From: Longimicrobiales bacterium
GTDB lineage: Bacteria; Gemmatimonadota; Gemmatimonadetes; Longimicrobiales; Gaopeijiaceae
NCBI GenBank assembly: GCA_958295645.1
Contig: OY282361.1
Span: 2,136,501 to 2,200,500 of the forward strand
DNA: 64,000 bases
Direction: 5' to 3'
Shown here: positions 1 to 64,000 of the stretch, piece after piece
How positions within the stretch are numbered: position 1 is the first letter of the stretch
Layout of the letters: the number at the start of each line of letters is the position of its first letter
Translations under genes and position numbers: made by a program
The notes under the pieces: generated by a model
Databases searched by the model: none
What the model saw: the letters and a program-made list of their open reading frames with translations, nothing else
What the model was told of the DNA's origin: nothing

Positions 1-123
1 TGCCCGGAGCACATCACCATCACCGACAACGCGATCATCCCTCTGAAGGAACGAGTCGCGGACCGCTACTACGATCCCCTTGCCAAGGTGCTCAAAGTGA
101 TCGGACTGGGAGGAAAGAAGTGA
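1..123 (+). CDS. sdhB: Succinate dehydrogenase iron-sulfur subunit, C-terminal fragment
   Basis: The window opens inside a reading frame whose last 40 residues begin with CPEHITITDNAIIPLKERV and end at a TGA at 121-123. This matches the C-terminal end of the SdhB/FrdB iron-sulfur subunit, where the Cys-Pro is the end of the last cluster-binding motif. The protein would carry electrons from the flavoprotein SdhA to quinone at the inner membrane. Only the tail is visible, so the other cysteine motifs cannot be checked. The stop overlaps the start of the next gene (TGATG), which suggests that gene is translationally coupled to the sdh operon. Confidence 0.72.
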   Translation, partial: CPEHITITDNAIIPLKERVADRYYDPLAKVLKVIGLGGKK

Positions 124-2882
124 TGCGCCGGAAAGACCGCCGCAACAACCGCCGCAACGCCGCCGTCCTGCGGAGCGTTGCGCCCGCGTTCTTCGTTCGA
201 AGCCTTGCGACCGCGATCTTGGTCGCGCTGCTCGCCGGGGCGGCCGACGCCGCGCTCGCCGCGCAGACGCAGACCGCCACGGCATCGCCGACCGTCGCCC
301 AGCAGCAGTCCATCCCCTCCCCCGAGGAGTTCTTCGGCCACCGCATGGGCGCCGACCGCAAGCTCGCCCGCTGGGGCCGGCTCGTCGAGTACTACGACCT
401 GATCGGCCAGCAGAGCGACCGCGTGCAAGTCGTGCACATGGGACCGTCCACCTTGGGCGCTCCTTTCTTGGCGCTGTTCGTGTCCTCGCCCGAGAACTTG
501 GCCAACCTGAACGAGCTTCAGCGCATGAACGGCGTCCTGCAAGACCCGCGCGGCCGTTCACAGGCCGAAATCGACCAGGCGATCGAAAACGGCAAGGTGG
601 TCTTCGTGCAGTCGTACGCGCTCCACTCGACGGAGGTCGCGGCCAGTCAGGCAGCGGCCGAGATCACATACCTGTTCGCGACTCGCGACGATCCCGAAAT
701 AACCGAGATCCTCGACAACACCGTCTCCATCCTCATTCCCGCCTTCAACCCGGACGGCGTGGACATCGTCAACGAGTGGTACGACCGCTGGGTGGGCACC
801 GAATACGAGGGCGCCTCCCCCCCGGAGCTGTACCATCACTACATCGGCCACGACAACAACCGCGACGCCTTCATGCAGAACACGGTCGAGTCGCGCTACG
901 GCGCGCAGATCATGTTCCGGGAATGGGTTCCGCAGGCCTACATCGACCACCACCAGATGGGCGCCTACACGGCCCGCATCTATCTGCCTCCGTACGCCGA
1001 GCCGGTGCGTCCGGAGGCCGATCCGCTCGTCTGGCGCGAGATGGCTTGGTACGGCGCGCACATGGCGTACCGCATGGAGGAAGAGGGCTTCGAAGGCACC
1101 GTCAACGCGGCGATCTACTCGGGCTGGGGCCACTTCGGCTTTCACTGGATCACGCCCTTTCACAACATCGCCGGAATGCTCACCGAGTCGGCGAGCGCCC
1201 GGCTGGCCACCCCGCTGTACGTTCACCCGGACCAGCTGCGGGGCTCCCGCCAACTGCCCGAGTACGAGGCCCAGACCACGTTTCCCAACCCCTGGCCCGG
1301 CGGCTGGTGGCGCGTCCGCGACATCGTCGACCGGCAAATCGCGGCGACCTTCTCGCCTCTGGAAATCGCCGCCCAGAACCGCGAGACCGTCCTGCGCAAC
1401 GCCTACAACAAGGCCAGCCGCCAGATCCAGCGCGGCATGGAAGCCGACGTCCGCGCCTATGTGATTCCCGCGGAGCAGCACGACCCGCCGACCATGCTCA
1501 AGATGGTGGACAAGCTGTTGCTGCAAGGCGTCGCGGTGGAGCGCGCGGGCGCCCCCTTCACGCACGAAGGCCGAACCTACGGCGAGGGCAGCTACGTGGT
1601 GTCCATGGCGCAACCCAAGCGCGGCGTGGTCCGCTGGCTGCTGGGCCAGACGAACTACCCCGACAACAGTTATACGCGCACCGCCGACGGCGATCCCATT
1701 CGCCCCTACGACATGTCTGCGGACGTGTTGGCCGAGTTCATGGGCGTGCGCGTGGATCCGGCGAGGCAGCCGGTGGACGCGGTGGACGCTCGCCTGCAAG
1801 TGGTGTCCAGTGCGCGAGCCGGGGGCAGCGTGGACGCAGCCGGTTCGGGCGGCTACTTGCTCGACGGCCGACTGAACGACGCCTTCAAGGCCGTGAACCT
1901 GCTCTTGGACGCGGGTGTGGGCGTGCGGCGCATGGAAGCGGACATGAACGGGGCCGAGATGGGCGGCGTCGGCATGGGCGGAGCCGAGCCCGGAGACTTC
2001 GTCGTGGACGCCGCTGCCCCCGAAGACGTTCTTCGCGAAGTCGCAGAGACGACAGGCGCGAGCTTTCAGGCCTTCCAAGGCAGCGCTGCGGACGCTGGCG
2101 CTCCGTTGCAACGGCAGCGCATCGGCATGTACAAGCGCCACTACGGCGGCAACATGGACGAAGGCTGGACGCGCTGGCTCCTGGAGGACTTCGCCTTCCC
2201 CTACGCCAGCCTTCTCGACCGCGACATCCTGGACGACGATCTCGGCGACAACTTCGACGTCGTCATCCTGCCGGCGGATTCCAAGCAGATGATGCTGGGG
2301 CCGGAAGGCCGTCCGTCCGGCGGCCGGGGGCCCGATCCCGCGGGCACGCCGCCGGACTATCGCAGCGGCTTCGGCCAAGCGGGCGTGGAAGCGCTCGACG
2401 CCTTCGTGCGGGGGGGCGGCACGCTGGTCGCCTTCGCCCAGGCGGGCCGTCTCGTGCTCGACGAGTTCGACGTGCCCGTGCGCGACGCCGTCCAGGGCAT
2501 GTGGGGCAACGAGTTCTGGGCCCCGGGCTCGACCCTCAAGGTGAAGGTGGACGTGTCGGACCCGCTGGCCTGGGGAATGCCCGAGGAGGCGCTGGTGGCC
2601 TACTTGGCGGGCGGACAAGTCTACGAGACGATCCCCGGGCCGCGCAGCGCCGGCGTCCGTCGCGTCGCCACGTACCGGAGCCGGGACATCCTCCAGAGCG
2701 GCTGGCTGCTGGGCGAAGAGGCCATAGCCGACAAGGCCGCCATGGTGGCCGTCCGCCACGGCGAGGGCGAAATCGTCATGATCGGCTTCCGCGCGCAGCA
2801 CAGGGCGCAGACGCACGGCACCTTCAAGTTCCTCTTCAACGCGCTTCTGCGGCAGGGCGGCTTCCCGGGGAAGGGCGGATAG
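123..2882 (+). CDS. Secreted M14-family zinc carboxypeptidase with C-terminal GATase-like domain
   Basis: A 919-residue protein with an N-terminal signal sequence (Arg-rich n-region, hydrophobic stretch, Ala-rich cleavage region around residues 45-50). The peptidase domain carries the M14 zinc motif HSTE (H168, E171) and a downstream second-ligand region IDHHQMG (H276/H277), with NPDG between them. It probably removes C-terminal residues from peptides in the periplasm or outside the cell. Residues from about 690 onward look like a class-I glutamine-amidotransferase-like fold (VVILPAD, GGGTLVAF, GEIVMIGF) without an evident catalytic Cys, an arrangement I recall from large bacterial M14 proteins. 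The ATG at 123 overlaps the sdhB stop and follows GGGAGGA at 108-113; a GTG at 120 is an equally possible start. Exact substrate is unknown. Confidence 0.85.
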   Translation: MRRKDRRNNRRNAAVLRSVAPAFFVRSLATAILVALLAGAADAALAAQTQTATASPTVAQQQSIPSPEEFFGHRMGADRKLARWGRLVEYYDLIGQQSDRVQVVHMGPSTLGAPFLALFVSSPENLANLNELQRMNGVLQDPRGRSQAEIDQAIENGKVVFVQSYALHSTEVAASQAAAEITYLFATRDDPEITEILDNTVSILIPAFNPDGVDIVNEWYDRWVGTEYEGASPPELYHHYIGHDNNRDAFMQNTVESRYGAQIMFREWVPQAYIDHHQMGAYTARIYLPPYAEPVRPEADPLVWREMAWYGAHMAYRMEEEGFEGTVNAAIYSGWGHFGFHWITPFHNIAGMLTESASARLATPLYVHPDQLRGSRQLPEYEAQTTFPNPWPGGWWRVRDIVDRQIAATFSPLEIAAQNRETVLRNAYNKASRQIQRGMEADVRAYVIPAEQHDPPTMLKMVDKLLLQGVAVERAGAPFTHEGRTYGEGSYVVSMAQPKRGVVRWLLGQTNYPDNSYTRTADGDPIRPYDMSADVLAEFMGVRVDPARQPVDAVDARLQVVSSARAGGSVDAAGSGGYLLDGRLNDAFKAVNLLLDAGVGVRRMEADMNGAEMGGVGMGGAEPGDFVVDAAAPEDVLREVAETTGASFQAFQGSAADAGAPLQRQRIGMYKRHYGGNMDEGWTRWLLEDFAFPYASLLDRDILDDDLGDNFDVVILPADSKQMMLGPEGRPSGGRGPDPAGTPPDYRSGFGQAGVEALDAFVRGGGTLVAFAQAGRLVLDEFDVPVRDAVQGMWGNEFWAPGSTLKVKVDVSDPLAWGMPEEALVAYLAGGQVYETIPGPRSAGVRRVATYRSRDILQSGWLLGEEAIADKAAMVAVRHGEGEIVMIGFRAQHRAQTHGTFKFLFNALLRQGGFPGKGG

Positions 2883-4127
2883 GTGTCCGCAACCGCCGAA
2901 CACAAAGCCCCCGCGGACGGCAACGGAGACGCCCGCCAGCTTGCCTCGGATCGGCGGCCCGTCGCGCCCGCCCGAGTCTTCTCCGGCATCCAGCCGACCG
3001 CCGTGATGACCATCGGCAACTACTTCGGGGCCGTGAAGAACTGGGTGCGCCTCCAGGACGAGCACGACGCCGTCTACTGCGTGGTGGACCTCCATGCCAT
3101 GACCGCGCGCTACGATCCCGAGGAACTGCGCCGCTCCTCGCGCGAGATGTTCGTCGGCCTCTTGGCCTCGGGCATCGACCCCGACAAGGCCACCGTCTTC
3201 ATTCAGTCCAGCGTCCCCGAGCACACCGAACTCTGCTGGGTGCTGGCGACGCTCGCATCGCTGGGCGACTTGGGCCGCATGACGCAGTTCAAGGAGAAGT
3301 CGGGCGTGCAGGGAGGCGACGCCGAGCCGGGCGCTGGAGGGCCGGATCACAGGCGCCCAGGCGGGCGCGAGGAAGGCGGCTTCGTTTCGTCGGGCCTTCT
3401 CTTCTACCCGGTGCTGCAGGCGGCCGACATCCTCGCCTACCGCGCGGCGCTCGTGCCCGTCGGCCAGGACCAGTCCCAGCACCTGGAGATGAGCCGGGGC
3501 TTGGCGCGCCGCTTCAACTCCCGTTTCGGCCACGTCTTCCCCGAACCGGAGACGTTGCACACGCACGTGCCCAAGCTTCTGTCCCCCGCCGACCCGACCC
3601 GCAAGATGAGCAAGAGCCTGGGGCCAAGGCACTACATCGGCCTGTTCGAGGAGGAGGAGTCCATCCGCTCCAAGATTCGCTCCGCGGTCACCGACTCGGG
3701 CGCGCCGCCGACCGCCGGACAGCCGCCCAGTCCCGGCGTCGAGAACCTCCTCGTCATGCTGGAGGCTTCGGGCTCGGAAGAAGCCGCCAAGGAAATGCGC
3801 GAGGACTACTTCGCGGGCTCGCTCCGCTACTCCGACCTCAAGTCGCGCACCGCCGACGCCCTCGTGGCGCTCGCCTCCGAGATGCGCGACCGCCGGGCCG
3901 ACGTCCTGCGCCAAGAGAGCGACATCGAAGGACTCGTCGCCGAGATGGCCCTTCGCGCCCGCGCCATGGCCTCCGAGACCCTGGCGCTGGTCAGGGAGAA
4001 GGCGGGCCTCTGCGCACCGCCGGGCCAGGCCACGTCCGCCTCCCCGTCCGCCTCCGCCGCCACCCCATCCGCCTCCGCCCCCGCCCGATCCAGTTCAGCC
4101 GCTGCAACAGCGCCGATGCCCGCATGA
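2883..4127 (+). CDS. trpS: Tryptophanyl-tRNA synthetase
   Basis: Charges tRNA-Trp with tryptophan (class I synthetase, cytoplasm). The N-terminal ATP motif is SGIQPTAVMTIGNYFGA, with TIGN as the HIGH-type signature at residues 43-46; the KMSKS loop is exact at 241-245. The conserved GLLFYPVLQAADIL and VPVGQDQSQHLE blocks are present. The GTG start directly abuts the previous stop and is needed because the conserved core begins at residue 31 and no ATG precedes it. Two oddities: a Gly/Glu/Arg-rich insertion at about residues 141-167, between MTQFKEKS and the GLLFYP block, and an Ala/Ser/Pro-rich C-terminal tail of roughly 35 residues. The stop overlaps the next start (ATGA). Confidence 0.95.
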   Translation: MSATAEHKAPADGNGDARQLASDRRPVAPARVFSGIQPTAVMTIGNYFGAVKNWVRLQDEHDAVYCVVDLHAMTARYDPEELRRSSREMFVGLLASGIDPDKATVFIQSSVPEHTELCWVLATLASLGDLGRMTQFKEKSGVQGGDAEPGAGGPDHRRPGGREEGGFVSSGLLFYPVLQAADILAYRAALVPVGQDQSQHLEMSRGLARRFNSRFGHVFPEPETLHTHVPKLLSPADPTRKMSKSLGPRHYIGLFEEEESIRSKIRSAVTDSGAPPTAGQPPSPGVENLLVMLEASGSEEAAKEMREDYFAGSLRYSDLKSRTADALVALASEMRDRRADVLRQESDIEGLVAEMALRARAMASETLALVREKAGLCAPPGQATSASPSASAATPSASAPARSSSAAATAPMPA

Positions 4128-5047
4128 GGCCCGTCATGGACATCGGCGGCGTTCTGGTGCCGGCGGCCACGCCCTTCGATTCCGCGACGGGGGACGTGGA
4201 CTTGGCGGCGCTCAGCGAGAACGTCGGCAAGTGGGCGGAGACCGGCGTGCGCGGCTTCGTGATCGGCGGCTCCACGGGCGAAGCGGTTCTGCTCGACGAA
4301 GACGAGCGCTGCGCGGCCTGGGACGTCGTCCGCCGAACCGCGCCCGGCAAGCTGCTGGTCGGCGGCACCGGCGCCGAATCCCTGCGCGCCACGCTACGCC
4401 TCTCGAAGAAGGCGGCCGACCTGGGTTGCGACGCGGTCCTGGTCCAGCCGCCTGCGTTCTACAAGGGCGCGATGACCCCGGACGTCCTGCGGGATCACTA
4501 CTGTGCGGTCGCGGACGCCTCGCGCACGCCCGTCGTCGTCTACCAGGTGCCCACGCGGCTCAGCACGCTCGACTTCCCGTCGGGGCTGGTGACGGAGCTG
4601 GCCAAGCACGAGAACGTCGTGGGCATCAAGGACTCGCGCGGCAAGCTGGAGCTGGTGGGCGAGCTGGTGACGAGCACGGAGCCGGGCTTTCAGGTGATCG
4701 TCGGCAGCGGCAGCCTGCTGTACGCCTCCTTGGAAGCGGGCGCGGCGGGCGGCATCCTGGCCGTGGCCAACTTGGCGCCGCGCGAATGCGTCCGCATCTA
4801 CGAGCGGTTCTGCGCGGGCGACTCGGAGGGCGCGGGCGCGGCGCAGGAGATCGTGGCGCCGCTCCACGACGGGATCGTCGGCGGGATGGGCGTGCCCGGG
4901 GTGAAGCGCGGCCTCGACTTGCTCGGCTACCGGGGCGGTGCGCCGCGCCTGCCGCTTCGGCCCCTGACCGAGAAGCGAAGGGGCGAGTTGACCGCGCTCC
5001 TGGCCGCGGCGGGACTCGGGCCTTCGGTTCCGTCGGCGGATCGATGA
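4124..5047 (+). CDS. Dihydrodipicolinate synthase / 4-hydroxy-2-oxoglutarate aldolase family protein
   Basis: A 307-residue TIM-barrel aldolase of the DHDPS/NAL superfamily. The pyruvate-binding GSTGE is at 49-53, the catalytic tyrosine in VVYQVP at Y140, and the Schiff-base lysine in GIKDSRG at K169. It condenses or cleaves a keto acid through a lysine Schiff base. In true DapA the tyrosine motif is usually YNVP; here it is YQVP, and the downstream blocks (QVIVGSGSLLYAS, ANLAPRECV, GVPGVKRGLDLLGY) resemble 4-hydroxy-2-oxoglutarate aldolases (HOGA type) more than lysine-pathway DapA as I remember them. I therefore leave the symbol blank. The start ATG overlaps the trpS stop; an in-frame ATG at 4136 is the alternative. 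Confidence 0.88.
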   Translation: MRPVMDIGGVLVPAATPFDSATGDVDLAALSENVGKWAETGVRGFVIGGSTGEAVLLDEDERCAAWDVVRRTAPGKLLVGGTGAESLRATLRLSKKAADLGCDAVLVQPPAFYKGAMTPDVLRDHYCAVADASRTPVVVYQVPTRLSTLDFPSGLVTELAKHENVVGIKDSRGKLELVGELVTSTEPGFQVIVGSGSLLYASLEAGAAGGILAVANLAPRECVRIYERFCAGDSEGAGAAQEIVAPLHDGIVGGMGVPGVKRGLDLLGYRGGAPRLPLRPLTEKRRGELTALLAAAGLGPSVPSADR

Positions 5048-5125
5048 GCGGGCGATTTCCGGAGGCTGGCGAAGGGTTCGCGGATCGGCGGTTCGCGGCG
5101 ATGACGGCGGGTCGATGAGCGGGCG
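5041..5125. repeat. 14-bp direct repeat flanking the dapA-like/purA junction
   Basis: The sequence TCGATGAGCGGGCG occurs at 5041-5054, overlapping the stop of the aldolase gene, and again at 5112-5125, where its ATG (5115) is the purA start. The first copy starts a 24-codon frame ending at 5118, just inside purA. This looks like a local duplication; a short leader peptide is possible but has no independent support. Confidence 0.55.
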
Positions 5126-6413
5126 GGCGGCGCCCAACGGCGACTGCACCGTCGTCGTGGGTTGCCAATGGGGCGACGAGGGCAAGGGCAAGGTGGTGGA
5201 CGTGTTCGCCGAGGACGCGGACGTGGTCGCGCGCTACCAGGGCGGGGCCAACGCGGGCCACACGGTGCACGTCGGCGACCACGAGTTCGTGCTGCACCAG
5301 GTGCCGTCGGGGATTCTCCACCCGGGCAAGCGCTGCCTGCTCGGAAACGGCGTCGTGGTGGACTTGGCCCAGTTCTTCAGCGAGTGCGACCACTTGGCGG
5401 AACGCGGTGTGGACGTGCGAGGCCGAATCGGCGTCAGCACGCGCGCGCACGTGGTCTTCGCCCATCACCGGGCGCTGGACGCGGCGCTGGAGACCCGCGC
5501 GAAGCACAAGATCGGAACGACCGGACGCGGCATCGGTCCCGCCTACGAGGACAAGACCGGCCGACGGGGCGTGCGCATCGGCGACCTGCTCGACCGCGCT
5601 TTGGCCGAGGAGACTGTGGCCCGCAGCCTGCAGGGGGCGAGGGAGCGGCTCGAGTGGCTGGGAGCGGATCCCGCTTCGGCCGGCACGCTGGAAGAGGCTC
5701 TGGCGCCCGCGAGCCGCCTGCCGGACGTCGCCGCCGACGTCGGATTGGAGATCTGGGAAGCCCGCGCCAAAGGCAGGCGCGTGTTGCTGGAGGGGGCTCA
5801 AGGCACCGCGCTGGACGTGGACCACGGCACCTATCCCTATGTGACGTCGTCCAACACCACGGCGGGCGCGGCGTCCGCGGGCGCAGGCATCGGCCCGACC
5901 GCGATCGATTCGGTGATCGGCGTGGTCAAGGCGTACACGACCCGGGTCGGCAACGGCCCTCTCCCCACCGGCTTCGACGAGCGCATGGACGCCTTCATGC
6001 GAAAGCTGGGCGCGGAGTTCGGAGCCACGACGGGCCGCCCCCGCCGCTGCGGATGGTTCGACGCCGTGCTGGCCGCCTACGCCGCGCGAGTCAACGGCCT
6101 GACGGGAATCGCCGTCACCAAGCTGGACGTTCTGGACACCCTGCCCGAACTCAAGATCGCCACCGCCTACCGCCTGGGCGACGCCGCCGAACACCCGTTC
6201 CCCCCCACCGTCCAGGAACTCGACCAGGCCGAACCCGTCTACGAGACCCTCCCCGGCTGGACGAAGCCCACCACCGAAGCCCGCCGCCTGGCCGACCTCC
6301 CCGCCAACGCCCGCGCCTACCTGGACCGCATCGAGGAGCTGGCGGGCGTCCCCATCGCCATGGTGTCGGTCGGAACCCGGCGCAACCAAGTCATTCGGGG
6401 GGTCGCGGCGTAG
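5115..6413 (+). CDS. purA: Adenylosuccinate synthetase
   Basis: Converts IMP and aspartate to adenylosuccinate using GTP, the first committed step to AMP. The 432-residue length is normal for bacterial PurA. The GTP-binding loop GDEGKGK is at residues 20-26, NAGHTV at about 46-51, followed by GRGIGPAYEDK, LLEGAQG, GVVKAYTTRVG and TKLDVLD, all expected family blocks. It begins 67 bp after the aldolase gene and ends the first + strand gene cluster; a long hairpin follows immediately. Confidence 0.97.
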   Translation: MSGRAAPNGDCTVVVGCQWGDEGKGKVVDVFAEDADVVARYQGGANAGHTVHVGDHEFVLHQVPSGILHPGKRCLLGNGVVVDLAQFFSECDHLAERGVDVRGRIGVSTRAHVVFAHHRALDAALETRAKHKIGTTGRGIGPAYEDKTGRRGVRIGDLLDRALAEETVARSLQGARERLEWLGADPASAGTLEEALAPASRLPDVAADVGLEIWEARAKGRRVLLEGAQGTALDVDHGTYPYVTSSNTTAGAASAGAGIGPTAIDSVIGVVKAYTTRVGNGPLPTGFDERMDAFMRKLGAEFGATTGRPRRCGWFDAVLAAYAARVNGLTGIAVTKLDVLDTLPELKIATAYRLGDAAEHPFPPTVQELDQAEPVYETLPGWTKPTTEARRLADLPANARAYLDRIEELAGVPIAMVSVGTRRNQVIRGVAA

Positions 6414-6421
6414 GGCTAGCT

Positions 6422-6469
6422 GGCCGTGTACTCGACCGCTTCCGTAAGCGAGCGTCGAGGCCCACGGCC
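6422..6469 (+). terminator. Long GC-rich hairpin downstream of purA
   Basis: GGCCGTG (6422-6428) pairs with CACGGCC (6463-6469), and inside it CTCGACCGCTT (6431-6441) pairs with AAGCG plus GTCGAG (6446-6459) with a three-base bulge and a CCGT loop. It starts 9 bp after the purA stop. No T tract follows, so it may be a terminator of the U-tract-poor type common in GC-rich genomes or a 3' stabilising structure. Confidence 0.5.
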
Positions 6470-6846
6470 GACGGGATGCGCCGTGAACACCGGGCGCCGA
6501 CTACTGGGCCCGACGCTCCGCAGTCAGACGGATGCCGGCGACGCCGACGGCCAGCCACGCCGCGGGCCAATGAACCCCAACTGCCGTCTCCCGCCATGGT
6601 GGCGCGCATCTCTCCGCGGGCCCAAAACGGGAAGGACGCCGCGCGAACAGACTGGAGCCACAGTCCCTCCTGCGCCCCGGCCAGTGCCAGTTGAAGGCCG
6701 ACGGGTTGGAGGCGGGCCTGTCCCAAGGGCCGGCCTGCCCCTGGAATCCTTCGTCCCGCCTGGGTATTTTTGAGGTCTTTCCCGTAGCCCAGTCGCCCTC
6801 CGCGACCTTCCGGCTCGCAGCAACTACCCACTGATCAACCCCCATT
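6470..6846. other. Intergenic region between purA and ffh
   Basis: I see no convincing gene here. Frames on both strands stay open for about 100 codons, but this is expected at this base composition and none shows a recognised motif. I looked for an SRP RNA-like GGAAG/GCAG core because of the neighbouring ffh and did not see one. The last 85 bp contain the most AT-rich stretch (TATTTT at 6765-6770, with a poor -35 match TGGAAT 17 bp upstream), so the ffh promoter is probably here, but this is weak evidence. Confidence 0.4.
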
Positions 6847-8154
6847 TTGTTCGACGACCTCAGCCAGAAGCTCGACAAGGCGCTGGGCCGCTTCCGCCAG
6901 CGGGGCGTGCTGACCGAGCCCATGTTGCGCGAAGGACTCCGCGACATGCGACGGGTGCTACTGGAGGCCGACGTCAACTTCAAGGTGGCGCGGCAGTTCC
7001 TGGAGCGCGTTCGCGAGAAGGCGCTGGGCGAGAAGGTGGTCAAGTCGGTTTCGCCGGGGCAGCAGGTCGTCAAGATCGTGCGCGACGAGCTGGCGGCGCT
7101 GGTGGGGGGCGAAGGCGAGACGGCGGTCAACTGGTCTTCGGCGCCGCCCACGGTCGTGATGCTCGTGGGGTTGCAGGGCTCGGGGAAGACGGCCACGGCG
7201 GCCAAGCTCGGGAAGCGGTGGGTGCGGCGGGGGCGGCCGACGCTTCTGGCGGCCTGCGACCTGCACCGTCCGGCGGCGGTCGAGCAGCTGGTCGTGCTGG
7301 GCGGGAAGGCGGGCGTGCCGGTTCATGCGGCGGAGGGCGCGACCGATCCGCTGGCCGTGGCCGAGGAGGCGCACAAGAGGGCGCGGCAGGAGAAGAAGGC
7401 CGTGCTCGTGGTCGACACGGCGGGGCGGCTCCAGATCGACGAGCCGCTCATGGATCAGCTGGCCCGGCTGAAGGCGCTGCTGTCGCCGGCGGAGATCCTG
7501 CTGGTCGCCGACGCCATGACCGGCCAGCAGGCCGTGAACATCGCCGAGGGATTCGACCGCGTCCTGGGACTGACCGGCTTCGTGCTCACCAAGATGGACG
7601 GAGACGCCCGCGGGGGCGCCGCGCTCTCCATTCGGGGAGTGACGGGCAAGCCGCTCAAGTTCGTGGGCACGGGCGAGGGCGTCGACGCGCTGGAAGCCGT
7701 CGAGCCGGGCCGGATCGCCGACCGCATCCTGCAGAAGGGCGACATCGTGGGCTTGGTGGAGCGCGCGCAGAACGTGGTGGACGCCGAAGAGGCCGAGGCC
7801 TTTCAGAAGCGAGTGACGGGCCGAGGCGTCTTCACGCTCGAGGACTTCCTGTCCGCCATGCGGCAAGTGCAGAAGATGGGACCCCTGCATCAGCTCTTGA
7901 AGCTGGTTCCCGGCGTGCCCCGCGACCTCTCCGCCGACCAGATCGACCCTCGCAAGATGAAGCACGTCGAAGCGATTATTCTTTCGATGACTCCCGAAGA
8001 GCGTCGCAAGCCGGAAATCCTGAACGGGTCGCGGCGCAGGAGAATCGCCCTCGGCAGCGGCCGTCCCGTGGCCGAAGTCAACCAGCTGGTGAAGCGCTTC
8101 GGCGAAACCCGAAAGATGATGAAGCAAATGAGTGGGCTCGTGCCCTCGTTGTAG
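6847..8154 (+). CDS. ffh: Signal recognition particle protein Ffh (SRP54)
   Basis: The GTPase of the signal recognition particle; binds 4.5S RNA and signal sequences on ribosomes and delivers them to FtsY at the membrane. The 435 residues contain the N domain ([12 protein letters not shown]), P-loop GLQGSGKT at 108-115, DTAGR at 190-194, [10 protein letters not shown] at 248-257 and an M domain rich in Met with [21 protein letters not shown]. The start is a TTG at 6847, because FDDL matches the usual second residue onward of Ffh; an ATT lies just before it. No Shine-Dalgarno is visible upstream. It heads the ffh-rpsP-rimM-trmD cluster. Confidence 0.97.
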
Positions 8155-8180
8155 GAATTCCCAAACCCGCGCAGAAAGCC

Positions 8181-8684
8181 ATGTCCGTAAGAATCCGTCT
8201 CCGCCGCATGGGGAAGAAGAAGCAACCCCATTACCGCATCGTCGTCGCCGACAGCCGCGCCCCGCGCGACGGCCGCTTCGTCGAGAACCTCGGCTACTAC
8301 AACCCCCTCAAGCACCCGGCCGGCCTGAAGGTCGACATCGACCGCGTGGACTACTGGATCGGCGAAGGCGCCATTCCATCGGCCACCGTGAAGAGCTTGG
8401 TCTCGCAGGCCCGCTCGGCCGGTTCCGGCGACCCGGAGGCGAACGGCGCCGCGCCAGGAGCCGGGGAGCAAGGTGCGGCTGGCGAGGCCGCTGAGGAGGC
8501 TCCCGCCGGAGAGGATGCGGCTGGCGAGGCTGCGTCCGAGCCGTCCGCGAAGACAGCCGATGCGAAGCCCGCGGGCGAATCGGCGGCCGAGGAGTCCTCT
8601 GTCGAGGAGTCCGCCGACAACGAAGCGTCCGCCACCGACGCGTCCGACGACGAGAAGCCTCCGGAGGCAGCGCCCGACGCGTGA
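8181..8684 (+). CDS. rpsP: 30S ribosomal protein S16 with long acidic tail
   Basis: Component of the small ribosomal subunit. The first 80 or so residues are a standard S16 ([44 protein letters not shown]). The protein then runs to 167 residues with an Ala/Glu/Ser/Asp-rich low-complexity tail, about twice the usual length. It begins 26 bp after ffh and ends 16 bp before rimM, in the common ffh-rpsP-rimM-trmD order, so it is almost certainly cotranscribed. The tail has no recognised domain and is probably disordered. Confidence 0.96.
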
Positions 8685-8700
8685 CCGAGGGCCGCCCGGC

Positions 8701-9240
8701 ATGACCACGGATCGCCCGCCCTTTCTCGTCGTCGGGCACCTGAACAAGGTCCACGGCACCAAGGGCGAACTCTTCGTTTGGCCGCTGACCGACTACCCGG
8801 AGACGCACTTTGCGCCCGGCGTGGTCCATCGCGCCGGCGACGAGGACGCGTCGCAACCCTGCGCTTCGCTTCCGCCGCTGACCATCGAGTCGGTCCGCCC
8901 CTACAGAAAGGGCTTTCTCGCACGGTTCGAGGGATGCGAGAGCCGCTCTGACGCCGAAGCCCTGCGCGGCCGCTACCTGCTGCGGCCGTTCGAAGAAATC
9001 GACTCTCTCCGCGAAGGCGAAGTCTTCTACCACGAGCTCCTGGGCGCCGAAGTCGCGACTCGTGCCGGCGCCGCCGTCGGAACCGTCAAGGAAGTCTATC
9101 CGCTGCGCACGGCCGACTTGATCGAGGTGGCGGGACCGGACGGCGAAGTGGTTCTCCCGCTCCTCCCCCAGTTCGTCGTCGGGTTCGACCGGGAGCGGCG
9201 GCGAGTGGTCGTGGATCCGCCGGAGGGATTGCTGCCGTGA
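8701..9240 (+). CDS. rimM: Ribosome maturation factor RimM
   Basis: Assists assembly of the 30S head around S19 in the cytoplasm. A 179-residue protein with the N-terminal RimM barrel signature (VGHLNKVHGTKGELFVWPLTD) and the C-terminal PRC-barrel part (LLGAEV, GTVKEVY, DLIEV, VLPLLPQFV). Length is normal. The ATG at 8701 has GAGGG about nine bases upstream. Its stop codon overlaps the GTG start of trmD, so the two are translationally coupled. Confidence 0.95.
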   Translation: MTTDRPPFLVVGHLNKVHGTKGELFVWPLTDYPETHFAPGVVHRAGDEDASQPCASLPPLTIESVRPYRKGFLARFEGCESRSDAEALRGRYLLRPFEEIDSLREGEVFYHELLGAEVATRAGAAVGTVKEVYPLRTADLIEVAGPDGEVVLPLLPQFVVGFDRERRRVVVDPPEGLLP

Positions 9241-9878
9241 TCCACATCAACATCCTGACGATCTTCCCCGAGTTCTTCCGGGAGCCGCTGTCCACCAGCA
9301 TTCCGGGACGGGCCGCGGCCGCGGGACTGGCGGCCTACCGGGTCGTGGACCTGCGCGACTACGCGACGGATCGCCACCGAACCGTGGACGACGAGCCCTA
9401 CGGCGGCGGCGCGGGCATGGTCATGAAGCCGGAGCCCTTCTTCCGAGCCGTGGACGACCTGGGCGCGACCGGTCCCGTGGCGCTGCTCTCGGCGCGCGGG
9501 AGGCCGTTCGAGCACGCGGACGCCGTGCGGCTGTCCCTGGCGCCCGAACTCACCTTGCTCTGCGGCCATTACAAGGACGTGGACCAGCGCGTCGCGGATC
9601 ACTTGGCCACCGAAGAAATCTCCTTGGGACCCTACGTGGTGTCCGGCGGAGAGGTCGCGGCGCTCGCCGTCTCCGACGCGGTGGTGCGGCTGCTCCCGGG
9701 CGCCCTCGGCGACCACGAATCCGCCTCCTCCGACTCCTTCTACGAGCCCGGCGTCGTATCCGCCCCGTCCTACACCCGGCCCGCCGAGTACCGCGGCATG
9801 GCCGTGCCCGAAGTCCTTCGCAGCGGCGACCACGCGCGCATCCGGGCTTGGCGCGAGGAGCAGTCGCGCGGTAGATGA
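9237..9878 (+). CDS. trmD: tRNA (guanine-N1)-methyltransferase TrmD
   Basis: Methylates G37 next to the anticodon using S-adenosylmethionine, preventing frameshifts. The SPOUT trefoil-knot motifs are present: LLCGHYKDVDQR at 107-118 and GPYVVSGGEVAAL at 131-143, with YGGGAGMVMKPEP at 55-67. At 213 residues it is short; the C-terminal helical region is trimmed compared with enterobacterial TrmD, but the catalytic fold looks complete. The GTG start (9237) overlaps the rimM stop, and its own stop overlaps the next start (ATGA). The usual next gene, rplS, is absent. Confidence 0.95.
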   Translation: MIHINILTIFPEFFREPLSTSIPGRAAAAGLAAYRVVDLRDYATDRHRTVDDEPYGGGAGMVMKPEPFFRAVDDLGATGPVALLSARGRPFEHADAVRLSLAPELTLLCGHYKDVDQRVADHLATEEISLGPYVVSGGEVAALAVSDAVVRLLPGALGDHESASSDSFYEPGVVSAPSYTRPAEYRGMAVPEVLRSGDHARIRAWREEQSRGR

Positions 9879-11203
9879 AGAGAGGCGAACCAGCGGACGG
9901 AGCGATTTCTCGAGTCGTTTCGCGAAGGGGATTCCTGGCGGGCGGAGCCGCTGGGCTGGCCGGCGTCTCCGTTTCGGCCTGCGGGGCGAAGGAAGAGGGC
10001 GATCAGCCGGGCGCGGCGGGCGCTCGGGCGGGCGCTCGACCAGCCGACGGCGTCCGGGTCGCAACCCCCGTCGGCGTCCAAGACGATGCATGGGCTCACG
10101 TGCGCAGCCAGTTCGTTCTGGAGTCCGGCGTCGCGTACATGAACAACGCAAGTCTGGGGATGCCGCCGGCGTCGGTCGCAGAGGCCGCCGGATCCGGGTA
10201 CGAAGCGCTGTCGCGGGAGCCCTTGCGGGCAAAGAACGAACTGTCGGAGGCGATTGCCGGCAGAGTGGTCCCGGGGATGGCGGCCCTGCTGGGGGCCGAC
10301 CCGGACGAGATCGCGCTGACCAGGAACGCCAGCGAGGCCCTCCATCTGGCTGCCTTCGGCGTTCGGTTGCGCCAAGGCGACGAGGTGCTTGTGACCAGCC
10401 AGGAGCATCCGGCGGGCCTGCGGCCTTGGGAGGTGCGGGCGGAACGCGACGGCGTCAGGGTGAACAGGGTGGCCGTGCCGAGTCCCTTCGAGAGCCCCGG
10501 CCAGGTTGTGGCGCTGGTGAGGGATGCGATCACTCCCGCGACGCGAGTCGTTGCCTTCTGCCACGTCACCCGGGGCGGTCACCTTTATCCAGTGCGGCAG
10601 TTGTGCGCACTGGCCCGGGAGAGGGGATGCGTAAGCCACGTGGACGGCGCCCAGGCCGTGGGCATGTTGCCGGTCGATCTCGGCGACCTGGGATGCGACA
10701 CCTACTCGGCGAGCCTGCACAAGTGGTTCCTGGGGCCGATGGGCACCGGGATCCTGTACGTGCGGGCCGGCGCCCGCGAGCGGGTCGAGTCGGTCTTCGC
10801 AACGGAGAAGGGGACGGGCGGGGCGGCCTATCGTCCGCCGGGAACGTCGGCGTTGCCCCTGCGGGCGGCGTTGGCGGCGGCGTTGGATTTCATGGAAGAC
10901 GTGACCGTGGAGGCCGTCGAGGCTCGGACTCGCCACCTGTCGAACCATCTCAAGTCGCGGCTGGCGCAGATCGACCGGTGCACGTTGTTGAGCGGCGAAT
11001 CCGAGGTGGCCTGTCCCGGCTCCACGATCTTCGAACTGGACGGCGTGGATGCCGTGGAGGCTGTCGGACTCGTGGCGGAGCGGGCCCGTATCCACATCGA
11101 CGAGCACCAGCGCGACGGCCACAACGCCATTCGCGTGTCGACCCACGTCTACAACACGCAGGCCGAGATCGACCGGCTTGTCGCCACGCTGGAGGAGTTG
11201 TAG
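9875..11203 (+). CDS. Tat-type exported class V aminotransferase (PLP-dependent)
   Basis: A 442-residue fold-type I PLP enzyme of the class V / isopenicillin-N-epimerase-like group. The PLP-site residues are HVDGAQAVG (D257, Q260) and SASLHKWFLGP with the Schiff-base lysine K283. The N-terminus has SRRGFLAGGAAG (twin Arg at 17-18), a hydrophobic stretch and VSVSACG with Cys36 in a lipobox-like position, so the protein is probably exported folded by Tat and may be a lipoprotein. Cytoplasmic cofactor loading before Tat export would make sense for a PLP enzyme. Substrate unknown; desulfurase, lyase and epimerase activities occur in this family. It overlaps trmD by 4 bp. Confidence 0.87.
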   Translation: MKRGEPADGAISRVVSRRGFLAGGAAGLAGVSVSACGAKEEGDQPGAAGARAGARPADGVRVATPVGVQDDAWAHVRSQFVLESGVAYMNNASLGMPPASVAEAAGSGYEALSREPLRAKNELSEAIAGRVVPGMAALLGADPDEIALTRNASEALHLAAFGVRLRQGDEVLVTSQEHPAGLRPWEVRAERDGVRVNRVAVPSPFESPGQVVALVRDAITPATRVVAFCHVTRGGHLYPVRQLCALARERGCVSHVDGAQAVGMLPVDLGDLGCDTYSASLHKWFLGPMGTGILYVRAGARERVESVFATEKGTGGAAYRPPGTSALPLRAALAAALDFMEDVTVEAVEARTRHLSNHLKSRLAQIDRCTLLSGESEVACPGSTIFELDGVDAVEAVGLVAERARIHIDEHQRDGHNAIRVSTHVYNTQAEIDRLVATLEEL

Positions 11204-11218
11204 GGGAACAACCCCCGC

Positions 11219-11245
11219 GCGACGGACGGCGGCGTCCGTTGCTTT
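11219..11245. terminator. Hairpin between convergent genes
   Basis: A 10-bp stem (11219-11228 with 11233-11242, one G-U pair) with a GCGG loop is followed by TTT. It sits in the 45-bp gap between the aminotransferase stop and the stop of giant paralog A on the opposite strand, where a terminator is expected. Confidence 0.6.
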
Positions 11246-11248
11246 CGC

Positions 11249-13208
11249 CTACCGGAAGCTGATGCTTCCCACCAGGTTGAGTCTGCGTTGCGGCGGCAGG
11301 AGGCCGTCGGAGACCTGCTCGCCGAAGAGACGCAGCGCGAAGCGCAGCGGGGCGGCATCTGCCGGCTGCCGGGCGTCGGCCCGCTCCGCGCCGATCCCCA
11401 CGTTCAGGCGGTGTCCCGGCGCGCCTTCCCGGCTCCAGCGTCCGAAGGGCGTGAGCATGCCGCCGCCGGGCAGAACGACTCCGTAGCCGAACTCGACGGC
11501 CATCCGGCCTGCGGCGGAGGAGGAGGCGAGCGCCGGCTCCAGCCCGGCGGCGGCCTCCCGCCACAGAGCGCCGGCGCCGCCGGCCGCGTTGCCCCACGAG
11601 GGCTCGAGCGAGAACGACAGGCCTCCTTCCTCACGTCCCGGCTGCAGCCGCAGAGAAAAGCTCGCCCCCCAGTCGCGGAAGCCGTCCTCCTGGTGGGCGA
11701 CCAGCGCGCGGCCCCGGGCCTCCGCTGTCAGCCCCGTGGCTTGGTGCGAGAGCCCGATCGAGCCGCCCGCCTCCGCGCCCATGCCCGTCTCGGCGTCGCC
11801 GCCGTCGAAGCGCCCGCCCGCCTCGACGCGCGCATGCAGCGCCATGCTCCCGCCGACCGTCCAGCGGCCGGCGAGCTCGGGCGCCAGGCGCAGGCGCTGG
11901 GCGGCGGCCGACACGCCCGCCAAGCCGGCGGCCTCGTCGGACCGGATGCGCACGGCGAACGCGTCGGCCTTGAGCGCGAAGCTGCCCCCGAGCGCCTGGC
12001 GAACGCCCGCCGCCGTCATGCGCATGGACAAGTCCGCGCTGAAGCGGTCCGTCCCGCGCTCCGTCAAGTCGGCCCGGCCGCGGCCCGCGCCCACGAGACC
12101 CCACAGGCCCAGCCCCGGGCGGGGCGACCAGTGGAAGTACGGGTACAGGCTCGTCAGGTTGGCGTCCAGCGCGCCCGCGCCGTTGACCGCGCTCTCGAAG
12201 TCGGACTCGAGGGCGCTGCGCGAGGCGGCCAAGCCGGCCAGGAAGCCCGGCGCGAACCGGTAGTCCAGCCCCAGGTAGGCCGAGCGCGTTCGTCCCTCCA
12301 GGCTGAAGCCGTCGCCGTGACGGCCCTCGAAGCCCGCCGCGTTGGCTCGGCCCCAGAGCGTCCAGCGGGAGGCCGAACCGGACGGGTTGGCCCTGTCGCC
12401 GTCCTGGGCGTTCGTGGCCTCCGGGGCGCCGTCGCCCAGCGCCGTTGCGGCGTTGGAAGCGCCGGCATCCGGGGAGCCGCCGAAGGACAGCTGGAACGAA
12501 CTCCGCGACAGCAGGTCGCGGCCCGACACGGGGCCGAACTCGAGGCCGCCCGTCTGGGGCAGCGCCGCGCCCTCCTGCTGGCCCTGGTAGGCGCCGAGCC
12601 CGCCGCCGCCTGCGCCGGCCATGGCGGGTCCGCCTGCGGCGCCGCCGAACAGCAGGTCCGCCCCGTCGACGCTCGAGCCCGGCCCGCCCTCGTGCGACGG
12701 CACGACGAGCCGCAGGCCCAGCAGCCCTGAGGCCGTGCGCGCCAGCGACTCGAGCCCGCACGACTCGCCGGCGGCGACGCAGCCCGCGGACCGGCCGCCC
12801 AGCTGCACGTGCGAGCCGCCGGGCGCGCCCGAGCTCTCGACGCCCAGCCGACCGCCCACGGCCTCGACCGTCTCCGTGCCCAGCGACCGTCCGAACGACG
12901 CCAGCGCCAGCTTCATCGCGCGCTCCCGCTCCGAGCGCGACGCCTCCACCGTCACCTGCACCTGCTGCGACGCCTCCAGCCCGTCCGGGTCCGTCGCCGT
13001 CGCCGTCACCACGGCCGTGCCGACCGACTTCGGCGAGATCGTCAGTCGCGCCCCCTCGACCACGACCTCGGCCGTGCCCGGCGCCGACGACTCCGCCGCG
13101 TAGCGCATCGCGTCGCCGTCCGGGTCCCAGAAGTGCGCCGCCAAGTCCACGTGCGCCGCGCTCCCGTGCGCCTCGAGCGCCACGGGCGCGACGGGCACGC
13201 TCGCCTCC
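11249..13208 (-). repeat. C-terminal module (Ig-like, linker, beta-barrel) of paralog A; near-identical to 20160-22111
   Basis: The roughly 1.95-kb 3' end of paralog A aligns along its whole length with the 3' end of paralog B at 20160-22111. In the barrel of about 340 residues I find only about three substitutions (for example ISFR versus VSFR at the end, GRHGDG versus GRPGDG). Most differences and one short in-frame gap fall in the linker. This level suggests recent duplication or ongoing gene conversion. Confidence 0.9.
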
Positions 13209-16200
13209 GGCCCTTCGTTCACGTCGGTCACCGTCACGGCGACCAGCGCCTCCGCGCTCAGTCCGCCGGCGTCCGTCGCGCGCACCGCCAAGCTGTACGA
13301 CGGCCCGTCCTCGTAGTTTTCGCCCGCCCCCACGTAGCGCACCTCGCCGCTCCGCTCGTCCACCTCGAACAGAGCCCCGCCCCCCGGCGCCAGTTCGTAC
13401 GACACCGCGTCGCCCTCGTCCGGGTCCGCCGCCGACACCACGCCCACCACCACCGGGCCCACCTCGTTCTCGGCCAGATCGAACGCGTACGACTCCGCCT
13501 CGAACGCCGGCCCTTCGTTCTCGTCGGTCACCGTCACGGCGACCAGCGCCTCAGCGCTCAGCCCGCCGGCGTCCGTCGCCCGCACCGCCAAGCTGTACGA
13601 CGGCTCCGCCTCGTAGTCCTCGCCCGCCCCCACGTAGCGCACCTCGCCGCTCCGCTCGTCCACCTCGAACAGGCCCGCACCGCCCGACGCCAGCCCGTAC
13701 GACACCGCGTCGCCCGCGTCCGGGTCCGCCGCCGACACCACGCCCACCACCACCGGGCCCGCCTCGTTCTCCAGCAACTCGAACGCGTACGACTCCGCCT
13801 CGAACGCCGGCCCTTCGTTCACGTTGGTCACCGTCACGGCGACCGCCGCCTCCGCGCTCAGCCCGCCTCCGTCCGTCGCCCGCACCGCCAAGCTGTACGA
13901 CGGCTCCTCCTCGAAGTCCTCGCCCGCCCCCACGTAACGCACCTCCCCGCTCCGCTCGTCCACCTCGAACAGAGCCGCATCGCCCGACGCCAGCCCGTAC
14001 GACACCGCGTCGCCCGCGTCCGGGTCCGCCGCCGACACCATATCCAACACCACCGGGCCCGCCTCGTTCTCGGCCAACTCGAACGCGTACGACCCCGCCT
14101 CGAACGCCGGCCCTTCGTTCACGTCGGCCACCGTCACGGCGACCGCCGCCTCCGCGCTCAGCCCGCCGGCGTCCGTCGCCCGCACCGCCAGACTGTACGA
14201 CGGCCCCGCCTCGAAGTCCTCGCCCGCCCCCACGTAACGCACCTCCCCGCTCCGCTCGTCCACCTCGAACAGAGCCGCATCGCCCGACGCCAGCCCGTAC
14301 GACACCGCGTCGCCTTCGTCCGGGTCCGCCGCCGACACCGTATCCAACACCACCGGGCCCGCCACGTTCTCCAGCAACTCGAACGCGTACGGCCCCGCCT
14401 CGAACGCCGGCCCCTCGTTCACGCCGGCCACCGTCACCACGACCGCCACCTCCGCGCTCAGCCCGCCGGCGTCCGTCGCGCGCACCACCAAGCTGTACGA
14501 CGGCCCCGCCTCGTAGTCCTCGCCCCCGCCCACGTACACCACCTCCCCGCTCCGCTCGTCCACCTCGAACAGACCCGCGCCCCCGGACGCCAGCCCGTAC
14601 GACACCGCGTCGTCTTCGTCCGGGTCCGCCGCCGACACCGTATCCAACACCACCGGGCCCGCCTCGTTCTCCAGCAACTCGAACGCGTACGGCCCCGCCT
14701 CGAACGCCGGCCCCTCGTTCACGCCGGCCACCGTCACCACGACCGCCACCTCCGCGCTCAGCCCGCCGGCGTCCGTCGCGCGCACCACCAAGCTGTACGA
14801 CGGCCCCGCCTCGAAGTCCTCGCCCCCGCCCACGTAACGCACCTCCCCGCTCCGCTCGTCCACCTCGAACAGACCCGCATCGCCCGACGCCAGCCCGTAC
14901 GACACCGCGTCGTCTTCGTCCGGGTCCGCCGCCGACACCGTATCCAACACCACCGGGCCCGCCACGTTCTCCAGCAACTCGAACGCGTACGGCCCCGCCT
15001 CGAACGCCGGCCCTTCGTTCACGCCGGCCACCGTCACCACGACCGGCGCCTCCGCGCTCAGCCCGCCGGCGTCCGTCGCGCGCACCACCAAGCTGTACGA
15101 CGGCCCCGCCTCGTAGTCCTCGCCCCCGCCCACGTAACGCACCTCCCCGCTCCGCTCCCCCACCTCGAACAGACCCGCGCCCCCGGACGCCAGCCCGTAC
15201 GACACCGCGTCGTCTTCGTCCGGGTCCGCCGCCGACACCGTATCCAACACCACCGGGCCCGCCACGTTCTCCAGCAACTCGAACGCGTACGGCCCCGCCT
15301 CGAACGCCGGCCCCTCGTTCACGCCGGCCACCGTCACCACGACCGCCACCTCCGCGCTCAGCCCGCCTCCGTCCGTCGCGCGCACCACCAAGCTGTACGA
15401 CGGCCCCGCCTCGAAGTCCTCGCCCCCGCCCACGTAGACCACCTCCCCGCTCCGCTCCCTCACCTCGAACAGACCCGCATCGCCCGACGCCAGCGCGTAC
15501 GACACCGCGTCGCCCGCGTCCGGGTCCGCCGCCGACACCGTATCCAACACCACCGGGCCCGCCACGTTCTCCAGCAACTCGAACGCGTACGGCCCCGCCT
15601 CGAACGCCGGCGCCTCTTCCGCGTCCACCACCGCCACCACCACCTCCGCCTCCCTCTTCAGCCCGCCCACGTCCGACGCCGACACCACCAGCCGCCGCTC
15701 CGAAGCCGCCTCGAAGTCCTCGCCCCCGCCCACGTACACCACCTCGCCGCTCTTCTCCCCCACCTCGAACAGCCCCGCGTCCCCCTCCTCCAGCTTGTAG
15801 AACACCTCGTCGCCCTCGTCCGCGTCCGTCGCCGACACCACGCCCGCCACCACCGGACCCGCCTCGTTCTCCGCCAACTCGAACGCGTACGACTTCCCCT
15901 CGAACACCGGCGCATGACCCGGCTCCGGCTCGCGGGGACCGCCGTCCACCTTGTGCGCCGGGTTGTTCCCGAACGCCTGCGCGCCCAAGTCCAGCGCCGC
16001 GTCCACTGCGCCTCCCGCGATCTTGATCGTCCCGCCGTTCAGCGACAGCGCGTCCGCCGGCACGCCAAACCCGTCGGAGTCCCTGTCCGTTGTTGCCTGC
16101 ACCACGTAGCGGAACACCAGCACCGCCGTCCCGCTCCCCGAAGCGTACGCCGCCCGCCGCCGCTTCGCGCCAATCGTCAACGCCAGCCGCGGCTTGCCCG

Positions 16201-17518
16201 TCACCTCCACCGCCCGGTCGAACGCCACGTGCACCACGATCGCGCTCCCCGGCCGGTACGCGCCGCTCGCGCCCGGCGCGCTGGCCACCAACACTCTCGA
16301 CACCGCCGGCGCCGTCGCCACTCCGCCGTTCACCTTGTGGAGCGCGTCGTTCGAGATCGCTTGGGAGCCCAAGGCCAGCACCGCCGACATGCCGTTGTCG
16401 GCGTCATTGATCGTCCCGCCGTTCAGCGTCAGCGCACTCGCCCCGACGCTGATCCCGTCCGTGTCCTCGTCCGCAGACTGCACGCGGTAGCCGAACGTCA
16501 GGCTGGCCCCCGAACCGGAGGCGTAGGACGCCTGGCGCGTCGCCGAGCCGATCCCCAGCGCCAGTTGCGGCGCACCCGTCACCGCCACCGCCTTGTTGAA
16601 CGTCACCGCGATCTCGATCAGCTCGGCCAGCTCGTACGTGTTGCCGCTCGCCGGAGGGCTCGAAAACGACACGTCGCTCACCCCCGGCGGCCCCCGGCTA
16701 CCGTCCGCCCAAAAGCTGCCTCTCCGACCAGCTACACTTGAAGGCAACCCTAAGCTTGCCGCCGTCGTCCCGCGAGCATCGTTGATCGACCCGCCGTTCA
16801 GCGTCAGCGCACCAACGCGGATACCACCGTTGGCCGGGGGCTGATAATCGCTTGCCACCACCGTGTAGCGGAACAGTAGAGTGGTCGTCCCCGTGCCCGA
16901 GGCGTAGTTCGCTTGGCGCGTCACCGAGCCGATCCCCAGCGCCCACTGCGGCGTGCCCGTCACCGTCACCGGGCGGTTGAATATCACCGTCATCTCGATC
17001 TGCTCGCCCAGCTCATGAATGCGGCCAAGAGAGACGCCGCCTCGCGTAGGAAAGGCTAAAGAAACCGACGCCGCCGTGAACGTCGCGCCGTTCACCTTGT
17101 GGCCAGAGGCGTTGGTGATCGCATGACTCCCTAGACTCAGACTGCTGATCAGGGCTCCGTGCTGGTTATAGACGTTCCCGGTCAACGCCCCTGTCGCGAT
17201 GCTGATTCCGTCGGTGTCCACGTCTGCTGTCACCACCGTGTACCGGAACACCAGCGAGCTCGTCGCGGTATTCGCGGGCGTAATAGTGTTCACTTGGCGC
17301 GTCGCCGAGCCGATCCCCAGCGCCAGACCCGGCACGAACGAGGAGCGCCGGTGCACGGTGCCGCTGAAATGCACCGTGACCTCGATGGTCTCGCCACGCT
17401 CGTACGTGGCGCTCACCCACGGCGTGCTGCTGATGGTCACGTTGTTGACCAACTGTGCCTTCGCGTCGCCCGCAACCGTGGTAGCGAGCACCAAGGCGAC
17501 AACTAAGCATCTACGCAT
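11249..17518 (-). CDS. Giant surface autotransporter paralog A (SwmB-like and cadherin-like repeats, C-terminal beta-barrel)
   Basis: A protein of about 2089 residues. Order from the N-terminus: signal peptide (MRRCLVVALVLATTVAGDAKA); four repeats of the SwmB/SWM type (ETIEVTV..F, GTPQLALGIG, YASGTGT..L.FRYTV, LNGGTI); nine cadherin-like repeats with DPDEGD and DVNEGP blocks that may bind calcium; one Ig-like domain (LAAHFWDPDGD); a Gly/Ala-rich linker with a helix (MKLALASFGRSLGTE); and a barrel of about 340 residues starting near WTLWGRANA and ending in ISFR. This is the layout of a type Va autotransporter: the barrel inserts in the outer membrane and the repeats are displayed outside. Start 17518 has GGAGGAG at 17526-17532; ATG 17560 has AGGAGG at 17569-17574 and adds 14 residues. 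It lies 118 bp downstream of hipA on the same strand. Function is inferred as adhesion or surface interaction. Confidence 0.88.
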   Translation of the reverse strand: MRRCLVVALVLATTVAGDAKAQLVNNVTISSTPWVSATYERGETIEVTVHFSGTVHRRSSFVPGLALGIGSATRQVNTITPANTATSSLVFRYTVVTADVDTDGISIATGALTGNVYNQHGALISSLSLGSHAITNASGHKVNGATFTAASVSLAFPTRGGVSLGRIHELGEQIEMTVIFNRPVTVTGTPQWALGIGSVTRQANYASGTGTTTLLFRYTVVASDYQPPANGGIRVGALTLNGGSINDARGTTAASLGLPSSVAGRRGSFWADGSRGPPGVSDVSFSSPPASGNTYELAELIEIAVTFNKAVAVTGAPQLALGIGSATRQASYASGSGASLTFGYRVQSADEDTDGISVGASALTLNGGTINDADNGMSAVLALGSQAISNDALHKVNGGVATAPAVSRVLVASAPGASGAYRPGSAIVVHVAFDRAVEVTGKPRLALTIGAKRRRAAYASGSGTAVLVFRYVVQATTDRDSDGFGVPADALSLNGGTIKIAGGAVDAALDLGAQAFGNNPAHKVDGGPREPEPGHAPVFEGKSYAFELAENEAGPVVAGVVSATDADEGDEVFYKLEEGDAGLFEVGEKSGEVVYVGGGEDFEAASERRLVVSASDVGGLKREAEVVVAVVDAEEAPAFEAGPYAFELLENVAGPVVLDTVSAADPDAGDAVSYALASGDAGLFEVRERSGEVVYVGGGEDFEAGPSYSLVVRATDGGGLSAEVAVVVTVAGVNEGPAFEAGPYAFELLENVAGPVVLDTVSAADPDEDDAVSYGLASGGAGLFEVGERSGEVRYVGGGEDYEAGPSYSLVVRATDAGGLSAEAPVVVTVAGVNEGPAFEAGPYAFELLENVAGPVVLDTVSAADPDEDDAVSYGLASGDAGLFEVDERSGEVRYVGGGEDFEAGPSYSLVVRATDAGGLSAEVAVVVTVAGVNEGPAFEAGPYAFELLENEAGPVVLDTVSAADPDEDDAVSYGLASGGAGLFEVDERSGEVVYVGGGEDYEAGPSYSLVVRATDAGGLSAEVAVVVTVAGVNEGPAFEAGPYAFELLENVAGPVVLDTVSAADPDEGDAVSYGLASGDAALFEVDERSGEVRYVGAGEDFEAGPSYSLAVRATDAGGLSAEAAVAVTVADVNEGPAFEAGSYAFELAENEAGPVVLDMVSAADPDAGDAVSYGLASGDAALFEVDERSGEVRYVGAGEDFEEEPSYSLAVRATDGGGLSAEAAVAVTVTNVNEGPAFEAESYAFELLENEAGPVVVGVVSAADPDAGDAVSYGLASGGAGLFEVDERSGEVRYVGAGEDYEAEPSYSLAVRATDAGGLSAEALVAVTVTDENEGPAFEAESYAFDLAENEVGPVVVGVVSAADPDEGDAVSYELAPGGGALFEVDERSGEVRYVGAGENYEDGPSYSLAVRATDAGGLSAEALVAVTVTDVNEGPEASVPVAPVALEAHGSAAHVDLAAHFWDPDGDAMRYAAESSAPGTAEVVVEGARLTISPKSVGTAVVTATATDPDGLEASQQVQVTVEASRSERERAMKLALASFGRSLGTETVEAVGGRLGVESSGAPGGSHVQLGGRSAGCVAAGESCGLESLARTASGLLGLRLVVPSHEGGPGSSVDGADLLFGGAAGGPAMAGAGGGGLGAYQGQQEGAALPQTGGLEFGPVSGRDLLSRSSFQLSFGGSPDAGASNAATALGDGAPEATNAQDGDRANPSGSASRWTLWGRANAAGFEGRHGDGFSLEGRTRSAYLGLDYRFAPGFLAGLAASRSALESDFESAVNGAGALDANLTSLYPYFHWSPRPGLGLWGLVGAGRGRADLTERGTDRFSADLSMRMTAAGVRQALGGSFALKADAFAVRIRSDEAAGLAGVSAAAQRLRLAPELAGRWTVGGSMALHARVEAGGRFDGGDAETGMGAEAGGSIGLSHQATGLTAEARGRALVAHQEDGFRDWGASFSLRLQPGREEGGLSFSLEPSWGNAAGGAGALWREAAAGLEPALASSSAAGRMAVEFGYGVVLPGGGMLTPFGRWSREGAPGHRLNVGIGAERADARQPADAAPLRFALRLFGEQVSDGLLPPQRRLNLVGSISFR
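13209..15916 (-). repeat. Nine tandem cadherin-like repeats of exactly 300 bp (paralog A)
   Basis: Nine 100-residue units, each built as AFEAGPYAFELLEN, SAADPD, LFEVDERSGEVRYVG, RATDAGGLSAE and DVNEGP. The DNA keeps a strict 300-bp register through the array. The first unit (15.6-15.9 kb) is the most divergent and the inner ones are nearly identical. Confidence 0.93.
15917..17455 (-). repeat. Four SwmB-like repeats in paralog A
   Basis: Four units of about 110-130 residues with the pattern Y..GE.IEV.V.F..PV.VTGTPQLALGIG..TRQA.YASG(T/S)GT..L.FRYTV, LNGG.I and a final HKV(N/D)G. The unit nearest the cadherin array and the one before it correspond closely to the last two SwmB-like units of paralog B (24.8-25.6 kb). 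Confidence 0.85.
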
Positions 17519-17531
17519 CTCTTGTCTCCTC

Positions 17532-17564
17532 CGACCGTGAACATCGTCGACCGTGAACATCGCC
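17532..17564. repeat. Tandem duplication between two candidate starts of paralog A
   Basis: CGACCGTGAACATCG is present twice, 17 bp apart, across 17532-17564. It separates two ATG codons (17560 and 17518) that are in frame and each preceded by a strong Shine-Dalgarno sequence. Either can start the protein. Confidence 0.6.
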
Positions 17565-17636
17565 AGCGCCTCCTGGAATATGGCCCGCCCTGCGTGCTAC
17601 CTCAAGCGGTCGGGTTCCGCCAGAGGGATTGCCGGC

Positions 17637-18917
17637 TCAGGGCTCCCGCGTGAAGAACAGCCCGTCGGGCAAGAAGGCGCTCCGCACGGTCTCGCGGTCT
17701 GCGGCCCCGACGCCTGCGCGGCACATCGCCCCCAGCCAGCGCCTCCGGACCGTCCGAACCACTTCGGCGAAGATCGCTTCCGCGTCCTCGCGGCTCATCA
17801 GGAAACGTCCTGCGCCGGCCACCAAGTTGTCCTTCCTGGCTCGCCGGCCTTCCGGGCCGCAGATCATGGACAGGTCCCGCTCCAGGGAGTGCGCCGGCGC
17901 TGGCGTGAGGTCGTAGGCGGGGGCCAAGCGCCACGAGCGGCCGCGAGCGAGGATTGCGTGATTGCGCGGATGGTCGTCCGAGTTGGAGACGGCCGCGTTG
18001 AAGCACATGCGCCTGAAGAGTTCGCGGAGATCCTCTCTCGGGCGGGCGCTGGCGCGGCGCACCTCGTCGGCCAGCGCCAAGTAGGACCAGCGTTCGCGCC
18101 CCGTCGGCGAGTCGTCCGTGCGCAACAGGGTCAGCGCGCTGGCCATGCGATGCCGAAGCCACCCCGCGCCGTCGCCGGAACGCTCCCGGTCGAAGCGGCG
18201 GACCAGGAGCACGTCTCGGTCCCCAGCGCGCTCGATTCGGCTCGGCGCAGTGCGGATGCCGCACTCCCGCGCCAGCGCCAGCAACGCGTGCTCCACCCTG
18301 GGATCGTTCCACCGGTCCTGGAGCCGGCTGAACTTGGCGAGCCAGAGCGCGTCGCCGTCCTCCACGACCGCCTTGGGCCTTGCGCCGCCCATCGACGTGC
18401 CCTCGTCGAAGATGGCGTGGACCATCTCTTCGACCGCTCCACCGCCGGCCGGCTCGACGACTCGCCCGGCCGCCACCGCCTCCGCAGCGGCCTGGAGATC
18501 GGCCAGCTGCACGGTTCCCGGGAACTGCAGGCGCGGCGCCGGCGGGTCCACCGTGGGACCGAAGCCGAGCGCGCCCGCGCGGTCGTCCGGCCCCTCCGTC
18601 AGGTAGTCGAACTCCGCCAGCGGCGATCTGCCCAGCCGGCGCTCGATCAGGAATCGCCCCCAGTAGTCGGGCATGGCGTCCCGCACGGCCCCGAAGAATC
18701 CGCCCATCCGGCCCGTCCGGTACAGGCGGTTCGCGAGAGGAAGCTCCACCGGGTCGAACTCCACCGCCTCCGGGCGCTCCAGATAGCTCCGTCCGTAGAC
18801 GAACTCGCCAGTTGCCGTCCCGCGGGGGCCACGCCGAATGCGGAACCGGCCCGCAGTGGTGAACTGGACGTCGCCCGGCAGGACGATGTAGACGTAGCAG
18901 CTCCGGTCAGAAGTCAT
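17637..18917 (-). CDS. hipA: HipA-family serine/threonine kinase toxin
   Basis: A 426-residue HipA-like protein, near the usual length. The conserved GTSMGGARPK loop is at 173-182, the candidate ATP lysine in LAKFSR at K195, the catalytic block NSDDHPRNH at 312-320 and the Mg-binding Asp in LAPAYDL at D336. E. coli HipA phosphorylates glutamyl-tRNA synthetase and induces dormancy; related kinases hit other synthetases, so the target here is unknown. The start overlaps the end of the upstream HTH gene by 11 bp, the standard hipBA arrangement. It lies between the two giant surface genes, co-oriented with paralog A. Confidence 0.92.
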   Translation of the reverse strand: MTSDRSCYVYIVLPGDVQFTTAGRFRIRRGPRGTATGEFVYGRSYLERPEAVEFDPVELPLANRLYRTGRMGGFFGAVRDAMPDYWGRFLIERRLGRSPLAEFDYLTEGPDDRAGALGFGPTVDPPAPRLQFPGTVQLADLQAAAEAVAAGRVVEPAGGGAVEEMVHAIFDEGTSMGGARPKAVVEDGDALWLAKFSRLQDRWNDPRVEHALLALARECGIRTAPSRIERAGDRDVLLVRRFDRERSGDGAGWLRHRMASALTLLRTDDSPTGRERWSYLALADEVRRASARPREDLRELFRRMCFNAAVSNSDDHPRNHAILARGRSWRLAPAYDLTPAPAHSLERDLSMICGPEGRRARKDNLVAGAGRFLMSREDAEAIFAEVVRTVRRRWLGAMCRAGVGAADRETVRSAFLPDGLFFTREP

Positions 18918-19248
18918 TGTCCAGGGCGCGGCGCCGGCGCGCGAGACGGGGGAGCGCCGCCCGCTCCAGCGCCTTGCCCGGTTCGTCGCGCTCCGGGGCC
19001 GCCACTTCCTTCGCTTGGTCGAGCAGGCCCAGGGCCCACAGCGCCGCGAAGTAGGCGGCGGCCGATGTGCCGGGCTTGCCTCGCTCCAAGTCGGCGACCG
19101 TGTAGCGCGAGACGCCCATCCGCTCGGCCAAGTCCTCCATCCGCAGGCGGCGGCGGAGACGGGCCGTGCGGATGTTGCCGCCCAGAGTCCGAAGGGCTTC
19201 CTCGATGGCGGCCGGCGGGTCGGTCGTCAGCAGTGTTGGTGTCGGCAT
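18907..19248 (-). CDS. hipB: HipB-like XRE-family antitoxin/repressor
   Basis: A 113-residue protein with a Cro/C1-type helix-turn-helix around residues 25-70 (NIRTARLRRRLRMEDLAERM, VSRYTVADLERGKPG). HipB proteins bind and neutralise HipA and repress their own promoter. The C-terminal third is charged and Arg-rich, as is common for antitoxin tails. It overlaps hipA by 11 bp. Upstream, at 19249-19310, is a relatively AT-rich stretch (TTTATGACAATAT) likely to hold the promoter and operator, though I could not identify a clear inverted repeat. Confidence 0.88.
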   Translation of the reverse strand: MPTPTLLTTDPPAAIEEALRTLGGNIRTARLRRRLRMEDLAERMGVSRYTVADLERGKPGTSAAAYFAALWALGLLDQAKEVAAPERDEPGKALERAALPRLARRRRALDNDF

Positions 19249-19499
19249 GTTGGCTTCGTTCCACGAGAAATGAGTTGGCGTTGCTTTATGACAATATGCG
19301 ATGCGGCGGCTCGCGGTGCCAAATGTCGTCGCCGTGGTTGTCTCTGCGGCTGTTGCAGCACTTCGCCTGGTCGGTGCGCCACCAGCAGCAGCAGGACACG
19401 GACATCCTGACGGTGCGAGTGGAGGTGGCGGGGCGTCTTCGACGACCGCCGAGCCTGTCGGCTGAAGAGAGGCTCGCGTCTTCGCTCAGCGCGAGCTAG
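19249..19499. other. Region upstream of hipB with no firm gene
   Basis: The first 60 bp are AT-rich for this genome and probably contain the hipB promoter. On the + strand a 58-codon frame (19323-19499) begins with ATG and ends at a TAG; it has no recognised motif and could be chance or a gene scrap. Confidence 0.3.
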
Positions 19500-19673
19500 C
19501 TGGACGTCTCCATCGTCGCTAGGACGACCGCCCGATCCCACCTCGCCGAGCGGATCGAGGTTCGCGCACCCGTCAAGACTCCCTACAGCCACCTGCTGGC
19601 CACGCCCCACGAGGGCGCCGGGCTGTACGAGCGGAGCGGATGGCAGGTCGGCGAGCGGGGCGAGCGCGTGTGA
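19500..19673 (+). pseudogene. C-terminal remnant of a GNAT-like acetyltransferase
   Basis: A frame opening after a stop at 19497-19499 and ending in TGA at 19671-19673 encodes about 57 residues ending in LATPHEGAGLYERSGWQVG. The AGLYERSGW block is the typical last beta-strand/helix region of GNAT-fold N-acetyltransferases (aLYer.GF). No start codon or acetyl-CoA-binding motif precedes it, so I read it as the tail of a decayed gene. Confidence 0.4.
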
Positions 19674-19689
19674 ACCGGATGGCGGCGTC

Positions 19690-20111
19690 TTGGGCCGCCG
19701 GTGGCGGCGCCGCCGACCTGGACACGTGTACGTCTTCGACTGCACCGAAGAGGAGTGTCGGAGCACCCGGGTGGACGGCGACCCCGTGGGCGACGAGTCG
19801 GTGATCGTCCAGCGTCCGGCGGCGGGCAAGTGGAAGGTCGTGGTGGACGCGGCGGCGGTTCCGGCGGACGCAGAGTCGGTGGGGTACGAGTACCTCGACG
19901 TGGTGTTCAACCCGTCCTACGGCGCTGCGGCGGCCACCGATCTGCCTCAGGAACGAGCCGTGGGCGCCCGCTGGACCACCGAGGTACGCGCTTGGGCGGC
20001 CCCGGCGGTCCACGGCGAAGGCCGGACGCCCTACTTGGCCGTGGCGCTGGAGGCTCGGCCGGCGCCGGCGTCTACTGGGCCAAGATCGCGGAGGTGGTGT
20101 CCGGGAACTAG
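19690..20111 (+). pseudogene. Decayed C-terminal end of a secreted protein
   Basis: A readable stretch (VYVFDCTEEECRST, KWKVVVDAAAVPA, GYEYLDVVFNPSYG) resembles the C-terminal beta domain found after secreted subtilase or hydrolase domains. The preceding residues AADLD are in another frame, separated by an apparent two-base insertion near 19725, and the natural end VYWAKIAEVVSGN (TAG 20109-20111) is again in a different frame. At least two frameshifts and no N-terminus mark it as a remnant. A sequence with the same VVSGN ending lies at 60603-60627 beside the third giant-protein copy. Confidence 0.45.
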
Positions 20112-20126
20112 CGGCTAGCTAGCCGC
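20111..20126. other. Perfect 16-bp palindrome between convergent reading frames
   Basis: GCGGCTAGCTAGCCGC reads the same on both strands. It begins in the stop codon of the decayed + strand gene and lies 34 bp beyond the stop of giant paralog B. A degenerate version is at 60621-60640 beside the third copy. It may act as a bidirectional terminator; there is no T tract. Confidence 0.5.
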
Positions 20127-20159
20127 GCTGAACGCTCCGGAATCTGCGCCGTCTCGGGC

Positions 20160-22111
20160 CTACCGGAAGCTGACCGAGCCGACCAGGTTGAGTCTGCGTT
20201 GCGGCGGCAGGAGGCCGTCGGAGACCTGCTCGCCGAAGAGACGCAGCGCGAAGCGCAGCGGGGCGGCATCTGCCGGCTGCCGGGCGTCGGCCCGCTCCGC
20301 GCCGATCCCCACGTTCAGGCGGTGTCCCGGCGCGCCTTCCCGGCTCCAGCGTCCGAAGGGCGTGAGCATGCCGCCGCCGGGCAGAACGACTCCGTAGCCG
20401 AACTCGACGGCCATCCGGCCTGCGGCGGAGGAGGAGGCGAGCGCTGGTTCCAGCCCGGCGGCGGCCTCCCGCCACAGAGCGCCGGCGCCGCTGGCCGCGT
20501 TGCCCCACGAGGGCTCGAGCGAGAACGACAGGCCTCCTTCCTCACGTCCCGGCTGCAGCCGCAGAGAAAAGCTCGCCCCCCAGTCGCGGAAGCCGTCCTC
20601 CTGGTGGGCGACCAGCGCGCGGCCCCGGGCCTCCGCTGTCAGCCCCGTGGCTTGGTGCGAGAGCCCGATCGAGCCGCCCGCCTCCGCGCCCATGCCCGTC
20701 TCGGCGTCGCCGCCGTCGAAGCGGCCGCCCGCCTCGACGCGCGCATGCAGCGCCATGCTCCCGCCGACCGTCCAGCGGCCCGCGAGCTCGGGCGCCAGGC
20801 GCAGGCGCTGGGCGGCGGCCGACACGCCCGCCAAGCCGGCGGCCTCGTCGGACCGGATGCGCACGGCGAACGCGTCGGCCTTGAGCGCGAAGCTGCCCCC
20901 GAGCGCCTGGCGAACGCCCGCCGCCGTCATGCGCATGGACAAGTCCGCGCTGAAGCGGTCCGTCCCGCGCTCCGTCAAGTCGGCCCGGCCGCGGCCCGCG
21001 CCCACGAGACCCCACAGGCCGAGCCCCGGGCGCGGCGACCAGTGGAAGTACGGGTACAGGCTCGTCAGGTTGGCGTCCAGCGCGCCCGCGCCGTTGACCG
21101 CGCTCTCGAAGTCGGACTCGAGGGCGCTGCGCGAGGCGGCCAAGCCGGCCAGGAAGCCCGGCGCGAACCGGTAGTCCAGCCCCAGGTAGGCCGAGCGCGT
21201 TCGTCCCTCCAGGCTGAAGCCGTCGCCGGGACGGCCCTCGAAGCCCGCCGCGTTGGCTCGGCCCCAGAGCGTCCAGCGGGAGCCCGAACCGGACGGGTTG
21301 GCCCTGTCGCCGTCCTGGGCGTTCGTGGCCTCCGGGGCGCCGTCGCCCAGCGCCGTTGCGGCGTTGGAGGCGCCGGCATCTGGGGGACCGCCGAAGGACA
21401 GCTGGAACGAACTCCGCGACAGCAGGTCGCGGCCCGACACGGGGCCGAACTCGAGGCCGCCCGTCTGGGGCAGCGCCGCGCCCTCCTGCTGGCCCTGGTA
21501 GGCGCCGAGCCCGCCGCCGCCTGCGCCGGCCATGGCGGGTCCGCCGCCGAACAGCAGGTCCGCTCCGTCGACGCTCATGCCCGGCCCGCCCTCGTGCGAC
21601 GGCACGACGAGCCGCAGGCCCAGCAGCCCTGAGGCCGTGCGCGCCAGCGACTCGAGCCCGCACGACTCGGCGGCGGCCGCGCAGCCCGCGGACCGGCCGC
21701 CCAGCTGCACGTGCGAGCCGCCGAGCGCGCCCGAGCTCTCGGCGCCCAGCCGGCCGCCCACGGCCTCGACCGTCTCCGTGCCCAGCGACCGTCCGAACGA
21801 CGCCAGCGCCAGCTTCATCGCGCGCTCCCGCTCCGAGCGCGACGCCTCCACCGTCACCTGCACCTGCTGCGACGCCTCCAGCCCGTCCGGGTCCGTCGCC
21901 GTCGCCGTCACCACGGCCGTGCCGATCGACCCCGGCGAGATCGTCAGACGCGCCCCCTCGACCACGACCTCGGCCGTGCCCGGCGCCGACGACTCCGCCG
22001 CGTAGCGCATCGCGTCGCCGTCCGGGTCCCAGAAGTGCGCCGCCAAGTCCACGTGCGCCGCGCTCCCGTGCGCCTCGAGCGCCACGGGCGCGACGGGCAC
22101 GCTCGCCTCCG
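20160..22111 (-). repeat. C-terminal module (Ig-like, linker, beta-barrel) of paralog B
   Basis: Second copy of the module at 11249-13208. The linker carries the same amphipathic segment (MKLALASFGRSLGTE), which may be the helix that occupies the barrel pore, and two cysteines (SAGC and ESCG) conserved in both copies. The barrel begins near WTLWGRANA (about 21.28 kb). Confidence 0.9.
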
Positions 22112-25100
22112 GCCCTTCGTTCACGTCCGTCACCGTCACGGCGACCAGCGCCTCCGCGCTCAGTCCGCCGGCGTCCGTCGCGCGCACCGCCAAGCTGTAC
22201 GACGGCCCGTCCTCGTAGTTTTCGCCCGCCCCCACGTAGCGCACCTCGCCGCTCCGCTCGTCCACCTCGAACAGAGCCCCGCCCCCCGGCGCCAGTTCGT
22301 ACGACACCGCGTCGCCCGCGTCCGGGTCCGCCGCCGACACCACGCCCACCACCACCGGGCCCGCCTCGTTCTCGGCCAGATCGAACGCGTACGGCCCCGC
22401 CTCGAACGCCGGCCCCTCGTTCACGTCGGCCACCGTCACGGCGACCAGCGCCTCCGCGCTCAGCCCGCCGGCGTCCGTCGCCCGCACCGCCAGACTGTAC
22501 GACAGCCCCGCCTCGTAGTCCTCGCCCCCGCCCACGTAACGCACCTCCCCGCTCCGCTCGTCCACCTCGAACAGACCCGCGCCCCCGGACGCCAGCCCGT
22601 ACGACACCGCGTCGTCTTCGTCCGGGTCCGCCGCCGACACCGTATCCAACACCACCGGGCCCGCCACGTTCTCCAGCAACTCGAACGCGTACGGCCCCGC
22701 CTCGAACGCCGGCCCCTCGTTCACGTCGGCCACCGTCACGGCGACCAGCGCCTCCGCGCTCAGCCCGCCGGCGTCCGTCGCGCGCACCACCAAGCTGTAC
22801 GACGGCCCCGCCTCGAAGTCCTCGCCCCCGCCCACGTAACGCACCTCCCCGCTCCGCTCGTCCACCTCGAACAGACCCGCGCCCCCGGACGCCAGCCCGT
22901 ACGACACCGCGTCGCCCGCGTCCGGGTCCGCCGCCGACACCGTATCCAACACCACCGGGCCCGCCACGTTCTCCAGCAACTCGAACGCGTACGGCCCCGC
23001 CTCGAACGCCGGCCCCTCGTTCACGTCGGTCACCGTCACCACGACCGGCGCCTCCGCGCTCAGCCCGCCGGCGTCCGTCGCGCGCACCACCAAGCTGTAC
23101 GACGGCCCCGCCTCGTAGTCCTCGCCCCCGCCCACGTAACGCACCTCCCCGCTCCGCTCGTCCACCTCGAACAGACCCGCGCCCCCGGACGCCAGCCCGT
23201 ACGACACCGCGTCGTCTTCGTCCGGGTCCGCCGCCGACACCGTATCCAACACCACCGGGCCCGCCACGTTCTCCAGCAACTCGAACGCGTACGGCCCCGC
23301 CTCGAACGCCGGCCCCTCGTTCACGCCGGCCACCGTCACCACGACCGGCGCCTCCGCGCTCAGCCCGCCGGCGTCCGTCGCGCGCACCACCAAGCTGTAC
23401 GACGGCCCCGCCTCGAAGTCCTCGCCCCCGCCCACGTAACGCACCTCCCCGCTCGTCTCCCCCACCTCGAACAGACCCGCGCCCCCGGACGCCAGCCCGT
23501 ACGACACCGCGTCGTCTTCGTCCGGGTCCGCCGCCGACACCGTATCCAACACCACCGGGCCCGCCACGTTCTCCAGCAACTCGAACGCGTACGGCCCCGC
23601 CTCGAACGCCGGCCCCTCGTTCACGCCGGCCACCGTCACCACGACCGCCACCTCCGCGCTCAGCCCGCCGGCGTCCGTCGCGCGCACCACCAAGCTGTAC
23701 GACGGCCCCGCCTCGTAGTCCTCGCCCCCGCCCACGTAGACCACCTCCCCGCTCCGCTCGTCCACCTCGAACAGACCCGCGCCCCCGGACGCCAGCCCGT
23801 ACGACACCGCGTCGTCTTCGTCCGGGTCCGCCGCCGACACCGTATCCAACACCACCGGGCCCGCCTCGTTCTCCAGCAACTTGAACGCGTACGACTCCGC
23901 CTCGAACGCCGGTGCCTCTTTCTCGTCCACCACCGCCACCACCACCTCCGCCTTCACACTCAGCCCGCCCCCGTCCGTCGCAGACACCTCCAGCCGCCGC
24001 TCCGAAGCCGCCTCGAAGTCCTCGCCCCCGCCCACGTACACCACCTCGCCGCTCTTCTCCCCCACCTCGAACAGACCCGCATCGCCCGACGCCAACGCGT
24101 ACGACACCGCGTCGCCCGCGTCCGGGTCCGCCGCCGACACCGTATCCAACACCACCGGGCCCGCCTCGTTCTCCGCCAACTTGAACGCGTACGACTCCGC
24201 CTCGAACGCCGGTGCCTCTTTCTCGTCCACCACCGCCACCACCACCTCCGCCTTCACACTCAGCCCGCCCCCGTCCGTCGCAGACACCTCCAGCCGCCGC
24301 TCCGAAGCCGCCTCGAAGTCCTCGCCCCCGCCCACGTACACCACCTCGCCGCTCTTCTCCCCCACCTCGAACAGACCCGCATCGCCCGACGCCAGCGCAT
24401 ACGACACCGCGTCGCCCGCGTCCGGGTCCGCCGCCGACACCGTATCCACCACCACCGGACCCGCCTCGTTCTCCGCCAACTTGAACGCGTACGACTCCGC
24501 CTCGAACACAGGCGCCTCTTCCGCGTCCACCACCGCCACTACCACCTCCGCCTCCCTCTTCAGCCCGCCCACGTCCGACGCCGACACCACCAGCCGCCGC
24601 TCCGGCTCCGCCTCGAAGTCCTCGCCCCCGCCCACGTACACCACCTCGCCGCTCTTCTCCCCCACCTCGAACAGCCCTGCGTCCCCCTCCTCCAGCTTGT
24701 AGAACACCTCGTCGCCCTCGTCCGCGTCCGTCGCCGACACCACGTCCACCACCACCGGACCCGCCTCGTTCTCCGCCAACTCGAACGCGTACGACTTCAC
24801 CTCGAACACCGGCGCATGACCCGGCTCCGGCTCGCGGGGACCGCCGTCCACCTTGTGCGCCGGGTTGTTCCCGAACGCCAGCGCGCCCAAGTCCAGCGCC
24901 GCGTCCACTGCGCCTCCAGCGATCTTGATCGTCCCGCCGTTCAGCGACAGCGCGTCCGCCGGCACGCCGAACCCGTCGGAGTCCCCGTCCGCTGCCTGCA
25001 CCACGTAGCGGAACACCAGCACCGCCGTCCCGCTCCCCGAAGCGTACGCCGCCCGCCGCCGCTTCGCGCCAATCGTCAACGCCAGCCGCGGCTCGCCCGA

Positions 25101-28100
25101 CACCTCCACCAGCCGGTCGAACGCCACGTGCACCACGATCGCGCTCCCCGGCCGGTACGCGCCGCTCGCGCCCGGCGCGCTGGCCACCAACACTCTCGAC
25201 ACCGCCGGCGCCGTCGCCACTCCGCCGTTCACCTTGTGGAGCGCGTCGTTGGTGATCGCGTTGGCGCCCAGGGCCAGCACCGCAGACCGCACGCCGTCCA
25301 GGGCGTTCTTGATCGTTCCGCCGTTCAGCGTCAGCGCACTCGGCCCGACGCTGATCCCGTCCGTGTCCTCGTCCGCAGACTGCACGCGGTAGCCGAACGT
25401 CAGGCTGGCCGTGCCCGTCACCGAGGCGTAGTCCGCTTGGCGCGTCGCCGAGCCGATCCCCAGCGCCAGTTGCGGCGCACCCGTCACCACCACCGCCCGG
25501 TCGAACGTCACCCGCACCTCGATCAGCTCGGCCAGTCCGTACGCGTCGCCGCTCGCCGGAAGGCTCGAAAACGACACGTCGGACACCGAGGCAGCCGCAA
25601 TCGAACCGTTCACCTTGTGGCTGAAGCTGTTGGTGATCGCGTTCGCGCCCAGCCCCAGGCTCGCCGCCGTCGTCCCGTCGCGCGCGTCGTTGATCGACCC
25701 GCTGTTCAGCGTCAGCGCACCCGCCCCGACGCTGATCCCGTCCGCGTCGCTGTCCGCCGCCACCACCGTGTACCGGAACGTCAGGCTGGCCGTCCCCGTA
25801 CCCGAGGCGTAGGAAGCCTGCCGCGTCTGCGTGCCGATCCCCAGCGCCAGTTGCGGCGCGCCGCTCACGGTCACGGGCCGCGTGAACGTCACCGCCACCT
25901 CGATCTGCTCGCCCCGCGCGTACGTGTTGCCGCCCGCCGGAGCGCTCGCTATCGCCGTTGCGCTCACCGCCGACGCCGTGAACGTCCCGCCCGCCACCTT
26001 GTGGTTGGAGCTGTTGTCGATGGCGTTCGCGCCTAGGCCCAGCAGCGCGTCCAACGCCCCGCCCGCCACGTCGATCGACCCGCTGTTCAGCCCCAGCGCG
26101 TTTGCCCCGACGCTGATCCCGTCCGTGTCCGCGTCGCCCGAGGCGACCGTGTACCGGAACACCAGCGACGCCGTGCCCGTGCCCGAGACGTAGCCGGCCT
26201 GGCGAGTCGCCGAGCCGATCCCCAGCGCCAGCTGCGGCGTGCCGCCCACGTCCACCGCCTTGTTGAACGTCACCGTGACCTCGATGGCCTCGCCACGCTC
26301 GAACGTGTCGCCCACCGCCGGCGGGCCGATCGCCACGCCCGTCACGCCCGGCGGCCCCTGGGCGCCGTCCACCATGTGGTCCCCGTCGTTGGTGATCGCG
26401 TTCGTGCCCAGCCCGAGGCTCGCCGCAGCCGCCGCGTCGCGAGCGTCGTTGATCGACCCGCTGTTCAGCGTCAGCGCGTTCGCCGCGACGCTGATCCCGT
26501 CCGTGTCGCTGTCGGATGCCTGCACCGTGTACCGGAAGACCAGGACCGTCGCCGTGCTCGGGCTCGAGGCGTAGGAAGCCTGGCGGGTCGCCGAGCCGAT
26601 TCCCAGCGCCAGTTGCGGCGGGCCCGTCACCGTCACCGCCCGGTTGAACGTCAGCTGCACCTCGATCTGCTCGCTCAGACCGTACGTGCTGCCGCTCGCC
26701 GGGCTGCTCGCTATCGCCGCGCCGCTCACCGTCGCCGCCGTCAACGTCCCGCCCGCCACCTTGTGGCCGGAGCTGTTGTCGATCGCGTTCGCGCCCAGAC
26801 CCAGCAGTGCGTCCAACGCCCCGCCCGCCACGTCGATCGACCCGCTGTTCAGCGTCAGCGCGGTCGCTGCGACGCTGAGCCCGTCGTTGTCCGTATCCGC
26901 CTGCACCACCGTGTACTCGAAGACCAGCGACGCCGTGCCCGTGCCCGAGGCGTAGGACGCCTGCCGCGTCTGCGCGCCGATCCCCAGCGCCAGCTGCGGC
27001 GTGCCGCTCACGTCCACCGCCTTGTTGAACGTCACGGTGACTTCGATGGCCTCGTCCCGCTCGAACGTGTCCCCCACCGCCGGAGAGCCGATCGCCACGC
27101 CCGTCACACCCGGCGGCCCCTGGGCGCCGTCCACCCTGTGGCTGGAGCTGTTCGTGATCGCATTGGTCCCCAGCCCCAGGCTCGCCGCCGTCGCCGCGTC
27201 CCGCGCGTCGTTGATCGCGCCGCTGTTCAACCCCAGCGCGGTCGCCCCGACGCTGAGCCCGTCCGTGTCGCTGTCCGCCGCCTGCACCGTGTAGCGGAAG
27301 ACCAGAACCGTCGCCGTGCTCGGGCTCGAGGCGTAGTTCGCTTGGCGAGTCGCCGATCCGATCCCCAGCGCCAACTGCGGCGGGCCCGTCACCGTCACCG
27401 GGCGGTTGAACGTCAGCTGCACCTCGATGGTCTCGCCCAGCCCGTACGTGCTGCCGCTCGAAGGGCTGCTCGCTATCGCCGCGCCGCTCACCGTCGCCGC
27501 CGTCAACGTCCCGCCCGCCACCTTGTGGCTGGAGCTGTTCTCGATCGCGTTCGCGCCCAGACCCAGCAACGCGTCCAACGTCCCGCCCGCCACGTCGATC
27601 GACCCGCTGTTCAGCCCCAGCGCGTCCGCCGCGATGCTGAGCCCGTCGTTGTCCGTATCCGCCTGCACCACCGTGTACTCGAAGACCAGCGACGCCGTGC
27701 CCGTGCCCGAGGCGTAGGACGCCTGCCGCGTCTGCGCGCCGATCCCGAGCGCCAGCTGCGGCGTGCCGCCCACGTCCACCGCCTTGTTGAACGTCACCGT
27801 CACCTCGATCGTCTCGCCCCGCTCGTAGATGTCGCCCACGACCGGCGAGTTCAGCGCCACGCCCGTCACCCCCGGCGGCCCCTGGGCGCCGTCCACCTTG
27901 TGGTCCCCGTCGTTGGTGATCGCGTTCGTGCCCAGCCCCAGGCTCGCCGCCGTCGTTCCGTCGCGAGCGTCGTTGATCGACCCGCTGTTCAGCGTCAGCG
28001 CGGTCGCCCCGACGCTGATCCCGTCGTTGTCGCTGTCCGCCGTCACCACGGTGTAGCGGAACGTCAGGCTGTTCGTCCCCGAACCGGAGGCGTAGGACGC

Positions 28101-31100
28101 CTGCCGCGTCTCCGTGCCGATCCCGAGCGCCAGCTGCGGCGTGCCGCCCACCGTCACGGGCCGCGTGAACGTCACCGCCACCTCGATGGTCTCGCTCAGC
28201 CCGTACGTGCTGCCGCTCGCCGGGCTGCTCGCTACCGCTGCGCCGCTCACCGCCGCCGCCGTCAACGTCCCGCCCGCCACCTTGTGGCTGGAGCTGTTCT
28301 CGATCGCGTTCGCGCCCAGACCCAGCAACGCGTCCAACGTCCCGCCCGCCACGTCGATCGACCCGCTGTTCAGCCCCAGCGCGTCCGCCGCGATGCTGAG
28401 CCCGTCGTTGTCCGTATCCGCCTGCACCACCGTGTACTCGAAGACCAGCGACGCCGTGCCCGTGCCCGAGGCGTAGGACGCCTGCCGCGTCGCCCCGCCG
28501 ATCCCCAGCGCCAGCTGCGGCGTGCCGCCCACGTCCACAGCCTTGTTGAACGTCACCGTCGCCTCGATCGTCTCGCCCCGCTCGTAGATGTCGCCCACGA
28601 CCGGCGAGTTCAGCGCCACGCCCGTCACGCCCGGCGGCCCCTGGGCGCCGTCCACCCTGTGGTCCCCGTCGTTGGTGATCGCGTTCGTGCCCAGCCCGAG
28701 GCTCGCCGCCGTCGTTCCGTCGCGAGCGTCGTTGATCGACCCGCTGTTCAGCGTCAGCGCGGTCGCCCCGACGCTGATCCCGTCCGTGTCGCCGTCCGCC
28801 GCCTGCACCGCATAACGGAAGACCAGGACCGTCGCCGTGCTCGGGCTCGAGGCGTAGTCCGCTTGGCGCGTCTCCGTGCCGATCCCCAGCGCCAGCTGCG
28901 GCGGGCCCGTCACCGTCACCGGGCGGTTGAACGTCAGCTGCACCTCGATCTGCTCGCCCAGCCCGTACGTGCTGCCGGTCGCCGGGCTACTCGCTACCGC
29001 CGCGCCGCTCACCGCCGCCGCCGTGAACGTCCCGCCCGCCACTTTGTGGCTGGAGCTGTTCTCGATCGCGTTCGCGCCCAGACCCAGCAGCGCGTCCAAC
29101 GCCCCGCCCGCCACGTCGATCGACCCGCTGTTCAGCCCCAGCGCGTCCGCCGCGATGCTGAGTCCGTCGTTGTCCGTGTCCGCCTGCACCACCGTGTACT
29201 CGAAGACCAGCGACGCCGTGCCCGTGCCCGAGGCGTAGGACGCCTGCCGCGTCTGCGCGCCGATCCCCAGCGCCAGCTGCGGCGTGCCGCCCACGTCCAC
29301 CGCCTTGTTGAACGTCACCGTCACCTCGATCGTCTCGCCCCGCTCGTAGATGTCGCCCACGACCGGCGAGTTCAGCGCCACGCCCGTCACCCCCGGCGGC
29401 CCCTGGGCGCCGTCCACCCTGTGGTCCCCGTCGTTGGTGATCGCGTTCGTGCCCAGCCCCAGGCTCGCCGCCGTCGCCGCGTCGCGCGCGTCGTTGATCG
29501 ACCCGCTGTTCAGCGTCAGCGCGGTCGCCGCGACGCTGATCCCGTCCGTGTCGCTGTCGGATGCCTGCACCGTGTACTGGAAGGTCAGGCTCGTCGCCGT
29601 GCTCGAGCCGGAGGCGTAGTCCGCTTGGCGCGTCTCCGAGCCGATCCCCAACACCAGCTGCGGCGGGCCGCTCACCGTCACGGGCCGCGTGAACGTCACC
29701 GCCACCTCGATGGTCTCGCTCAGCCCGTACGTGTTGCCGCTCGCCGGGCTGCTCGCTATCGCCGCGCCGCTTACCGCCGCCGCCGTCAACGTCCCGCCCG
29801 CCACCTTGTGGCTGGAGCTGTTCTCGATAGCGTTCGCGCCCAGACCCAGCAACGCGTCGATCGTCCCGCTCGCCACGTCGATCGACCCGCTGTTCAGCCC
29901 CAGCGCGTCCGCCGCGATGCTGAGCCCGTCGTTGTCCGCGTCGCCCGAGGCGACCGTGTACTCGAAGACCAGCGACGACGTCCCCGTGCCCGAGGCATAG
30001 GACGCCTGCCGCGTCGCCGCGCCGATCCCCAGCGCCAGCTGCGGCGTGCCGCCCACGTCCACCGCCTTGTTGAACGTCACCGTCGCCTCGATCGTCTCGC
30101 CCCGCTCGTAGATGTCGCCCACGACCGGCGAGTTCAGCGCCACGCCCGTCACCCCCGGCGGCCCCTGGGCGCCGTCCACCTTGTGGTCCCCGTCGTCGGT
30201 GATCGCGTTCGTGCCCAGCCCCAGGCTCGCCGCCGTCGTCCCGTCGCGAGCGTCGTTGATCGCGCCGCTGTTCAGCCCTAGCGCGGTCGTTGCGACGCTG
30301 ATCCCGTCCGTGTCGCCGTCCGCCGCCTGGACCGTATAGCGGAAGACCAGGACCGTCGCCGTGCTCGGGCTCGAGGCGTAGATCGCTTGGCGCGTCTCCG
30401 TGCCGATCCCCAGCGCCAGCTGCGGCGGGCCCGTCACCGTCACCGGGCGGTTGAACGTCAGCTGCACCTCGATCTGCTCGCCCAGCCCGTACGTGCTGCC
30501 GCTCGAAGGGCTGCTCGCTACCGCCGCGTCGCTCACCGCCGCCGCCGTGAACGTCCCGCCCGCCACCTTGTGGCTGGAGCTGTTCTCGATCGCGTTCGCG
30601 CCCAGGCCCAGCAGCGCATCGGTGGTCCCGCCCGCCACATCGATCGACCCGCCGTTCAGCGACAGCGCGTTCGCCGCGATGCTGAGTCCGTCGTTGTCCG
30701 CGTCCGCCTGCACTACCGTGTACTCGAAGACCAGCGACGCCGTGCCCGTGCCCGAGGCGTAGGACGCCTGCCGCGTCTGCGCGCCGATCCCCAGCGCCAG
30801 CTGCGGCGTGCCGCCCACGTCCACCGCCTTGTTGAACGTCACCGTCACCTCGATCGTCTCGCCCCGCTCGTAGATGTCGCCCACGACCGGCGAGTTCAGC
30901 GCCACGCCCGTCACCCCCGGCGGCCCCTGGGCGCCGTCCACCTTGTGGTCCCCGTCGTTGGTGATCGCGTTAGTGCCCAGCCCCAGGCTCGCCGCCGTCG
31001 TCCCGTCGCGCGCGTCGTTGATCGACCCGCTGTTCAGCCCCAAAGCGGTCGCCGCGACGCTGATCCCGTCCGTGTCGCCGTCCGCCGCCTGGACCGTATA

Positions 31101-34100
31101 GCGGAAGACCAGGACCGTCGCCGTGCTCGGGCTCGAGGCGTAGATCGCTTGGCGCGTCTCCGAGCCGATCCCCAGCGCCAGCTGCGGCGGGCCCGTCACC
31201 GTCACCGGGCGGTTGAACGTCAGCTGCACCTCGATCTGCTCGCCCAGACCGTACGTGCTGCCGCTCGAAGGACTGCTCGTTACCGCCGCGCCGCTTACCG
31301 CCGCCGCCGTGAACGTCCCGCCCGCCACCTTGTGGCCGGAGCTGTTCTCAATGGCGTTCGCGCCCAGACCCAGCAGCGCATCGGTGGTCCCGCCCGCCAC
31401 ATCAATCCTGCCGCCGTTCAGCTCCAGCGCGTTCGCCGGGATGCTGATCCCGTCGTTGTCCGTGACCCCCTGCACCACCGTGTACTCGAAGACCAGCGAC
31501 TCCGTGCCCGTGCCCGAGGCGTAGGACGCCCGCGGCACCCCCGTCCCGATCGTCAGCCCCAGGCGCGGCGTACCGCCCACGTCCACCGCCTTGTTGAACG
31601 TCACCGTCACCTCGATCGTCTCGCCCCGCTCGAACGTGTCGCCCACGACCGGCGAGTTGAGCGCCACGCCCGTCACCCCCGGCGGCCCCTGGGCGCCGTC
31701 CACCCTGTGATCCCCGTCGTTGGTGATCGCGTGCGTCCCCAGCCCCAGGCTCGCCGCCGTCGTCCCGTCGCGAGCATCGTTGATCGACCCGCTGTTCAGC
31801 CCCAGTGCGGTCGCCGCGACGCTGATCCCGTCGCCGTCGCCGTCCGCCGCCTGCACCGTGTACTGGAACGCCAGCCAACGCGTGCTCGGGCCCGCGTAGT
31901 AGTCCGCTTGGCGCGTCTCCGTGCCGATCCCCAGCGACAGCTGCGGCGTGCCCGTCACCGTCACCGGGCGGTTGACCCTCACCTGCACATCGATCTGCTC
32001 GCCCAGCCCGTACGTGCTGCCGCTCGCCGGAGTGCTCGCTATCACCACGCGCGTCACCACCGGCGCAGTCAACGTCCCGCCCGCCACCTTGTGGCTGGAG
32101 CTGTTCTCGATCGCGTTCGCGCCTAGGCCCAGCAGTGCGTCCAACGTCCCGCCCGCCACGTCGATCGACCCGCTGTTCAGCCCCAGTGCGTCCGCCGCGA
32201 TGCTGAGCCCGTCGTTGTCAGCGTCCGCCTGCACCACCGTGTACTCGAAGACCAGCGACGCCGTGCCCGTCCCCGAGGCGTAGGACGCCTGCCGCGTCGC
32301 CCCGCCGATCCCCAGCGCCAGCTGCGGCGTGCCGCCCACGTCCACAGCCTTGTTGAACGTCACCGTCGCCTCGATCGTCTCGCCCCGCTCGTAGATGCCG
32401 CCCACGACCGGCGAGTTCAGCGTTACGCCCGTCACCCCCGGCGGCCCCTGGGCGCCGTCCACCTTGTGGTCCCCGTCGTTCGTGATCGCGTTCGCGCCCA
32501 ATCCCAGGCTCGCCGCCGTCGCCGCGTCGCGCGCGTCGTTGATCTCGCCGCTGTTCAGCCCCAGCGCACTCGCCCCGACGCTGAGCCCGTCCGTGTCGCT
32601 GTCCGCCGTCTGCACCGTATAACGGAAGACCAGGACCGTCGCCGTGCTCGGGCTCGAGGCGTAGTTCGCTTGGCGAGTCTCCGTGCCGACTCCCAGCGCC
32701 AGCTGCGGCGGGCCCGTCACTGTCACCGGGCGGTTGAACGTCAGCTGCACCTCGATGGTCTCGCTCAGCCCGTACGTGCTGCCGCTCGAAGGAGTGCTCG
32801 CTATCGCCGCTCCGCTCACCGCCGCCGCCGTCAACGTCCCGCCCGCCACCTTGTGGCTGGAGCTGTTCTCGATCGCGTTCGCGCCCAGACCCAGCAGCGC
32901 GTCCAACGCCCCGCCCGCCACGTCGATCGACCCGCTGTTCAGCCCCAGCGCGTCCGCCGCGATGCTGAGCCCGTCGTTGTCCGTATCCGCCTGCACCACC
33001 GTGTAGCGGAACACAAGCGACACCGTGCCCGTGCCCGAGACGTACGACGCCTGCCGCGTCTGCGCGCCGATCCCGAGCGCCAGCTGCGGCGTGCCGCCCA
33101 CGTCCACCGCCTTGTTGAACGTCACCGTCACCTCGATCCGCTCGCCCCGCTCGTAGATGTCGCCCACGACCGGCGAGTTGAGCGCCAGGCCCGTCACCGC
33201 CGGCGGCCCCTGGGCGCCGTCCACCTTGTGATCCCCGTCGTTGGTGATCGCGTTCGTCCCCAGCCCCAGGCTCGCCGCCGTCGTCCCGTCGCGAGCATCG
33301 TTGATCGACCCGCTGTTCAGCCCCAGCGCGGTCGCCGCGACGCTGATCCCGTCCGTGTCGCTGTCCGTCGCCACCACGGCGTACTGGAACGCCAGGACCG
33401 TCGCCGTGCTCGAGCCGGAGGCGTAGCTCGCCTGCCGCGTCTCCGTGCCGATCACCAGCGCCAGCTGCGGCGGGCCCGTCACCGTCACGGGCCGCGTGAA
33501 CGTCACCGCCACCTCGATGGTCTCGCTCAGACCGTAGGTGCTGCCGCTTGCCGGAGTGCTCGCTACCGCTGCGCCGCTCACCGCCGCCGCCGTCAACGTC
33601 CCGCCCGCCACCTTGTGGCTGGAGCTGTTCTCGATCGCGTTCGCGCCCAGACCCAGCAGCGCGTCCAACGCCCCGCCCGCCACGTCGATCGACCCGCTGT
33701 TCAGCCCCAGCGCGTCCGCCGCGATGCTGAGCCCGTCGTTGTCCGCGTCGCCCGAGGCGACCGTGTACCGGAACACAAGCGACGCCGTGCCCGTCCCCGA
33801 GACGTAGGACGCCTGCTGCGTCGCCGCGCCGATCCCCAGCGCCAGCTGCGGCGTGCCGCCCACGTCCACCGCCTTGTTGAACGTCACCGTCGCCTCGATC
33901 GTCTCGCCCCGCTCGTAGATGTCGCCCACGACCGGCGAGTTCAGCGCCACGCCCGTCACGCCCGGCGGCCCCTGGGCGCCGTCCACCTTGTGATCCCCGT
34001 CGTTGGTGATCGCGTTCGTGCCCAGCCCGAGGCTCGCCGCCGTCGTTCCATCGCGAGCGTCGTTGATCGACCCGCTGTTCAGCCCCAAAGCGGTCGCCGC

Positions 34101-37100
34101 GACGCTGATCCCGTCCGTGTCGCCGTCCGCCGCCTGCACCGTATAACGGAAGACCAGGACCGTCGCCGTGCTCGAGCTCGAGGCGTAGTCCGCTTGGCGC
34201 GTTTCCGTGCCGATCCCCAGCGTCAGCTGCGGCGGGCCCGTCACCGTCACCGGGCGGTTGAACGTCAGCTGCACCTCGATCTGCTCGCCCAGACCGTACG
34301 TGCTGCCGGTCGCCGGGCTGCTCGCTACCGCCGCGCCGCTTACCGCCGCCGCCGTCAACGTCCCGCCCGCCACCTTGTGGCTTGAGCTGTTGGCGACCGC
34401 GTTCGCGCCCAGACCCAGCAACGCGTCCAACGTCCCGCCCGCCACGTCGATCGACCCGCTGTTCAGCCCCAGCGCGTCCGCCGCGATGCTGAGCCCGTCG
34501 TTGTCCGTGTCCGCCTGCACCACCGTGTACTGGAACACCAGCGACGCCGTGCCCGTGCCCGAGGCGTAGGACGCCTGCCGCGTCTGCGCGCCGATCCCCA
34601 GCGCCAGCTGCGGCGTGCCGCCCACGTCCACCGCCTTGTTGAACGTCACCGTCACCTCGATCGTCTCGCCCCGCTCGTAGATGTCGCCCACGACCGGCGA
34701 GTTCAGCGCCACGCCCGTCACCCCCGGCGGCCCCTGGGCGCCTTCCACCATGTGGTCCGCGTCGTTGGTGATCGCGTTCGTCCCCAGCCCCAGGCTCGCC
34801 GCCGTCGCCGCGTCCCGCGCGTCGTTGATCGACCCGCTGTTCAGCCCCAGAGCGGTCGCCGCGACGCTGATCCCGTCCGTGTCGCTGTCGGATGCCTGCA
34901 CTGTGTACCGGAAGGTCAGGCTCGTCGCCGTGCTCGAGCCGGAGGCGTAGTCCGCTTGGCGCGTCTCCGAGCCGATCCCCAGCGCCAGCTGCGGCGGGCC
35001 CGTCACCGTCACCGGGCGGTTGAACGTCAGCTGCACCTCGATGGTCTCGCTCAGCCCGTACGTGCTGCCGCTCGCCGGGCTGCTAGATATCGCCGCGCCG
35101 CTTACCGCCGCCGCCGTCAACGTCCCGCCCGCCACCTTGTGGCTGGAGCTGTTCTCGATCGCGTTCGCGCCCAGACCCAGCAGCGCGTCCAACGCCCCGC
35201 CCGCCACGTCGATCGACCCGCTGTTCAGCCCCAGCGCGTCCGCCGCGATGCTGAGCCCGTCGTTGTCCGCGTCGCCCGAGGCGACCGTGTACCGGAACAC
35301 AAGCGACGCCGTGCCCGTCCCCGAGACGTAGGACGCCTGCTGCGTCGCCGCGCCGATCCCCAGCGCCAGCTGCGGCGTGCCGCCCACGTCCACCGCCTTG
35401 TTGAACGTCACCGTCGCCTCGATCGTCTCGCCCCGCTCGTAGATGTCGCCCACGACCGGCGAGTTCAGCGCCACGCCCGTCACGCCCGGCGGCCCCTGGG
35501 CGCCGTCCACCTTGTGGTCCCCGTCGTTGGTGATCGCGTTCGCGCCCAGCCCGAGGCTCGCCGTAGCCGCCGCGTCGCGAGCGTCGTTGATCGCGCCGCT
35601 GTTCAGCGTCAGCGCGGTCGCCGCGACGCTGATCCCGTCCGTGTCGCTGTCGGCCGTCACCACGGCGTAGCGGAACGTCAGGCTGTCCGTACCCGAACCG
35701 GAGGCGTAGGACGCCTGCCGCGTCTCCGAGCCGACCCCCAGCGCCAGCTGCGGCGTGCCGCCCACCGTCACGGGCCGCGTGAACGTCACCGCCACCTCGA
35801 TGGTCTCGCCCAGCCCGTACGTGCTGCCGCTCGAAGGAGTGCTCGCTACCGCCGCGCCGCTCACCGCCGCCGCCGTCAACGTCCCGCCCGCCACCTTGTG
35901 GCTTGAGCTGTTGGCGACCGCGTTCGCGCCCAGACCCAGCAGTGCGTCCAACGCCCCGCCCGCCACGTCGATCGACCCGCTGTTCAGCCCCAGCGCGTCC
36001 GCCGCGATGCTGAGCCCGTCGTTGTCCGTATCAGCCTGCACCACCGTGTACTGGAACACCAGCGACGCCGTGCCCGTGCCCGAGGCGTAGGACGCCTGCC
36101 GCGTCTGCGCGCCGATCCCCAGCGCCAGCTGCGGCGTGCCGCCCACGTCCACCGCCTTGTTGAACGTCACCGTCACCTCGATCCGCTCGCCCCGCTCGTA
36201 GATGTCGCCCACGACCGGCGAGTTCAGCGCCACGCCCGTCACTCCCGGCGGCCCCTGGGCGCCGTCCACCTTGTGGTCCCCGTCGTTGGTGATCGCGTTC
36301 GCGCCCAGCCCGAGGCTCGCCGCCGTCGTTCCGTCGCGAGCGTCGTTGATCGACCCGCTGTTCAGCGTCAGCGCGGTCGCCGCGACGCTGATCCCGTCGT
36401 TGTCGCTGTCCGCCGTCACTACGGTGTAGCGGAACGTCAGGCTGTCCGTCCCCGAACCGGAGGCGTAGGACGCCTGCCGCGTCTCCGAGCCGATCCCCAG
36501 CGCCAGTTGCGGCGGGCCGCTCACCGTCACGGGCCGCGTGAACGTCACCGCCACCTCGATGGTCTCGCTCAACCCGTACGTGCTGCCGGTCGCCGGAGTG
36601 CTCGCTACCGCCGCGCCGCTCACCGCCGCCGCCGTCAACGTCCCGCCCGCCACCTTGTGGCTGGAGCTGTTCTCGACCGCGTTCGCGCCCAGACCCAGCA
36701 ACGCGTCCAACGCCCCGCCCGCCACGTCGATCGACCCGCTGTTCAACCGCAGTGCGCTCGTCCCGATGCTGAGCCCGTCCGTGTCCGCGTCTGCCTGCAC
36801 CACCGTGTACCGGAACACAAGCGACGCCGTGCCCGTGCCGGAGACGTAATCGGCCAGCCGCGTCCGCAGCCCAATCCCCAGCCCCAGCTGCGGCGTGCCG
36901 CTCACGTCCACCGCCTTGTTGAACGTCACCGTCACTTCGATCCGCTCGCCCCGCTCGAACGTGCTGCCCACCGCCGGCGAGCCGATCGCCACGCCCGTCA
37001 CTCCCGGCGGCCCCTGGCTGCCGTCCACCATGTGATCCCCGTCGTCGGTGATCGCGTTCGTCCCCAGCCCCAGGCTCGCCGTCGTCGTCCTGTCGCGCGC

Positions 37101-40100
37101 GTCGTTGATCGACCCGCTGTTCAGCCCCAAAGCCGTCGCCGCGACGCTGAGCCCGTCCATGTCGCTGTCCGCCGCCTGCACCGTGTACCGGAAGACCAGG
37201 ACCGTCGCGGTGCTGGGGCTCGAGGCGTAGGTCGCTTGGCGAGTCGCCGTGCCGATTCCCAGCGCCAGCTGCGGCATCCCGCTCACGGTAACCGGCCGGT
37301 TGAAAGTCAGCTGCACCTCGATCTGCTCGCCCAGCCCGTACGTGCTACCGCTTGCGGGGCTGCTCGTTACCGCCGCGCCGCTCACCGCCGCCGCCGTGAA
37401 CGTCCCGCCCGCCACCTTGTGGCCGGAGCTGTTGTCGATCGCGTTCGCGCCCAGACCCAGCAGCGCGTCGGTCGTCCCGCTCGCCACGTCGATCGACCCG
37501 CTGTTCAGCGACAGCGCGTTCGCCGCGATGCTGAGTCCGTCGTTGTCCGCGTCGCCCGAAGCAACCGTGTACCGGAACACCAGCGACGCCGACCCCGTGC
37601 CCGAAGCGTACTCCGCTTGGCGCGTCGCCGAGCCGACCCCGAGCGCCAGATGCGGCGTGCCGCCCACGTCCACCGCCTTGTTGAACGTCACCGTCACCTC
37701 GATCCGCTCGCCCCGCTCGAACGTGTCGCCCACGACCGGCGAGCCGATCGCCACGCCCGTCACCCCAGGCGGACCCTGGCTGCCGTCCACCTTGTGGTCC
37801 CCGTCGTTGGTAATCGCGTGCGTGCCCAGCGCCAAGTTCGCTGCCAACGTCCCGTCCCGCGCGTCAGTGATCAACCTCATGACCGCATGGGCTCTCTGGA
37901 GCGCATTCGCGGCCACGCTGATCCCATCGTCGTCCATGTCCGATGCCGCCACCGCGTAGCGGAACGTCAGGCTGTCCGGACCCGTGCCCGAGGCGTAGGT
38001 AGCTTGGCGCGTCTCGGCGCCGATTCCCAGCGCCAGCTGCGGCATGCCGCTCACCGTCACGGGCCGCGTGAACATCACCGCCACCTCGATCTGCTCGCCC
38101 AGGACGTAAGTGTTGTCGCTAGCCGCCGGGCTGCTCGTAATCGCCACACCGCGCACTGCCGGCAGCGTGAACGTCCCGCCCGCCACCTTGCGGCTGGAGC
38201 TGTTGTCGATCGCGTTCGCGCCCAGACCCAGCAGCGCGTCGGTCGTCCCCCCCGCCACGTCGATCGTCCCGCTGTTCAGCCCCAGAGCGTTCGCCCCGAT
38301 GCTGAGACCGTCGTTGTCCGCGTCGCCCGAGGCGACCGTGTACCGGAACACCAGCGACGCCGTCCCCGTCCCCGAGGCGTAGGACGCCTGCCGCGTCGCC
38401 GCGCCGATCCCCAGCGCCAGCTGAGGCGTCCCCGTCACGTCCACCGCCTTGTTGAACGTCACCGTCGCCTCGATCGTCTCGCCCAGCTCGTAGGTGTCGC
38501 CCACCACCGGCGAGTTCAGCGCCACGCCCGTCACACCCGGCGGCCCCTGGCTGCCGTCCACCATGTGATTCCCGTCGTCGGTGATCGCGTTCGTCCCCAA
38601 CGCCAGCAGCGCAGCGGTCCCTGCACCGCTCTCGATTGTTCCGCCGTTCAGCCCTAGCGCGCTCCCGCCTATGCTGATGCCGTCCGTGTCCGTGTCGGTC
38701 GGGGCCACCTCGTACTGGAACGTCAAGCTCTTGGTGCCGCTTCCGCTCGTGTAGTCCGCTTGCACGGTCCCGGCGCCCATCCCCAGCGCCAGCTGCGGCG
38801 TCGGCGTGACTGTAACCGGTACCTGGAACGACACCTGCACCGAGATCGTCTCGCCGTTGCCGTAGGTGGCGCCGCTGGCCGGGGTGCTGATGATGGAGAC
38901 CGCGTTCACGGCGGGCACGGTCATGACCCCATTCACCTTGTGGCCGGTCGCCGCCGAGATCGCGTAGGAGCCCAGGCCCAGCGCCGCGTTGGTCATCGCG
39001 CCGCTCCGGATTGCGCCGCCGTTCAATCCCAGCGCGCTCGCGCCGATGCCGATCCCGTCCGCGTCCACGTCTGTCGCGGACACCTCGTACTGGAACGTCA
39101 AGCTCTTGGTGCCGGTTCCGCTCGTGTAGGCCGCTTGCACGGTCCCAGTGCCCATCCCCAACGCCAGCTGCGGCGTCCCCGTGACCGTAACCGCAATGTG
39201 GAAGCCCACCTTCACAGTGATCGTCTCGCCTGCGCCGTAGGTGTCCCCGCTGGCCGGCGAGCTGGTGATCGCCACCGCGTTGACGGCGGGCGCCGTCGCC
39301 GCACCGTTGACCTTGTGCCCGCCGCTGTTGGAAACGGCGTGGCTACCGAGGCCCAGCGCCGCGTTGGTCGTCGACCAGCTCTGGATCGTCCCGCTGTTCA
39401 GTGTCAAGGCGTTCGCGGCGACGCTGATCCCGTCGGTGTCGGTGTCGGTGGCCGCGACGACGTAGCCGAACGTCAACTCGTCGGTCCCGCTGCCGCCCGC
39501 GTAGGTTGCTTGCCGGGTCGAACTGCCGACGGCGAGCGCGAGCCGCGGCGTGCCCGTCACCACCACGGGGATCTGGAAGCCGACTTGAACCGTAATGGTC
39601 TCGCCCGCGCCGTACGTGTCCCCGCTGGCGGGCGACGTGACGATCGACACTGCGTTCACGGCAGGTGCCGTCGCCGGGCCGTCGACCTTGTGGAGCGGCC
39701 CGATTATAGGGTCGAAGCCCAGTGCCGCGTTAGTGCTTCCGGCGCGGATCGTGCCGCTGTTGAGCGACAGCGCACTGACATCGATGCCGTCGGTGTCCCT
39801 GTCGCTGGTACCCACAGTGTAGCTGAACGTCAGGGTGGTGGACCCGCTGCCGCTCGCGTACGCAGCTTGCCGCGTCGCGCTCCCGATCGTCAGCGCCAGC
39901 TGCGGCGTGCCGGTCACGGTCACGGCCGTCCTGAAGACTATCTGCACGGAGATCGTCTCACCCGCGCCGTAGGTCGCGGAGGCGGCCGGCCTGCTGGAGA
40001 AGGCGACCGATCTCACCGAGGGGATCGACGCCCGGTTGTCGGTCTTGCCGTCCACCCTGTGGCTGCCCGCGTCCGGGATCTTGTACACGTTCTCATCCAG

Positions 40101-43100
40101 GACGGCGTCGGAGCCTCCCGCATCGAGGATCTTGTTGATGCCGCCGAGCACCACCGCTTCTTCTCCGACTCCGATCCCGTTGGGGTCCTCGTCGTCGGCC
40201 GTCACCGTGTAGTTGAACGTCAACTGACGCGTGCGGGAGCCGGCATTGTAAAGCGCCGCTCGTCTGTTCGCCCCCACGTCAATCAATAGCTGCGGGGTTC
40301 CGGTCACCGTTACGGGGAGGTTGAAAGTCGCGGTCGCGGTAATCGTCTCGCCCAGCCCGTAGGTGTTTCCCACTCCCGGGACGCTCGTGAAGGCGAGCTC
40401 GACTAACCGAGCGTCGATACTGTTGCCTCCGTTCACCTTGTGGCTCGATGCGGCGGAAATGGCGTGACTGCCCAAGCCCCGTGCCGCGTGGGTTCCTGCC
40501 TCGCTCCGGATCGTCCCGCCGTTCAGCGAGAGGGCGCTCGCCCCGATCTCGATCCCGTCGGTGTCCTCGTCATCCGCCACCACCGTGTAGCGGAAGGTCA
40601 GCGACGCGGTGCCCGTCCCCGAGGCGTACGCTGCCTGCCGAGTCTTGCTTCCGATCGTCAGCGCCAACTGCGGCGTGCCCGTAACCCGCACCGGAATGGT
40701 GAACCGGAGATCAACAGAGATCGTTTCATTCGCGTTGTATGTGCTGGATGCTTGCGGCGAGCTCGTGATCGACACCGCGCTCACCGCAGGCACGGTCGCC
40801 CGCCCGTCCACTTTGTGAGCTGGCGCGTTGGAGATGGCGTGGCTGCCCAAGCCCCGCGCCGCATCGACTCCCGCCGCGCTCTGCAGGGTGCCGCCGGAGA
40901 GCGCCAAGCCGGTCGCCGACACGCTGATCCCGTCGGTGTCGGCGTCCGTCGCCTTGGTCACGTAGGTGAAGACGAGGGATCGAGTACGACTGCCGCTGGA
41001 GTAGAGGGCGGTCGGCGTCTTGGTTCCGATCCCCAGCGCGAGCGTGGGCGTGCCGGTCACCGTCACCGGCAGAGTGAAGTCCACTTGGACGGAGATCGTC
41101 TCGCCCGCGCCGTAGGTGTTCCCGCTTGCGGGCGACGTGACGATCGATACTGCGTTAACGACGGGCGCCGTGGCCGGGCCGTCCACCTTGTGGCTGCTCG
41201 CGTCGGTGATGGTGTGACTGCCCAGCCCCAGCGCGGCGTTCGCCGACGTCGCGGTCTTGATAGTCCCGTTGTTGAGCGACAACGCCGATGAGACAACGCT
41301 GATCCCGTTGTTGTCCTGGTCGGTGGCCGCCACCTCGTAGCTGAACGTCAGCGTGCCGGTTTCGCTCCCGCTGGCGTAAGCGGCCTGCCGCGTCGCGCTC
41401 CCGATGCCCAGCGCCAGCTGCGGCGTGCCCGTCACGGTCACGGAGGCGCTGAATCCAACCTGGACGCTGATCGTTTCGCCCGCCTCGTAGGTGTCGCCGC
41501 TGGCCGGCGCGCTGGAGATGGAGACCGAGTTCACGGTGGCGGTGGCCACGCTGCCGGCCACCCTGTGGTTCGTCGAGTTCGTGATCGCGTTCGTGCTCAG
41601 GCTCGCCGCCACCGTTGCGTCGCGCGCATCGTTGATCGCCCCGCTGTTCAGCGACAGCGCGGTCGCCCCGACGCTGATCCCGTCGCTGTCGCGGTCGGAT
41701 GCCTGCACCGTGTACCGGAAGGTCAGGCTGTCCGTGCCCGTGCCCGAGGCGTAGTCCGCTTGGCGCGTCTCCGAGCCGATTCCAAGCGCCAGCTGCGGCG
41801 TGGGGGTCACGGTCACCGACCGCGTGAACGTCACCGCCACCTCGATCCGCTCGCCCTGCCCGTACGTGTTTCCGCTGCCCGGGGCGCTCGCTATCGCCAC
41901 GCCGCTCGCCGCAGCCCCCGTGAACGTTCCGCCCGCCACCTTGTGGCTGAAGCTGTTGTCGATCGCGTTCGCGCCCAGCCCCAGCAGAGCATCGGTAGTC
42001 GCGCCAGCCGCATCGATCGACCCGCTGTTCAGCGACAGCGCGTTTGCCGCGATGCTGAGCCCGTCGTTGTCCGCGTCCGCCGCCACCACCGTGTAGCGGA
42101 ACACCAGCGACGCCGTCCCCGTGCCCGAGGCGTAGGACGCCTGCCGCGTCGCCGAGCCGATTCCAAGCGCCAGCTGCGGTGTGCCGTCCACGTCCACCGC
42201 CTTGTTGAACGTCACCGTGACCTCGATCCGCTCGCCCCGCTCGAACGTGCTACCTACCTCGGGCAGACCGACGGTCACGCCCGTCACGCCCGGCGGCCCC
42301 AGGCTGCCCTCCACCCTGTGGCTGGAGTTGCTCGAGATCGCGTTCGTACCCAGCGCCAGGCTCGCCGCAACCGCCGCGTCGCGAGCGTCGTTGATCTCCC
42401 CGCTGTTCAGCCCGAGCGCGGTCGCCCCGACGCTGATCCCGTCCGTGTCGCGGTCGGATATCTGCACCGTGTACCGGAAGGTCAGGCTGTCCGTGCCCGT
42501 GCCGGAGGCATAGTCCGCTTGGCGCGTCTCCGAGCCGATTCCAAGCGCCAGCTGCGGCGTGCCGCTCACGGTCACGGGCCGCGTGAACGTCACCGCCACC
42601 TCGATCCGCTCGCCCAGGCCGTACGTGTTGCCGCTCGCCGGGTTGCTCGCTATCTCGGCACCGCTTACCGCCGCCGCCGTGAACGTCCCGCCCGCCACCT
42701 TGTGGCTCTCGCTGTTGTCGATCGCGTTCGCGCCCAGCCCCAGCACCGCGTCGGTCGTCCCGCCAGCCACGTCGATCGACCCGCTGTTCAGCGACAGCGC
42801 GTCCGCCCCGATGCTGAGCCCGTCGTTGTCCGTGTCGCCCGAGGCGACCGTGTACCGGAACACCAGCGACGCCGTGCCCGTGCCCGAGGCGTAGGACGCT
42901 TGGCGGGTCGCCGAGCCGATCCCCAGCGCCAGCTGCGGCGTGCCGCTCACGTCCACCGCCTTGTTGAACGTCACCGTGACCTCGATCCGCTCGCCCCGCT
43001 CGAACGTGTCGCCCACGACCGGCGAGCCGATCGCCACGCCCGTCACCCCCGGCGGCCCTTGGGCGCCGTCCACCATGTGATCCCCGTCGTCGGTGATCGC

Positions 43101-46100
43101 GTTCGTACCCAGCCCCAGGCTCGCCGTCGTCGTCCCGTCGCGCGCGTCGTTGATCGTCCCGCTGTTCAGCGTCAGCGCGGTAGCCCCAACGCTGATCCCG
43201 TCGCTGTCGCTGTCCGCCGCCACCACGGCGTAGCGGAACGTCAGGCTGTCCGTACCCGTGCCCGAGACGTAGTTCGCCTGGCGCGTCTCAGTGCCGATCC
43301 CCAGCGCCAGCTGCGGCGTGCTGCTCACGGTTACGGACCGCGTGAAGATCACCGCCACCTCGATCGCCTCGCCCGTCCCGTACGTGCTGCCGCTGGCAGG
43401 ACTACTGGAGATCGACACGCCAGTCACCGACGGGGCCGTGAACGAGGCGCCCGCCACCTTGTGATTCCGGCTGTTGACGATCGCGGCCGCGCCCAGCCTC
43501 AGCAAAGCATCGGTGGCCCCGCCCGCCACATCGATCGACCCGCTGTTCAGCGACAGCGCGTCCGCCCCGATGCTGAGCCCGTCCGTGTCCGCGTCCGCCT
43601 GCACCACCGTGTACCGGAACACAAGCGACGCCGTGCCCGTCCCCGAGACGTAGGACGCCTGCCGCGTCACCGTGCCGATTCCCAGCGCCAGCTGCGGCGC
43701 GCCGCCCACGTCCACCGCTTTGTTGAACGTCACCGTGACTTCGATGGTCTCGCCACGCTCGAACGTGTCGCCCACGACCGGCGAGTTCAGCGCCACGCCC
43801 GTCACGCCCGGCGGCCCCAGGGCTCCGTTCACCTTGTGGCCCGTGGCGACTGCGATGGCGTGGGCGCCGAGGGCCAAGTTCACGTTGGTGCCCGCACCGG
43901 TCCGGATCGTGCCCCCGTTCAGAGACAGCGCACTCGGGCCGATGCCGAGCCCGTCGGTGTCCATGTCGACTGGTCCTACCACGTAGCTGAACGTCAGCGT
44001 CTTCGTGTCGGAGCCAGCCGAGTAGGCGGCCTGGGCCGCCGCTCCGCCGATCGCCAGAGCCAGCCGCGGCGTCCCTGTCACCGTCACGGGGACGGCGAAG
44101 GTCACCTGCGCCAAGATCGTTTCGCCCGCCTCGTAGGTGCTGCCGCTCCCTGGCGTGCTGGAGATCGCCAGCCCGGTCGCCCCCGGCATCGTGGTGGGCC
44201 CGTCCACCTTGTGGCCGCTCAAGTTGACGATGACGTGACTGCCCAGCCCCAGCGTCGCGTCAGTTCCCGATCCGCTTCGGATCGTGCCCCCGCTCAGCCC
44301 GAGCGCGTTGGCCCCGATGCCGATGCCGTCGGTGTCCCGGTCCGAGGCGAGCACGGCATAACTGAAGGTCAAGGTTCGGGTTCCGCTGCCGACGGCGTAG
44401 GCGGCGCGCGCGACTTCGGTTCCTATGCCCAACGCCAGCTCCGGCGTCCCTGTCACGATCACCGGAACCTGGAACTGCACCCCGACGGATATTGTCTCGC
44501 CCGCACCGTAGGTGTCGCCGCCGGCAGGCGAGCTCGTCACCGAGACCCCGGCCACCGATGGCGTCGTGGCCGTGCTGCCATCCACCTTGTGGCCCGTGGC
44601 GGCGGCGATGGCGTGGCTGCCCAAGCCGAGGGTCGCGTCCGCGCCGTGCGCGCTCCGGATACTGCCGCTGTTCAGCGACAGCGCGTTCGCAGTCACGTCG
44701 ATCCCGTCGGTGTCGGCGTCCGAGGACTGGATGGAGTAGCCGAACGTCAGAGTATTCGTGCCGCTCCCGCTCAGATGTCCGGCCTGCCTCGTGAAGCCGC
44801 CGATCGCAAGGGCCAGCTGCGGCGCGCCCGTCACGTCCACGGCGATGTCGAACCCGACTTTCACCTCGATCCGCTCGCCGGCCCGGTACGTGTCGCCCAC
44901 GACCGGAGCGCTCGCCACCGAGACTGCGTTCACCGACGGGGCCGTCGCAGTCGATCCGTCCACCCTGTGGCCGCTGGAGTTCGTGATCGCCGAGCTGCCC
45001 AGCCCCAGCGCCGCGTTGGTCCTGGCGCCGCTCCGGATTGTGCCGCCGTTCAATCCCAGAGCGCTCGCGTCGATGCTGATCCCGTCCGTATCGACGTCTG
45101 TCGCGGACACCTCGTACTGGAACGTCAAGTTCTTCGTGCCGCTTCCGCTGGAATAGGCCGCTTGCACGGTCCCGGCGCTCATCCCCAGCTCCAGCTGCGG
45201 CGTACCCGTCACCGTTACCGGAATCTGGAAGGTGATCCGCACCGGGATCGTCTCGCCCGCTCCGAAGGTTTGGCCGCTCGAGGGGTTGCCGATGCTAGCC
45301 CCGTTCACGGCAGGCACCGTCGCCGGGCCGTCCACCTTGTGGTTCGACGAGTTGGAGATCGCGTGGCTGTTCAGATAGAGCGCGAGAGCCGTGCCGCCGG
45401 CGTTTTCGATGCTTCCGCCGTTCAGGGTAAGCGCATTCGGCCCGATGCTGATGCCGTCGTTGTCCACATCCGTGGCCTTCACCGTATAGTCGAACGGCAC
45501 TGTGTATACGGTAGCGGACTGCGGCGCGAAGTTCGCCTGCACGGTAGAGGCGCCGATCGTCAGTGCCAGCTGCGGCGTCCCGGAAACCGCAAGCGCGGTA
45601 CCAAACCGAACCACCGCCTGGATCGTCTCCCCGGCCCCGTATGTGGTTCCGCTCGCGGGGCTGCTCGTGATCGTCACTCCGGTCACGTCCGACAACAGCG
45701 TCCCGTTTACCAAGTGGTTGCCGTCGTTGGAGATGGAATGGCTGCCCAGCCCCAGCGCCGCGTTCGTGCCCGTGCCGCTCCGGATCGTGCCGCCATTGAG
45801 CGACAACGCGTTGACGCTGACGCCGTTGCCGTCGCTGTCCACCGCCTGCACCTCGTAGCCGAACGTCAGCGTTCGTGTTTCGCTGCCGCTCGCATAGCTC
45901 GCCTGAACGTTCGAGGCCCCGATACCCAGCGTTAGCTGCGGCGCCCCTATCACCGTCACGGGGACCTGGAAGCCGACTTGCACGGAGATCGTCTCGCCGG
46001 CCCTGTAGTGCGTTCCGATGGGCGAACTGGTGATCGACACGGCGTCCACGACCGGAACGGTAGCGGCGCCGCTCACCTTGTGACCGGCATCGTTGGTAAT

Positions 46101-49100
46101 CGCGTGGCTGCCGAGCGACAGCGCCGCCGCCGTCCCCACGCCGGTCTGAATCGCGCCTCCGCCGAGCGACAGCGCATTCGCCCCGACGCTGACCCCGTTG
46201 TCGTCGGAGTCCGCGGCCGCAACCGTGTACGCGAACGTCAGGGCGTTCGTCCCGCTGCCGCTCGCGTAGGCCGCCTGCCGCACCTTGGAGCCGATGCCCA
46301 GCGCGAGCCGCGGCGTTCCCGCCACCGTCACGCCGACTTGGTAGCCGATGCGCACGGAGATCGTCTCGCCCGCCCCGTAGGTGTCGCCGCTGGCCGGGCT
46401 GCTCGTGATCGTCACCCCTGCAACCGTGGCCGCCGTGGCCGTGCGGCCGTCCACTTGGTGGTCGGACGCCGTGGCGATGGCGTGGCTGCCCAAGTCCAGC
46501 GCCGCGTTCGCGCCGAGGGCGCTCTGGATCGTTCCGCCGGCGAGCGACAAGGCGCTCGCAACCACGCCGACTCCGTCCGAGTCCCGGTCCGCAAACTGCA
46601 CGACGTACGAGAAGGCGAGCGTCTTCGTCCCGCTCCCGCCCGAGTACGCCGCCTGCCGGGTTCCGCCGCCGAGGGACAACGCCAGCCGAGGCGCGCCCGT
46701 CACGTTCACGGCGATATCGAACGCGACCTCCACGTCGATCTGCTCGCCAGCCCCGTACGTGTCGCCGCTGGCCGGCGAGCTGGTCAGGCTCGCGCCGGTC
46801 ACCGACGGGGCCGTCGCCAGGCTCCCGTTCACTCGGTGGCCGTCAGAGTCGGCGGCGGCGTGGCTGCCCAACGCCAACGACGCGTTGGTTCCCGCTCCGC
46901 TCTGGATCGTGCCGCTGTTCAGCGACAGCGCGCTCGCCCCGACTGTGATCCCGTTCGGGTCCGAGTCCGCCGCCTGCACCAAGTAGTGGAACGTCAGGGT
47001 GTTGGTCCCGCTGCCGCTGGCGTACGCCGCCTGCTTGGTCGAACTTCCGATCCCCAGCGTTACGTATGGCGCACCCGTCACCGTCACGGGAATCTGGAAG
47101 CCGACCCGCACTTCGATCGTTTCGCCCGCCCCGTAGCTGTTCCCGCTCGCCGGACCGGCGGCGAAGTTCAGCGCGTTCACCGTGGGTACCGTCGTCGTGC
47201 CGTTCACCTTGTGGTTCACGGCGTTCGTCAGCGCCAAGTCGCCGAGCCCGATGGCGAAGTTGCCAAGGGAGCTGCCGTATATGCGCCCCCCGTTCAGCGT
47301 CAGGGCGTTGGGCCCGATGCTGATGCCGTCGGCATCCAGATCGGCGGCCTGCACCCTGTACCTGAAGTACAGGCTAGAGACCGAGACGCGGTCGAAGTCG
47401 GCCTGCCTGGTGGCGTTGCCGATTGTCAGCTCAAGTTGCGGCGTCCCGTCCACCGTCGGGAAACCGCCGAACGTGACCAGCGCTTCGATCACCTCGCCGG
47501 CTGCGTAGGTGGTTCCGCTGGCCGGGGCGCTGTTCACGCGGAGGACTCTGGGGCTGCCGACGGCTCCGGTTCCTAGTACGGATTGGCCGTTTGCGTCGTT
47601 GATGGCGTGGCTGCCCAATGTCAGCGCCGCGGTGGTCCCGCTCCGGCTTTGAATCGTTCCGCTGTTCAGCGACAGGGCGGTAGCGGTGATGCTGATGCCG
47701 TTCCCGTCCACGTCTGTCCCTTGCACGGCGTAGTCGAATGTCAGGGTCTTCGTCCCGCTGCCGCCGACGTAGGCCGCCTGTCGGACCGTGCTCCCGATCG
47801 TCAGCCCTAGCTGCGGCGCGCCCGTCACCGTCACCGCCAAGCTGAAGCCCACCTGCACCGAGATGTTTTCTCTCTCCCCGTAGGCAGCATGGACCGGAGA
47901 GGTGGTAATCGAAACCGAGTTCACCACCGGAACCGTCGTCGTTCCGTCCACCTTGTGGCTGCCGGAGTTGGTGATGGCGTGGGTCCCGAGACCCGTGCTC
48001 GCGTCCGCGCCCAAGCTGCTCTGAATCGCGCCGCCGTTCAGGGACAACGCAGCCGCGCCGATGCTGATGCCGTCCGTGTCCTCGTCGGTGGCCAGCGGCG
48101 CGTAGCTGAACGTCAAGATCCGCGTCCCGCTCCCGTCGGCGTAGGCCGCGTTCGCCGTGCCGGAACCGATTCCCAGCGCCAACTGCGGCGTTCCGGTCAC
48201 CGTCACCGGCAAGCTGAAGCCCACCTGCACCGAGATCGTCTCGCCCCCCGCGTACGTGCTCGCGCTGGCGGGAGAGCTGGATATAGTCACACTGGTCACG
48301 GACGGCACGGGCACCACGCTGCCGTCCACCTTGACGACTTGGCTCAGTCGGTTATTAAGGGCTTGGGCGACGAGCGGCAGCAAGGCATTCGTCCCTCCCG
48401 CGGTCCGAATGGTTCCGCCGGCCAGCGTCAGCGCGCCCGAACCCACGCTCACCCCGTCCGCGTCCCTGTCGCCGGGCCGAACCGCGTACTCGAACCGCAG
48501 GGTCCGGGCGCTGACGAGGCGCACGTAATCCGCCTGTTCGGTTGCGCTTCCGATCGTCAGCGCCAGCTGCGGCGTGCCCGTAACCACCACGGGCAAGCTG
48601 AAGACAATCTGCACGGCGATCGTCTCGCCGGCTCCGTAGGTGTCGCCGCTGGCCGGCGAGCTGACGACCAAGATCGAAGTGAACGTCGGTGCGGTAGCCA
48701 CCCCGTTCACCTTGTGCGCCGCGTCGTTCCCGAAGGCGTGGCTGCCCAGCGCCAGCGCCGCGTTGGTCGCGACGCCGCTGCGGATCGTTCCACCGTCCGC
48801 CGTCAGCGCGCCCCCGCCGACGCTGATTCCGTCGTTGTCCAAGTCCGTTGCCCCCACGCGGTACTGGAACGTCAGGGTCTTGCTCCCGCTCCCGCCGACA
48901 TACGCCGCCTGCGCCGTCTCGCCTCCAATTCCAAGCGCCAGTTGGGGCGTTCCCGACACCTGGACCACCACTGTGAACCCGACCTGCAGCTCGATCACCT
49001 CGTTGGCTCCGTAGGCGTCCCTCCTGGCCGGCGAGCTGGAGATGGAGACCGCGCTCACCGCCGGCACGGTCGCCGTCGAGCCGTCCACGTTGTGGTTCGG

Positions 49101-52100
49101 CGCGGCGGCGAAGGCGTGGCTGCCCAGATTGCGGTTCGCTATCGCGCTGCTCGCCGTAGAAACCAGCACGCCGCCGGTCAACGCGCCCGCGGCCACGCCT
49201 ATGCCGTTGGCGTCCGTGTCGGCGGCCTGCACCACGTAACCGAATCTGAGCGTCTTGCTTGCGATCTCGCCGCTCAGGAGGGACGCCTGCCGGGTCGCCG
49301 CGCCGATGGTCAACGCCAGCTGCACGTTGCCGCTAACGGACACCTCGATGTTGAGACCGACGTCGATCTCGATCCGCTCGCCGGCCCCGTAGGTGTTGCC
49401 GCTGGCCGGAGAGCTGGTGACCGTCACCGCGTTCACGGTGGGCGGCGTGGCCGTGCTCCCGTCCACCTTGTGATCACCGTCGTCGGAGATTGCGTGGTGG
49501 CCCAAATCCAGGACGGCCGCCCTGCCGGTTGCAGCGCTACGGATGGCGCCGCCGTTGAGAGCCAGCGCGTCCGCCCCGACTGCAATGCCGTCCGTATCCG
49601 CGTCGGCGCCCGCCACCGCGTACTCGAACGTCAGCGACGCGGTCCCGCTCCCGGAGGCGTAGGACGCTTGGCGCGTCTGCGACCCGATCGTCAGCGCCAG
49701 CTGCGGGGCGCCGGTTACACTCACCGACACCGAGAACCCCACCTGCACCGAGATCGTCTCTCCGGCGCCGTAGGTGTCGCCGCTGGCCGGCGCGCTGGAG
49801 ATGGAGGCCGAGTACACGGTGGCGGTGGCCACGCTGCCGTCCACCTTGTGATCCCCGTCGTTGGTGATCGCGTTCGTGCCCAGCCCCAGGCTCGCCGCCA
49901 CCGACGCGTCCCGAGCGTCGGCGATGGCGCCGCTGCTCAACCGGAGCGCGGCAGCCCCGACGCTGATCCCGTCCGTGTCGCTGTCGGCCGCCTGCACCGC
50001 GTACCGGAACGTCAGGCTGTCCGTCCCCGAGCCCGAGGCATAGTTCGCTTGGCGCGTCTGCGCGCCGATTCCCAACTCCAGCAGCGGCGTGACGAGCCCG
50101 ATCCTCACAGGCCGCGTGAACGTCACCGCCACCTCGATCCGCTCGCTCCTCCCGTACGTGCTGCCGCTCGCCGGGCTGCTAGCTATCGCCGCGCCGTTCG
50201 CCGCCGCCGCCGTGAACGTCCCGCCCGCCACCTTGTGGCTCTCGCTGTTCTGGATCGCGTTCAGCCCCAGCCCCAGGTTCGCGTCCGTCATGCCGCCGGC
50301 GACCTTGATCGTCCCGCTGTTCAGCGACAGCGCGTTCGCCGCGATGCTGATCCCGTCGTTGTCGGCGTCCGCCTGCACCACCGTGTAACGGAACACCAGC
50401 GAAGCGCTGCCTGTGCCGGAGACGTAGGAAGCCTGCCGCGTCGCCGTGCCGATCCCCAGCGCCAGCTGCGGCGTGCCGCCCACATCCACCGCCTTGTTGA
50501 ACGTGACCGTCACCTCTATGGTATCGTCCAAGTCGAACGTGTCGCCCACGACCGGCGAGCCGATGGCCACGCCCGCCACCCCCGGCGGCCCCTGGCTGCC
50601 GTCCACCATGTGATCGCCGTCGTCGGTGATCGCGTAGGAGACCGCGTTCGTCCCCAGCGCAAGGCTCGCCGTCGTCGTCCCGTCACGAGCGTCGTTGATC
50701 GACCCGCCGTTCAGCCCCAGCGCGGTCGCCCCGACGCTGATCCCGTCGTTGTCGCTGTCGGCCGCCTGCACCGCGTACTCGAACGTCAGGCTGTCCGTCC
50801 CCGTGCCCGAGGCATAGTCCGCCTGCCGCGTCTCCGTGCCGATCCCCAGCGCCAGCTGAGGCGTGCCGCTCACGGTCACCGGCCGCGTGAACGTCACCGC
50901 CACCTCGATCCGCTCGCCCAGACCGTACGTGCTGCCGCTCGCCGGACTGCTAGCTATCGCCGCGCCGCTCACCGCCGGAGCCGTGAGCGTCCCGCCGGCC
51001 ACCTTGTGGCTCCCGCTGTTCTCGATAGCGTTCGTGCCCAGACCAAGGGTCGCGTCCGTCGTGCCGCCCGCCACATCGATCGTCCCGCTGTTCAGCGACA
51101 GCGCGTTCGCCCCGATGCTGATCCCGTCGTTGTCCACGTCCGCCTGCACCACCGCGTACCGGAACGCCAGCGACGCCGTCCCCGTCCCCGAGGCGTAGTC
51201 CGCCTGCCGCGTCTGCAACCCGATTCCAAGCGCCAGCTGCGGTGTGCCGCCCACATCCACCGCCTTGTTGAACGTCACCGCGACTTCGATGGTCTCGCCC
51301 CGCTCGAACGTGCTGCCCACGACCGGCGAGCCGATGGCCACGCCCGTCACCACAGGAGGCCCCTGGTTGCCATCCACCTTGTGATCCCCGTCGTCGGTGA
51401 TCGCGTTCGTGCCCAGCCCAAGGCTCGCCGTCACCGCCGCGTCCCGAGCATCGTTGATCGCCCCGCTGTTCAGCCCCAGAGCGCCGGCCGCGATGCTGAT
51501 CCCGTCGGTGTCGCTGTCGGATGCCTGCACCGCGTAATGGAACGTCAGGCTGTCCGTACCCGTGCCCGAGGCGTAGTTCGCCTGCCGGGTCGCCGAACCG
51601 ATCCCCAGCGCCAGCTGCGGCGTGCCGCTCACGGTCACCGGCCGCGTGAACGTCACCGCCACCTCGATCCGCTCGCTTGGACCGTATGTGTCGTCGCCCG
51701 CCGGACTGCTCGCTATCGCCGCGCCGTTTACCGCCGCCGCCGTCAACGTCGCGCCCGCCACCTTGTGGCTCCCGCTGTTCGCGATCGCGTTCGTCCCTAG
51801 ACCCAGCAGCGCGTCCGCCGTACCGGGCCAGCGCCTGATCGTCCCGCCGTTCAGCGACAGCGCGTCCGCCGCGATGCTGATCCCGTCGTTGTCCGCGTCC
51901 GCCTGCACCACCGTGTAACGGAACCCGAGCGACGCCGTCCGGTTGCCCGAGAGGTAGGCAGCCTGCCGCGTCGCCGAGCCGATCCCCAGCGCCAGCCGCG
52001 GCGAGCCGCCCACATCCACCGCCTCGTCGAACGTGACCGTGACTTCGATGGTCTCGCCCCGCTCGTAGATGTCGCCCACGACCGGCGAGTTCAGCGCCAC

Positions 52101-55100
52101 GCCCGTCACCCCCGGCGGCCCCTCGCCGCCGTCCACCCCGTAGCCCGCCAAGTTCGAGAACGCGTCCGCGCCCAGCCCCAGATTCGCCGAAATCGTCGGG
52201 TCTCCAGCGTCGTTGATCTCGCCACCGTTCAACACGAGCGCATCGGCCGCGATACTGATCCCGTCGCTGTCGCGGTCGGATGCTACCACCGTGTAACGGA
52301 ACCCGAGCGACGCCGTCCCCGAACCCGAGACGTAGGACGCCTGCCGCGTCGCCGCCCCGATTCCCAGCGCCAGCTGCGGCGTGCCGCTCACGGTCACCGG
52401 CCGCGTGAACCCCACACTGACCCTGATTCGGTCGCCCAGACCGTACGCGCCGTCGCTAGGTCTGTCAGCTACATGCACCCCGTACACAGAGGGCGCCGCC
52501 GCCCTCTCCCGGCTGCCGTCCACCCTGTGGCCCGGCGAACTCCGGATCGCGTTCGTCCCCAGCCCAAGGCTCACAGCCACCGCCGCGTCTCGAGCATCGT
52601 TGATCTGCCCGCCGTTCAACCCCAGCGCGTTAGCCCCGACGCCGATCCCGTTGTTGTCGCTGTCGGCCGACTGCACCGTGTACCGGAACGTCAGGCTGTC
52701 CGTCCCCGTCCCCGAGGCGTAGCTCGCTTGGCGAGTCCCCTCGCCGACTCTCAGCTCCAGCTGCGGCGTGCCGGTCACGGTCACGGGCCGCGTGAACGTC
52801 ACCGCCACCTCGATCCGCTCGCCCAGCCAGTACCTGCGGTCGCTCCCCGGGTTGCTCGCTATCGCCGCGCCGCTCACCACCGCCGCCGTGAACGTCCCCC
52901 CCGCCACCTTGTGGCCCGTGCTGTTGCTGATCACGTGGGTCCCCAGCCCCAGGTTCGCGTCCGTCGTGCCGCCAGCCACATCGATCGTCCCGCTGTTCAG
53001 CCCCAGCGCGCCGGCCGCGATGCTGATCCCGTCGCTGTCCACGTCCGCCTGCACCACCGCGTACCCGAACACCAGCGACGCCGTCCCCGTGCCCGAGACG
53101 TAGGAAGCCTGCCGCGTCTGCAGCCCGATCCCCAGCCCCAGCTGCGGCGTGCCGCCCACGTCCACCGCCTTGTCGAACGTCACCGTGACCTCGATGGTCT
53201 CGCCACGCTCGAACGTGCTGCCCACCGCCGGCGAGCCGATGGACACGCCCGCCACCCCAGGCGGCCCCTGGCTGCCGTTCACCTTGTGATCGCCGTCGTC
53301 GGCGATCGCGTTCGTCCCCAATCCCAGGCTCGCCGTCGTCGTCCCGTCACGAGCGTCGTTGATCGACCCGCCGTTCAGCGCCAGAGCGTTCCCCCCGACG
53401 CTGATCCCGTCGTTGTCGCTGTCCGCCGCCACCACGGCGTAGCGGAACGTCAAGCTGTCCGTGCCCGTGCCCGAGACATAGTTCGCTTGGCGAATCTCCG
53501 TGCCGATTCCCAGCGCCAGCCGAGGCGTGCCGCTCACCGTCACGGGCCGCGTGAACGTCACCGCCACATCGACCGGCTCGCTTGGACCGTATGTGTCGCC
53601 GCCCGCCGGACTGCTCGCTATCGCCGCGCCGCTCACCGCCGGAGCCGTGAGCGTCCCGCCGGCCACCTTGTGGCTCTCGCTGTTCTCGATCGCGTTCGTG
53701 CCCAGACCAAGCAGCGCGTCGGTGGTTCCGCCCGCCACATCGATCGACCCGCTGTTCAGCGACAGCGCGTTCGCCCCGATGCTGATCCCGTCGCTGTCCA
53801 CGTCCGCCTGCACCACCGCGTACCCGAACACCAGCGACGCCGTCCCCGTCCCCGAGGCGTAGTCGGCCTGCCGCGTCGCCGAGCCGATTCCAAGCGCCAG
53901 CTGCGGCGTGCCGCCCACGTCCACCGCCTTGTTGAACGTCACCGTGACTTCGATGGTCTCGCCCCGCTCGAACGTGTCGCCCGCCGCCGGCGAGCCGATG
54001 GACACGCCCGTCACCCCAGGAGGCCCCTGGCTGCCGTCCACCTTGTGATCGCCGTCGTCGGTGATCGCGTTCGTCCCCAATCCCAGGCTCGCCGCGCCCG
54101 CCCGCGCGTCGTTGATCGCCCCGATGTTCAGCGTCAGCGCGTTCGCCCCGACGCTGATCCCGTCGCTGTCGCTGTCGGATGCCTGCACCGTGTAACGGAA
54201 CGTCAGGCTGTCCGTCCCCGTGCCCGCGGCGTAGTTCGCCTGCCGCGTCTCCGTGCCGATCCCCAGCGCCAGCTGACGCGTGCCGCTCACGGTCACCGGC
54301 CGCGTGAACGTCACCGCCACCTCGATCCGCTCGCCCAGCCCGTACGTGCTGCCGCTCGCCGGACTGCTAGCTATCGCCACGCCGCTCGCCGCCGCCAACG
54401 TGAACGTCCCGCCCGCCACCTTGTGGCTCCCGCTGTTCTCGATCGCGTTCGTCCCTAGACCCAGCAGCGCGTCCGCCGTACCGGGCCAGCGCCTGATCGT
54501 CCCGCTGTTCAGCGACAGCGCGTTCGCCGCGATGCTGATCCCGTCGTTGTCCTCGTCCGCCTGCACCACCGTGTACCGGAACACCAGCGACGCCGTCCGG
54601 TTGCCCGAGAGGTAGGCAGCCTGCCGCGTCGCCGAGCCGATCCCCAGCGCCAGCCGCGGCGAGCCGCCCACATCCACCGCCTCGTCGAACGTGACAGTGA
54701 CTTCGATGGTCTCGCCCCGCTCGTAGATGTCGCCCACGACCGGCGAGTTCAGCGCCACGCCCGTCACCCCCGGCGGCCCCTCGCCGCCGTCCACCCCGTA
54801 GCCCGCCAAGTTCGAGAACGCGTCCGCGCCCAGCCCCAGATTCGCCGAAATCGTCGGGTCTCCAGCGTCGTTGATCTCGCCGTCGTTCAACACGAGCGCA
54901 TCGGCCGCGATACTGATCCCGTCGCTGTCGCGGTCGGATGCTACCACCGTGTAACGGAACCCGAGCGACGCCGTCCCCGAACCCGAGACGTAGTCCGCCT
55001 GCCGCGTCGCCGCCCCGATTCCCAGCGCCAGCTGCGGCGTGCCGCTCACGGTCACCGGCCGCGTGAACCCCACACTGACCCTGATTCGGTCGTCCCGCCC

Positions 55101-58100
55101 GTACGTGCCGTCGCTAGGTCTGTCAGCTACATGCACCCCGTACACAGAGGGCGCCGCCGCCCTCTCCCGGCTGCCGTCCACCCTGTGGCCCGGCGAACTC
55201 CGGATCGCGTTCGTCCCCAGCCCAAGGCTCACCGCCACCGCCGCGTCTCGAGCATCGTTGATCCGCCCGCCGTTCAACCCCAGCGCGTTAGCCCCGACGC
55301 CGATCCCGTTGTTGTCGTTGTCGGCCGACTGCACCGTGTACCGGAACGTCAGGCTGTCCGTCCCCGTCCCCGAGGCGTAGCTCGCTTGGCGAGTCTCCTC
55401 GCCGACTCTCAGCTCCAGCAGCGGCGTGCCGGTCACGGTCACCGGCCGCGTGAACGTCACCGCCACCTCGATCCGCTCGCCCAGCCAGTACCTGCGGTCG
55501 CTCCCCGGGTTGCTCGCTATCGCCGCGCCGCTCACCACCGCCGCCGTGAACGTCCCCCCCGCCACCTTGTGGCCCGTGCTGTTGCTGATCACGTGGGTCC
55601 CCAGCCCCAGGTTCGCGTCCGTCGTGCCGCCAGCCACATCGATCGTCCCGCTGTTCAGCCCCAGCGCGCCGGCCGCGATGCTGATCCCGTCGCTGTCCAC
55701 GTCCGCCTGCACCACCGCGTACCCGAACACCAGCGACGCCGTCCCCGTCCCCGAGGCGTAGGAAGCCTGCCGCGTCTGCAGCCCGATCCCCAGCCCCAGC
55801 TGCGGCGTGCCGCCCACGTCCACCGCCTTGTCGAACGTCACCGTGACCTCGATGGTCTCGCCACGCTCGAACGTGCTGCCCACCGCCGGCGAGCCGATGG
55901 ACACGCCCGCCACCCCAGGCGGCCCCTGGCTGCCGTTCACCTTGTGATCGCCGTCGTCGGCGATCGCGTTCGTCCCCAATCCCAGGCTCGCCGTCGTCGT
56001 CCCGTCACGAGCGTCGTTGATCGACCCGCTGTTCAGCGTCAGCGCGTTCCCCCCGACGCTGATCCCGTCGTTGTCGCTGTCCGCCGCCACCACGGCGTAG
56101 CGGAACGTCAAGCTGGCCGTACCCGTGCCCGAGACATAGTTCGCTTGGCGAATCTCCGTGCCGATTCCCAGCGCCAGCCGAGGCGTGCCGCTCACCGTCA
56201 CGGGCCGCGTGAACGTCACCGCCACATCGATCCGCTCGCTTGGACCGTATGTGTCGCCGCCCGCCGGACTGCTCGCTATCGCCGCGCCGCTCACCGCCGG
56301 AGCCGTGAACGTCCCGCCGGCCACCTTGTGGCTCCCGCTGTTCTCGATCGCGTTCGTGCCCAGACCAAGCAGCGCGTCGGTGGTTCCGCCCGCCACATCG
56401 ATCGCCCCGCTGTTCAGCGACAGCGCGTTCGCCCCGATGCTGATCCCGTCGTTGTCCACATCTGCCTGCACCACCGCGTACCCGAACACCAGCGACGCCG
56501 TCCCCGTCCCCGAGGCGTAGTCGGCCTGTCGCGTCGCCGCGCCGATCCCCAGCTCCAGCTGCGGCGTGCCGCCCACGTCCACCGCCTTGTTGAACGTCAC
56601 CGTGACTTCGATGGTCTCGCCCCGCTCGAACGTGTCGCCCGCCGCCGGCGAGCCGATGGACACGCCCGTCACCCCAGGAGGCCCCTGGCCGCCGTGCACC
56701 ATATGGCTAGAGCTGTTCTCGATCGCGTTCGCGCCCAGACCCAGGCTCGCCGCCATCGTCCCGTCACGCGCATCGTTGATCGCGCCTCTGTTCAACCCCA
56801 GCGCGTTCGCCCCGACGCTGATCCCGTCGCTGTCGCTGTCGGATGCCTGCACCGTGTAACGGAACGTCAGGCTGTCCGTACCCGTGCCCGCGGCGTAGTC
56901 CGCCTGGCGCGTCTCCGTGCCGATCCCCAGCGCCAGCTGCGGCGTGCCGCTCACGGCCACGGGCCGCGTGAACGTCACCGCGACCTCGATCCGCTCGTCC
57001 TCCCCGTACGTGCCGACGTTCGCCGGAGTACTCGCTATCGCCGCGCCGCTCACCGCCGCCGCCGTGAACGTCCCGCCAGCCACTTTGTGGCCGGAGCTGT
57101 TCTCAATGGCGTTCGCGCCCAGGCGCAGCAGCGCATCGGTCGTCCCGCCCGCCACATCAATCCTGCCGCTGTTCAGCTCCAGCGCGTTCGCCGCGATGCT
57201 GATCCCGTCGTTGTCCGTGTCGCCCGAGGCGACCGTGTACCGGAACACAAGCGACGCCGTGCCCGTGCCCGAGGCGTAGGACGCCCGCCATATCGCCGTG
57301 CCGATCCTCAGCGCCAGCTGCGGCGTGCCGCCCACGTCCACCGCCCTGTTGAACGTCACGGTGACCTCGATCGTCTCGCCCCGCTCGAACGTGCTGCCCA
57401 CGACCGGCGGGCCGATCGCCACGCCCGTCACCCCCGGCGGCCCCTGGCTGCCGTCCACCATGTGGCCGGAGCTGTTGGCGATCGCGTTCGTGCCCAGCCC
57501 GAGGCTCGCTGCCGTCGTCCCGTCGCGCACGTCGTTGATCGCGCCGCTGTTCAGCCCCAGCGCGGTAGCCCCGACGCTGATCCCGTTGTTGTCGCTGTCG
57601 GACGCCTGCACCGTGTACTCGAACCCCAGCCAAAGCGTGCTCGTACCCCCGTAGTAGTCCGCTTGGCGCGTCTCCGTGCCGATCCCCAGCGACAGCTGCG
57701 GCGTGCCCGTCACCGTCACCGGGCGGTTGAACCCCACCTGCACATCGATCTGCTCGCCCAGCCCGTACGTGCTGCCGCTCTCCGGAGCGCTCGCTATCAC
57801 CACGTGCGTCACCACCGGCGCAGTCAACGTCCCGCCCGCCACCTTGTGGCTGGAGCTGTTATCGATCGCGTTCGCGCCCAGACCCAACAGCGCGTCGGTG
57901 GTCCCGCTCGCCACATCGATCCTACCGCTGTTCAGCCCCAGCGCGTTCGCCCCGATGCTGATCCCGTCGTTGTCAGCGTCCGTCTGCACCACCGCGTAGC
58001 GGAACACCAGCGACGCCGTCCCCGTCCCCGAGGCGTAGGAAGCCTGCCGAGTCGCCGCGCCGATCCCCAGCCCCAGCTGAGGCGTGCCGCCCACATCCAC

Positions 58101-60241
58101 CGCCTTGTTGAACGTCACCGTGACCTCGATGGTATCGCCTCGCTCGAACGTGTCGCCCACGACCGGCGAGCCGATCGCCACGCCCGTCACCCCCGGCGGC
58201 CCCTGGCTGCCGTCCACCATGTGGCCCGACGAGTTCGTGATCGCGTTCGCGCCCAGACTCAGGATCGCCGGCACCGTCCCGTCCCGAGCATCGTTGATCA
58301 TCCCGCTATTCAGCCCCAGCGCGGTCGCCCCGACGCTGATCCCGTCGCTGTCGCTGTCCGCTGCCACCACGGCGTAGCGGAACGTCAGGCTGTCCGTGCC
58401 CGTGCCCGAGACATAGTTCGCCTGCCGCGTCTCGGTGCCGATTCCCAGCGCCAGCTGCGGCGTGCTGCTCACGGTCACGGGCCGCGTGAACGTCACCGCC
58501 ACCTCGATCCGCTCGCCCAGCCCGTACGTGTTGCCGCTCGCCGGGCTGCTCGCGATCGCCGCGCCGCTCACCGCCGCACCCGTGAACGTCCCGCCCGCCA
58601 CCTTGTGGCTAGAGCTGTTGTCGATCGCGTTCGCGCCAAGACCCAGCAGCGCGTCGGTGGTCCCGCCGACCACATCGATCCTACCGCTGTTCAGCCCCAG
58701 AGCGGTCGCCCCGACGCTGATCCCGTCGTTGTCCACGTCCGCCTGCACCACCGTGTACCGGAACACCAGCGACGCCGTCCCCGTGCCGGAGACGTAGTCG
58801 GCCAGCCGCGTCCGCAGCCCGACCCCCAGCGCCAGCTGCGGTGCGCCGCCCACGTCCACCGCCTTGTCGAACGTCACCGTGACCTCGATCCGCTCGCCCC
58901 GTTCGAACTCGTCGCCTACCGCCGGCGAGCCGACCGCCACGCCAGTCACCTCCGGCGGCCCGCCCTCCACCTTGTGGCTCGCGCTGTTCTCGATCGCGTT
59001 CGTCCCCAGCCCCAGGCTTGCCGCCACCGTTCTGTCGCGCGCGTCGTTGATCTGCCCGCTGTTCAGCGTCAGCGCGGTCGCCCCGACGCTGATCCCGTCC
59101 GTGTCCGCGTCCGCCTTCACGACCGTGTACTGGAAGGTCAAGCTGTCCGTCCCCGAGCCCGACGCGTAGGAAGCCTGGCGGGTCTGCAGCCCGATCCCCA
59201 GCGCCAGCTGCGGCATGCCGCTCACGGTCACCGGCCGCGTGAACGTCACCGCCACCTCGATCTGTTCGCCCAGCCCGTACGTGCTGCCGCTTGCCGGACT
59301 GCTCGTGATCGCCGCGCCGCTCACCGCCGCCGCCGTCAACGTCCCGCCCGCCACCTTGTGGCCCGTGCTGCTGCTGATCGTGTGAGTTCCCAGCCGCAGC
59401 ACCGCGTCCGTGGTTCCGCCGGCTACATCGATCCTCCCGCTGTTCAGCCCCAGTGCGCTCGCCCCGATGCTGATCCCGTCGGTGTCCGCGTCCGTTGCCA
59501 CCACCGTATACTGGAACGCCAACGATGTCGTGCCGGTGCCCGAGGCGTAGGACGCTTGCCGCGTCGCCGACCCGATCCCCAGCGCCAACTGCGGCGTGCC
59601 GCCCACGTCCACCGCCTTGTTGAACGTGACCGTCGCCTCGATCGTCTCGCCCCGCTCGAACGTGTCGCCCACCGCCGGCGAGTTCAGCGCTATGTCCGTT
59701 ATCCCCGGCGGCCCCAAGCTGCCGTCCACCTTGTAACCCTCGTTGGTGATCGCGTGCGTACCCAGACTCAGCGCCGCATCCGTCGAGCCGACCCTGATCG
59801 TTCCCCATTCAGCGTCAGCGCGTCCGCCGCGATGCTGATCCCGTCCGTGTCCCTGTCGGAAGCCACAACACGGTATAAAAATCTCAGATTCCCGAAGCTT
59901 TCGTCGGTAAAGCCCGCCTGTCGCGTCGTCGATCCAATCTTCAGCGCCAGTTGCGGAGACCCGGTTACGGTCACGTCTTGGCTGAAGCTCACCCGGACTA
60001 TAATCTCCTCGTCCAGCTGGTAGCTGTGGCCGTTGGCCCAAGCATGACTGACGATGTCAACGCCGTTCACGGTCGCCTGGGCGGCCGCCAGGGAGGGGGA
60101 GAGCAGGACAAGCGCGATCGCCCAGCAAGCCAACGCGCCGGGGATCCTGCCCCGTGTGTGGGCGCTCCGGTGCTCGCGGAACCCGGCGGCGAGCGTGATC
60201 ACCACGCCCGTCAGCAAACCGGGTGGTCCTGCTGTTGTCAT
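20160..60241 (-). CDS. Giant (~13,360-residue) surface autotransporter paralog B, interrupted by one frameshift
   Basis: One continuous frame runs from 60041 to 20160. Its true N-terminus is in another frame: from ATG 60241 come MTTAGPPGLL, a Sec signal (ACWAIALVLLSPSLAAAQA) and the first repeat, until a run of four C on the + strand (59803-59806) where one missing base shifts the frame. Restoring one base gives 40,083 nt, exactly 13,361 codons including the stop. Order: signal peptide; about 90-95 SwmB-like repeats of 105-130 residues; nine cadherin-like repeats; an Ig-like domain; a linker helix; and a barrel almost identical to that of paralog A, ending in VSFR. It should be an outer-membrane anchored, fibre-like surface protein of about 1.3 MDa. 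ATG 60343, with a better Shine-Dalgarno sequence, is an alternative start that would put a 26-C run inside the gene. Swimming, adhesion or prey/host contact are possible roles; none is proven. Confidence 0.85.
22112..24818 (-). repeat. Nine tandem cadherin-like repeats of 300 bp (paralog B)
   Basis: Same unit, same copy number and same 300-bp register as in paralog A, but the order of variants differs: three units of the KLAENEAG/DEKEAP type sit at the N-terminal end where A has one KSYAFELAEN unit. The array joins the SwmB-like region through a Pro/Glu-rich linker (GPREPEPGHAP). Confidence 0.93.
24850..26000 (-). repeat. Membrane-proximal SwmB-like repeats shared with paralog A
   Basis: Three units preceding the cadherin array. 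The last two (VSRVLVASAPGASGAYRPGS and VSDVSFSSLPASGDAYGLAE) are close copies of the last two units in paralog A. The third is a transition to the amplified array. Confidence 0.8.
26000..38580 (-). repeat. Homogenised tandem array of ~760-bp two-repeat units
   Basis: Two repeat types alternate: one starting GPPGVTGVALNSPVVGD with FNKAVDVGGTPQ, the other SGAAIASSPASGSTYGL with FNRPVTVTGPPQ. Each pair is about 253 residues, and landmarks such as the GGPQGPPG coding segment recur every 757-765 bp from about 26.3 to 38.5 kb (some 16 pairs). Neighbouring pairs are nearly identical at DNA level, which indicates recent amplification or gene conversion. Assemblies from short reads would easily collapse this array. 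Confidence 0.9.
38580..41540 (-). repeat. Eight divergent single-type SwmB-like repeats
   Basis: Units of the form VNAVSI.SSPASG.TYGAGETI.VQV.F, TVTGTPQLAL and ATDTDTDGI. I count eight. They share the fold pattern of the flanking pairs but differ from each other much more, so they seem older or less subject to conversion. Confidence 0.82.
41540..43830 (-). repeat. Short block of alternating two-type repeats
   Basis: About six units of the same two alternating types as the 26-38.5 kb array (FNKAVDVGGTPQ and FTRPVTVSGTPQ) inserted between two blocks of single-type repeats. It reads as a mosaic insertion or transposed piece of the amplified array. Confidence 0.78.
43830..49830 (-). repeat. Sixteen divergent single-type SwmB-like repeats
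   Basis: I count sixteen units of the VNAVSI/SSPASGDTYGAGETISVQVGF type. They vary in length (about 110-125 residues) and sequence, including units with unusual replacements such as FGGFPTVDG and FGTALAVSG. Confidence 0.82.
51760..56690 (-). repeat. Segmental duplication at 2658-bp offset inside paralog B
   Basis: About 2.27 kb near 51.76-54.03 kb recurs at 54.42-56.69 kb with an offset of 2658 bp (886 codons, seven repeat units). Idiosyncratic landmarks occur in both, such as VYGVHVADRPSDG, RRWPGTADALLGLG and SNLAGYGVDGG. The offset is a multiple of three, so the frame is kept. Confidence 0.88.
59803..59806 (-). other. One-base frameshift site near the 5' end of paralog B
   Basis: The coding strand reads AAT GGG GAA CGA; the repeat consensus needs AAT GGG GGA ACG (LNGGTI). 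A run of four G (C on the + strand) therefore lacks one base. The upstream frame (signal peptide plus first repeat) stops at 59768, and the downstream frame is open to 20160. Confidence 0.85.
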
Positions 60242-60303
60242 TTCCTGCGATCCGGTCGATCCGGTAAAGGGCAGATCACGGTGTGCCTTGGCGTCGCGGG
60301 GAC

Positions 60304-60329
60304 GGGGGGGGGGGGGGGGGGGGGGGGGG
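60304..60329 (-). repeat. 26-base G homopolymer (poly-C on the coding strand) at the 5' end of paralog B
   Basis: An uninterrupted G26 run followed by AGGGAG. If translation starts at ATG 60343, the tract encodes eight prolines just after the first five codons and is, as assembled, in frame with the signal peptide. If translation starts at 60241 it lies 62-88 bp upstream, in the leader or promoter. Such tracts change length by polymerase slippage. Confidence 0.8.
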
Positions 60330-60342
60330 AGGGAGTTCGTCA

Positions 60343-60355
60343 TAGGGCCACCTCT
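60343..60355 (-). promoter_or_regulatory. Shine-Dalgarno and alternative ATG for paralog B
   Basis: AGAGGTGG (60355-60348) precedes ATG 60343 by a good distance: the GAGGT core leaves six bases. By contrast ATG 60241 has only AGGAA directly abutting it. On ribosome-binding evidence the upstream start is better, although it gives an unusually long region before the hydrophobic signal core. Confidence 0.55.
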
Positions 60356-60681
60356 AGGGACGGCGTCTCGTAGCAACAACTACGGCGTTGCCCGTGCCGT
60401 GCCGTGGCGGTTGGTTGCGGTCGGCCGCAATTCCCCGCTAGGCTCCGGTCGTCCGTCGGCATCGCCGACACGTCCTGAAAATGTGCACGGTCCTGGCATA
60501 GCACAACTGCAACCCCGCTGTCCGGGGCATGTCCGCCCGCTCCAAGCGCACGACGTTTGCCGACTCGGACTTGCGGTACGTGCTCTACGCGGATCGCTGT
60601 AAAGTGGTGTCCGGCAACCAGCGCTAGCCCAGCCGCGCTGAACGCCCTGATCGCGGGCTCCCGCACCAACCGGCGCGCGGC
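60344..60681. other. Leader/promoter region of paralog B and relic flank
   Basis: Should contain the promoter for the giant gene, but I see no clear -35/-10 pair. On the + strand a 32-codon frame (60529-60627) ends CKVVSGNQR, matching the VVSGN end of the decayed gene at 20.1 kb; the DNA from 60603 to about 60650 also resembles 20091-20142. Confidence 0.45.
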
Positions 60682-60989
60682 CTACCGGAAGCTGATCGAG
60701 CCCACCAGGTTGAGCCTGCGTTGCGGCGGCAGGAGGCCGTCGGAGGGCTCGAGCGAGAACGACAGGCCTCCTTCGTCCCGTCTCGGCTGCAGCCGCACAC
60801 CACCCGGTGGCTCCACCTCACGCGGACGCGGAGTTCTTCCCCCAACTCGTAGGTGTCGTTGGACTCGGCGCCGAAGAGGAAGATCATGCGGGTGACGCGG
60901 GGCACCGTCTGAGCGGCTGCCTCGCCGGGACGCTGCAGAGGCGCCGCCATGGCCAGCAAGACTGCCAAGACGCCGTACCGAACCCACAT
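60682..60989 (-). pseudogene. Third giant-autotransporter copy reduced to its two ends
   Basis: From ATG 60989 the frame encodes a signal peptide (MWVRYGVLAVLLAMAA...EAAAQ) and the start of a SwmB-like repeat (RMIFLFGAESNDTYELGEEL). Near 60800 this joins, in another frame, to barrel-end sequence (RLQPRRDEGGLSFSLEPS), which in turn skips directly to DGLLPPQRRLNLVGSISFR and a stop at 60682. Compared with A and B, the whole passenger and most of the barrel are missing; the second junction removes about 285 bp and lies at a GAG shared by both parents. The two parts are out of frame, so it cannot make the ancestral protein. Confidence 0.8.
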
Positions 60990-61066
60990 GGCCAAGCTTG
61001 TCCGCCCGGTGCGACCGAGACCGTCCTTCCTGCGCGGCTTGGCGCAGGCGGGCCCGACGTTTCCCC

Positions 61067-61831
61067 CTACTTCGCCTCCTCGGACCGGTTCCCGTCCAGC
61101 AACGGGAACACTGCCGACTCCGTGTATTCGACCGTGTTCCTCAAGTAGTCGCTCGGCGGCGAGTCGAACGCCCGCACCTTTCCGGGGTCGATCTCCACCG
61201 TCTGTCCCGAAGGCGTCGCGATCTGGGGCCACTGCGACATCACTTCCACGTACACGCAACGCGGGTCTTCCCGGAGCACCTCGATCGACACGTCGCGCTT
61301 CGGGTTGGCCAAGGGGTCCTCGGGCGTGGAATCGGAGGCGTCCGTCTCGTACTTGAACGCGGCGAAGGACATCCCCTCGTCCGGCAGTCCGAGAACGTCT
61401 CGGCTCAAGAAGGAGACGGCGGAATCGCCCTTGGCGTGCACCTGTCCCCGCACGCGCGCCTCGGCCAGAACGCGTTGCCAGCCGTCGCCCAGCACGCCGA
61501 AGACCGCTTCGCAGGCGATGTCGAAGTCCTGAAACGCCGCCTGGGCGGACCGGGGCCACTCGGCGCCGCAGAAGAGGCGCAGCGGCGTGTCGCCCACTGG
61601 TCCGTTGATCTCCAGAATCAGCTTCTCGCGGCCCTGCTCCCGGCCCAAGTGGATGGCGAAGTTCTTGTTGCCGCCGTCGCCGGGCGTGTACTTGAAGGAG
61701 ATGTCGTCCACGCCGAGCGCGTCGCACACCGAAGCGTGGATGTCCATGCCGTCCCGGCGCGTCAGGTTCTGCGGGGGACCCACGAGAAACGCGAAGTTGG
61801 CCCCGCGCGTTCGGTACGAGTTGGTCAGCAT
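61067..61831 (-). CDS. Conserved-looking protein of unknown function downstream of ABC exporter
   Basis: A 254-residue soluble-looking protein with no signal peptide or membrane segment. I do not recognise the family. Visible features are an N-terminal basic stretch (NSYRTRGANFAFLVGPPQN), a Gly/Asp/Asn turn (YTPGDGGNKNF), and an acidic C-terminal half (FAAFKYETDASDS, VYVEVMSQWPQIA). It begins 17 bp after the stop of the ABC exporter gene on the same strand, so the two probably form an operon and may work together. Codon use and frame are consistent with a real gene. Confidence 0.72.
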   Translation of the reverse strand: MLTNSYRTRGANFAFLVGPPQNLTRRDGMDIHASVCDALGVDDISFKYTPGDGGNKNFAIHLGREQGREKLILEINGPVGDTPLRLFCGAEWPRSAQAAFQDFDIACEAVFGVLGDGWQRVLAEARVRGQVHAKGDSAVSFLSRDVLGLPDEGMSFAAFKYETDASDSTPEDPLANPKRDVSIEVLREDPRCVYVEVMSQWPQIATPSGQTVEIDPGKVRAFDSPPSDYLRNTVEYTESAVFPLLDGNRSEEAK

Positions 61832-61848
61832 GGAGAGAAGGTAACCCC

Positions 61849-63603
<1,755 letters not shown>

Positions 63604-64000
63604 CGCGGGGGGTTGGCCGGGGAAGCGGAAGAGGGTGCGGGACGCGTGAACGCCGCCGTCCGGGTGCGCACGTCGAGGATGGGCTGGCGCCTGTCCGGGC
63701 GCCCTCGGTGCGCGGAGTAGTCTAACGGAACATCGCTGGGGATTCGCTCGTTCCGGCTTCGGCGGGCCGTGGACGAGCTGCCCGGCCTTCAAGCCATGTA
63801 ACCAAAACGGCCTCTCGTGGTATCTACAGGATACGTCGTGGCGGAACGCGATGGTTTTCGCCACGGTTCAATCCTGCATTCCGAGAGGGCTCCAGCGCCC
63901 GTGCTCCCGCCGGCGCGCCTGCCGACGAATCGCCGGCGCACTCAATGAAAGAACCGTCCGCGGGCGACGAAGGACTCCGCGCTCCCGCCGGGTTGCGAAG
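63604..64000. other. Upstream region of the ABC exporter operon
   Basis: No firm gene. It should hold the promoter of the exporter operon. A small inverted repeat GTATC-TACAG-GATAC lies at 63820-63834 in a locally AT-richer stretch. An ATG at 63945 opens a + strand frame (MKEPSAGDEGLRAPAGL) that runs off the window; it could be the start of another gene, but there is too little sequence to tell. Confidence 0.35.

Follow-up and report, generated by a model that had tools for sequence, protein, structure and literature searches.

A complete HipBA module between two paralogous giant genes of a Longimicrobiales bacterium, probably a recent arrival in an incidental position

Why should a toxin-antitoxin pair stand between two giant genes predicted to encode surface proteins? 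The hipBA genes of a Longimicrobiales bacterium are found in such a place, between the paralogous genes A and B, and we studied them in a window of 64 kb, by which we mean the whole stretch of DNA analysed (Table 1). The original prediction gave the position a meaning in two ways: the pair could stabilise a locus prone to deletion by A/B recombination, or its transcription could read through into A and link dormancy with surface display. In our judgement the position is quite probably incidental: a complete type II HipBA module would have arrived recently, by horizontal transfer, in a mosaic and decaying stretch of the chromosome. This reading is based on the gene content, the predicted fold, the kinase residues, the pairing of the genes, their low dN/dS, a similarity to a relative's copy above that of the core genome and a linkage that is not conserved.

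Table 1. Coordinates of the hipBA module, its neighbours and its candidate regulatory sites in the window.
Feature	Position	Strand	Description	Basis or remark
hipA	17637..18917	-	Predicted Ser/Thr kinase toxin, 426 aa	Pfam HipA_C, predicted fold, invariant residues
hipB	18907..19248	-	HTH antitoxin, presumed autorepressor, 113 aa	HTH families, profile match, pairing
Unit common with L021 (closest relative)	17633..19321	-	92-95% DNA identity	Except an 82-bp stretch absent in L021
Promoter-like site of hipBA	19293..19322	-	TTGGCA-N18-CATATT	Promoter scan; at edge of DNA common with L021
Possible HipB operator	19278..19297	-	ATATTG-N8-CAACGC	Weak, symmetry limited to TTG/CAA core
hipA-A gap	17519..17636	-	118 bp; TTGAGG-N17-CATATT	Hexamer at -64 to -59 from A start
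Gene A	11249..17518	-	2,089 aa from ATG 17518	Signal peptide and C-terminal barrel by eye, N-terminal repeats, cadherin-like repeats
Gene B	20160..60041	-	13,293-aa open frame	99% identity to A in the C-terminal domain
Relic, 3' end of a gene intact in G039	19341..19469	+	90% DNA identity; gene at least 163 aa in G039	About 20 bp from edge of hipBA unit
Relics in pieces, S8 subtilase-like gene	19542..20113	+	94% DNA identity at 19542-19668 and 19690-20113	

The existence of a complete HipB/HipA pair between A and B is confirmed by its open reading frames, by the match of HipA residues 174-394 to Pfam HipA_C (E 2.5e-48) and by those of HipB to HTH_31 and HTH_3. The orientation is also as predicted: A, hipBA and B all lie on the minus strand, with 118 bp from the hipA stop to the ATG of A at 17518. 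Two further models fall below their cut-offs, slightly for Pfam Couple_hipA on HipA (20.7 bits against 22.5) and, with an E of 6e-8, for NCBIfam couple_hipB on HipB; the HipB profile finds the PDB chain 9u9g, named 'HipB', with E 2e-12. The two frames overlap by 11 bp (18907-18917), with no third gene between them. A hipB relative lies just upstream of hipA in 80/80 related loci, these being the best 80 of 137 found among genome contigs; the shared pairing and the HipA_C match put the predicted pair beyond chance.

The structural model of HipA (mean pLDDT 84.9) superposes on E. coli HipA over residues 5-423 (Z 30.4, rmsd 3.6, 362 residues aligned), and its alignment from residue 5 places the N-terminal lid (N-subdomain-1) in the same chain as the kinase. 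Across 28 HipA sequences, G177, G178, K182, K195, D314, N319 and D336 are invariant and the Gly-rich stretch GTSMGGARPK is invariant or almost so; one locus, L052, was left out of this alignment for a stop inside its translation. In the 2wiu chain the counterparts of D314 and N319 are D309 and N314. Judged by the roles of these residues in E. coli HipA, the kinase residues are intact. Measured against the closest relative, hipB has a dN/dS of 0.076 and hipA one of 0.126. In the 2.89-Mb single-contig genome the only match to the window HipA at E 0.001 or better is HipA itself. The pair is a complete HipBA module and is probably active.

In modules of this type HipA is toxic and is neutralised by HipB, and the target of the kinase is a tRNA synthetase. 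By analogy with the family, HipB of the window would bind and neutralise HipA and repress its own promoter, and HipA would have the toxicity and target of its homologues. According to PMC8262856, hipBA kinases with upstream HTH antitoxins fall in clades I, II and IV-VIII.

The promoter-like site of hipBA is the only one in 17300-20300, where shuffles lead one to expect 0.1. The candidate HipB operator that overlaps it is a poor match to that of relatives, a point against our main reading; six of them carry a perfect ATGTTG-N8-CAACAT in the same region upstream of hipB. At the 8-base spacing, perfect 6-base arms occur in 9/79 upstream regions versus 2.1 in shuffles (two of the 81 regions, shorter than 100 bases, were excluded); the spacings 0 and 2 give 20 regions each, which makes other operator types the prevailing ones across the wider family. 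On our main reading the module would have brought a promoter with it, and a second one may serve A.

The closest hipBA among the best 80 of 137 loci is L021, in another Longimicrobiales genome: its HipA and HipB are 95% and 97% identical to those of the window. That genome, recorded as both G039 and G042 (presumed one and the same from identical coordinates), represents another genus of the window's family. Its RimM, Ffh and TrmD are 67%, 75-76% and 81% identical to the window's; at the DNA level the flanking core reaches 73-76%, and an aminotransferase gene, located elsewhere there, 83%. The hipBA genes are far more alike than the compared core genes, which points to their recent horizontal transfer; that it ran towards the window we infer. 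The similarity begins at the -35 hexamer and extends slightly beyond the hipA stop, and it ceases at both edges, as compared by eye. The HipA of L021 has an in-frame deletion of 27 residues immediately preceding the Gly-rich loop (L021:10001-11200): the closest relative may itself be altered, which we count against our main reading.

Within one family this module is seen in no fewer than four settings, and its copies in two genera resemble each other much more closely than the core genomes do. In L021 it adjoins a restriction-modification gene, encoding a 1,497-aa Mrr_cat_2/ResIII/N6_Mtase protein; in G011 NHL and DUF1028 genes flank it, a DNA context repeated in G061, and G069 has it at yet another location. 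In a tree built by a quick method from the window, the 80 loci and, of the copies in relatives, the five best (the weaker L007-L020 were omitted), the window pairs with L021, and their sister is a set of five that includes G011. The HipA of L023 is identical to that of G011, a member of the window's own family; accordingly the 'Gammaproteobacteria' labels of L022-L024, which come from the submitters' titles, are probably wrong.

There are related HipA proteins, all less than 60% identical, in 157 plasmid records, including 47 typed as conjugative; a phage collection gave two distant matches, of at most 33% identity. A repeat search of 17480-19500 found no terminal or flanking repeats fit for a transposon; it returned a 15-bp tandem pair just upstream of the start of A (17532-17562) and GC-rich matches resembling chance. 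Two negative results count against our main reading: no tRNA was found in the 64-kb window, and no terminal repeats at the module edges.

The surroundings are themselves a mosaic. In G039 the counterpart of the subtilase-like relics between hipB and B is an intact gene of 1,090 aa, and the relic nearest to the module corresponds to its neighbour gene there; that place has no hipBA, which lies about 320 kb away. A further relic, upstream of B (60798-60957), shares 91% identity with the 5' part of a paralog in G039 that is 1,219 aa long. About 51 kb of the window (9879-61074), comprising the aminotransferase gene, A, hipBA and B, are missing at the corresponding G039 place (L137), where trmD and a 262-aa gene are adjacent. 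In 18 other loci neither the 262-aa gene nor the aminotransferase gene stands beside trmD, within flanks of at most about 1.5 kb; the sole additional aminotransferase match (L159) is not a trmD locus, and the 262-aa gene is also absent from the fetched stretch of G041 and G069. These two genomes (L194, L195) have, 6 to 9 kb beyond trmD, a weak match of 29-30% identity to the C-terminal domain of A, on the strand of trmD, whereas A of the window is on the strand opposite. The trmD place may favour A-type genes, or may have held such genes earlier.

For A itself, the listed open reading frame starts at 17560, and translation from the ATG at 17518 yields, by eye, a signal peptide; its C-terminal domain has no match in Pfam, 'barrel' being a label given by eye. 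The frame of B ends 911 bp upstream of hipB. A signal-peptide-like stretch of B lies just upstream of it in a different frame (59700-60380), from which the predicted start of B is broken or misassembled. A third paralog, C (L123, G000:C1:2345000-2364999), shares 97% identity with A in its C-terminal domain; downstream of C follow the same subtilase relic (96%) and then, by eye, a CRISPR-array-like stretch and cas-like genes. C has no hipA upstream, there being one HipA in the whole genome. Within the window genome (G000) the C-terminal domains of A, B and C have 97-99% identity to A, as against 58-63% in G039, a pattern that suggests recent duplication or gene conversion of the A-type domain in the window genome. 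In G039 this domain is found at 7 places, two of which fall in open frames about 12,000 aa long; the giant frames with a related C-terminal domain measure 12,557 and 11,976 aa (C2:214126-215307, C2:440024-441205).

If position mattered, hipBA and A-type genes would be expected to travel together. The C-terminal domain, N-terminal repeats and cadherin part of A gave a match at E 1e-4 in 0/80 hipBA loci, the best 80 of 137 (1,134,643 bases; 34 of them are at least 15 kb long and the shortest is about 3 kb, so that flanks are short in some), while an identical search, as a positive control, detects A-type sequence in 5/5 known paralog loci. At the level of whole genomes the picture is different. 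In 58 family genomes, drawn evenly from a larger group, a close-clade hipB (E <= 1e-50) is present in 5 and the C-terminal domain of A in 7, and all 5 are among the 7: G000, G042, G069, G011 and G061. The Fisher probability is 21/4,582,116, about 5e-6, a figure that ignores relatedness and the query bias, as the window supplied both queries. The window's Ffh is matched best in G042, G069 and G041 (74-76%), that of G011 and G061, which form one genus, being 63-64% identical; by this measure the five genomes apparently make up two lineages. Relatedness and query bias can explain the 5/5 co-occurrence, which nonetheless counts against an incidental position.

The survey of co-occurrence called for by the original prediction gave a divided answer: in the genomes sampled the two co-occur, and they are adjacent in the window only. 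Among the five sampled genomes with a close hipB, the gene adjoins an A-type gene in the window only; it is on a contig with no match to the domain in G011, G061 and G069, and about 320 kb from the nearest one in G042. The next closest approach is in G069, where about 11 kb separate a more distant hipB-like gene from such a domain. We favour an incidental position because the module probably arrived recently and its linkage is not conserved.

A different role can be sought in defence, with hipBA as an abortive-infection module carried among anti-phage cargo. We regard this as unlikely, though worth keeping in mind. The restriction-modification gene beside the closest copy speaks for it, anti-phage defence is listed among the roles of toxin-antitoxin pairs in PMC8262856, and the window protein at 61849-63864 matches a PADLOC MADS model (mad3, E 1.3e-29). 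However, Pfam reads that same protein as an ABC transporter, PADLOC has no match in three of the four other window proteins tested besides HipA and HipB, and its matches to HipA and HipB are weak.

Less likely again, in our estimate, is the deletion lock, in which A/B recombination removes hipBA, residual HipA kills the cells that have lost it, and the A-B block is thereby protected. Its geometry is real: A and B form direct repeats, which over the 5.8 kb from their 3' ends have 93% identity and a longest exact run of 263 bp, and hipBA sits within the segment that their recombination would delete. The absence of the 51-kb block from the corresponding G039 place and the 5/5 co-occurrence agree with it as well. 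Elsewhere such stabilisation has been observed: in Shewanella islands after induced excision, loss was undetected in the wild type and reached 0.39% and 0.82% without hipAB (PMC8978831), and a plasmid HipBA stabilised its replicon about 10,000-fold (PMC11487325). By this analogy a lock by hipBA is plausible and generic stabilisation possible. Against the lock, G039 retains its 7 places with the C-terminal domain of A and about 320 kb separate its hipBA from the nearest of them, and the linkage is conserved neither in the best 80 of 137 loci nor in the 58 genomes. Of the proposed stabilisation of the locus, the arrangement holds and the conserved linkage does not. Under an incidental position, any stabilising would be a generic toxin-antitoxin effect on nearby DNA, with no function evolved together with A and B.

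The other proposed role, in which hipBA transcription enters A and couples dormancy to surface display, was not supported, and we consider it very unlikely. The hipBA genes and A share a strand and lie 118 bp apart, and no terminator-like site was found in 17300-20300, so the independent terminator that would separate them is not apparent; an RNA-family search around hipBA gave no match. As for a promoter of A, the hexamers in the gap (8/12 matches) are below the threshold of the promoter scan, which leaves room for read-through. Yet A and paralog C have in common a 26-base block, 21/26 identical, that starts within the -10-like hexamer and in C stands 33 bp further from the start. Its score of 32, against at most 31 in 500 shuffles, is marginal, as is the case that A may have a promoter of its own; C, with the same block, has no hipA upstream, and the hipBA genes of relatives precede different genes.

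Slightly more doubtful still is an addiction lock captured in this lineage in particular, where A/B recombination would be frequent, copies without the lock would have been lost, and the 5/5 co-occurrence would reflect repeated recruitment. Were a lock of either kind true, the locus would be a natural example of a toxin-antitoxin pair guarding a deletion-prone giant chromosomal gene cluster. That hipBA is a decayed or silent remnant, as its neighbouring relics and the 27-residue deletion of L021 HipA might hint, is the least probable of all, because the frames and kinase residues are intact and dN/dS is low.

Altogether, the predicted pair is real and probably functional, and it serves as a warning against inferring function from position.

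Among known systems, HipBA of E. coli K-12 (PDB 3tpd, 2wiu) has the same full-length HipA fold with an N-terminal lid, the same kinase residues and hipB upstream of hipA; it differs in sequence, with 19% identity to the window HipA in the structural alignment, and GTSMGGARPK is the form of the Gly-rich stretch in the window. HipH/YjjJ is a single gene in which an HTH domain is fused to the kinase. This identity is ruled out for our pair: the NCBIfam YjjJ model scores 38.1 bits versus a cut-off of 401, and the HTH is in a separate gene. HipT of the HipBST systems of Legionella and E. coli O127 shares the fold of the kinase core (Z 20.6-23.0 versus the window HipA model), but HipT is described in PMC8262856 without the N-terminal lid and with a separate hipS. 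The 426-aa window HipA carries the lid, and hipB and hipA overlap with nothing between, which rules out HipBST.

The island HipAB of Shewanella putrefaciens CN-32 is likewise a toxin-antitoxin pair in chromosomal DNA that differs between relatives, 48 kb there and about 51 kb in the window; the integrases, attachment sites and measured excision and loss given in PMC8978831 belong to Shewanella. HipBA of Klebsiella michiganensis (PMC11487325) is plasmid-borne, with toxicity and stabilisation measured there, while the window pair is chromosomal; the two have in common hipB placed before hipA, the classical type II organisation.

What the first reader, a model, noticed from the sequence alone, without database searches (positions are those of the whole stretch)
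60304..60355. G26 homopolymer as a possible on/off switch for the giant gene
A 26-base G run lies just downstream of the best ribosome-binding site (AGAGGTGG) and ATG 60343, inside the possible first codons of paralog B and in frame with the signal peptide as assembled. Slippage by one base would abolish synthesis. If translation starts at 60241 the tract would instead sit in the leader. Long G/C tracts controlling surface proteins are known in Neisseria and Campylobacter; in this kind of organism it would be new.
Basis: partly seen in the sequence, partly recalled or inferred. Interest (0 to 1): 0.82.

Follow-up and report, generated by a model that had tools for sequence, protein, structure and literature searches.

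The report
C26 tract at giant gene's start
In an uncultured bacterium of the phylum Gemmatimonadota, a run of 26 identical bases sits just behind the start codon of a giant surface-protein gene and is one of about a dozen such runs placed at surface, sugar-transfer and phage-defence genes, which is how some pathogens build random on/off gene switches; here the giant gene also carries a second frame break, so its own switch is not proven.

Summary
The run is real in the assembly: a pure G26 at 60304-60329, read as C26 on the coding strand, 14 bases into the ORF that starts at ATG 60343, which has a strong ribosome-binding site. It is in frame with a signal peptide; other tract phases stop after 21 or 34 codons. 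It is not isolated. This 2.89 Mb single-contig Gemmatimonadota genome has only 17 G/C runs of 9 or more (about 296 expected), yet 11 of 14 or more (1.6 expected) and 8 of 18 or more (0.02 expected). They sit in or just before a tandem glycosyltransferase array (G20, G26, G11, and two copies without a run), an SGNH-like pair (C15, C18), a sugar transferase, a lipoprotein, a single-chain restriction enzyme (out of frame) and a GHKL-type candidate defence ATPase (in frame). MutS and MutL are present. Best reading: a poly-G/C set of phase-variable genes. Read-level length variation could not be tested.

The parts
60304..60329 (-). Homopolymer run, G26 on + strand = C26 in the mRNA; proposed slippage site
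60348..60355 (-). Shine-Dalgarno AGAGGTGG
   Evidence: anti-SD duplex -10.3 kcal/mol, spacing 4-5 nt
60341..60343 (-). Preferred start codon ATG; leader MTNSL-P8-RPRDAKAH...
60239..60241 (-). Alternative start ATG downstream of the run (weak, mis-spaced SD)
   Evidence: anti-SD duplex -4.3 kcal/mol
60077..60139 (-). Signal-peptide hydrophobic and cleavage region GALACWAIALVLLSPSLAAAQ
   Evidence: translation, in frame with ATG 60343 at n=26
59803..59806 (-). Second frame break: C4 (G4 in mRNA) one base short of the repeat consensus; separates signal peptide from giant body
20160..59802 (-). Body of the giant repeat protein (paralog B): about 91 copies of a 381-bp repeat, then cadherin repeats and a C-terminal domain that looks like an autotransporter barrel by eye
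11249..17518 (-). Paralog A (about 2,090 aa), ordinary SD and signal peptide, no homopolymer run
60679..60989 (-). Internally deleted, frame-broken remnant of a further paralog (signal peptide and first repeat joined to the conserved C-terminal end)

Best explanation
The run is a slippage site for phase variation by simple sequence repeat. Ribosomes start at ATG 60343, five codons before the run, and read through it as poly-proline into the signal peptide. Gain or loss of one C during replication throws the frame and stops translation within about 10-25 codons. It belongs to a genome-wide set of poly-G/C runs that toggle surface glycosylation, adhesin-like and phage-defence genes. SHOWN: run, SD, frames, early stops, the companion runs and their gene contexts, and different run lengths at the same site in paralogs. 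INFERRED: that lengths vary between cells, that switching is selected, and that the giant protein is a surface adhesin. NOT EXPLAINED by the run: the second frame break at 59803-59806, either a real mutation that silences this copy or an assembly error.
For: (a) Runs of 9-13 are strongly depleted (6 against nearly 300 expected) while runs of 14 or more are in excess (11 against 1.6; of 18 or more, 8 against 0.02). (b) Placement: in a tandem PMT_2 glycosyltransferase array the run sits at the same place, between start codon and first membrane helix, with lengths G20, G26 and G11, and is absent from two copies of the same array. An SGNH pair has ATG-C15 and ATG-C18, both in frame with the membrane helix despite flanking indels. 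(c) Phase logic: in frame for the giant SP, PMT C and E, both SGNH copies and the GHKL ATPase; out of frame for PMT B and the restriction enzyme, where another phase gives one 1,515-aa protein. (d) Gene classes match known phasomes: Mrr-helicase-methylase, PDC-M33A, PMT_2 and Bac_transf. (e) SD strength favours a start upstream of the run. (f) MutS and MutL are present with long open frames, so loss of mismatch repair is not an easy explanation. (g) Paralogs A and C have ordinary starts without a run.
Against: No reads or second strain, so no direct evidence of length variation. As assembled no run length yields the full giant protein. No close relative carries the gene, so conservation of the run cannot be tested. 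Some runs (331791, 1275615) lie outside clear coding or leader contexts. The leader before the signal peptide would be unusually long (68 residues).
Confidence: 0.7

Rival explanations
1. Assembly or sequencing artefact: the run (or its length) was created by the platform or by joining contig ends.
For: Poly-G runs are common artefacts in relatives' draft genomes, at contig ends or next to N10 gaps. Consensus length of a 26-base homopolymer is unreliable on any platform. A one-base frame break lies nearby.
Against: Here the runs are pure, without Ns, inside one 2.89 Mb contig, with unique flanks. In the PMT_2 array the same site is continuous sequence in paralogs A and D, so nothing is missing or joined. 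A 39.9-kb repetitive ORF is open without a frame error, which argues for accurate long reads. The single-contig relative G004 has one run of 14 or more, not eleven. Placement at gene starts is not what random joins give.
Confidence: 0.1
2. The run lies in the untranslated leader (start at 60241) and tunes initiation or transcription by its length rather than setting a frame.
For: ATG 60241 is in the SP frame and gives a shorter leader. Two other runs of the genome lie upstream of start codons (559138, 12 nt before ATG of a sugar transferase; 2425576, about 125 nt before a lipoprotein). Campylobacter capC has its run in the promoter (PMC7168839).
Against: SD before 60241 is weak and mis-spaced (-4.3 against -10.3 kcal/mol). 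Most companion runs with a clear context lie between start codon and first membrane segment. No promoter-like site was found near the run and the leader fold is no better than shuffles.
Confidence: 0.12
3. The giant gene is a decaying pseudogene and the run is a passive leftover.
For: Frame break at 59803-59806; a deleted remnant of a paralog lies just upstream; one SGNH copy is also truncated by an internal deletion; Campylobacter autotransporters decay in lineages independently of their runs.
Against: The body stays open for about 13,200 codons and its C-terminal 5.8 kb is about 93% identical to paralog A, so any inactivation is recent. Other genes with runs are intact in some phase.
Confidence: 0.2

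Closest known systems
Campylobacter poly-G phase-variable genes (phasome), including the capD autotransporters
   Same: Poly-G/C run inside the 5' coding region of surface, glycan and type IIG restriction genes; several such loci per genome (PMC6321876, PMC7168839)
   Different: Campylobacter runs are mostly G9-G10 and rarely 13-15; here up to 26, in a 70% GC Gemmatimonadota, in a gene of about 40 kb, and the giant gene is frame-broken downstream
Helicobacter canadensis homopolymer-associated genes
   Same: Runs at the 5' end or in the promoter, frame-shift present, criteria used here (PMC2823697)
   Different: There, length variation was seen in reads; not testable here
Streptomyces coelicolor pglX G-tract
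   Same: High-GC environmental bacterium, G run inside a phage-defence methylase gene, phase variation attributed to its length (PMC4365076). This genome also has a PglX with an in-frame G10
   Different: A G8 run in one gene against a genome-wide set; different phylum; not a surface protein
Haemophilus influenzae lic genes with starts in more than one frame (from memory)
   Same: PMT_2 array copies carry GTG and ATG in different frames (GTGACATGG) before the run, so two of three phases could be translated
   Different: Tetranucleotide repeats in lic; resemblance recalled, not tested

Membership tests
Translational phase-variable gene (poly-G/C SSR): the giant gene itself | Run longer than chance (G/C at least 7) | tested here: met
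   26; genome expectation for 26 or more is about 5e-6
Translational phase-variable gene (poly-G/C SSR): the giant gene itself | Run between start codon and start of the mature protein, with early stops in other phases | tested here: met
   14 nt into the ORF from ATG 60343; stops at 21 and 34 codons
Translational phase-variable gene (poly-G/C SSR): the giant gene itself | Some run length gives the full-length protein | tested here: not met
   Frame break at 59803-59806; the longest product as assembled is 191 aa
Translational phase-variable gene (poly-G/C SSR): the giant gene itself | Run length varies among cells or strains | not testable with these tools
   No reads; no genome of the same genus among those searched
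Poly-G/C phasome: companion loci (PMT_2 array, SGNH pair, restriction enzyme, GHKL ATPase) | Several runs, concentrated at 5' ends or inside surface or restriction genes | tested here: met
   11 runs of 14 or more; contexts
Poly-G/C phasome: companion loci (PMT_2 array, SGNH pair, restriction enzyme, GHKL ATPase) | One phase gives a full protein, others truncate or alter it | tested here: met
   PMT C 540/52/274, E 539/50/437, B 541/46/265, GHKL 596/158/161, restriction enzyme 1515/1090/966 codons in the three phases
Poly-G/C phasome: companion loci (PMT_2 array, SGNH pair, restriction enzyme, GHKL ATPase) | Run length differs between otherwise similar copies | tested here: met
   G20, G26, G11 and none at one site; C15 and C18. 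These are paralogs, not alleles
Single-chain (type ISP/IIG-like) restriction-modification enzyme at genome position 326774-331319 | Mrr nuclease, SF2 helicase and N6 methylase in one polypeptide | tested here: inconclusive
   All three domains found and type IIG profile PDLC03597 matched at E 7e-151, but C18 puts the methylase out of frame as assembled
Autotransporter (type V secretion) | Signal peptide, passenger, C-terminal beta-barrel | tested here: inconclusive
   Signal peptide by eye and cadherin repeats; the C-terminal part looks barrel-like by eye but had no Pfam barrel hit

The most novel reading that the evidence does not exclude
An uncultured Gemmatimonadota lineage has independently evolved a genome-wide poly-G/C phasome with runs roughly twice as long as those typical of pathogens, kept despite intact MutS/MutL, that randomly combines phage defence (single-chain restriction enzyme, GHKL ATPase), surface glycosylation and a giant repeat protein of about 13,000 residues, so that each cell displays a different surface and defence state.
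Probability: 0.45. Interest if true: 0.75.

Novelty: new member of a known kind. Interest (0 to 1): 0.62.

Why it matters
Phase variation by homopolymer slippage is known mostly from host-adapted pathogens and commensals. A phasome of this size in a high-GC, uncultured Gemmatimonadota would show that non-pathogens use the same bet-hedging, probably against phages and in surface interactions, and that short-read assemblies of such organisms may hide it, since they break or go wrong at poly-G runs. It also gives a set of loci that can be checked at once in existing long reads.

Tried and rejected
Relatives' poly-G runs were considered as evidence of a family-wide phasome and rejected: nearly all those examined lie at contig ends, beside N10 gaps or in impure G-rich stretches. 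Homologs of the PMT_2 protein and of the giant N-terminus outside this genome: none useful. Mismatch-repair loss as cause: rejected, MutS and MutL are present. Leader RNA structure: no better than shuffles. Sigma-70-type promoter at the run: none. Start at 60241: weaker. Identifying the source specimen through a sponge HiFi genome paper: no match. G-quadruplex-driven gene conversion among the paralogs was considered as an idea only; nothing here tests it.

Full report
OBSERVATION. The window is G000:C1:2136501-2200500 of a single-contig genome of 2,885,659 bases, 70.6% GC. The best protein matches of a conserved carboxyltransferase from this genome are nearly all Gemmatimonadota, at about 76% identity or less. 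The run is G26 at 60304-60329, hence C26 on the coding strand. AGAGGTGG at 60355-60348 precedes ATG 60343. Its duplex with the anti-SD is -10.3 kcal/mol, like those of paralogs A and C (-9.5); the site before ATG 60241 gives -4.3 with wrong spacing; only 5.6% of random 20-mers of the window reach -7. Through C26 the frame runs into a signal peptide; the other two phases end after 21 and 34 codons.

A CORRECTION. The signal-peptide frame (60379-59768) and the giant frame (60041-20160) are different frames. The first repeat reads ...ISIAADALTLNG and then loses the frame, while the other frame continues ...TIRVGSTDAALSLGTHAITNEGYKVDG. The break is at C4, 59803-59806, one base short of what the repeat needs. 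As assembled the product of ATG 60343 is 191 residues and no length of C26 gives the giant protein. The rest of the giant ORF, about 39.6 kb and mostly a 381-bp repeat in about 91 copies, has no frame error, which speaks for an accurate assembly and so for a real mutation; an error cannot be excluded.

MORE THAN CHANCE. Under independent bases (p=0.35 each for G and C) about 296 G/C runs of 9 or more are expected in the genome; 17 are seen. In the window there are 7,207 runs of two but only 6 of seven and none of 8-25. Against this depletion, 11 runs of 14 or more (expected 1.6), 8 of 18 or more (0.02) and two of 26 (5e-6) stand out. The single-contig relative G004 (4.2 Mb) has one run of 14 or more.

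WHERE THE RUNS LIE (genome coordinates). 33310, 21 bases: inside a GHKL-type ATPase, candidate defence protein PDC-M33A (E 5e-25), in frame, 596 codons against 158 and 161 in other phases. 329244, 18: inside a single-chain restriction enzyme, Mrr nuclease and helicase before the run and N6 methylase after it, out of frame; another phase gives one 1,515-codon protein. 331791, 21: downstream of the same gene, context unclear. 559138, 16: 12 nt before ATG of a Bac_transf sugar transferase. 1275615, 14: between a DoxX gene and a B12-binding (mutase-like) gene. 1790915 (15) and 1794888 (18): two SGNH/AlgX-like copies, ATG-run-membrane helix, both in frame into the helix; the second copy has an internal deletion further on. 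1888101 (20), 1889718 (26) and 1893010 (11): members of a tandem PMT_2 glycosyltransferase array. 2196804 (26): the window's giant gene. 2425576 (21): about 125 nt before a lipoprotein start. Shorter runs include an in-frame G10 in a BREX PglX (ORF of 1,350 codons) and a C10 just before the next gene after PglZ, which reads like BrxL by eye.

THE PMT_2 ARRAY AS INTERNAL COMPARISON. Five tandem copies have the same junction: the stop of one gene overlaps GTG/ATG starts of the next (GTGACATGG), then a few codons, then the membrane helix WPNSGVFWALVFALAVCG. Copies A and D have no run. C has G26 and E has G11, both in frame from ATG. B has G20, out of frame from its only start, GTG. The flanks of C, B and E are continuous with the sequence of A and D, so the run is an expansion at a fixed site, not a join. 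This is the best evidence that such runs change length here, although between paralogs and not between alleles.

ARTEFACT CONTROL. Poly-G runs in relatives' draft genomes were examined as controls. Nearly all lie at contig ends, next to N10 gaps or in impure G-rich stretches. The runs of this genome are pure, without Ns, with unique flanks. MutS and MutL are present with long open frames.

THE GIANT GENE AND ITS FAMILY. Paralog A (window 11249-17518) and paralog C (genome about 2348682-2355407) have ordinary SDs and signal peptides (MRRCL...) and no run. A and B share about 93% DNA identity over 5.8 kb at the 3' end, and a frame-broken remnant of a further copy lies at 60679-60989. Pfam finds cadherin repeats in A and in the 3' part of B; no barrel family matched, so 'autotransporter' is an impression.

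MECHANISM. Shown: run, SD, frames, early stops, companion loci, length differences between paralogs. Inferred: replication slippage, heterogeneity between cells, selection for switching. Of eight coding runs of known phase six are in frame and two out; phase-variable genes are expected to be found in both states.

COMPARISON. The criteria of Helicobacter canadensis and Campylobacter studies (G/C at least 7, 5' position, frame logic) are met by the companion loci. Campylobacter runs are mostly 9-10 and rarely 13-15. In Streptomyces coelicolor a G8 run in pglX switches phage defence at 1e-2 to 1e-4. Only three papers in a library of 5.39 million contain both 'phase variation' and 'Gemmatimonadota', none on the subject by title and abstract.

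VERDICT. The switch reading is well supported for the genome as a whole (0.7), but at the giant gene itself it is incomplete because of the second frame break: it works like a phase-variable gene at its 5' end, yet membership at this locus failed one test (no run length gives the full protein as assembled). Kind: a new member of a known kind, in a phylum where I found no precedent and with unusually long runs. Habitat is unknown; some of the nearest named records (RHO and APA bins, OX638356) are, from memory, sponge-associated, a lead only.

Noticed in passing
59803-59806 (-): One-base shortage in a C4 run separates the signal peptide from the giant repeat body; either a real inactivating mutation or an assembly error.
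   Followed up: partly
60679-60989 (-): Internally deleted, frame-broken remnant of a paralog: signal peptide and first repeat joined to the conserved C-terminal end.
   Followed up: partly
11249-17560 and 20160-25914 (-): Paralogs A and B share about 93% DNA identity over the 3' 5.8 kb; possible gene conversion or recent duplication.
   Followed up: no
L010:1531-6076 (G000:C1:326774-331319): Single-chain restriction-modification enzyme split by an out-of-frame C18 between helicase and methylase domains.
   Followed up: partly
L009:2654-4441 (G000:C1:31963-33750): GHKL-type ATPase (PDC-M33A candidate defence) with an in-frame 21-base run inside the ATPase domain; a Schlafen/AlbA-HATPase gene lies nearby.
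   Followed up: partly
L014 (G000:C1:1884101-1893743): Tandem array of at least five PMT_2 glycosyltransferases, coupled by GTGA overlaps, with start codons in two frames before the runs.
   Followed up: partly
L067:1408-9500 (G000:C1:2805305-2813397): BREX-like locus: PglX with an in-frame G10 and an apparent compensated double frame shift just upstream of it, PglZ, and a C10 immediately before the next gene (BrxL-like by eye).
   Followed up: no
L201, L202, L210, L211: Draft genomes of relatives carry poly-G, poly-C or poly-T runs next to N10 gaps, a recognisable draft-assembly artefact.
   Followed up: yes
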